From the IMG/VR virus record IMGVR_UViG_3300021197_000572, positions 1 to 30,575 of that record: a stretch of DNA of 30,575 nt, one strand, 5' to 3'. The stretch's first letter is position 1; each line of letters begins with the position of its first letter. Shown here in pieces: positions 1 to 30,575 of the stretch. The position numbers and the translations under genes are program-made. Source of the DNA: a virus. Under the pieces are notes generated by a model. It saw only the letters and a program-made list of their open reading frames with translations. It made no database searches and was not told the origin of the DNA.

Positions 1-158
1 AAATAAAAAATAGAATTAAAAAATAGATAAAAGAAATAATTACTGATTAATAAATAAAAAAAGTTATCAATGTGTTTGGTGGATAACTTATATTTACATA
101 TATTGCACTATGCTTAACGAAGAAAAGCACAAAACAAAACGTAAAACACTAAAAATCA
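1..158. repeat. Left copy of terminal direct repeat
   Basis: Colinear, gap-free match to 30418-30575 with 11 mismatches (positions 2, 7, 8, 15, 23, 25, 30, 50, 130, 149, 157). The first 53 bases correspond to the 3' end of the gene at 30063-30470, corrupted here by substitutions to A. The rest carries the promoter module at 63-105. In this copy all eight mismatches between 2 and 50 are A where the right copy has G, T or C. I read this as the overlap of a circular or terminally redundant genome with consensus errors at the contig end. Confidence 0.93.
63..105 (+). promoter_or_regulatory. Early promoter/operator module, copy 1
   Basis: Seen: TTTG at 75-78, a 20-nt spacer, and TATATTG at 99-105, close to the Bacteroidota -33/-7 consensus TTTG/TAnnTTTG. 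A perfect 6-bp inverted repeat (GTTATC 63-68, GATAAC 82-87, 13 nt apart) brackets the -33 box and follows an A7 run. Bases 78-86 read TTATCCACC on the minus strand, an 8/9 match to the DnaA box TTATnCACA. It should drive the small-gene operon starting at 166. Copies lie at 25187-25229 and in the right terminal repeat. Confidence 0.75.
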
Positions 159-165
159 ACAAGTT

Positions 166-348
166 ATGACACTTACAAAAGAATTATTATTAAAGCAAGA
201 TTTTGAATTTACAAATGAAAGAGGAGATTTAATCGAGGTATCATTTTTAGCTAACACTTTTGCTCTTATGCTAAATGGTAGATGTGTAAAAGCTACAAAG
301 ACAATAGAGCCGATACAAAACAAATTGAATTTTTTATTATCATTATAA
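166..348 (+). CDS. Small hypothetical protein (60 aa)
   Basis: First gene after the terminal-repeat promoter. The 60-residue product has no motif I recognise; it alternates charged and hydrophobic residues in a way that suggests a small beta-rich fold. The ATG lies about 55 nt downstream of the expected transcription start. It opens a run of tiny genes on the same strand, a typical setting for early phage proteins that act on the host, but no function can be assigned. Confidence 0.6.
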   Translation: MTLTKELLLKQDFEFTNERGDLIEVSFLANTFALMLNGRCVKATKTIEPIQNKLNFLLSL

Positions 349-382
349 ACCAATTAAAAAAAACAAAACAAAAACACAAATT

Positions 383-523
383 ATGGAAAATTTAAGTAAA
401 AAAGAAGTTGAAAGTTTATTACATATAGTGGCTAATCATTATGATATAGAACAATTTGATAACGATAATAGTTACGCATATAAATTATATTCTAAATTAT
501 TAAATATAAAAGAAAATAAATAA
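383..523 (+). CDS. Small hypothetical protein (46 aa)
   Basis: ATG preceded by an A/C-only leader (AAAACAAAACAAAAACAC) that recurs before many early genes of this phage. The 46-residue product is acidic in the middle and ends in a Tyr/Leu/Lys-rich helix. One base separates its stop from the next start at 525, so the two are probably translationally coupled. Function unknown. Confidence 0.55.
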   Translation: MENLSKKEVESLLHIVANHYDIEQFDNDNSYAYKLYSKLLNIKENK

Positions 524-524
524 A

Positions 525-659
525 ATGAAAAAATCAAAAAAAGAAAGTATCGGATCTAAAGCTGGAAGATTATTTAAGAAACTAACAAAGTGGTTTTTAA
601 TCTTTGCATTATGCTACTTTGCATTCAGAGTATTTGCATCAATTTTATTTAACGTATAG
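525..659 (+). CDS. Small single-pass membrane protein (44 aa)
   Basis: 44 residues: a Lys-rich N-terminus (about residues 1-22) followed by one hydrophobic segment (about 23-42, Trp/Phe/Leu/Ala-rich) and a two-residue tail. By the positive-inside rule the N-terminus should be cytoplasmic. It sits between 383-523 and 662-787 with gaps of 1-2 nt. No family recognised; a small early membrane protein of the kind many phages use to alter the host envelope is a guess. Confidence 0.55.
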   Translation: MKKSKKESIGSKAGRLFKKLTKWFLIFALCYFAFRVFASILFNV

Positions 660-661
660 TT

Positions 662-787
662 ATGAGCTGGGACGATTTTTTAAATCCACACGAGCAATCA
701 GATTATGAATGTTCAGAATGTGGAGTAGCAATGGAAAAAGATAAGGGCGTATGCTCTGGAACTTGTTTTCAAGCCTCTTTATTATGA
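662..787 (+). CDS. Small Cys-rich protein, possible zinc ribbon (41 aa)
   Basis: 41 residues with CSEC at about 17-20 and CSGTC at about 31-35: two cysteine pairs about 11 residues apart, as in small zinc ribbons. The N-terminus (SWDDFLNPHEQ) is acidic. Its stop overlaps the next ATG (ATGA at 784-787), indicating coupled translation. Metal binding is inferred from the cysteine spacing only. Confidence 0.55.
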   Translation: MSWDDFLNPHEQSDYECSECGVAMEKDKGVCSGTCFQASLL

Positions 788-891
788 AATTAGAAGATAT
801 TGTAAATAAAAATATGCAATGGAGAATATGCGACTGCTGGTTAGATGTTAGCAGTTGCTTATGTGAAATAGAAACCAATAAAACAGAATAA
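784..891 (+). CDS. Small Cys-rich hypothetical protein (35 aa)
   Basis: 35 residues with four cysteines in CDC and CLC pairs (about residues 16-27), spaced closely enough to hold a metal ion. The start is fused to the preceding stop (ATGA). The next gene starts one base after its stop. Function unknown; possibly a partner of the preceding Cys-rich protein. Confidence 0.45.
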   Translation: MKLEDIVNKNMQWRICDCWLDVSSCLCEIETNKTE

Positions 892-892
892 A

Positions 893-1024
893 ATGGAAAA
901 ATTAATTAAGTGTATTGAAATAAAAAAAGATTATTTTATGCTAATTATTAGAGAAATAAATCTTGGAGAATTTGAGAAAAGCGAGTTAAGAGAAATCATA
1001 GAAAAAATAGACAATGAAATTTAA
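893..1024 (+). CDS. Small hypothetical protein (43 aa)
   Basis: 43 residues, Lys/Glu/Ile-rich, predicted helical by eye. It overlaps the start of the following gene (1014) by 11 nt, continuing the tightly packed operon. No motif recognised. Confidence 0.5.
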   Translation: MEKLIKCIEIKKDYFMLIIREINLGEFEKSELREIIEKIDNEI

Positions 1025-1244
1025 GAACTTAAAAGTATCATTCACAATAAATATTTCAGAGCAAGATTTTATTCAAGCCGAGAAATTTTTATATGACAAT
1101 TTTGACGTTAGAGATTTTAGGATTTTACCGAATACCAAAAACCTATATGAAACAGACAAAGCATTTCAAAAACTTATTAGCGAGAAACGAAAAGCCTCCA
1201 GAGTAATAGACGAGTATATAAATAAACATCACGATAAATTATGA
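1014..1244 (+). CDS. Hypothetical protein (76 aa)
   Basis: 76 residues. The N-terminus alternates hydrophobic and polar residues (beta-like) and the C-terminus is a basic helix ending in INKHHDKL. It overlaps both neighbours: 11 nt with the upstream gene and 4 nt (ATGA) with the nuclease-like gene at 1241, so the pair is probably co-translated. Function unknown. Confidence 0.65.
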   Translation: MKFKNLKVSFTINISEQDFIQAEKFLYDNFDVRDFRILPNTKNLYETDKAFQKLISEKRKASRVIDEYINKHHDKL

Positions 1245-1666
1245 CTCTTAAAGACAAAATAAAACAAAAAGAGCAAGTTGTTGCTGACTGGCTAAATACC
1301 ACATTTAAACTAAACGTTAAATTAGTTAAAGACGAATTTAGCACTTATGATCTTGAGGACGAAAAACATATTATTGAAATAAAGCATCGTTTCGGAAAAG
1401 TATATGCCACCAAATTAATTGAAAGTATGAAGTTATCGGTAAACTATCAGAAGTCACAATTAAAAAATAAAAAATTTATTTATATTGTAATGGACGAAAA
1501 CGGATTGACTGCATTTAATATTACGGAAAATATAAACGAAATAATTAAATTGCCAGAGTATAATAAATTAATGGAGCATAATCATTATTACACCAAAACA
1601 AAAATATTTAAACTGCATAGGAACTTACCAAAAGGTTTAGCATCTCTGCTGGAAGTAAAAATTTAA
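1241..1666 (+). CDS. Putative PD-(D/E)XK nuclease-like protein
   Basis: 141 residues. Around residues 35-50 an acidic strand (STYDLEDEKH) is followed by IIEIKHR, which fits the D...(E/D)-X-K core of the PD-(D/E)XK fold (Asp, then Glu-Ile-Lys on the next strand). The rest alternates helix and strand, with an IYIVMDENG strand near residue 80. Small stand-alone nucleases of this type occur in phage early regions and in restriction or recombination roles. The assignment rests on one motif; it could instead be a non-catalytic relative. It is coupled to the upstream gene by ATGA. Confidence 0.45.
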   Translation: MTLKDKIKQKEQVVADWLNTTFKLNVKLVKDEFSTYDLEDEKHIIEIKHRFGKVYATKLIESMKLSVNYQKSQLKNKKFIYIVMDENGLTAFNITENINEIIKLPEYNKLMEHNHYYTKTKIFKLHRNLPKGLASLLEVKI

Positions 1667-1682
1667 TTTAAAAACAAAACAA

Positions 1683-1799
1683 ATGGAAAGAAGTACAACA
1701 CTAATGAAAATTGCATTTAGACTTTACGACAAATGCGTAACCGAATTAACAGACGAAGAAAAAAATCACGTAAACGATATATACGATGATTTTTATTAA
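1683..1799 (+). CDS. Small hypothetical protein (38 aa)
   Basis: 38 residues, preceded by the A/C leader AAAAACAAAACAA directly before the ATG. The C-terminal half is acidic (TDEEKNHVNDIYDDFY). No motif recognised. The leader match and the lack of any better ORF in the gap between 1666 and 1819 support it as a gene. Confidence 0.5.
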   Translation: MERSTTLMKIAFRLYDKCVTELTDEEKNHVNDIYDDFY

Positions 1800-1818
1800 T
1801 AATTAAAACAAAAACAAA

Positions 1819-2538
1819 ATGGAAAAAAATAATGAAAACACAATGAAATTATTTGTAACTTCAAATTATGGAATGTTCAAAAGCCATATTACAAATAGAA
1901 ATTTACACGAAAAAACAGTTTTACAAATGATGAAATCTATTGTTAAATATGGTTTAATTCAACCAATAATTGTTTCAAGTGACGGATATGTTATTGACGG
2001 ACAACATAGACTGTCTGCATCAATGAGATTGAATTTACCAGTAACTTACGTTGTTAATTACAAAATAAGCAGTAAGGCAGTAATGGAGGCAAATAATACA
2101 CAAAGAAAATGGACTGCTGATGACTGGATAAAGCATTATGCAGAACAAGGAAACGCAGATTATAGGTTATTGAGAGAGAAAATACAATATTGGGATAAAA
2201 TTTTTACAAGTGGAAAAGTACAACACGCATATTATCAAACTGCAATTAGCGTAAGCACACCAATTAAAAACGGAACTTATAAAGTTAACGAAAAACTTGG
2301 AGATCAATTATTAGATAATTGTTGCAAAATGAAACAAATTTTTTCAGACGCTTTTCATACAAGGTTTGTAAGAGCTTTAAAAACTGTAATGACCAGAAAC
2401 GATAATTTTAATATTGATATTTTATTAAAAAATTCTACTAAAAAGAAACTACATTTTTTCTATAACGAGAGCGATGTTGTTGACGAAATTATTGAGGTTT
2501 ATAATTTTAAAATAAGTAAAGAATATAAAATTGAATAA
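1819..2538 (+). CDS. ParB-like nuclease/sulfiredoxin-fold domain protein
   Basis: 239 residues. An N-terminal ParB-N-like domain spans about residues 10-85, with GLIQPI (45-50) followed by VIDGQHRLSA (58-67); the DGQHR core is the family hallmark and binds nucleotide in ParB and related proteins. The C-terminal 150 residues are helical and unassigned, unlike the HTH of chromosomal ParB. Phages often carry such single-domain ParB-like proteins near terminase, where DNA binding, CTPase or nuclease activity has been proposed. No parS-like site or ParA partner is visible, so plasmid-style partition is unlikely. An A/C leader precedes the ATG. Confidence 0.75.
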   Translation: MEKNNENTMKLFVTSNYGMFKSHITNRNLHEKTVLQMMKSIVKYGLIQPIIVSSDGYVIDGQHRLSASMRLNLPVTYVVNYKISSKAVMEANNTQRKWTADDWIKHYAEQGNADYRLLREKIQYWDKIFTSGKVQHAYYQTAISVSTPIKNGTYKVNEKLGDQLLDNCCKMKQIFSDAFHTRFVRALKTVMTRNDNFNIDILLKNSTKKKLHFFYNESDVVDEIIEVYNFKISKEYKIE

Positions 2539-2541
2539 ATT

Positions 2542-2898
2542 ATGAAAACATATTTTAAGGAAAGTGAATTTGACAGTCCAGATTTAAAAGGCTCTGGAAG
2601 TAAAATGAAACCAGAGTTATTAGACAAATTGAATATAGCACGTCACAGCGCTGGTATTCCATTTAAAATAAATAGTGGATATAGAACACCTAAACATAAT
2701 AAAAAGGTCGGAGGAGCGTCCCAATCGAGTCATTTGAAAGGATTAGCCGTTGACATAGCTTGTAATTATAGCACAGACAGATTTATAATAGTTAATGCTT
2801 TATTAGATGCTGGAATAAATCGCATTGGAATAGCCAAGACTTTTATACATTGTGACGTTGACTGCGACAAACACGAAAACGTTATTTGGGTTTATTAA
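2542..2898 (+). CDS. Endolysin: M15-family peptidase (D-Ala-D-Ala carboxypeptidase-like)
   Basis: 118 residues forming one compact peptidase M15_3 domain. The zinc-site motifs are intact: SSHLKGLAVD (62-71; ligands His64 and Asp71) and IHCDVD (102-107; ligand His103). GYRTPKHN (46-53) is the conserved substrate-side segment. This family cleaves peptide cross-links or stems of peptidoglycan and serves as phage endolysin. There is no signal peptide, so release should need a holin; holin candidates lie 20 kb away at 23409-24093 in a different transcription unit. It is the last gene before the terminator at 3001. Confidence 0.88.
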   Translation: MKTYFKESEFDSPDLKGSGSKMKPELLDKLNIARHSAGIPFKINSGYRTPKHNKKVGGASQSSHLKGLAVDIACNYSTDRFIIVNALLDAGINRIGIAKTFIHCDVDCDKHENVIWVY

Positions 2899-3000
2899 TT
2901 TGTGCATAAAAATTAGTAAAATATGACGATATTAAGCATAGCAAATTTTATATTTGAAGTATAAATCTTCGATAGTAGATTTGTTTTGTTTTGTTTTAAG

Positions 3001-3031
3001 ACGCTTAAACCTCTCAAGTTTAGGCGTTTTT
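3001..3031 (+). terminator. Rho-independent terminator after the left-end operon
   Basis: ACGCTTAAAC (3001-3010) pairs with GTTTAGGCGT (3018-3027), all 10 positions counting one G-U, with a 7-nt loop, followed by a T run. It closes the operon ending at the endolysin. Its T tract contains the -33 box of the next promoter. Confidence 0.85.
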
Positions 3032-3060
3032 GTTTTGTTAATAACTTTTACCTAAATTTG
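3029..3060 (+). promoter_or_regulatory. Host-type promoter for sigma factor/terminase operon
   Basis: TTTG at 3029-3032, a 20-nt spacer, and a perfect TAAATTTG at 3053-3060, matching the Bacteroidota vegetative promoter. The start of transcription would fall near 3067, about 9 nt before the ATG at 3076. The -33 box sits inside the upstream terminator's T tract. Confidence 0.8.
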
Positions 3061-3075
3061 AACAAGTCAGATAAA

Positions 3076-3558
3076 ATGCTCAAGGAGTTAGCAAAAAACG
3101 ATAGCAAGTGGAGAGAAATGGCTTATTACATTTGTAATAGGGACAAACAACTCGCTGACGATATTACTCAAGAAATGTATTTTCTGGTAATGGATAAACA
3201 AAACGTAACGGCTGGATATATATTTACAACTCTTAAAAACCTTTTTAGATCAAAAATGAATAAGGCAAAAAAAGAGCCAGTTAGTTTAGAAAGTTTTTAT
3301 TATATAGAAGATAGCACGAAAAAATTTGAGCCAACAGATGAGGAGCAAGAAATATTAGACAAGGCACAAAGTATAAAATGGCATAGGCTGGAATTTATTA
3401 AGGAAAGCTACGACCGAAGTAATAGAGAAATTGCAGAGACATACCACATAAATTATGGATTTGTATTTAGAGAAACTAAACTAGGCATTCAAGAAATATT
3501 AGACGAAGATTATTATAAATATCAAAACAGTAAATTAAAATGGCAAAAAAACAAGTAA
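3076..3558 (+). CDS. Phage-encoded sigma-70/ECF-like factor
   Basis: 160 residues from the ATG at 3076; a longer in-frame reading from 2986 would run through the terminator and promoter, so it is rejected. Residues 11-40 resemble sigma region 2 (WREMAYYIC...LADDITQEMY, like the DAEDLTQE helix of ECF factors). Residues 110-142 form a region-4-like HTH (SNREIAETYHINYGFVFRETK), with an acidic linker between. It is shorter than bacterial ECF factors and region 2 is weak. By family it should redirect host RNA polymerase; by context it is the candidate reader of the 35-bp motifs before 5624, 13922 and 16676. It overlaps the next gene by 19 nt. It could instead be a general HTH regulator. Confidence 0.7.
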   Translation: MLKELAKNDSKWREMAYYICNRDKQLADDITQEMYFLVMDKQNVTAGYIFTTLKNLFRSKMNKAKKEPVSLESFYYIEDSTKKFEPTDEEQEILDKAQSIKWHRLEFIKESYDRSNREIAETYHINYGFVFRETKLGIQEILDEDYYKYQNSKLKWQKNK

Positions 3559-3983
3559 AGAAGAAAAAAGGAACAAAGGTAAAAGTGACTCCTCAAGGTC
3601 TTGGCGATGTTGTAGAAAACGTATTGGATAGCAAACCAATCAAACCATTGACTAAAGCAATTAAAAAAGCTATATTCAAAGATAATGACGATTGTGGTTG
3701 CGAGGAGCGTAAACAGAAACTAAATAAATTGTTTCCAATAAGACGCAAAGCAGTTAGATGCTTTACAGAAGATCTATATAAGAGATATTCAAATTATATT
3801 AAGAATAGAACTTTAAAACTTTGGAATGACAAAGAGATTGATTTACTGATTGAGTCTTACGCTTACATATTTGCGACACAATACAGAAAAATAGACTTAT
3901 GTAAAAACTGCAATGGAAGTGGAAAACTTCTTTTAAAAATGAGCAACGAATTAGATAAAGTGCATCAAAGCTATGAAGCCTAA
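3540..3983 (+). CDS. Hypothetical protein with Cys clusters, terminase-proximal
   Basis: 147 residues: a very basic N-terminus (KKQVKKKKGTKVKV), then DDCGCEERKQKLNKLFP at about 51-67, and near the C-terminus CKNCNGSGK (about 122-130), a CxxC plus glycine pattern like one DnaJ-type zinc-finger half. I recognise the CGC-x-RK-x2-LN-x2-FP pattern from flavobacterial phages upstream of terminase genes, where its function is unknown. The basic tail suggests nucleic-acid contact. It overlaps the sigma gene by 19 nt and the next gene by 11 nt. Confidence 0.72.
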   Translation: MAKKQVKKKKGTKVKVTPQGLGDVVENVLDSKPIKPLTKAIKKAIFKDNDDCGCEERKQKLNKLFPIRRKAVRCFTEDLYKRYSNYIKNRTLKLWNDKEIDLLIESYAYIFATQYRKIDLCKNCNGSGKLLLKMSNELDKVHQSYEA

Positions 3984-4104
3984 AAATTATACAACTAAAC
4001 AAAGATTATCGGTATTGGAAACAGTAGTATCAAAACTATATGTTAAGATAACAGAAATGGACGAAGAATTAAAGGCTTGTCGTAACGAAAAAAAAATTGA
4101 TTAA
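3973..4104 (+). CDS. Small coiled-coil protein (43 aa)
   Basis: 43 residues with heptad-like hydrophobics from about residue 11 to 37. It overlaps the upstream gene by 11 nt and ends 17 nt before the small terminase gene. Conserved position and packing support it; function unknown. Confidence 0.5.
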   Translation: MKPKNYTTKQRLSVLETVVSKLYVKITEMDEELKACRNEKKID

Positions 4105-4121
4105 ACAATAAAAATTCAATT

Positions 4122-4388
4122 ATGGACAAAAGAAAAAACAACGGAGGTAAAAGAGACGGAGCTGGTAGACCAAAGAAAGCAGACGAACTCAAATTGATTG
4201 AGAAGTTAGATAAACTTATTGACAATGAAAAGGTAATTGAAACTTTAGGTAAACAGATCTTTAAAGGAGATAGCAGAGCAATGTCATTATATTTTGGTTA
4301 TAGATATGGAAAGCCAAAAGAAACAGTTGACATAAACTCGAGCGAGGGTTTCAATATAAACTTTAAAGATATTATTAAATTTAAGTGA
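4122..4388 (+). CDS. Terminase small subunit (putative)
   Basis: 88 residues. The N-terminus has GGKRDGAGRPKK (8-19), the Gly/Arg/Pro motif common at the start of phage small terminase-like DNA-binding proteins. A helical segment follows, and the C-terminus (about 65-88) is probably the large-subunit contact. It directly precedes the large subunit and overlaps it by 4 nt (GTGA). It is shorter than typical TerS (100-180 aa), so a core HTH plus oligomerisation helix is all that fits. Confidence 0.72.
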   Translation: MDKRKNNGGKRDGAGRPKKADELKLIEKLDKLIDNEKVIETLGKQIFKGDSRAMSLYFGYRYGKPKETVDINSSEGFNINFKDIIKFK

Positions 4389-5590
4389 TTGAGATACATA
4401 GAAAATTTGAGCCAATAAAAACCTCTGATGCAAGATACTTTATTGTTACTGGAGGGCGAGGCTCAAGTAAATCATATTCTATAAACACCTTATTACTACT
4501 TTTAACTTACGAGGCTGGTCATACGATATTATTTACAAGACTAACGTTAACCTCTGCATACGTTTCAATCATTCCAGAATTTTTAGATAAAATAGAGACT
4601 CTTAATTTAGAGGAACATTTCAATATTACTAAAAGCGAAATCATAAACAAACTTTCTGGTAGCAAGATAATTTTTAAGGGCATTAAAACTTCGAGTGGAG
4701 ACAATACGGCATCGCTAAAATCTTTGACGAATATAACGACTTGGATAATGGACGAGGCAGAAGAATTAATTGACGAAAACATATTTGACAAAATAGATAT
4801 GTCAGTTAGAAATAACAAGAACAAAAACAGAGTTATTTTAATCTTAAATCCAGTCACAAAGGAACATTGGATTTATAGTAGATTTTTTCAAGACAAAGGA
4901 GTACAAGCTGGAATTAATACAACAAAAGGAAATACTACTTATATTCACACAACGTATTTAGACAACAAAGAGAATTTATCAAAAAGTTATTTAGAACAAA
5001 TTGAAAACCTTAAATTAAATAGACCAAGTAAATACGAACATATAATAAATGGCTGTTGGTTAGAAAAAGCAGAGGGCGTTGTTTTCACAAATTGGGAATA
5101 TGGAGAGTTTAATCCAAAAGGACTGCAAACTATATTCGGTCAAGATTACGGATTTAGTATTGATCCAACTACTCTTATTGAGGTGGCTATTGATAAAAGA
5201 GAAAAGATAATATGGGTAAAAGAACATTTATATAAAGCAAAACTAACTACAAGCCAGATAGCAGAAATAAATAAATCTTTTGCTGGTAATAGTTTAATCA
5301 TTGGAGATAGTGCCGAGCCAAGACTTATACAAGAGTTAAATAATCAAGGTAATAATGTAATGGGAGCAATGAAAGGTCAAGGCTCAATATCTCTTGGTAT
5401 TAGTTTGCTATTGGATTATAAATTAATCGTTGAGGTTAACAGTACAAATATTGCAAAGGAGTTAAACAATTTTACGTATGCAGACAAAAAGAGCAAATTA
5501 TTTGTAGACGATTTTAACCATACAATCGATCCGTTAAGATATGTTGCATCTTACGTTTTAGGAAATCAATTCGGAATAGAAATAAGATAA
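4385..5590 (+). CDS. Terminase large subunit
   Basis: 401 residues, with both domains of a phage packaging motor. ATPase: Walker A GGRGSSKS (23-30) and Walker B IMDEAEE (121-127). RNase H-fold nuclease: FGQDYGFSIDP (251-261, Asp254), IIGDSAEPR (305-313, Asp308) and HTIDPLRY (379-386, Asp382) supply the three acidic metal ligands. It pumps and cuts concatemeric DNA at the portal. The start is GTG, inside the TerS stop; a stop codon lies immediately upstream in frame and no ATG precedes Walker A. Unlike the usual order, the portal is not next but 12 kb downstream. Confidence 0.95.
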   Translation: MIEIHRKFEPIKTSDARYFIVTGGRGSSKSYSINTLLLLLTYEAGHTILFTRLTLTSAYVSIIPEFLDKIETLNLEEHFNITKSEIINKLSGSKIIFKGIKTSSGDNTASLKSLTNITTWIMDEAEELIDENIFDKIDMSVRNNKNKNRVILILNPVTKEHWIYSRFFQDKGVQAGINTTKGNTTYIHTTYLDNKENLSKSYLEQIENLKLNRPSKYEHIINGCWLEKAEGVVFTNWEYGEFNPKGLQTIFGQDYGFSIDPTTLIEVAIDKREKIIWVKEHLYKAKLTTSQIAEINKSFAGNSLIIGDSAEPRLIQELNNQGNNVMGAMKGQGSISLGISLLLDYKLIVEVNSTNIAKELNNFTYADKKSKLFVDDFNHTIDPLRYVASYVLGNQFGIEIR

Positions 5591-5591
5591 A

Positions 5592-5626
5592 TAACAAAAA
5601 CTTAAAAATTTTATTATTAGTATATG
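5592..5626 (+). promoter_or_regulatory. Putative late promoter motif, tail module
   Basis: TAACAAAAA at 5592-5600, TTATTATTA at 5611-5619, then GTATATG with the ATG at 5624-5626. The same elements at the same spacing, 35 bases from first T to the G of ATG, occur at 13890 and 16644. The AAC upstream element resembles ECF -35 boxes. It does not match the host TTTG/TAnnTTTG promoter. Inferred target of the phage sigma factor. Confidence 0.6.
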
Positions 5627-6232
5627 AAAGTCAAAGTAACATTACCAGAAAACAATAGCGATATTACATTATTGCAGTTTCAGAAGTACGAAAAGTTGAC
5701 AAAGAAAAAAGGTTTAACCAGCCGAGAGTTTACTGCAAGAGTTGTAAGTATATTTAGCAATTTAGATTACCACAGTTTAGACGGAGTTAAACTTGGAGAT
5801 TATGAGGATATTGTTGCTCAAATAACGACTGCATTAAATACGGAGGTTGAATTTAAGAACAGATTTAATCTTGAGGGAGTGGAGTATGGTTTTATTCCAA
5901 ACCTCAACGATATTACAACGGCTGAATATGTGGATTTGGTTGAATACGGAACAAAGCCAGAAACACTAAATAAAGTAATGGCTATATTGTTTAGACGAAT
6001 AACCAATGAAGATGCTTTTGGAAATTATAGAATTGAGAAATATTCTGGAACTGCATTGACTGGCGAGGTTATGAAACAAGCTCCAATGAATATTGTAAAT
6101 GGAGCGTTGGTTTTTTTTTCGAGTTTATCGAAAGAATTAAGAATAACTATCCAGAAATATACGAAAGAGGCAATAGCGAGGGAAATAAAACATCAAGATA
6201 CTTTGAAAAATGGGGTTGGTATGCAACAATAG
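5624..6232 (+). CDS. Tail assembly chaperone, zero-frame product (gpG-like)
   Basis: 202 residues, first gene of the tail module. The N-terminus (VTLPENNSDITLLQFQKYEKL) and overall length match tail assembly chaperones of flavobacterial phages; these small proteins coat the tape measure before the tube forms. At 6111-6119 there is a run of nine T, with codons gtT-TTT-TTT in this frame, followed by a second open frame that runs to 6378. The zero-frame end (LKNGVGMQQ) also looks like a normal C-terminus for this family. It follows the putative late promoter at 5592. Confidence 0.8.
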   Translation: MKVKVTLPENNSDITLLQFQKYEKLTKKKGLTSREFTARVVSIFSNLDYHSLDGVKLGDYEDIVAQITTALNTEVEFKNRFNLEGVEYGFIPNLNDITTAEYVDLVEYGTKPETLNKVMAILFRRITNEDAFGNYRIEKYSGTALTGEVMKQAPMNIVNGALVFFSSLSKELRITIQKYTKEAIAREIKHQDTLKNGVGMQQ

Positions 6233-6378
6233 TTTTATTGGCAGATGACAACATATTAAATATGAAAAAAGTGTTTAAAATACCAGTACACGAAATGCAT
6301 ATATTTTTGGCACATAAATTTGATAAAATGACGCAAGAGGAAAAGTTAAGACGAGGCAGTAACGCAATAGAATTATAA
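5624..6378 (+). CDS. Tail assembly chaperone, -1 frameshift fusion (gpG-T-like)
   Basis: The -1 frame is open from 6037 to 6378 and encodes a convincing protein tail (FEFIERIKNNYPEIYERG..., YFEKWGWYATIVLLADD, ending ...NAIEL) with no usable start codon before its conserved part. The shift site is T-TTT-TTT at 6112-6118 (X-XXY-YYZ). The product would have 165 zero-frame residues plus 86 from the -1 frame, 251 in total. Lambda gpG/gpGT and many siphophages use the same arrangement. The feature spans both frames; coding shifts back one base at 6118. No clear downstream pseudoknot is visible. Confidence 0.72.
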
Positions 6379-6897
6379 ATGAATCAATACACAGAATTAT
6401 TAAGATATTTAAGACAAAGACTTGAGGAAAGCGAGTTTATTAATACCATAACAACTGGTCAAGATATTGATATTAACAAAGCTAATATATTTCCTTTGGC
6501 TAATATCGAAATAAACAATGCAGTTTTTACCAGTAATGCAACTATTCAGTTTTCAGTCCAAATACAATGTTTAGATCTTCGAGATATAAATAAGGAAATA
6601 GTAAACGATAAGTTTTATGAGAATGACAATGCAGTTGACAATTGGAACAATACACTTTCAGCTTTAAATGGCGTTTGGGTAAAAGCACACAGAGGATTTG
6701 TAAATATGGATATAACGGCAAGTGACAGTCCAACAGTTAATAAAATAGAGTTGGCTAATGAAAATCTATTAGACGGCTGGGAGTTAGATTTTAATGTTGA
6801 ATTACCTACAAACCAAATAAGTATTTGCGAGGACTATCTGGCACAAGAAACAAGAGAATTAATATTACAAGAAAATAATGCAAAAATAGAAACATAA
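6379..6897 (+). CDS. Putative tail terminator/completion protein
   Basis: 172 residues. The ATG begins right after the stop of the frameshifted chaperone (TAA at 6376-6378). The pattern (short N-terminal helix LLRYLRQRLEES, then strands around IFPLANIEINNA and IQFSVQIQCLDLRD) resembles small proteins in this position in flavobacterial phages that look like tail terminator/completion subunits. No catalytic motif. One base of its stop is shared with the next ATG. The role is inferred from context and fold impression. Confidence 0.55.
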   Translation: MNQYTELLRYLRQRLEESEFINTITTGQDIDINKANIFPLANIEINNAVFTSNATIQFSVQIQCLDLRDINKEIVNDKFYENDNAVDNWNNTLSALNGVWVKAHRGFVNMDITASDSPTVNKIELANENLLDGWELDFNVELPTNQISICEDYLAQETRELILQENNAKIET

Positions 6898-7370
6898 TGG
6901 CAAATTTAAAAATATCAGAATTACCTCAAGCGTCAACGTTACAAGGCACAGAAGAATTGGCAGTAGTGCAAGGAGGCACAACTAAAAAAAGCACGTTAAA
7001 TGACGTAAGAACTTACGCAACAAGAAACTATATAACACCGACTAACTTAACAGTTATTCCAGATGAGACAGTAAACCTCAACGATGCTACTTATCAGTTT
7101 GTAGATATGCTCCGTTTAAGTTGGAATGGCTCAAATGGTAATATGACTTTGAATCTACCAGACGCAACAGACAGTATAAACGTGAATAGAGTAATAAGAT
7201 TTATTTCAAATGGTGGATTTGCAACTTCAACAAGAGTTAATCTAACACCGATTTTAGGACAGACTTTAGACGGAAGTACTGACGCTTATGTTATAAATAA
7301 GGCATACGAGGGAATACAAGTTTGGAGTGACGGAACAGAGTGGTTTATCATACAGAAAAAAGCATCTTAA
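6897..7370 (+). CDS. Structural protein with fibre/decoration-type N-terminus
   Basis: 157 residues. The opening LKISELPQASTLQGTEELAVVQGGTTKK is a module I know from the N-termini of phage fibre-like and virion decoration proteins (ISELP...GxExxxVVQGGxTKK), here followed by a short beta-rich domain ending in a WSDGTEWFIIQ strand. The gene at 20199 starts with a diverged version of the same module. The position between tail completion genes suggests a minor tail or decoration protein; exact location in the virion unknown. Confidence 0.6.
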   Translation: MANLKISELPQASTLQGTEELAVVQGGTTKKSTLNDVRTYATRNYITPTNLTVIPDETVNLNDATYQFVDMLRLSWNGSNGNMTLNLPDATDSINVNRVIRFISNGGFATSTRVNLTPILGQTLDGSTDAYVINKAYEGIQVWSDGTEWFIIQKKAS

Positions 7371-7934
7371 ATGTCTTTAGAAAACACTTTAAATTTATTT
7401 GGTACTAAAGTCATAGATAGTGCAAAACGTAATCTACAAAAAGAGGACAAGGCTGGTGGTAAATTAGAGAAAACTTTAGATTATAAAGTAATTGTCAGTC
7501 CAAATAGTTTTCAATTTAATATATATGCAGAAGATTATTGGACTTATGTTAATTATGGAGTTAAAGGAGTCGGAGGAAAAAAGGCAGATAAGACAGAGTA
7601 TGTAAATGGTAAAAAGACAATAGTTAAAGGCGAAAAATGGAAAGTTAAAAGGGTAACGAATAACAAATATAGATACAGAGATAAAATGCCACCGACAAGA
7701 GTTTTTAGTAATTGGTCAGTAAGAAAAGGATTAGCACCAAGAAATAAAAAAGGTCAATTTACAACACGAAAAGGATTAATGTTTGCATTGGCAAAATCTG
7801 TTTATCATACTGGAATTGAAACAACCAATTTTTTAACAAAGCCTTTCGAAGATCAATTTAAAAAACTACCAGATGAGGTTGTCGAAATTTATGGTTTGAC
7901 AGTAGAAAATTTATTAAAAACAACAATAAAATGA
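7371..7934 (+). CDS. HK97 gp10-like tail completion/neck protein
   Basis: 187 residues. The N-terminal helix (LFGTKVIDSAKRNL), the YVNYGVKGVGGKK loop (about 61-73) and the basic middle with PPTRVFSNW match the HK97 gp10-like family, which plugs or completes the head-proximal end of the tail. It is somewhat longer than the 110-150 aa norm, mainly from the Lys-rich insertion at about 70-110. Its start follows the previous stop directly, and its last four bases (ATGA) overlap the next gene. Confidence 0.7.
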   Translation: MSLENTLNLFGTKVIDSAKRNLQKEDKAGGKLEKTLDYKVIVSPNSFQFNIYAEDYWTYVNYGVKGVGGKKADKTEYVNGKKTIVKGEKWKVKRVTNNKYRYRDKMPPTRVFSNWSVRKGLAPRNKKGQFTTRKGLMFALAKSVYHTGIETTNFLTKPFEDQFKKLPDEVVEIYGLTVENLLKTTIK

Positions 7935-8983
7935 TTAAGAGTTTAAGTCCATATTATGTAACTACTCCTTGGACAAATCCAGTTGACGGAGTTGTATGTT
8001 CAAGTTACACAATGCTAATATATGTTTGGAATGGAGACGGAAATTTGGAGCCGTCACCAGCAACCTATCAATTTACAAAGAAAAATGTAGCTGGAGAAAC
8101 TGGAAATGACAAAGTAGATATTGCAAGATTGGTTTCTGACTATATTGATTTTACGCCAAAGGATATAACTACAACATCGATAGTTGACGGAAGCAATCAA
8201 ATGTGGGTTGAACACGAGGTTTATTACAATGACGTTGTTACACCTCAACAAATGTCAAATGATATTATGAGTCTTGCTTATAGCTGGGGAGACGAGGGCG
8301 AAAATGTGACTACAATCGCAAATGATATTTTAATAAGACCAATAGAATATTTAACCAGCAGACAAAGTATGTTCGTTGTTCCTTTATTATCTTCAAATAA
8401 ACTTAATTCTGTAACAATAAAAAGTGAGCCAAATAACGAAATAGATACAAGCTTTAATGTTGGAGCAACAAATTTTAGTAGTGAAAAAGTACAATATTTA
8501 TTTGTAAGAATTGCAGACGCACCAACAGACGAATATATTGACATTACTTTTAAAGGAGTAACAGTTACTTTATATCCAGTTGAGGATTGCAGATATGAGC
8601 CATTAGATATATACTTTCAAAATAAAGAGGGAGCAGAGCAGATATATACTTTTTTCAAAGAGAGAACAGAGAGCTTTACAACAACAGACGAAGAATATCA
8701 AAGCAGTCAAGGTCAAGCATTAAACGGCAAACATCAATTTGTAAGATACAACGTAAACGGCAGAGAAAGTTTGGATGTTAATACTGGATTTATAGACGAA
8801 GAAATGAATATTGTTTTGACTGAATTGTTATTATCGGAGAAAATATGGTATAAAGAAAATAATAATCTCTTGCCATTAAATATCGAAAGTAAAAATATGA
8901 CTTATAAGACTCGTCAAAAAGATAGATTAATTCAGTACGATATTAAATTTAAAAAGAGTTATAATTTGGTAAACAATAGCTAA
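7931..8983 (+). CDS. Tail-associated protein of unknown role (350 aa)
   Basis: 350 residues, beta-rich, no signal peptide or membrane segment. The N-terminus (YYVTTPWTNPVDG...SYTMLIYVWNGDG) and middle domain are of a type I associate with flavobacterial phage tail clusters next to the large tail protein that follows. Start fused to the upstream stop (ATGA). It is probably a baseplate or tail-tip component; no enzyme motif seen. Confidence 0.6.
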   Translation: MIKSLSPYYVTTPWTNPVDGVVCSSYTMLIYVWNGDGNLEPSPATYQFTKKNVAGETGNDKVDIARLVSDYIDFTPKDITTTSIVDGSNQMWVEHEVYYNDVVTPQQMSNDIMSLAYSWGDEGENVTTIANDILIRPIEYLTSRQSMFVVPLLSSNKLNSVTIKSEPNNEIDTSFNVGATNFSSEKVQYLFVRIADAPTDEYIDITFKGVTVTLYPVEDCRYEPLDIYFQNKEGAEQIYTFFKERTESFTTTDEEYQSSQGQALNGKHQFVRYNVNGRESLDVNTGFIDEEMNIVLTELLLSEKIWYKENNNLLPLNIESKNMTYKTRQKDRLIQYDIKFKKSYNLVNNS

Positions 8984-8984
8984 A

Positions 8985-11648
8985 ATGAAGTCAGATATTT
9001 ACATAGGTGGAACAAAGCTTGACCAATTTAAAGATGAGTCTGCAACAGTTGTTTCAAATGTTTTAGATATTTCTAATATAGAAAAGAATTTAGGCGACTA
9101 TTCCAAGACTTTTACAGTACCAGCCAGTAAGAATAACAATTTATTATTTAAGCATTGGTATAACGCTAATATTGATAATCAGTTTGATGCCAGAGTAAAA
9201 GTTGACGGAAGAATTGATATTGACGGAATGCCATTTCGAATTGGTGCTTTTAGATTAGCGAAAGTAAATGTTAAAAATCAAAAAGTTAGTAGTTATACAA
9301 TAAACTTTTTTGGCAATTTTGTATCGCTAAAAGATATATTGGGAGAAGATGAATTAAAGGATTTAAGCTTTTTAAATAACTACTCGCATACATTTAGCTA
9401 TAATAACGTAAAAACTGGCTTACAGAGTAGCCTATTTGCTGGAGATGTAAAATATACATTAGCCTCTGGCAAAAGATATTATTATAACTCTAATAATTCA
9501 CTTGACGAAACAGAGCAAATGTCCAATATAGATTGGGACGGAATTTCTGGAGGTAATTCGAGCAACGGAGTTAATTACCAAGATCTACGACCGAGTTTAA
9601 GACTAATAAGAATTATTGAGGCAATTGAACAAGAATACGGCTCAAGTCAAATAGTACAATTAGAGGTTACAGTCAGCACCACAAATAGCTTTAATTCTTT
9701 TTGTAAAATAACTTTAAATGGAGTTACTTATGAAATACCAGTTACATTCGGAACACCAACGACAAACGCTTTACAAATAAGACAATATTTAGAGGCTTTT
9801 GTTCCAGCATATAGAGTAATTCAAAATGGAGCAGTTTTAACAATTACTTCTGTTGTTGGTGGTTTACAATCAGACCCAATATTTGAGCAATATACGGCTA
9901 CTGATATGGTGGCAACTTTTACTGTTATAAAGTACGGAACAGATGAGGAGGGTTTATCATTCTCAAGACAGTTTTTTGACACAGAGGAGTTTAAGAATTT
10001 ATATTTATGGTGCGATGACGATGCGACCGAGGGAGTTGGTCAGCTATTTAGGAAAGTTGAATTTGATACCTCAACAAGTCCAAATATAAGCACAACTACA
10101 AACGAGGGTACTTTTACTTTAAATGCTGGAGATGAGTTAAAATGTAATTTTATAGCTGAAAGAGTAATGCCAAGTCCATTGCCAACAAGTCCAGAAGTAA
10201 ATTACAGAAGTATAAACATTAAATTGATTATAAACGGAGTTGTTTATGCAGATGTAAATAGAACTTATGGCTGGAGGTTTGCACAGTTTGGAGGTTTTAG
10301 CGAGTTAAAAGCAGTTACGAATATGACTTTTATTCCAGAAGTAGCTGGAACTTATACTGCATTTTTTGAAATAACTACAAACGCAAGTGATATAGAGCAA
10401 GTTGAATGGTTTGCTCTTGTAAATGGCACGTCAACTGGTAGTGCAATAGGTAGTGGAGCAACTAATAACGCCTTGCCAAATTTTAGATTTACAGATAATA
10501 TGCCAGAGATAAAAATTATAGATTTTCTCAAAGGCTTATTTGATATGTTTAAATTAGTAGTAATCGCTCAAGATGACGGAACTCTATATATTAACACTTT
10601 AAATAATTACTATCAAGAGGGAGTTAACTACGATTTAACGAACTATATTAATTTTGATACCTATGACGCCAACAGAGGAGAGTTATTAAAGGAAATCGAA
10701 TTTAAGACAGTATCTCCAACGACTAATTTAGCTATTCAGTTTAAAGAAAATAACAATACGCCATACGGAGAGGAGAAAGTTAATTTAAAAGACGCAAACG
10801 GAAAACCATTAGACGGAGGTACTCTAAAAGTTGAAACACCATTTGAGCAACCAGTTTATGAAAGATTAATTGACCAGAATACTGGAGATTTAAAAGACAT
10901 TCAAGTTGCTGGAATTTATGACCGAGATTTAAACCCAGTTAATCCAGCTCCAATAATTCATTATATTAATAATGTAACGATGCCACAATTTACGTCTATA
11001 AAAATGCGAGACGAGGACGGAGTTGGTTTTGAAGTAGCTGGAAATATGAATAATATATCAAGTGATTTTCCATTAAGTCAGCCGAGTTATTCTGTTTTAT
11101 TTGGTAGCGAGTTTTCGACTTGGGACAGTACTTTGATAACAAATACACTTTATAAAAATCATTGGTCAAATTATATCAGTAATATTTTTAATATAAAAAG
11201 AAGAATTTGGAATTATACGGCTAACGATTTGCCTTTAAATATTATAAATAATTTACAGTTAAATGACGTTATAAAAATTAGAGATAATCAATATAGAATA
11301 AATAAATTTACTATTGATTTACTAAATGGAAATACAACTTTTGAACTTATAAACGCTTTTGATACAATACTAATTCAGATGCCAGAACTAATCCAACTAA
11401 CAAGCGATGAGCAAACCATACGATATGAGATAGCTAATTTGCAGAATTATACAATAAATTTAGTATCAAATGGCTTTGGGACATCTTGGATAACAATTCC
11501 AACAGTACATTGGATTAAATTCCCAAACAGATTAGATATTGAAATTGATGCTAACCAAGATGTTGGAGCAGTACCAAGATCAGTATTTATAACATTAAGT
11601 TTAGACGGAGCAGAAATACAAAGAACATTAATCGCACAATCCAACTAA
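8985..11648 (+). CDS. Large tail/baseplate protein with C-terminal BACON-like domain
   Basis: 887 residues. The N-terminal about 120 residues (DLSNIEKNLGDYSKTFTVPAS..., KHWYNAN..., INFFGNFVSLKDILG) match a large Bacteroidota phage family of tail-tip proteins that is probably analogous to distal tail or hub proteins. The last 85 residues end in ITIPTVHW...IEIDANQDVGAVPRS...LIAQ, which has the repeat pattern of BACON domains (Asn/Asp-x-x-Val/Gly-x-x-Arg-Ser, then a strand ending in a Gln). BACON domains are proposed carbohydrate or mucin binders. The gene lies between the unknown tail gene and the tape measure; adsorption or baseplate function is inferred. Confidence 0.7.
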   Translation: MKSDIYIGGTKLDQFKDESATVVSNVLDISNIEKNLGDYSKTFTVPASKNNNLLFKHWYNANIDNQFDARVKVDGRIDIDGMPFRIGAFRLAKVNVKNQKVSSYTINFFGNFVSLKDILGEDELKDLSFLNNYSHTFSYNNVKTGLQSSLFAGDVKYTLASGKRYYYNSNNSLDETEQMSNIDWDGISGGNSSNGVNYQDLRPSLRLIRIIEAIEQEYGSSQIVQLEVTVSTTNSFNSFCKITLNGVTYEIPVTFGTPTTNALQIRQYLEAFVPAYRVIQNGAVLTITSVVGGLQSDPIFEQYTATDMVATFTVIKYGTDEEGLSFSRQFFDTEEFKNLYLWCDDDATEGVGQLFRKVEFDTSTSPNISTTTNEGTFTLNAGDELKCNFIAERVMPSPLPTSPEVNYRSINIKLIINGVVYADVNRTYGWRFAQFGGFSELKAVTNMTFIPEVAGTYTAFFEITTNASDIEQVEWFALVNGTSTGSAIGSGATNNALPNFRFTDNMPEIKIIDFLKGLFDMFKLVVIAQDDGTLYINTLNNYYQEGVNYDLTNYINFDTYDANRGELLKEIEFKTVSPTTNLAIQFKENNNTPYGEEKVNLKDANGKPLDGGTLKVETPFEQPVYERLIDQNTGDLKDIQVAGIYDRDLNPVNPAPIIHYINNVTMPQFTSIKMRDEDGVGFEVAGNMNNISSDFPLSQPSYSVLFGSEFSTWDSTLITNTLYKNHWSNYISNIFNIKRRIWNYTANDLPLNIINNLQLNDVIKIRDNQYRINKFTIDLLNGNTTFELINAFDTILIQMPELIQLTSDEQTIRYEIANLQNYTINLVSNGFGTSWITIPTVHWIKFPNRLDIEIDANQDVGAVPRSVFITLSLDGAEIQRTLIAQSN

Positions 11649-11649
11649 T

Positions 11650-11799
11650 ATGATCGCAGAAATAATAAATACATTAAGACAACACGATTTTTATGGTGCT
11701 GGAGAGTTTACCGAAATCGCAAAAGGGAAAAATGAAATGATAACCTCGTTAAAAGGGTTGAACAGAAAAATTAGGAGAATATGGCAATCACGAAAATAA
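11650..11799 (+). CDS. Small protein between tail-tip gene and tape measure (49 aa)
   Basis: 49 residues, basic C-terminus (GLNRKIRRIWQSRK). It starts just after the previous stop and overlaps the tape-measure gene by 19 nt in another frame. The packing suggests a real co-translated gene, perhaps a tape-measure helper. No family recognised. Confidence 0.5.
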   Translation: MIAEIINTLRQHDFYGAGEFTEIAKGKNEMITSLKGLNRKIRRIWQSRK

Positions 11800-13796
11800 T
11801 AGATGTCAAGGTCAATATAGATGTTGCGAGACAAAATGTTGAGGAATTAAATAAATCTTTTGATTTACAACAAAAATTAGTCAACGAACTTGAAAGGGAG
11901 TTAAACGATTATGAAAAGAAATTAACAAAGACAAGTAAAACGGATTTAGCTGGTAGAAAAAAAGTCAATGACTCAATAAAAGATACAACTCAAAAGCTAA
12001 AAGACGAAAAACTTGGATTAAAACAAGTAACTCAAGACAGAAAAAAAGCAAATAAAGAACTCGCTAAAACTGTTAAAGAGTCTAAAAAATCTGCAAAAGG
12101 TTTTAATTTAATGTCAAAAGCATTAAAAGGAATTGGCGTTGGTTTTAAGGCTTTAGGCATTGGATTGATAGTTTCATTAGTAGCTGGATTGACAGAGGCG
12201 TTTTCAAGAAATAAAAAAGTAATGGACGCCATTGGTATCGTTTTAGGTACTATCGGAAATGTATTTAGTCAAATTACAGACGCTTTAATTACTACTTATG
12301 AGGCAGTTTCTAAATCTTCTGAAAATTTTGATGCTTTAGGAAAAGTTTTAGGTGGAATTTTAGGGGTTGTTATAAACCCATTAAAATTTGCTTTTTTCTC
12401 TATAAAATTAGGTATTCAAGAGGCAATGTTAGCTTGGGAAAATAGTTTTTTTGGAGGTAAAGATGCAGAAAAAATTAAAGAATTAAATGCAGATATATTA
12501 GAAACAAAAAATAGTATTGTTGAAGTATCAGAGGATTTTGTAAAAGCTGGAAGTGATATTGTCAATAATTTTAGTGAGGCAGTAGGCGAGGTTAGTAATA
12601 TTTCAACAATAGCGACAGAAGAACTATCAAAAGTAAATATAAAGTCAGCAAACGAACAAGCAAAATCTTATTCTAAAGCCAAAGAAAATGCCATAATTGC
12701 TCAAGCAGAAAGTAGTAAATTGATTGCTAAATATGAAAGAGAGCAAGAAGTACAAAGACAAATAAGAGACAATGTTAATTTAAGCCTTGAAGAAAGGCAA
12801 GAGGCTAACGACAAACTTTTAAATATATTATCAGAGCAAGAAACGGAATTGCTTAAAAATGCAGATTTACAAATACAATTAGCAAGTTTAGAATTACAAA
12901 GAAATGACTCGGCAGAAAACCAAGCATTATTAATACAAGCACAAGCAGAGAAACAACAAATTTTAGCCGACATAACTGGTAAAACTTCGGAACAAGAAGT
13001 TAATAGAGTTGCTTTACTAAATGAAGAGGTTGCTTTAATGCAGACAATTACAGATAGTGAAAATGAGCGTAACAAAATACAAGCTGAATTTGAGGCAGAA
13101 AGAGAAGTTGACCCATTAAAAAAACTACAACTACAAAAAGAGGCTTTAGACGAAGAAAATAAATTGATACTTGAAGATATTGAGAAAAAAAGGCTTTTAT
13201 ATGCAGAGGGAACACAAGCGAGAATTGACGCAGAACAACAATATAAAAATCAAAAACAAGGAATTGACAATGCTATAACTGTTAATGAAGAGGAGCAAGG
13301 AAAACAAAGAGAGGCAGACTCAAAAGCAGTTGAAGATGCAAAGATTGGAATTGCAAATGCTGGTTTAAATGTTCTTGGTGCTATTGCAGAGGAGGGGAGT
13401 GCTTTGTCTAAAGGAGTAGCAGTAGCACAAGCAACAATGAATACTTACCAAGGTATAACGGCAGCTTTGAGTGCAACTTCAACTGTTCCAGATCCATTAG
13501 GTCAAGCGTTGAAAGTAGCAAATGCAATATCGGTCGGAGTTATGGGTTTAATGAATGTTAAAAAAATATTAGCAACAAAGCCAGTAGAAAAAACTGCTCC
13601 AAATATTAGTCTCGGAGGAGGAGGAGTTGCACCAGCACCACCAAGTTTTAATTTAGTTGAGGGAAGTGCCGACAATCAGATTGCAAACAGTCTAAACGAC
13701 CAAAACCAACAACCAGTTAAAGCATACGTTGTGACAAGTGACGTAACTTCTGGTCAAGAAATGGACAGAAATATTATTGAGAATAGTAGTTTATAA
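11781..13796 (+). CDS. Tail tape measure protein
   Basis: 671 residues. Residues 15-105 are a long Lys/Glu coiled coil. Hydrophobic segments follow at about 118-140, 146-165 and 187-212. A long Gln/Glu/Ala-rich coiled coil spans about 290-510, and an Ala/Gly-rich end (about 530-620, including GVAVAQATMNTYQGITAAL) is typical of tape-measure C-termini. It sets tail length and enters the host membrane at DNA ejection. With the usual 0.15 nm per residue, the tail would be around 100 nm long (inference), consistent with a siphovirus. A terminator follows at 13845. Confidence 0.9.
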   Translation: MAITKIIDVKVNIDVARQNVEELNKSFDLQQKLVNELERELNDYEKKLTKTSKTDLAGRKKVNDSIKDTTQKLKDEKLGLKQVTQDRKKANKELAKTVKESKKSAKGFNLMSKALKGIGVGFKALGIGLIVSLVAGLTEAFSRNKKVMDAIGIVLGTIGNVFSQITDALITTYEAVSKSSENFDALGKVLGGILGVVINPLKFAFFSIKLGIQEAMLAWENSFFGGKDAEKIKELNADILETKNSIVEVSEDFVKAGSDIVNNFSEAVGEVSNISTIATEELSKVNIKSANEQAKSYSKAKENAIIAQAESSKLIAKYEREQEVQRQIRDNVNLSLEERQEANDKLLNILSEQETELLKNADLQIQLASLELQRNDSAENQALLIQAQAEKQQILADITGKTSEQEVNRVALLNEEVALMQTITDSENERNKIQAEFEAEREVDPLKKLQLQKEALDEENKLILEDIEKKRLLYAEGTQARIDAEQQYKNQKQGIDNAITVNEEEQGKQREADSKAVEDAKIGIANAGLNVLGAIAEEGSALSKGVAVAQATMNTYQGITAALSATSTVPDPLGQALKVANAISVGVMGLMNVKKILATKPVEKTAPNISLGGGGVAPAPPSFNLVEGSADNQIANSLNDQNQQPVKAYVVTSDVTSGQEMDRNIIENSSL

Positions 13797-13844
13797 CTTT
13801 TTTTGTATATTAGCAAAGTAATTTTTTGAATTGACTTAATTTTT

Positions 13845-13880
13845 AAACCTCAAGTGTTGTAAAATGCTTGGGGTTTTTTT
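13845..13880 (+). terminator. Rho-independent terminator after tail module
   Basis: AAACCTCAAG (13845-13854) pairs with CTTGGGGTTT (13867-13876, one G-U), with a 12-nt loop, followed by TTTT. It separates the tape-measure gene from the capsid module. Confidence 0.87.
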
Positions 13881-13889
13881 GCAAAAGTG

Positions 13890-13924
13890 TAACAATAACC
13901 TTTTTTATTTATTATTAGGTTATG
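13890..13924 (+). promoter_or_regulatory. Putative late promoter motif, capsid module
   Basis: TAACAATAA at 13890-13898, TTATTATTA at 13909-13917, then GGTTATG ending at 13924. Spacing is identical to the motifs at 5592 and 16644. It fills the whole gap between the terminator and the ATG, so if the terminator works this must contain the promoter of the capsid genes. Confidence 0.65.
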
Positions 13925-15082
13925 AAAACATATAGTGCAAATTTCAAAAAAAATTCTAAAGGCGTTTTCGCCATTTCATTAGTAGACGATCCAGCAACAC
14001 AAGAACACTTTATTGCAATGTCCAAGCCTCAAGAGATAAGACTGGCAGAAGTAGATAAAGAGGAGCGTATTGTTATGGGTTTAGTATTACAACCAGACCA
14101 ATTAATTTACCGAAATCAAGGAGGTCAAGAGTTTAATATTTACTTTAGTGCCGAAACAATAAAAGAATTATCACAGAACTTTTTAAAAAGTGGATTTCAA
14201 TTAAATAGCAAGTTAGAACATAACGAGTCAATCGAGGGCGTTAGTTTTGTAGAAACTTGGTTAGTAGAAAACCCTAAAATTGATAAGTCCACAAATTTTG
14301 GTTTTGAATATCCAAAAGGGAGTTGGATGGCTACAATGAAAGTTGACAATGACGAAATTTGGAACAACTACGTTAAGACTGGAAAAGTAAACGGCTTTTC
14401 AGTAGATGCAATGGTAGATTTGCAAGAAATTGAAATGTCAAATAATAATTTAAAGACAGAAGAAATGTCAAACGAAAAAAAATCATTATTGAGCCAAATG
14501 GAAGTTTGGTTTACAGAGAACATTTTGACTAAAAAGAAAGTTGAAATGGGAGAGGTTAGAAGTGGAGAAATTGTTATCACTTATGACGGAGAAGAATTGG
14601 AAGTTGGTATGCCAGTATTCGTAATGAGCGATGAGGAGCGTATTAGCTTACCAGACGGAGACTATCCAACAGAAATTGGGTTAGTGATAGTAAATGACGG
14701 AGTAGTATCGGAAATCAGAGCAGAGGGAGACGAAGAAGTAGACAAAGAAGTTGGAGAAGAAGAGGAGCTTGGCTATGGTGGAGAGGACGATATGAAAAAG
14801 AAAAAGAAAAAGGAAATGTTAGATAGCGATGTGATAAATTCTATCAAATCAATTTTGGTTAAGTATTCAGAAGATATGGACGCTAAACTTGAAGAAAGAT
14901 TTAACAATTTCTCGACTGAATTGACTTCTATAAAAGAAGAAAATGCGAAACTAAAAAGTGAACTTACTGAATTGAGCAATCAACCAGCATCGAAACCGAT
15001 AGTTTCAAAACCAGCTACTCAAAAAGTGGCATTAACAAGAAAAGGGCGTTTGAGACAAGCAATTGACAACGCAAAAAATTAA
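13922..15082 (+). CDS. XkdF-like prohead protease fused to scaffold domain
   Basis: 386 residues. Residues 1-170 resemble the XkdF-type prohead serine protease: GLVLQPDQLIYR (53-64), YFSAETIKELSQNF (74-87), His100 in LEHNES and Ser160 in VNGFSVDAM fit the catalytic His and Ser. An acidic and Lys-rich stretch (about 270-300) leads to a coiled coil (about 305-352) and a basic tail (about 366-386), as expected for a scaffold released by self-cleavage. It directly precedes the major capsid gene, the usual arrangement. The protease/scaffold fusion replaces two separate genes of other phages. Confidence 0.8.
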   Translation: MKTYSANFKKNSKGVFAISLVDDPATQEHFIAMSKPQEIRLAEVDKEERIVMGLVLQPDQLIYRNQGGQEFNIYFSAETIKELSQNFLKSGFQLNSKLEHNESIEGVSFVETWLVENPKIDKSTNFGFEYPKGSWMATMKVDNDEIWNNYVKTGKVNGFSVDAMVDLQEIEMSNNNLKTEEMSNEKKSLLSQMEVWFTENILTKKKVEMGEVRSGEIVITYDGEELEVGMPVFVMSDEERISLPDGDYPTEIGLVIVNDGVVSEIRAEGDEEVDKEVGEEEELGYGGEDDMKKKKKKEMLDSDVINSIKSILVKYSEDMDAKLEERFNNFSTELTSIKEENAKLKSELTELSNQPASKPIVSKPATQKVALTRKGRLRQAIDNAKN

Positions 15083-15103
15083 TTAATAAAAAGAACATTT
15101 AAA

Positions 15104-16048
15104 ATGGAAAATGTAAATTTAGCAACCACTGTAACAGTAGCGTCAAATTACGCTGGAAAAGTTGCTGGTGGAATTATCGGTTGTGCTTTTAAAGAAGCTG
15201 ACACACTACGTTTAGGTTTATTAACAGTAGCTGAAAACGTAAATTACAAATTGAACTTGAGAAAAATCGCTTATACAAGTGGTTTAACTGATTACACTTG
15301 TGGCTTTACTCCAGCTGGAGCAGTTACTTTGTCAGAAAAAGTATTGGAGATTAAAAAAATAATGAACCCAATACAAGTATGTAAAGAAGATTTTCGTCAA
15401 ACTTGGTCAGAAGATCAAATGGGAGCATCTGCATCAAATCCAAATGAGCCAACTGAAATTTTAGACGCTATTCAAACAAACTTATTAGATAGTACGGCTG
15501 AACAAGTTGACAATGACATCTGGAATGGAAACGCAGCAACTGACGGAGAATTTGGAGGTCTTGTGGCACAATTTGCTGCTGACGGAAACGTTATAAAGCA
15601 CGGAAACGGAATTACTGCTGGAAACGCTCCAATAACGGAGGCAAATGTTGAGGCTGAACTTAAAAAAGTTTTAGAGGCAGTACCAGTTGCAATCAGAAGA
15701 AAAGATTTGACTGTTGCAGTATCTCCAGACGTATTTCAATCATACTGGTTTTATTTAGTATCGAAAGGAATTGCAAATGACGGAAACGCAGAGCCAAAGC
15801 AAGTACGTTTTGGACGTTACACTTTAACAGAAGTAAACGGATTGGCTGACAATACAATAGTTGTTTTTGAAAAAGCTAATGTTGTATTTGCTACTGGGTT
15901 ACAATCAGATTTTAACGAATTATCTTTAGTTGACGAAGATAGCATTGGACTATTAACTGGACAGATAAGAGGGAAACTGGTATATGGAGCAGCAGTAGGT
16001 TACTATTGTTCTCAAGACATTGTTTGGTATTTAAGTACATCAGCATAA
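15104..16048 (+). CDS. Major capsid protein
   Basis: 314 residues, no signal or membrane segment. The pattern of an N-terminal NLATTVTVASNYAG arm, an IMNPIQVCKEDFRQTW segment (about 86-101), and the C-terminal VVFEKANVVFATGLQSDFNE and GQIRGKLVYGAAVGYYCSQDIV strands matches HK97-fold coat proteins of flavobacterial phages. It is immediately downstream of the protease/scaffold gene. Before glycine, codons are almost always GCT and ACT rather than GCA and ACA, part of a genome-wide CAGG avoidance. Confidence 0.85.
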   Translation: MENVNLATTVTVASNYAGKVAGGIIGCAFKEADTLRLGLLTVAENVNYKLNLRKIAYTSGLTDYTCGFTPAGAVTLSEKVLEIKKIMNPIQVCKEDFRQTWSEDQMGASASNPNEPTEILDAIQTNLLDSTAEQVDNDIWNGNAATDGEFGGLVAQFAADGNVIKHGNGITAGNAPITEANVEAELKKVLEAVPVAIRRKDLTVAVSPDVFQSYWFYLVSKGIANDGNAEPKQVRFGRYTLTEVNGLADNTIVVFEKANVVFATGLQSDFNELSLVDEDSIGLLTGQIRGKLVYGAAVGYYCSQDIVWYLSTSA

Positions 16049-16074
16049 TTATTAACCTTAAAAAATAAAATACA

Positions 16075-16587
16075 ATGAGTTGTGATATTAGTCAAGGACG
16101 TTTACGTTCGTGTAAAGACGGATTAGGAGGTAACTCCGTATTATATTTATATAATGGATTAAAAGATGCATTCACTATTACAAGTGGAGAGGCAACTTCA
16201 ATTAATGCTGGTTTAACGGCAGTTTACAAATTTGAATTAGAGGGAGACTTAAATACTCTTGAACAATCTCAAGTTGGAGACCGAAATACTGGAACAGAAG
16301 TTAACACTCAAACATTAACAATTTCACTAAAGAAAATTGATGCGTCTACAAACGCACAGTTTAATTTATTAGTAGCTGGATACCCACAAGCAGTTGTGGT
16401 TGACAGAAACGGAAATTACCATTGTTTAGCGTTAGATGACGGAATGGATTTTACAGTTGTTTCAACTACTGGAGGAGCAAAAACCGATATGAATGGATAT
16501 ACCTTAACTGGTGTAGCTACGACTAAAGATTTGGCTCCATTAATGGATAGTGCAACACAAACTGCATTTGAGTTATTAGTAGCGTAA
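16075..16587 (+). CDS. Putative major tail tube protein (paralogue 1)
   Basis: 170 residues, beta-rich, starting MSCDISQGRLRSCKDG. The layout (VVVDRNGNYHCLALDDGMDF, then TTGGAKTDMNGYTLTGVAT) fits a compact virion structural protein and is shared with the gene at 19615 (CDIS, DRxGN, TTGxxKT). Tail-tube identity is inferred from size, beta character and an otherwise missing tube gene. It is placed after the capsid gene rather than in the tail module. A terminator follows at 16609. Confidence 0.6.
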   Translation: MSCDISQGRLRSCKDGLGGNSVLYLYNGLKDAFTITSGEATSINAGLTAVYKFELEGDLNTLEQSQVGDRNTGTEVNTQTLTISLKKIDASTNAQFNLLVAGYPQAVVVDRNGNYHCLALDDGMDFTVVSTTGGAKTDMNGYTLTGVATTKDLAPLMDSATQTAFELLVA

Positions 16588-16608
16588 TTATATAAATAAT
16601 AATTGACC

Positions 16609-16640
16609 AAAACCCTATTCAGAAATGTTTAGGGTTTTTT
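16609..16640 (+). terminator. Rho-independent terminator after capsid/tube genes
   Basis: AAAACCCT(A) at 16609-16617 pairs with (T)AGGGTTTT at 16630-16638, with a 12-nt loop, followed by further T. It ends the capsid module. Confidence 0.85.
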
Positions 16641-16643
16641 TTA

Positions 16644-16678
16644 TAACAAAAATCACTTTTTTTTATTATTAAGTTATG
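16644..16678 (+). promoter_or_regulatory. Putative late promoter motif, portal/fibre module
   Basis: TAACAAAAA at 16644-16652, TTATTATTA at 16663-16671, then AGTTATG ending at 16678. Third copy of the 35-base motif, again squeezed between a terminator and an ATG. A partial copy (TTATTATTAAG, then ATATG) also precedes the portal start at 16982, but inside the end of the 16676 gene. Confidence 0.65.
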
Positions 16679-16978
16679 GTAATAAATCCAAACAATTTAA
16701 CGCATACAATTAGAGTTGTTCCAAGATACTATCCAACAGATACAATTAATCTATATTTGTACAACGAGGCTACTCAAGAAACGAGCAATCCTAATGCGAC
16801 TTACAATAATGCAGATATATATACTGAAATCACTTTTGATTTTACATTTACGGAAAGTGATAAACACCAAATCAAAATATTAGATAGTAACGATGAGATC
16901 GTTTATCGAGGTTTAAGTATTGCAACAAGTCAAGAGCCACAAGAGTATTTAATTACAAAAAATGCGTATTATTATTAA
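16676..16978 (+). CDS. Portal-proximal small structural protein (100 aa)
   Basis: 100 residues, Ig-like beta pattern with an FDFTFTESDKHQIKILDSND hairpin and IVYRGLSIATSQ near the C-terminus. I recognise this type of protein next to portal genes in flavobacterial phages, function unknown. First gene of its module and three nt upstream of the portal start. It may be a minor capsid or connector accessory. Confidence 0.6.
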   Translation: MVINPNNLTHTIRVVPRYYPTDTINLYLYNEATQETSNPNATYNNADIYTEITFDFTFTESDKHQIKILDSNDEIVYRGLSIATSQEPQEYLITKNAYYY

Positions 16979-16981
16979 GAT

Positions 16982-19045
16982 ATGGACATAAAATTAATAA
17001 CATTATCAAATTACGTAAGACCAAAGGTTGTTGAAAACAAATCCAGAGGCTACGTTTTAAATGGACACCATAATAGCTTTTATCAGTATATCATTGATAG
17101 AAACAACGGAAGTCCAACAAATTCTTCAATAAACGAAACATATACGAGTTTAATTTACGGAGGTGGCTTAACTTACAAGAATGGAAGATACGGAGTTAAT
17201 GATTGGGCGAAATTACAAACAGTATTAAGACCAAATGACGTAAGAAAAATGGTTACAGACTTTCAAGTATTTGGAGAGTTTGCTTGTCAAGTTATTCAGA
17301 CAAAAGGAGGAGATATTTCAAGTATAAAGCATATTCCAAAACAAATGGTTGTGCCGAGTATATGCAATGAAGATTATGAGATTGACAGTTATTGGTATTC
17401 AAGAAACTGGAGAAAAACAAACCAAAACCCACCAGAGCAATTTCCAGCTTTTGGATATGACGCAAATGCTCCAATAAGTATTTTTGTTGGAAGTCCATAC
17501 ACAGTCGGAGACGTATATTTTGCAACTCCAAGCTATTTGGCTGGAATGCCTTATTGTGAATTTGAGGAGGAACTCGCAAATCTAAATATAAACTCAATTA
17601 AAAATGGTTTAAGTGCTGGATATATAATAAACGTACCAAACGGAAAATCACTTACGCCTCAAGAGAAAGACGATTTTGAAAGACAAGTAAGAAATCGACT
17701 AACAAGAACACCAAACGCATCGCAATTTATTTTATCTTTTAATGGTGCTGACGTTGAAATAACAGTTACGCCATTGCCTCAAAATTCTGCAATACACAAA
17801 CAATGGGATTGGTTAAGTGGAGAGGCTAAAAATCAGATTATGACGGCTCACAGAGTTATTTCTCCGAGTATTATTGGTTTAAGCACGTCAAGTGGTTTTA
17901 GTAGCGTTGCAGAAGAAATGGATATGGCAGAGCGTCAAATGGTAAAACGTGTAATTCAGCCTAAAAAAGATTTTATTACTGAAAGTTTTGAGCATATAAT
18001 ATCACAATTTGGAATGAATTTAGATCTTATGTTTAAACCATTAACGGAAGATGAATTAAAAGATAGTAGCGAGGAGAACAATACTGGGATTGGTCTAAAA
18101 AAAAAAGATAGTATTGATGAGTTTATAGAAATGGGCGAAGAAAGTCTTGACGGATATGTTCCTATTGATATAAGACGATGTGACGAGGTTACTTTGACAG
18201 AGGCAGTACTTGACGATTACCTTTTGGAAATGACAAAATCTCCAAAGGCAACACCAGAAAAAAAGAGCAAACAAGATACGAGCTTATTTGCAGTAAGATA
18301 CCGATACGCTGGAGCGCCAAGTCAAAGCAATCAAAGAGAGTTTTGTACAAAGGTATTAAGTGCCAGAAGATTTTACAGAATAGAAGATTTGGATAAGCAG
18401 TCAACTGCTAATTCAGACTTTGCTCCAAGTGGAGATACTTCCTATAATATTTTCCTATTTAAGGGAGGCGTCAATTGTAAACATTGGTTTGAAAGAGTTA
18501 TTTTCTTGAAAGAAAACAATAAAAGAATAACAGTTACAAAGGCAGTTAAAATGATATTGGAATTAGAGCCAAGCGAAAGAAAAGACGCAAAATGGGAAAC
18601 TAATCCAAAGCAAGTCGCTCAAATTGCAGAGAAAAAAAATAATTACTGGAGTTTAGAGCCAAATTATAGAGATAGTGGAGTAACGCCAACAAAATTGGCG
18701 AAAGATGTCGAGGTTGAATTTGAAAGTTATAATGACTATCCAGATAGTGCAAAGAATAACGCTCAAAAAGTTTTAGACTGGAGAGAGAAATACGGAAGTG
18801 AAGTAAAAGGAATGACAAGAGTTGGCTGGGTACGTGCAAACCAATTAGCAAAAGGCAGAAATATCAGTCGTTCAACGATTGCGAGAATGTCAGCATTTCA
18901 AAGACATAAAAAAAACGCTGAAGTAAGTGCTGAAAACAAATCGACTCCTTGGAAAGACAAAGGTTATGTTGCTTGGTTAGGTTGGGGAGGTACTTCTGGT
19001 ATTAACTGGGCGTCAAAGAAATTAAAACAAATAGATAAAAAATAG
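16982..19045 (+). CDS. Portal protein fused to MuF-like and C-terminal phage domain
   Basis: 687 residues in three parts. Residues 1 to about 400: portal, with the N-terminal SLIYGGGLTYK wing, a QVFGEFACQVI segment and TAHRVISPSIIGLST (typical portal clip/stem region). About 432-530: a Cys/His-containing domain (FAVRYRYAG, REFCTKVLSARRFYR, SYNIFLFKGGVNCKHWF) like the C-terminal parts of MuF-type head proteins in Bacteroidota phages. About 582-687: a domain with TRVGWVRANQLAKG, HKKNAEV and PWKDKGYVAWLGWGG, found in various phage head proteins, function unknown. The portal forms the DNA channel; the extra domains probably serve head assembly. It is far from terminase, contrary to the usual order. 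Confidence 0.82.
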   Translation: MDIKLITLSNYVRPKVVENKSRGYVLNGHHNSFYQYIIDRNNGSPTNSSINETYTSLIYGGGLTYKNGRYGVNDWAKLQTVLRPNDVRKMVTDFQVFGEFACQVIQTKGGDISSIKHIPKQMVVPSICNEDYEIDSYWYSRNWRKTNQNPPEQFPAFGYDANAPISIFVGSPYTVGDVYFATPSYLAGMPYCEFEEELANLNINSIKNGLSAGYIINVPNGKSLTPQEKDDFERQVRNRLTRTPNASQFILSFNGADVEITVTPLPQNSAIHKQWDWLSGEAKNQIMTAHRVISPSIIGLSTSSGFSSVAEEMDMAERQMVKRVIQPKKDFITESFEHIISQFGMNLDLMFKPLTEDELKDSSEENNTGIGLKKKDSIDEFIEMGEESLDGYVPIDIRRCDEVTLTEAVLDDYLLEMTKSPKATPEKKSKQDTSLFAVRYRYAGAPSQSNQREFCTKVLSARRFYRIEDLDKQSTANSDFAPSGDTSYNIFLFKGGVNCKHWFERVIFLKENNKRITVTKAVKMILELEPSERKDAKWETNPKQVAQIAEKKNNYWSLEPNYRDSGVTPTKLAKDVEVEFESYNDYPDSAKNNAQKVLDWREKYGSEVKGMTRVGWVRANQLAKGRNISRSTIARMSAFQRHKKNAEVSAENKSTPWKDKGYVAWLGWGGTSGINWASKKLKQIDKK

Positions 19046-19049
19046 ACAA

Positions 19050-19622
19050 ATGGCAGAGTTTTTATTTGTAACACCACAAGAAATCGCAAAGACCACAATA
19101 TTGGGAGGTAATGTTGACATTGATAAATATGTTTTCTGCATTGCTAATACTCAAATAACGATAATAGAGGCTCTTTTAGGCACAGAACTATATAATTATA
19201 TACTAACTAATGCCGAGAACAATACACTCGCTGGAAAGTACCTTACATTGTATAATAACTATGTAAAACCAATAACTAAAAACCAAGCTTTAGCATCTTA
19301 TATAGAAATTTCTCCTTTTACGATAGCAAATGGAGGTGCTTTTAAATATACTCCAGAGAATACTCAATTAATGGATAAGGACGATATTGTAATGTTGAGT
19401 CAAAAATATTCTGGATTAGCAGATATGTATATTATCAGATTTGAAAAGTGGATATGTAAAAACCCATTACCAGAATATAAAGTTTGTCAAGAAGAAGTTG
19501 ACGCAGAAAAAAAGATGCGAACTATTGGAGGCTGGTATTTTGGAAACGCAAATAATTACAATACAAGAAAAACGTATAATGATTATTTATTAGATGACTG
19601 TAATTTAGGGTGCGATGAGTAA
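19050..19622 (+). CDS. Head-tail connector (gp6-like/DUF6712 type)
   Basis: 190 residues, mostly helical. Segments TTILGGNVDIDKYVFCIANTQ, IIEALLGTELYNYIL, LYNNYVKPI and MYIIRFEKWIC match the gp6-like head-tail connector proteins of flavobacterial phages, which form a ring beneath the portal. It lies four nt after the portal gene, which supports the call, and overlaps the next gene by 8 nt. Confidence 0.72.
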   Translation: MAEFLFVTPQEIAKTTILGGNVDIDKYVFCIANTQITIIEALLGTELYNYILTNAENNTLAGKYLTLYNNYVKPITKNQALASYIEISPFTIANGGAFKYTPENTQLMDKDDIVMLSQKYSGLADMYIIRFEKWICKNPLPEYKVCQEEVDAEKKMRTIGGWYFGNANNYNTRKTYNDYLLDDCNLGCDE

Positions 19623-20193
19623 TTGTGATATTTCAAATATAGAAGATAGGATTTGTAAAAATTTACAAGGTGGAATTGACGCAATTTATTTGTTTCCTTT
19701 TGTAAAGTATTCAAGATCACAAATCAAAACTTTAGGACAGAAATTAGTAGAGTTTCCAACAACGCAGATTTACACTTATTTTAGTCAAGTAGCAGATTTT
19801 AGCGAGTCTACAAGCGTTGAAAGAGGGAATGTGACTTGGACACAGACTTTAAATTTAGAGTTGCTTAAAACGTACGAGGGGAGCGAAGTATGGAAACTGG
19901 TAAACAAAGATTACAGAGCAATTTTTATTGACAGAATTGGCAATATTAGAATACTTGGTTTATACAATGGTTGCGAGGCTACTGTTACTGATACAACTGG
20001 AACAGATAAGACGAGTGCTAATAGCTATCAAATTACAATAACTGCAAAAGAAGATAACCAAGCGTATTATATGGATAGTTTACTTCCAGAGTTTATAATT
20101 GATACAGAAAAGAATTACATATTTAACGAGAGTCCAGATACAAATTACATATTTAACGGATCTCCAGCAACTAATTATATATTTAACGATTAA
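19615..20193 (+). CDS. Tail-tube-like paralogue with C-terminal tandem repeat
   Basis: 192 residues. It shares a framework with the 16075 protein: CDIS near the N-terminus, IFIDRIGNIRILGLYNG near 105-120, and TTGTDKTSANSYQITITAK near 128-145. The last 30 residues are a short tandem repeat: NYIFN occurs three times, separated by ESPDT and GSPAT (nucleotides about 20114-20190). It is probably a minor tail or neck protein related to the tube. The repeat may be a flexible or trimerising appendage; function unknown. Confidence 0.55.
   Translation: MSNCDISNIEDRICKNLQGGIDAIYLFPFVKYSRSQIKTLGQKLVEFPTTQIYTYFSQVADFSESTSVERGNVTWTQTLNLELLKTYEGSEVWKLVNKDYRAIFIDRIGNIRILGLYNGCEATVTDTTGTDKTSANSYQITITAKEDNQAYYMDSLLPEFIIDTEKNYIFNESPDTNYIFNGSPATNYIFND
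20113..20190 (+). repeat. Short in-gene tandem repeat encoding NYIFN units
   Basis: Three near-identical units of about 30 bases, each containing AATTA(C/T)ATATTTAACG, encode three NYIFN(E/G/D) motifs at the C-terminus of the 19615 gene. Near-identity at DNA level points to recent duplication. Confidence 0.8.
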
Positions 20194-20198
20194 AAAAA

Positions 20199-21548
20199 AT
20201 GGCATTAGATAACGAAAAATTAACGGAAAGACCAGCATTAACAAATTCTCAAGATACAGATGTAATTCACGTTGTTAGAAACAACGTAAGTTATCAAAAA
20301 GAGGCACAAAATTTTCGTGCTGGGAGTTTAGGAAATATAAATGATATTGATGACGTAAACGCACCAAGTCCACAAACAAATAACTTCTTAAAGTGGGACA
20401 CGACTACTAATAAATGGATTGCAAATGCAATTCAATTAGGCGATTTATTAGATGTTGTTATTGACGATAATACTCTTGTTAACGGACAAGTTATTACTTA
20501 TGATAGTGGAAATGAAGAATGGGTTAATACAACTATTCCAACGTCAACAAATTTTCTTCCATTGGCTGGAGGGACAATGACTGGTAACACACTTCACGGA
20601 GATAACGTAAAAAGTGTTTATGGCGATGATGGAGACCTTGAAATTTATCACAATGGTAACGCCAGTATAATAAAAGATGCTGGAGTTGGTAATTTACAAA
20701 TTAATGCCAGTAGTTTTGTATTAAACAATTCTGCTGACACTTCAAATATGATTATTGCAATTGACGGAGGAGCAACATCGCTTTATTGTGCTGGTGCTTT
20801 AAAATTAGCAACAACAAGTAACGGAGTAAATGTAACGAATACGTTAAATGTATTAGGAGACGGAGCGACTGAACAAGGTATTCTTAAATTATATTGCGAA
20901 AATGGAAACGCTCACTATGTCGGAATAAAAGGGGGAGATCACGCTGGAGCCAGTAGTTACACATTGCAACTGCCAAATGCTTTGCCAAATGTGACTAATC
21001 AAATTTTAGAGTCAGACGAAAATGGCGAATTAAGTTGGATAAATACTCCGTCTGATAGTGCAACTTTTACTGGATTAACAGATACACCAGCAAGTTATAA
21101 TTGTCAAGACGGAAAAAACGTTAAAGTAGCTTATACCGATACTGGAGGAAATCCAACTGAATTAGAATTTGTTCCAGATTATTTTGATTTTGCTTGTAGC
21201 GATGAAGATACTGATTTGGCAGTTGGAATAGTTTTTACAATGATTTGCAATAGAGCTTATCCTTTAGCTTCAGCCGTTGAATTTTCAGTAACTACTGCTC
21301 CAACTGGCTCAACTTTAGGATTTGATGTTAGAAAAAACGGAACAACTGTTTATACTACTCCACCAACGATTGATGCTGGAGAAAAATTGACTGCAACTGC
21401 AACAACACAACAAGCAATTATTGGAGGGAGTAATTTTAGTTTAGCAATTGGCGATGAATTTCAAGTTAGAATAACACAAGTAGGAAGTACAGTTGCTGGA
21501 GCTGGTTTAAAGGCAACAATGGTTTATAATGATAGAGTTTGTATATAA
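20199..21548 (+). CDS. Tail fibre protein
   Basis: 449 residues. The N-terminus (LTERPALTNSQDTDVIHVV) is a diverged copy of the attachment-like module at 6897. The middle has fibre-type segments, LKWDTTTNKWIANAIQLGDL, GDDGDLEIYHNGNASII and LQLPNALPNVTNQILESDENG, common in marine phage fibres. The C-terminal about 120 residues form a separate beta domain (FACSDEDTDLAVG to the end), probably receptor-facing. No chaperone or esterase motif. It follows the neck genes and precedes a second fibre-type gene. Confidence 0.72.
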   Translation: MALDNEKLTERPALTNSQDTDVIHVVRNNVSYQKEAQNFRAGSLGNINDIDDVNAPSPQTNNFLKWDTTTNKWIANAIQLGDLLDVVIDDNTLVNGQVITYDSGNEEWVNTTIPTSTNFLPLAGGTMTGNTLHGDNVKSVYGDDGDLEIYHNGNASIIKDAGVGNLQINASSFVLNNSADTSNMIIAIDGGATSLYCAGALKLATTSNGVNVTNTLNVLGDGATEQGILKLYCENGNAHYVGIKGGDHAGASSYTLQLPNALPNVTNQILESDENGELSWINTPSDSATFTGLTDTPASYNCQDGKNVKVAYTDTGGNPTELEFVPDYFDFACSDEDTDLAVGIVFTMICNRAYPLASAVEFSVTTAPTGSTLGFDVRKNGTTVYTTPPTIDAGEKLTATATTQQAIIGGSNFSLAIGDEFQVRITQVGSTVAGAGLKATMVYNDRVCI

Positions 21549-21563
21549 AATAAAAATAATATT

Positions 21564-23084
21564 ATGAATTTAGTAAATTCTTACAGATATGTTGTGCCAC
21601 CAGTAGCTGGAGCCTTTGAAACTCGTTGGACAACTACAAGTGTAAATGAAGATATTGAATTGCCTTATAAGTCTAACGGCACTTATTCTGGTACTATTGA
21701 TTGGGGAGACGGAAGTACTCCAGTTGCAAATACTTACGCAAATAGAATACATACTTACGCAACGGCTGGAGATTATAATATAATAATTGACGGAGAATGT
21801 TCTCATTTCGACACCCAGTCAAACACTACATCAAGGGATAAATTAAAAGAAGTTTTAGGCTTTGGAACTTATACGTTTTCTACTTTAAGAATGCGACAAT
21901 GTTCAAATCTTATAGGAGGACCGAATTGTAGAGATACGCCAATTATGAATAGTGGAGATCAAGGTTTTATGTTTTACAATAATACTAATATGATTACTTT
22001 CCAGCATATAGAAAATTGGGATTGGACAAATGTACCAAATCCTTTTTGGGCGTTTATGAATTGCCAACAATTTACTGGAGATTTGAGTAATTGGGATATG
22101 AGCAATTGCTTAAATATTTCTTATATGTTTTATAATTGTTATGCTTTAAATTTTGATGCGAGTGGTTGGGACTTATCAAATGCTACAAGAGTAAATCAAT
22201 CTTTTGCTGGTATGTTCTTATATTTTAATAGTGACGCTCCTTGGGATTTAACAAGTGCAACGAGTAACGGATATTCTCTTTTTTATAATTCTCAACAATT
22301 TAACGGAGATTTAACTGGAATGGACACAAGCACACTTACAAGAATGGATAATTTTTTAGGCAGAACAAAATTTAATAATTCAAGTATTAACACATTAGAT
22401 GTAAGTAGTAACCAAAATTTTCAAAATTTCTTTGTTGACATTCATAATGTAAGTGGCGTTTCATTTAACCAAGACTTAACAAATTGGAATACTTCAAGTG
22501 CTACAAATATGCAATCTATGTTTAAAGGCAATAATGATTTTAATGCAGATATAACTGGTTTTGATACTGGACTTGTTACAACTATGAAAGATATGTTTTC
22601 AACTTGTTACCTTTTTAATCGTGATATATCCAGTTGGAATACTTCTAATGTTGATAATTTTGACAAAACTTTTTATAATGCAGATGCTTTTAATCAAAAT
22701 ATAAGCAGTTGGAATACTTCAAGTGCAACAAATATGTATCGAATGTTTTATAGTTGTAATAATTTTGACCAACCAATAGGAAGTTGGGACGTTGGGAATG
22801 TTACGAATATGGAAAGTATGTTTCAAGCTTGTAATACATTTGACCAAGATTTATCAAATTGGGACTTATCTTCTATTACTAATATGGCAAGTTTTATGAG
22901 CCAAAGAACACACTTGCAATTTAGTGCTACTAATTATGATAATTTATTAGAGGCTTGTGTAAATGGAGGTCAATTAAATGTGACTTTAGGAATGGGAACA
23001 ATTAAATATTCAGTAAGTGGACAATCCAGACGAAATGTTTTAATTTCAAGAGGCTGGACAATAACAGACGGAGGATTAGTATAA
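21564..23084 (+). CDS. DUF285 (BspA-type) repeat protein, probable receptor-binding fibre
   Basis: 506 residues. The N-terminus contains a PKD-like segment (TIDWGDGSTPV, then IHTYATAGDYNIII). From about residue 150 to 465 there are roughly ten repeats of about 25 residues with the DUF285 pattern W(D/N)xSxxxxMxxMFxxCxxFNxD, e.g. NISSWNTSSATNMYRMF. DUF285 forms leucine-rich-repeat-like solenoids on surface proteins of mycoplasmas, Bacteroidota and others. In a phage fibre cluster it is best read as a host-binding tip. The short C-terminal cap ends GWTITDGG. Confidence 0.75.
   Translation: MNLVNSYRYVVPPVAGAFETRWTTTSVNEDIELPYKSNGTYSGTIDWGDGSTPVANTYANRIHTYATAGDYNIIIDGECSHFDTQSNTTSRDKLKEVLGFGTYTFSTLRMRQCSNLIGGPNCRDTPIMNSGDQGFMFYNNTNMITFQHIENWDWTNVPNPFWAFMNCQQFTGDLSNWDMSNCLNISYMFYNCYALNFDASGWDLSNATRVNQSFAGMFLYFNSDAPWDLTSATSNGYSLFYNSQQFNGDLTGMDTSTLTRMDNFLGRTKFNNSSINTLDVSSNQNFQNFFVDIHNVSGVSFNQDLTNWNTSSATNMQSMFKGNNDFNADITGFDTGLVTTMKDMFSTCYLFNRDISSWNTSNVDNFDKTFYNADAFNQNISSWNTSSATNMYRMFYSCNNFDQPIGSWDVGNVTNMESMFQACNTFDQDLSNWDLSSITNMASFMSQRTHLQFSATNYDNLLEACVNGGQLNVTLGMGTIKYSVSGQSRRNVLISRGWTITDGGLV
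22075..22900 (+). repeat. Degenerate 75-nt coding repeats (DUF285 units)
   Basis: Repeating words such as AATTGGGA, AGTTGGAATACTTC and ACAAATATG recur about every 75 nt, reflecting about ten protein repeats. The best conserved DNA lies at about 22480-22860. The repeats are coding, not CRISPR-like; spacers are not unique and units are diverged. Confidence 0.7.
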
Positions 23085-23094
23085 AAAAATAATT

Positions 23095-23349
23095 ATGGCA
23101 AATTCAATAGATTTTCCAACGGAAAGAAAATGGTTTATAACTTACAATGACGAAGATGTTATTATGAGTTGGGGAGACGTTACTCCAGACGAAACAATGA
23201 CAACTGGGCAACCAGTTTTAACAACTTTTGATAACGAGGAGGATTGGGCAGAAGTTTTAATTGAAAACGGAATAAATCCTTATCCAGAGCCAGAAGATGA
23301 AGAAGATGAAGAGCCATTGCCACCAAACCCAGACGATTTTGAGGAGTAA
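23095..23349 (+). CDS. Small acidic hypothetical protein (84 aa)
   Basis: 84 residues. The first about 60 residues form a small alpha/beta domain (RKWFITYNDEDVIMSWGDVTPDE); the last 20 are almost all Glu, Asp and Pro. It follows the fibre gene by 10 nt. A fibre-associated or assembly accessory role is possible; no homologue recognised. Confidence 0.6.
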   Translation: MANSIDFPTERKWFITYNDEDVIMSWGDVTPDETMTTGQPVLTTFDNEEDWAEVLIENGINPYPEPEDEEDEEPLPPNPDDFEE

Positions 23350-23419
23350 AATTTTATTAGCAACAGTATTGTTATCAATGATAATAATTGCAATGATTAT
23401 GTCAAGTAATGGAAAATAA
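23339..23419 (+). CDS. Hydrophobic mini-protein (26 aa), possible lysis peptide
   Basis: Candidate gene starting at TTG 23339, with 26 residues: RSK at the N-terminus, then about 18 hydrophobic residues (ILLATVLLSMIIIAMIM) and SSNGK. It overlaps the upstream gene by 11 nt and the holin start by 11 nt, bridging the gap between them. The single membrane helix next to holin genes suggests a lysis accessory. The non-ATG start is the weak point; an in-frame ATG lies only inside the helix. Confidence 0.35.
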   Translation: MRSKILLATVLLSMIIIAMIMSSNGK

Positions 23420-23900
23420 AAACCCTAAATTAATAAAAAACGGAGGCAAAGGAACTAATGTTGGAAATGCTTTGCGTTGGTTAGCGATGACTGGAAAAAA
23501 GGTTGCTCCAGAACTTTTAGATCTTGCTGGAGAAATTACTGGCGTACAAGGTTTATCAAAATTAGGGAATGCGATTAGAAGTGACAAAAATCTTTCAAAT
23601 CCAGACAAAGAGTTGTTGCTACTTGAAATGGAAAATGATATGATTGAAATGGTCGAAATGACCAAGAGGCTAAAAATCGACAATGAGCATACAATTACAA
23701 GACTTATAAGACCAGTAACCTATGGTTGTATGTTTATTATGTTTCTTTCAATGGTATTTTTTGACGGCAATATTGGTAGCTTTAAAGTAAATCCATTATA
23801 CATTCCAGTCATACAATCTTTATTTGGCACAATGACTATCTTTTATTTTGGAAGTAGAGGCATTGAAAAGGTTATGAAAACAATTAAAAAAAGTGATTAA
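23409..23900 (+). CDS. Holin, GTA/3TM type
   Basis: 163 residues. The N-terminal about 60 residues are soluble. An acidic helix (PDKELLLLEMENDMIEMVEMT) follows, then a conserved RLIRPVTYG motif and two clear hydrophobic segments (about 103-119 and 129-147). This order, long helix, RPxT, then membrane hairpin, is that of the GTA_holin_3TM family. It should permeabilise the inner membrane to release the M15 endolysin encoded at 2542. A second small membrane protein follows at once. Confidence 0.75.
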   Translation: MENKNPKLIKNGGKGTNVGNALRWLAMTGKKVAPELLDLAGEITGVQGLSKLGNAIRSDKNLSNPDKELLLLEMENDMIEMVEMTKRLKIDNEHTITRLIRPVTYGCMFIMFLSMVFFDGNIGSFKVNPLYIPVIQSLFGTMTIFYFGSRGIEKVMKTIKKSD

Positions 23901-23916
23901 AGAAAAAAAATATAAA

Positions 23917-24093
23917 ATGAATATTACAGATATTAAAATGGCTATACTCGGCACGTTGGGTTTATATATAAATTTAAGTGGATTTAACACCTTTATTGCA
24001 ACACTTACTGGAGTTGTAATACTTGGATATACAATTTCACGTTGGTACTATCTAATCAAAGAAAATAACAAGTCAAAGAAAAAGAAAAAATAA
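23917..24093 (+). CDS. Small membrane protein, second holin-like candidate (58 aa)
   Basis: 58 residues from the ATG at 23917; a GTG at 23893 would add eight basic residues and overlap the holin, which seems less likely because the ATG has an A-rich leader. Two hydrophobic segments (about 7-22 and 26-42) and a Lys-only C-terminus resemble class II holins or antiholins. Its position directly after the holin supports a lysis role. Confidence 0.6.
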   Translation: MNITDIKMAILGTLGLYINLSGFNTFIATLTGVVILGYTISRWYYLIKENNKSKKKKK

Positions 24094-24098
24094 TTTTG
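24091..24098 (+). promoter_or_regulatory. Possible -7 box before the phosphoesterase gene
   Basis: TAATTTTG matches TAnnTTTG exactly and lies 25 nt before the ATG at 24123, but there is no TTTG 20 nt upstream, so this is a weak promoter candidate overlapping the stop codon of the previous gene. Confidence 0.25.
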
Positions 24099-24122
24099 TA
24101 TATTGTTGGCTAACAATTTATT

Positions 24123-25163
24123 ATGTCAGAGCAAAATAGGAACACAACAAGATTAAGATTAAAACAAGATGAAGTCGATATTATTAATGAGTATCGAGGA
24201 CTAAAAGAAGTAGCCGAACAAAGTGGAGTACATATTGACGATGTAAAACACGCTTGGCTTAAAAGCGATAATGCAAGTCTATTTGTAAAAAACCCAAATT
24301 TTCAATCAATAAAGAGAAATAAATTTGTTGAAGATCTAATCAAAGAATTAGACAACTACTCTCCACAATATCCAGAAATAAAAAGAGAAAAATCTAAAGC
24401 TGGTCACTTAATGGTTTTAGATCCAGCAGACATTCATATTGGAAAATTATGCACCAGATTAGAAACTGGTCAAGAGTATAACTCCCAGATAGCCGTTAAA
24501 CGAGTTTTAAGAGGTGTAAGAGGCGTTTTAAAATCTTCCAATGGTTTTGATATAGATAAGATTAATTTCATTGGAGGAAACGATATTTTACATATTGATA
24601 CGCCACATCGAAAAACTACTTCTGGAACTCCTCAAGATACGGACGGAATGTGGTATGAAAATTTCTTAATGGCTAAAAAGCTATATGTCGATGTTTTGGA
24701 GATATTAATATCAATAGCTGACGTACATTTTACATTTAATCCAAGTAATCACGATTATATAAGTGGCTTTATGTTGTCACAAACTATTGAGAGCCATTTT
24801 AGACATTGCAAGAATATCACTTTTGATACTGGCATTGCTCACAGAAAATATTTTACCTATCATAATAATTTGATTGGTACTACTCACGGAGACGGAGCAA
24901 AAATTGGAGACTTACCTAATTTAATGGCTCACGAAAGTAACGATTGGAGTAACTGCAAAAAGCGTTATTTTTACACGCATCACATACACCACAAAACAAG
25001 CAAGGATTTTATAGGTTGCACAGTAGAAAGTTTAAGATCTCCAAGCACTTCTGACAGTTGGCATCACAGAAACGGATATACTGGAGCAGTTGAGGGCGTT
25101 GAGGCGTTTATCCACCATAAGCAATATGGTCAAATTGCGAGATTAACTCACATTTTCGAGTAG
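24123..25163 (+). CDS. Calcineurin-like metallophosphoesterase with N-terminal HTH
   Basis: 346 residues. About 1-60 resembles a small helical DNA-binding segment (LKEVAEQSGVHIDDVKHAWL). The catalytic part carries the metallophosphoesterase blocks in order: DIHIG (103-107), FIGGNDILH (149-157), NPSNHD (206-211), TTHGDG (253-258) and THHIHH (285-290). All metal-ligand positions are present. Members cleave phosphodiesters, nucleic acids or nucleotides; substrate unknown here. It is the last gene of the late module. A weak hairpin with a T tract follows (25146-25168). Confidence 0.8.
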   Translation: MSEQNRNTTRLRLKQDEVDIINEYRGLKEVAEQSGVHIDDVKHAWLKSDNASLFVKNPNFQSIKRNKFVEDLIKELDNYSPQYPEIKREKSKAGHLMVLDPADIHIGKLCTRLETGQEYNSQIAVKRVLRGVRGVLKSSNGFDIDKINFIGGNDILHIDTPHRKTTSGTPQDTDGMWYENFLMAKKLYVDVLEILISIADVHFTFNPSNHDYISGFMLSQTIESHFRHCKNITFDTGIAHRKYFTYHNNLIGTTHGDGAKIGDLPNLMAHESNDWSNCKKRYFYTHHIHHKTSKDFIGCTVESLRSPSTSDSWHHRNGYTGAVEGVEAFIHHKQYGQIARLTHIFE

Positions 25164-25168
25164 TTTTT
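25146..25168 (+). terminator. Weak terminator candidate after late module
   Basis: ACTC (25146-25149) and GAGT (25158-25161) form a 4-bp stem followed by AGTTTTTTT. The stem is short, so efficiency is doubtful, but its position between the late genes and the early promoter is right. Confidence 0.35.
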
Positions 25169-25186
25169 TTATTTTTCTTCAAAAAA

Positions 25187-25229
25187 GTTATTAATACATT
25201 TGGTGTATAACTATTTTAGTTGTAAATTG
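25187..25229 (+). promoter_or_regulatory. Early promoter/operator module, copy 2
   Basis: Gap-free alignment to 63-105: A-run, GTTAT (25187-25191), TTTG at 25199-25202, ATAAC (25207-25211), a 20-nt spacer and TAAATTG at 25223-25229. Bases 25202-25210 read TTATACACC on the minus strand, an 8/9 DnaA box. A plus-strand TTATCCACC lies 90 bp upstream at 25108-25116. It should drive the replication module from 25258. Confidence 0.78.
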
Positions 25230-25257
25230 CCGTATTATTAATTTAAAACAAAACAAA

Positions 25258-25356
25258 ATGAAACCACCAAAAAGTTACCTTGAAAACCCAAACACAATTA
25301 AAGCCAATAAAGAATTGGTAAAAGTATTAAACAAAATGTTTGGCAAAAAAAAGTAA
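25258..25356 (+). CDS. Small basic protein (32 aa)
   Basis: 32 residues, Lys-rich, ending MFGKKK. It is the first gene after early promoter copy 2 and is preceded by AAAACAAAACAAA directly before the ATG. A leader peptide is possible because a stable hairpin follows at 25363. Function unknown. Confidence 0.5.
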   Translation: MKPPKSYLENPNTIKANKELVKVLNKMFGKKK

Positions 25357-25362
25357 AAAAAA

Positions 25363-25382
25363 GGGAGGTGTAAAAGCCTCCC
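25363..25382 (-). terminator. GGGAGG/CCTCCC hairpin, terminator only on the minus strand
   Basis: Perfect 6-bp G/C stem (25363-25368 with 25377-25382) and an 8-nt loop. On the + strand no T run follows; read on the minus strand the stem is followed by eight T, then more T, a textbook intrinsic terminator for leftward transcription. No leftward gene exists here, so it may block antisense transcription, or act on the + strand as an mRNA hairpin. Confidence 0.55.
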
Positions 25383-25408
25383 ATTAATAACCTTAAAAAC
25401 AAAACAAA

Positions 25409-25660
25409 ATGATTAAACCAATTGAATTAAGCAAAGAGCAGTACATTGAAACTATATTTCAACGAAAAGGAGAGATATTGTCAATAGAAGAAAAAAACGA
25501 TTACTGGACAGTAAATGTAAAACTAAAAAGTACTCTTGTTATTTGTGGAACTTATAATGCATTTACTTTAGTATTTGCAGAGCCAAGTAACGGAAAAGCA
25601 AGTTATGTAGCAAGTAATGAAAAAGTCCAAATGTATATGGACGCTGGAATAATTTATTAA
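25409..25660 (+). CDS. Early hypothetical protein (83 aa)
   Basis: 83 residues, beta-rich in the middle (YWTVNVKLKSTLVICGTYNAFTLVF). ATG with the A/C leader AAAAACAAAACAAA. No motif recognised. Second gene of the early module. Confidence 0.6.
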   Translation: MIKPIELSKEQYIETIFQRKGEILSIEEKNDYWTVNVKLKSTLVICGTYNAFTLVFAEPSNGKASYVASNEKVQMYMDAGIIY

Positions 25661-25678
25661 TCTTAAAAACAAAACAAA

Positions 25679-25819
25679 ATGAAAAAACTTAAATTATTTA
25701 CAAACGACACTAATACAAGTTTTACATTGGCTTGGTATTCATCGCATGAAGAAATGGAAATCAAATCATTTAAAACAAAAGTAAAAGCATTAGAATTTAT
25801 AAAACAAAACAAATGGTAA
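25679..25819 (+). CDS. Small early protein (46 aa)
   Basis: 46 residues, with the A/C leader before the ATG. It looks like a small alpha/beta unit (TNTSFTLAWYSSHEEMEIKSF). It contains the only CATG tetramer I found in the genome (25745-25748). It overlaps the next start by 7 nt. Function unknown. Confidence 0.5.
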   Translation: MKKLKLFTNDTNTSFTLAWYSSHEEMEIKSFKTKVKALEFIKQNKW

Positions 25820-25941
25820 AAACAAATTTTAGCAATCAGACAACTGACGCAGTATTGACAGAACAACAATATCGCATTGAAGCCTTGCAAAACAAAATCG
25901 AAGAATTAAAGGCAATTCTTGAAACTAACAATTTAATATAA
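25813..25941 (+). CDS. Small coiled-coil protein (42 aa)
   Basis: 42 residues. From about residue 15 to 38 a heptad pattern (LTEQQYRIEALQNKIEELKA) predicts a coiled coil and hence a dimer. The leader is formed by the end of the upstream gene (AAAACAAAACAA). Function unknown. Confidence 0.5.
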   Translation: MVKTNFSNQTTDAVLTEQQYRIEALQNKIEELKAILETNNLI

Positions 25942-25946
25942 ACAAA

Positions 25947-26357
25947 ATGAACAGAGAAAAAGTAGCAGAAATGTATAAGCGTTATAATTTAACGAAAGAC
26001 GATGTATTCCAGCACAAACATTATTTAATAATTACCAGAAGTGGAATATCTAAAATAAGTGCGTTAGAGGACATTAAAATAAAATATGACGCCATAACAT
26101 CAACTCCAGAGTTTTGCGTTGTTAAAGCGACTGCAATTAAGGGAGAGGAGCAAATAGAAACATTTGGCTCGGCAAAGTATGGAAAAAAGACTTGGAATGA
26201 AGAAACCAAGAAATATGTTGAAACTGGAAACACCTCCAGTTGGTATATATGTGAAATGGCAGAAAAGAGAGCTTTCTCAAGAGCCGTTTTGCAGATATGT
26301 AATTTATACGAATTAGGAATTTTTGGCGAAGATGAGTCAGAAGAATTTAAAAAATAA
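25947..26357 (+). CDS. Early phage protein, possible single-strand annealing/DNA-binding family
   Basis: 136 residues. HYLIITRSGISKISAL (about 25-40), a beta-strand block with FCVVKATAI, a short Gly/Lys loop and the helix MAEKRAFSRAVLQI (about 105-118) are in the order seen in a phage family I know from Bacteroidota replication modules. The AEKRAxSRA helix after a beta sheet resembles Rad52/RecT-like annealing proteins, but similarity is too thin to name the activity. Genomic context (HNH, DnaA-like, ATPase) favours a DNA-handling role. Confidence 0.6.
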   Translation: MNREKVAEMYKRYNLTKDDVFQHKHYLIITRSGISKISALEDIKIKYDAITSTPEFCVVKATAIKGEEQIETFGSAKYGKKTWNEETKKYVETGNTSSWYICEMAEKRAFSRAVLQICNLYELGIFGEDESEEFKK

Positions 26358-26361
26358 ACAA

Positions 26362-26517
26362 ATGAAAACAGAACTAACAGAAATACAAGATCAATTAAGA
26401 GTTTATTTATACTCTAATAATCAAGAGGAGATTGATAACGCAGAAGTTTATTTGCGAGGCGTACATAAAAGATATGGAACTGTCGATGTTAAACAAATAA
26501 AAAATATTATAAAATGA
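26362..26517 (+). CDS. Small hypothetical protein (51 aa)
   Basis: 51 residues from the ATG at 26362, chosen because of the AAATAAACAA leader; an upstream ATG at 26323 would overlap the previous gene by 35 nt. Helical, with no recognised motif. It overlaps the next gene by 4 nt (ATGA). Confidence 0.55.
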   Translation: MKTELTEIQDQLRVYLYSNNQEEIDNAEVYLRGVHKRYGTVDVKQIKNIIK

Positions 26518-26819
26518 AAAGCCTTGAGGAGATTTTAGAAAATATTACAAAAGTGGTTTCAACTTACGAAAGTGGAGAATATAAAGACTTAAATTTAATG
26601 CAAAGAGTATTAAGTACTAATATGTTTTTTCTGGCACAAAAGCAAGTTGAATACCACCAGAAATTTAACGCTGAATATCACTTGCATAAATCGACTGTAA
26701 ACGCTCAAAAGCAAAAATATGCAGAGCAAGTTGTTCCAGAGCTTTATATGTGTCGTAAGATAATGGACGCATCGAAAAACGTTGCAATATCAATGCATTT
26801 AGAATTAAAAATGAATTAA
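26514..26819 (+). CDS. Hypothetical helical protein (101 aa)
   Basis: 101 residues, helical throughout by eye, with a Lys/Glu/Gln-rich middle. It is coupled to its neighbours by ATGA at 26514 and one shared base at 26819. Position in the replication module suggests a DNA-metabolism accessory; no motif. Confidence 0.6.
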   Translation: MKSLEEILENITKVVSTYESGEYKDLNLMQRVLSTNMFFLAQKQVEYHQKFNAEYHLHKSTVNAQKQKYAEQVVPELYMCRKIMDASKNVAISMHLELKMN

Positions 26820-27214
26820 TGAAAAAACTTAAAGGAGTTGACGGAAAACTGGACATCGCTTGGAGTAAATTAGTCAAATTAATAGCTGGTAATAAGTGCG
26901 AGTATTGTGGCAAAACAACTTATTTAAACTCGCATCACATTTATTCGAGAAGTAAAAGGAGCGTTCGTTGGGACGTAAAAAATGGTATTTGCTTATGCGT
27001 TGGACATCATACTTTTAGCAGTACATTTTCAGCACACAAGACGCCATTGGAGTTTGTTAAATGGCTGGAAAATTACAAAGGAACTGATTATATAGATAAT
27101 CTTACTTTAAAAGCAAATAGTATAAGTAAATTGCATAAATTTGAAAAAGAAGAATTACTAAAACATTTAAACAATCAAATAATTAAATATGAACAAGACA
27201 TTAATAAATATTAA
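26819..27214 (+). CDS. HNH endonuclease
   Basis: 131 residues. CEYC (27-30) and a second cysteine region (CLC, 58-60) form the zinc knuckle. LNSHHIYSRS (36-45) supplies the first HNH histidines, N55 lies in KNGICL, and GHHTF (62-66) gives the final His. This is a complete beta-beta-alpha metal nuclease. Free-standing HNH proteins in phages can assist packaging or act as homing nucleases. Since it lies within the replication operon rather than beside terminase, a packaging role is less likely. It overlaps the next gene by 26 nt. Confidence 0.85.
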   Translation: MKKLKGVDGKLDIAWSKLVKLIAGNKCEYCGKTTYLNSHHIYSRSKRSVRWDVKNGICLCVGHHTFSSTFSAHKTPLEFVKWLENYKGTDYIDNLTLKANSISKLHKFEKEELLKHLNNQIIKYEQDINKY

Positions 27215-27752
27215 AAATCATTTAGACCAAGAGGCTGGAATTGATATTGCAACAAGAAAAAGGCACAGACCAATAGTTTTATTTAGAGTATTATTTTATA
27301 AACTTGCTTTAGATCTTACAAGTGAAAGTACTATAAAAATCGCTAAAGTTGTTGACAGAGACCATTCAACTATTATACATTCAAGAAATAATACTTTTGA
27401 ATATATGATGAGTTTGGAGAGATACAGAAACTTATATAAAAAATATATGGCTCTTTATAATACAGAAGTTATAGACTTTACAGACGAGGAGAGCATTGAA
27501 ATTCAAAGATTAACAAACCAATTAAATAAGCAATTAGATAATGTTGCAGAACTTGAAAGAATTGTTAATAGTATGTCTGGAGGCTTAACTAAAAACGAGA
27601 AAGAATATAGAACATTAACCAAAGAGCAAAAAATTGATTATGACGAAAGAGCTGGATTGTTTTTAAAAAGCCTTAAATGGAAAAAGCAAAATCAAAAGGG
27701 AGAAGTCATAAATTGTGGCAATAATGTCGCAGATGCAAGAGGAGTTTTATAA
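27189..27752 (+). CDS. DnaA domain IV-like DNA-binding protein
   Basis: 187 residues. Residues 15-90 look like the C-terminal DNA-binding domain of DnaA: RKRHRPIVLFRVLFYKLA, then VVDRDHSTIIHSRNN (54-68), equivalent to the DnaA signature (x-RDHSTV-x-H) that contacts the DnaA box. No AAA+ domain is present, so it cannot melt DNA by itself. The second half is a Glu/Lys coiled coil. It may bind DnaA-box-like sites, including TTATCCACC/TTATACACC in the early promoters at 63 and 25187, and could act as an origin marker, host DnaA decoy or regulator. Confidence 0.8.
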   Translation: MNKTLINIKNHLDQEAGIDIATRKRHRPIVLFRVLFYKLALDLTSESTIKIAKVVDRDHSTIIHSRNNTFEYMMSLERYRNLYKKYMALYNTEVIDFTDEESIEIQRLTNQLNKQLDNVAELERIVNSMSGGLTKNEKEYRTLTKEQKIDYDERAGLFLKSLKWKKQNQKGEVINCGNNVADARGVL

Positions 27753-27895
27753 TGAATTGGGAACTAACAATACAATTTCATTTTCCTCACGATAGATTTT
27801 CGGTAGGGTGGGAAGTTATCCAGCCAACTGAAGAATTTAATTATACAACAATATCTATTTATTTATTTATTGTAACTTTAACGCTCGATTTTTAA
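27752..27895 (+). CDS. Small hypothetical protein (47 aa)
   Basis: 47 residues. Its ATG shares one base with the preceding stop. The second half is hydrophobic (YTTISIYLFIVTLTLDF), possibly membrane-associated. The N-terminus is aromatic. Function unknown; the only other content in this gap is the A/C leader of the next gene. Confidence 0.45.
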   Translation: MNWELTIQFHFPHDRFSVGWEVIQPTEEFNYTTISIYLFIVTLTLDF

Positions 27896-27904
27896 ACAAA
27901 ACAA

Positions 27905-28558
27905 ATGAATGTACTGGAACTTTTTGCTGGTAGCAGAAGTATTGGAAAAGTATGCGATAAATTAAATTATAATGTTTTTTCTTCTGATATTAATGCATTT
28001 GATAAAATTGACTATGTTACTGATATTAATAGCTTTGATGTTTTAAAAGTGCCTTTTACTCCAGATATAATTTGGGCGTCTCCTCCTTGCACTTATTTTT
28101 CGGTTGCAAGTATTGGTAAACATTGGAATAAAAATCATACTCCAAAATCAGATAACGCATTAAAAGGAGTTAAATATGTAAACTCAACTTTAAAAATTAT
28201 AAATTATTTTTTAAACATAAATCCAAAATTATTTTTTTATATTGAAAATCCAAGAGGTAAATTAAGAAAATTAAATGTTGTAAAAGGTATTCCAAGAACA
28301 ACAGTATGGTATTGTAAATATGGAGATAAAAGAGCAAAACCAACTGACATTTGGAGTAATAATATTTATAATCCTTTGTTCAATCCTAAAGGTTGGAAAC
28401 CAAGATCTAAATGTTTTAATGGAAATATTAAATGCCACCACGAAGAAGCACCAAGAGGAGCAAGAACTGGAACACAAGGATTAAAAGATAATTATAATAG
28501 GTCAAAAATACCTTATTTACTTTGTAAAGAAATTTTAACAAACAAAACAAATGAATGA
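27905..28558 (+). CDS. DNA cytosine-5 methyltransferase, compact phage type
   Basis: 217 residues. SAM-binding motif I is ELFAGSRSIGK (5-15). The catalytic motif IV is ASPPCTYFS (58-66), with Cys62 as the nucleophile. Motif VI-like FYIENPRGK (111-119) has ENP in place of ENV. VWYCKYGDKRAKPTDIW (134-150) is characteristic of short phage members of the family. The target-recognition domain of typical 350-450 aa enzymes is almost absent. It probably modifies phage DNA against host restriction. The start follows the AAACAAAACAA leader. Confidence 0.8.
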   Translation: MNVLELFAGSRSIGKVCDKLNYNVFSSDINAFDKIDYVTDINSFDVLKVPFTPDIIWASPPCTYFSVASIGKHWNKNHTPKSDNALKGVKYVNSTLKIINYFLNINPKLFFYIENPRGKLRKLNVVKGIPRTTVWYCKYGDKRAKPTDIWSNNIYNPLFNPKGWKPRSKCFNGNIKCHHEEAPRGARTGTQGLKDNYNRSKIPYLLCKEILTNKTNE

Positions 28559-29231
28559 AACACCAAACTACTATGCTATTTTACCAGCAAAGGTAAGATA
28601 CGACAACAGACTAAAACCTAATGAGAAGATTTTATACGCTGAAATAACTGCATTGACCAACAAAACTGGCAAATGTTTTGCCTCCAATAGTTATTTTGCA
28701 AAGTTATATGACGTAACGCCTCAAAGCATAAGCAACTGGATAAGTAATTTAGTTAAATATGGCTATGTAAACAGAGAAATTATTTATAAAGAGGGTAGTA
28801 AAGAAATCCTTAATAGGTATATAACAATTATTATAGAGGGTATAAAAGAAAACTTTAAAGATAATAGTATAAATAATAATAATATATATATATATCAAGA
28901 GCCAGATTTTGAAACAATAGATGTTCACGAAATAAAATATGGTAAAGAGGGTTATAGCGAAAAAGAGTTTTTAAAACATTGGAAAGAATTAAGTCCAAAA
29001 TCATATATTTTAAAATTAGCAGAGCATCAACACAAGGCATTTAAAAAACTTTGTATATCTTACGGCAAACAAAACATTATTGAAGCCTTAAAAGGCTTTT
29101 ATATGCAAAAAAACAAATTACCAATCACACTAGAAACACCAGACCATTTTTTAAAGGAAGAAAGTTTCCAAAAATATTATTCAGCATACAAATCAAAAAC
29201 CCAATTATATGACAAAACAAATAATCGATAA
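28551..29231 (+). CDS. O-like replication initiator with N-terminal HTH
   Basis: 226 residues. The N-terminal about 75 residues are a winged-helix replication module (LKPNEKILYAEITAL, CFASNSYFAKLYDVTPQSIS, LVKYGYVNRE), as in helix_turn_helix_36 / phage replisome organisers. A low-complexity Asn/Ile/Tyr linker (about 103-117) connects to a DnaD/DnaB2-like C-terminal helical domain (EKEFLKHWKELSP..., IIEALKGFYMQK). By analogy with lambda O, the N-terminus binds the origin and the C-terminus recruits the helicase system. It overlaps the methyltransferase gene by 8 nt and the ATPase gene by 23 nt. Confidence 0.75.
   Translation: MNETPNYYAILPAKVRYDNRLKPNEKILYAEITALTNKTGKCFASNSYFAKLYDVTPQSISNWISNLVKYGYVNREIIYKEGSKEILNRYITIIIEGIKENFKDNSINNNNIYIYQEPDFETIDVHEIKYGKEGYSEKEFLKHWKELSPKSYILKLAEHQHKAFKKLCISYGKQNIIEALKGFYMQKNKLPITLETPDHFLKEESFQKYYSAYKSKTQLYDKTNNR
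28855..28901 (+). other. AT-only tract inside the O-like gene, candidate unwinding element
   Basis: Nearly pure A/T run centred on (TA)n at 28874-28897, coding for the Asn/Ile/Tyr linker. In lambda-type phages the origin lies in the linker of the initiator gene, so this tract could be a DNA unwinding element. No iterons beside it are visible to me. Confidence 0.3.
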
Positions 29232-30063
29232 TTACGAAATAGACTATCAGAAGAAAACACCAGCTTTAGATTTTGAAAACACTATTGTAAATCTAAACGA
29301 GAAGATTAAAAAGCCTCCAATTATTTTAAGTTGTGGACGTAACAATTATAACAACAATCCAATAAAAGTTATGAGCGAGGGCAACTTATCAATGATAATG
29401 GGAGAAGAAAAAAGCCGAAAATCATTTTTAAAGAGTTTAATTGAGGCATCAATCGTTGGAGGTAGATCAAATAATTATACTAATGACTTATTAGTTGGAC
29501 ATTTAAACCCAAATAAATATATATTTTCAATAGATACGGAGCAGTCAGCTTATGACGTTTGGTTAAATGGTAAAAGAGTGCCAGAAATGGCTGGAGGATT
29601 TCCAACTGTTTATAAAATGTTTAAGTGGAGAGAAAAAACTATTGACGAAAGACTTGAATTGCTACATTATTTATTTATGGAGAGCGAATATAAAGACGAG
29701 TTAGGTTTTGTTATGCTGGACGGATTTGTAGATTTTATAAAAGACTTTAACAGTCAGCACGAATGCTCCGAATTTATAGGTTTACTTATGAAATACAGTA
29801 GTTTAACCAAATGCCATATTTCTGGAGTTGTTCACGTAAACCCAAATACACAAAAGTCAAGAGGTCATTTAGGAACTATGCTCCAGCAAAAATGCGAAAA
29901 TGTAATTTTGGTAAAAGACGAGGGAGAATTTTCAAGCGTAAAATGTAAAAGGTCAAGAGGCGATATGAAATTTGAAGATTTTACAATTAGAATAAATAAT
30001 GATTGGCTACCATATATAAGCGAGGACAAAATTGAAGATAATTTAAAAACAATGTTTACATAA
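29209..30063 (+). CDS. RecA-fold ATPase, RepA/DnaB-like helicase or AAA_25 type
   Basis: 284 residues. Walker A is GEEKSRKS (65-72), Walker B is GFVMLDG (166-172), and YIFSIDTEQS (104-113) provides the catalytic Glu strand seen in RepA/AAA_25 proteins. HISGVVHVNPNTQKSRGHLG (about 204-223) is the sensor/motif-4 region. No primase or zinc domain. It probably works with the O-like protein as the phage replicative helicase or loader, or as a Sak4-type recombinase; the O-like neighbour favours the former. It starts 23 nt inside the upstream gene. Confidence 0.8.
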   Translation: MTKQIIDNYEIDYQKKTPALDFENTIVNLNEKIKKPPIILSCGRNNYNNNPIKVMSEGNLSMIMGEEKSRKSFLKSLIEASIVGGRSNNYTNDLLVGHLNPNKYIFSIDTEQSAYDVWLNGKRVPEMAGGFPTVYKMFKWREKTIDERLELLHYLFMESEYKDELGFVMLDGFVDFIKDFNSQHECSEFIGLLMKYSSLTKCHISGVVHVNPNTQKSRGHLGTMLQQKCENVILVKDEGEFSSVKCKRSRGDMKFEDFTIRINNDWLPYISEDKIEDNLKTMFT

Positions 30064-30470
30064 TGACAAGACAAGACATAAACCAATTAATGACTGCTAG
30101 AAACGTTGGCAGAAAAATGAATGTACAAGACGAGATAGCTTTAAAAAATATTATAAAATATTATAATAAAATACAAGATCCAATCATTGATAAAAATTTA
30201 CTATTCGCAAAATTGTTTATAGGCTATTTTAAGAGCGAAATAATTAGAACAGAGGGAAACTATAAATTGTCTATTGATAACATAATACGCAATCTTAAAA
30301 TAAGTCTGGAGGAAAGTTATTATCTATTTGCCACAGAATTAAAACAGATTGAAATACATAATTTGCAACCAGAGGTTAAAGAGTACGAAGAAATAATGGA
30401 AAAATTAAAAGATGAGAAGATAATCAATAGACTTAAAAACTTGATACAAGAAATAATTACTGATTATTAA
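30063..30470 (+). CDS. Early hypothetical protein (135 aa), last gene before the junction
   Basis: 135 residues, predicted helical, Lys/Glu/Ile-rich, no recognised motif. Its ATG shares one base with the ATPase stop. Its 3' end lies in the right terminal repeat; the equivalent bases at 1-53 are a corrupted copy. It may be a replication accessory protein. Confidence 0.65.
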   Translation: MTRQDINQLMTARNVGRKMNVQDEIALKNIIKYYNKIQDPIIDKNLLFAKLFIGYFKSEIIRTEGNYKLSIDNIIRNLKISLEESYYLFATELKQIEIHNLQPEVKEYEEIMEKLKDEKIINRLKNLIQEIITDY

Positions 30471-30575
30471 ATAAAAAAAGTTATCAATGTGTTTGGTGGA
30501 TAACTTATATTTACATATATTGCACTATGCTTAACGAAGAAAAGCAAAAAACAAAACGTAAAACAATAAAAATAA
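30418..30575. repeat. Right copy of terminal direct repeat, with third promoter copy
   Basis: Matches 1-158. It holds the end of the 30063 gene and the promoter module (30480-30522: GTTATC, TTTG at 30492-30495, GATAAC, TATATTG at 30516-30522). Mismatches at 30547, 30566 and 30574 are A here and C in the left copy, so the errors again lie at the outer end. On a circular molecule this repeat is a single locus joining the early module to the small-gene operon. Confidence 0.93.

Follow-up and report, generated by a model that had tools for sequence, protein, structure and literature searches.

Start-codon-fused late promoters probably read by a phage-encoded ECF-type sigma factor in a lineage of Bacteroidetes phages

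Three structural modules in a 30,575-nt stretch of viral DNA (IMG/VR record IMGVR_UViG_3300021197_000572; hereafter, the window) begin with the same 35-base unit. These units are likely late promoters that are read by a phage-encoded ECF-type sigma factor, with a host sigma-A-type early promoter for the sigma gene and leaderless first mRNAs. The host group of this phage is Bacteroidetes, and the 31% G+C content is the composition of its genome. In the proposed mechanism, the phage sigma factor (3076-3558) would be made early from the host sigma-A-type promoter, bind host RNA polymerase and direct it to TAAC-N16-TATTATTA, 12 nts before the ATG that opens each structural module. Transcription would then begin on the A of this ATG, which would leave the first mRNA of each module leaderless. 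The computational evidence consists of the sites, the homology and fold of the sigma factor, a layout conserved in related phages, and the agreement between promoters within a genome.

The unit, TAACAA(A/T)AA-N10-TTATTATTA-N4-ATG, is located at positions 5592-5626, 13890-13924 and 16644-16678 on the plus strand. Each copy contains a -35 element TAACAA (5592-5597, 13890-13895 and 16644-16649) and a -10 element TATTATTA (5612-5619, 13910-13917 and 16664-16671), arranged as AAC-N16-TATTATTA with 12 nts from the first -10 base to the ATG. Since the -10 core is fixed at this distance, the transcription start is probably the A of the ATG (predicted positions 5624, 13922 and 16676), and the late mRNAs would be leaderless. 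The identical spacing claimed in a preliminary description of this DNA, made from the sequence alone, proved to be exact, and its expectation of few other matches was borne out: the three copies are the only exact matches in the window, no others occur within two mismatches, and none was found in 100 dinucleotide shuffles of the window. A looser form, TAAC-N15-TTATTATTA-N4-ATG with up to two mismatches, gave four matches versus 0.18 expected (shuffle maximum 2). In addition, the Bacteroidetes sigma-A box TAnnTTTG (at -7) is absent from all three units, in agreement with the earlier statement that they lack the host TTTG/TAnnTTTG promoter. A generic sigma-70 scan of the window showed no signal (58 sites versus 64.3 in shuffles), and a near-identity search against the phage collection returned no match. 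The fourth match of the looser form, a weaker candidate (16950-16984, plus strand) that was not among the sites described initially, has TATTATTA 12 nts before the portal ATG (16982); TAAT replaces TAAC, and the site overlaps the end of the preceding gene.

The following genes and terminators lie on the plus strand. The terminase large subunit gene (terL, 4385-5590; phrog_3717, E 2.2e-41) is followed by the first gene of module 1, on the tail side (5624-6232, function unassigned). The tail module is closed by an intrinsic terminator at 13845-13880 (-16.4 kcal/mol, z -5.95, then a T run), and the capsid module by another at 16609-16642 (-12.7 kcal/mol, z -3.73, then a T run); both were overlooked by a generic terminator scan and detected by folding. 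The previous claim that two copies fill the whole gap between a terminator and the ATG holds for copies 2 and 3, which have a hairpin and T run directly upstream, and folding revealed no such structure before the first unit (5592). Module 2 begins with a gene that probably encodes a head maturation protease (13922-15082): its best PHROG match, phrog_24921, carries no function label, and it also matches phrog_15223 (protease, 2.6e-11), phrog_34096 (head maturation protease, 1.2e-7) and phrog_1530 (labeled DNA methyltransferase, 4e-19). The first gene of module 3 (16676-16978, 100 aa, function unassigned) directly precedes the portal gene (16982-19045; phrog_33693, E 1.4e-122), whose product carries an additional C-terminal domain.

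The sigma gene (3076-3558, plus strand) is nested in a TTG-started ORF (2986-3558) and was assigned by homology, family profile and predicted fold. BLASTP matched its product to P12024S gp33, whose database record notes Sigma-70 region 2, at 33% over 92 residues (E 2e-11 for the longer frame and 4e-10 for 3076-3558). A profile of 30 phage homologs matched SigW at 4.1e-6, with the alignment covering SigW residues 32-183. At E values up to 0.1, 28 of these 30 family members matched TIGR02937 (sigma70-ECF; best 9e-12) and 23 matched Pfam Sigma70_r2 (best 2e-6), while Pfam sigma region 4 was matched in two members only. When the window protein was used as the sole query, there was no PDB or Pfam match, and TIGR02937 was matched at 0.0044, below the curated cut-off. 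Its AlphaFold model (pLDDT 82.5, pTM 0.43) contains helices for sigma2 (residues ~2-65) and sigma4 (~88-150). The 13 best Foldseek matches of this model in PDB are all ECF sigma chains, one of them with E < 0.001 and with whole-chain TM of ~0.3-0.37. At 160 aa, with sigma2 and sigma4 and neither sigma1 nor sigma3, the protein has the size (~150-200 aa) and domains of ECF (group IV) sigma factors. It belongs to phrog_31712, which is listed without a function, and at a position occupied by Asn in 25 of the 30 homologs, the window lineage carries Thr (NVT). Another ORF (3540-3983) was considered as the sigma homolog and rejected (E 0.38). Neither the sigma gene nor the ECF-like geometry of the sites nor the leaderless implication of their fixed ATG distance had been noticed in the preliminary description.

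Upstream of the sigma gene, an intrinsic terminator (2998-3030) and a host-type promoter, TTTG-N20-TAAATTTG (3029-3060), are present on the plus strand; in 6 of 32 loci, a two-box host-type promoter is located ahead of the sigma gene. Of the 80 closest terL loci, 33 have at least 4.5 kb upstream of terL, and a sigma homolog was found in all of these; the limit was chosen after data inspection, and lower limits leave some loci without a sigma factor (a homolog in 52 of 72 at a 1 kb limit, and in 52 of all 80).

Searches of related phages revealed the units at matching places in close relatives, as 10 distinct 35-mers over 22 loci (some of these loci being parts of a single contig). Variation inside each module is confined to positions 10, 12, 13, 17, 29 and 30; the TAAC and TTATTATTA letters were fixed by the search pattern used to collect these 35-mers, and ortholog lists built without the pattern gave the same picture. 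Relatives share a common layout, AAC (or AAC-like), 16-17 bp, -10 element and ATG, with letters specific to the lineage. Many have an AAC -35 box, a 16-17 bp spacer and an NGTT -10 box, and members of a CGTTATA clade have two different -35 words, TATAAA at one promoter and GCAAA at the other. At the gene that follows terL, the -10 core lies exactly 12 nts before the ATG in 65 of 76 loci; as for the other 11, the core is 23-25 nts upstream in L120 and L132-L134, off by one or two bases in L076 and L092, and none was seen at this gene in L075, L082, L110, L131 and L137. With a core list defined after data inspection, which also underlies the counts over 76 loci, 68 of 93 non-redundant starts have a recognizable core (25 have none), which begins 12 nts before the ATG in 57. 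The non-redundant 12-nt counts are 33/45 for the gene after terL, 22/43 for the protease gene and 2/5 for gene 16676, versus 1/42, 0/13, 0/23, 0/25 and 0/14 at other gene starts; the portal gene has 1/8 and gene 19050, whose P12024S ortholog has a promoter of its own, 3/12.

T at -1 was observed in 60 of 62 sites, yet it is weak evidence because it is also frequent at the in-operon gene 16075 (20 of 25 starts). Information content was 11.66 bits for the gene after terL (41 sequences) versus 6.73 for gene 6379 (39), 9.65-11.02 for smaller sets of other genes, and 7.38 for the protease set, which takes in portal-search phages without a known sigma factor; this comparison is mixed overall, and only its peaks at individual positions (C at -29, G at -11 and T at -1) are useful. 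In fixed-offset 7-mer counts of sigma-bearing loci, the motif ranked first only for P12024S, P12024L and L106, and it shared its rank with another word in the window. AAC-NGTT was found at 0 of 81 gene starts in RAP44 and Harreka_1, a weak control, as the rate seen in sigma-bearing phages would predict ~3.

The two promoters of one genome, ~8 kb apart, were compared in 29 phages (reduced by similarity from 39 loci, with motif-less rows retained; both P12024 rows were left out, as the module-1 promoter of these phages precedes a different gene). Agreement within genomes was 0.66 versus 0.46 permuted for the -10 columns (p 5e-5), 0.51 versus 0.40 for the -35 columns (p 5e-5), 0.43 versus 0.39 for the spacer (p 0.044), and 0.26 versus 0.30 for the upstream region (p 0.98). 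Single columns were uneven, with -13 and -10 being non-significant and spacer column -21 giving p 0.018. Such agreement of the -10 and -35 boxes is expected if one sigma factor reads both promoters, and we infer that the phage sigma factor reads these sites and that they fire late. On the sigma tree (62 sigma proteins reduced to 38 rows by dropping near-copies and loci without a readable start), the -10 types, which were also defined after data inspection, require 15 changes versus 25.1 when shuffled, and none of 200 shuffles was as low.

In an unlikely alternative, the sites are promoters read by a host ECF sigma factor, and the phage sigma factor serves something else or is a relic. One study describes seven ECF sigma factors and a CGT-box promoter class, SM6, in F. 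psychrophilum (PMC9723704). However, the letters of the sites differ by phage lineage, agree within a genome and cluster with the phage sigma tree, and the sigma gene is kept in each of the 33 loci with sufficient upstream sequence. Lineage-specific letters would not be given by a fixed host sigma factor, although different hosts with different sigma factors could give them in part.

A somewhat less likely explanation is that the motif enhances translation initiation from within the leader of mRNAs starting further upstream. The distance from the motif to the ATG is fixed to the base, and flavobacterial translation is described as tuned by nucleotides close to the start codon, with A at -3 and -6 (PMC6847099). 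On the other hand, two copies occupy the entire terminator-to-ATG space, the two boxes are 16-17 bp apart as in ECF promoters, and the motif is mostly absent at genes inside operons. Slightly less probable again is another phage factor, a late activator like T4 gp55, that would recognize only the TTATTATTA part. T4-type late sigma factors use AT-rich -10 boxes, the fourth site has the -10 part only, and -35 words differ between promoters in one clade; nevertheless, promoters within a genome agree in the upstream box (29 phages, p 5e-5), and the product of the ECF-type gene includes sigma2 and a sigma4-like domain. A single -10-type box and dependence on the sliding clamp characterize T4 late promoters, whereas a second box is conserved here at -35. 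Chance or shared ancestry, with functionless copies of a duplicated AT-rich stretch, is a negligible explanation, for although AT-rich words are common at 31% G+C, the shuffles gave no match, the motif is kept at module starts across lineages and agreement is limited to the box columns. A phage-specific late promoter class, as originally suggested, is the best reading, considering the shared layout at module starts, the letter agreement within genomes and the ECF-type sigma gene alongside.

Among known systems, the Nonlabens (Persicivirga) phages P12024S and P12024L (Inhavirus) resemble the window in the same order of 16 genes, from the sigma gene through terL to the portal block, and in a protein with sigma region 2, annotated as such in their records, whose gene lies upstream of terL. 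Both phages have AAC-N16/17-CGTTA, which occurs at six gene starts of P12024S with the ATG at 12 nts. Unlike in the window, the -10 element is CGTTAATA instead of TATTATTA in five of these six, and one module promoter of P12024 lies at the 23961 gene and not at the one that follows terL. Like the phage protein, the bacterial ECF sigma factors SigW, SigE and SigL contain sigma2 and sigma4 only; in common with ECF promoters, those of many phage relatives have an AAC -35 box, a spacer of 16-17 bp and an NGTT -10 box. AAC and 16 bp are present in the window, with TATTAT in place of a CGT-type -10 box; P12024S has all three features at its six starts, and one clade has GCAAA or TATAAA instead of AAC. 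Sigma-E promoters of S. coelicolor are given as AAC and CGTC with a 16/17 bp spacer in PMC6767563. In contrast to bacterial ECF systems (AAC-N16/17-CGTC), the sigma gene here is a phage gene and the promoter is fused to the start codon. The SM6 class also differs in being a host regulon that includes secretion genes, in an organism where leaderless mRNAs account for just 5.5% (PMC9723704). According to PMC5312081, phage transcripts are often leaderless, and AR9 has 5' leaders of 26-491 nts; what would set the present system apart from leaderless phage transcripts in general is the proposed joining, throughout a lineage, of start codons to promoters read by a phage sigma factor.

Phage late sigma factors are a known kind, whereas an ECF-group sigma factor with start-codon-fused promoters across flavophages would be a new form of it. 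T4 gp55 and SPO1 gp33/gp34 are phage late sigma factors that redirect host RNA polymerase to late genes, as is proposed here, and they do not belong to the ECF group. Judging by titles and the beginnings of abstracts, none of the open-access matches listed is an earlier report of such a sigma/promoter system, the P12024 promoters included.

Shine-Dalgarno sequences are absent in Bacteroidetes. In F. johnsoniae, 87% of leaders are longer than 10 nts (PMC6847099). If the proposal is true, leaderless mRNAs, a rarity in these hosts, open the late modules, and this would provide a test case for leaderless mRNA translation in Bacteroidetes. It also seems somewhat more likely than not that a whole Bacteroidetes phage lineage runs its late program on ECF sigma factors with start-codon-fused promoters and leaderless modules, the sigma-promoter pairs having co-diversified and perhaps being non-cross-reacting. 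The proposed early-to-late transcription switch would apply to an aquatic Bacteroidetes phage group represented by many viral contigs, tie the function-less family phrog_31712 to a role, and offer dozens of natural sigma-promoter pairs for the study of DNA reading by ECF sigma factors.

The preliminary description had reported three 35-base units, TAACAA(A/T)AA-N10-TATTATTA-N4-ATG, at 5592, 13890 and 16644, and all were recovered exactly. Their geometry is identical, as had been claimed for the spacing, and can be read as AAC-N16-TATTATTA-N4-ATG. No further copy with up to two mismatches was found in the window, and none occurred in 100 shuffles. The first unit heads the tail side at a gene with no assigned function (5624), the second heads the capsid block at a probable protease gene (13922), and the third precedes a small gene before portal (16676). 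Two of them indeed directly follow terminator hairpins; the first lies one base after terL, with no terminator found upstream of it. A fourth TATTATTA, a candidate site with TAAT replacing TAAC, lies 12 nt before the portal ATG (16982) and overlaps the 3' end of the preceding gene. The proposal that the units are phage-specific late promoters is supported and can be extended.

Among named relatives of this 30,575-base virus record, the nearest found were Nonlabens phages P12024S/L (TerL identity 56%, portal 38%); BLASTP against them gave matches for 19 window proteins, 16 of the 19 in the same circular order. A contig of 3.5 kb from a Bacteroidetes MAG encodes a TerL 97% identical to that of the window, and we infer a Bacteroidetes host, probably flavobacterial. 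Two window genes of the phrog_19091 family, 16075-16587 (E 3.2e-38) and 19615-20193 (E 3.3e-13), flank the portal block on either side, and P12024S has the same pair. The portal C-terminal domain (18725-19045, residues about 582-687) has matches in Halorubrum, Vibrio and Roseobacter phages, among others; phrog_2859 matches this domain and, through a separate part of its profile, a phage-encoded ParB-like protein (1819-2538). A DNA methyltransferase is also encoded (27905-28558).

Orthologous gene starts were listed in relatives, with start codons picked by protein alignment independently of the motif. The promoter unit recurs at these starts with lineage-specific letters: CGTTATA (loci L065-L070, L072-L074, L081, L089, L106), CGTTTATA (L077-L079, L083-L085, L090, L095, L098, L099, L103, L113) or AGTT types (L080, L086-L088, L096 and others). 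Both modules carry TGTATTATATAT in L100, CGTATTATATAT in L118, TGTACATATA in L105 and CGTTATA in L146, a genome-contig locus. The -35 words of the CGTTATA clade differ by module, TATAAA at one and GCAAA at the other, which is unexplained by a single strict -35 reading. P12024S has AAC-N16/17-CGTTA at six starts, all at 12 nt. Across 26 sigma-bearing loci, AAC-NGTT precedes 15/378 gene starts with an upstream gap and 19/14,341 other ATGs; RAP44 and Harreka_1, which form a small control, have it at none of 81 gene starts. In P12024S (L054), four small reverse-strand genes (2750-2980, 5123-5365, 23811-23927 and 24839-25135) lie immediately before late promoters, an arrangement resembling the insertion of cassettes that each combine a gene with a promoter.

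If one phage protein reads all promoters of a genome, the bases that it recognises have to covary between them. We compared the promoter of the gene after terL with that of the protease gene across 29 non-redundant phages. Same-genome agreement was 0.66 in the -10 columns versus 0.46 with genomes permuted (p 5e-5), and 0.51 versus 0.40 in the -35 columns (p 5e-5). The spacer, an imperfect control because column evolution rates differ, gave 0.43 versus 0.39 (p 0.044), and upstream columns 0.26 versus 0.30 (p 0.98). Descent alone would not produce the same new letters at two separate sites, and this pattern suggests that one phage factor would read both promoters of a genome.

A candidate factor is encoded at 3076-3558 (+; 160 aa), a homologue of P12024S gp33 (33% over 92 residues in the sigma2 half; E 2e-11 in one comparison and 4e-10 in another). 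Sigma-70 region 2 is noted in the gp33 record (Pfam match 1.4e-5); the window protein matches phrog_31712, listed in PHROGs without function, and alone stays below every cut-off in Pfam and TIGR02937 searches. An iterated profile seeded with both proteins identified homologous ORFs in 64 of 143 sequences searched, always a single one per sequence; of these 64, 52 fall within a set of 80 terL loci (the best 80 of the 448 relatives listed). Among these 80, the gene is present in 33/33 loci with at least 4.5 kb before terL; at limits of 3, 2 and 1 kb the share is lower (38/43, 42/50 and 52/72) because contigs are cut. By profile, it was not found in the more distant terL carriers RAP44 and Harreka_1, or in four of nine genome-contig loci (L148-L151), also more distant; four others have it and L143 is too short.

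The 30-member family profile matches the ECF sigma SigW (4.1e-6), as well as SigE and SigL. With E up to 0.1, TIGR02937 matches 28/30 members, Pfam Sigma70_r2 23/30 and sigma region 4 just 2/30. The window protein model consists of two helical domains (mean pLDDT 82.5, pTM 0.43). Its 13 best matches among solved structures are all ECF sigma chains, one with E <0.001, at whole-chain TM of about 0.3-0.37. The sigma4 portion superposes on region 4 of E. coli sigma-E, taken from a -35 DNA complex, at 2.1 A over 56 columns (E 1.4, probability 0.98). On the sigma tree, -10 types, named after inspection of the data, cluster with 15 changes (minimum possible 11, shuffled mean 25.1; 0/200 shuffles as low), some types requiring several changes. 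The promoter geometry resembles that of S. coelicolor sigma-E (AAC, 16 or 17 bp) as reported in PMC6767563, and many phage relatives share the CGT box given for F. psychrophilum SM6 in PMC9723704. The window lineage departs from this pattern, with TATTAT in place of CGTT; its sigma has Thr where 25/30 members have Asn (alignment A2), a substitution that may, as a lead only, be tied to the divergent -10.

Using a core list drawn up after inspection, we recognised a -10 core in 68 of 93 non-redundant starts, its first base exactly 12 nt before the ATG in 57; shuffling gave about 1.3 cores per distance over all 93. This distance holds for 33/45 starts of the gene after terL, 22/43 of the protease gene and 2/5 of gene 16676, compared with 1/42, 0/13, 0/23, 0/25 and 0/14 for other genes, 1/8 for portal and 3/12 for gene 19050 (in P12024S, the ortholog has a promoter of its own). 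Where a leader is made, nothing requires the promoter to stand at a fixed distance from the ATG. On general promoter knowledge, transcription would be expected to start some 12 nt downstream of the first -10 base, here on the A of ATG, and late modules are thus probably transcribed into leaderless mRNAs. The -1 base is T in 60/62 sites versus 467/1100 gene starts in general (T, T, C, C, C and A at the six P12024S starts), which adds little because the in-operon gene 16075 has T in 20/25 starts. Since the core lies 23-25 nt before the ATG of the gene after terL in L120 and L132-L134, a short-leader natural variant also occurs. Leaderless phage transcripts as such are already known, being described as frequent in PMC5312081; leaderless mRNAs are rare in flavobacteria, with 5.5% reported for F. 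psychrophilum (PMC9723704) and leaders >10 nt in 87% for F. johnsoniae (PMC6847099).

Beyond the existence of the sigma gene, we infer the following course. Host RNA polymerase would use TTTG/TAnnTTTG-type promoters to transcribe the sigma gene along with early genes; a candidate (3029-3060) immediately precedes the sigma gene, and a two-box host-type promoter does so in just 6/32 loci. Early-side candidates are also seen at 25195 (TACATTTG) and 25223 (TAAATTGC) in region 25195-25261, followed by an A-rich leader, AAAACAAAACAAAATG; similar leaders precede 383, 1819 and 25409, and none is seen at late starts. The phage sigma would then bring host polymerase to the module promoters, with terminators making modules 2 and 3 reliant on their own. 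Such a protein, ECF-type by family, would act in function like T4 gp55 and the SPO1 late sigmas.
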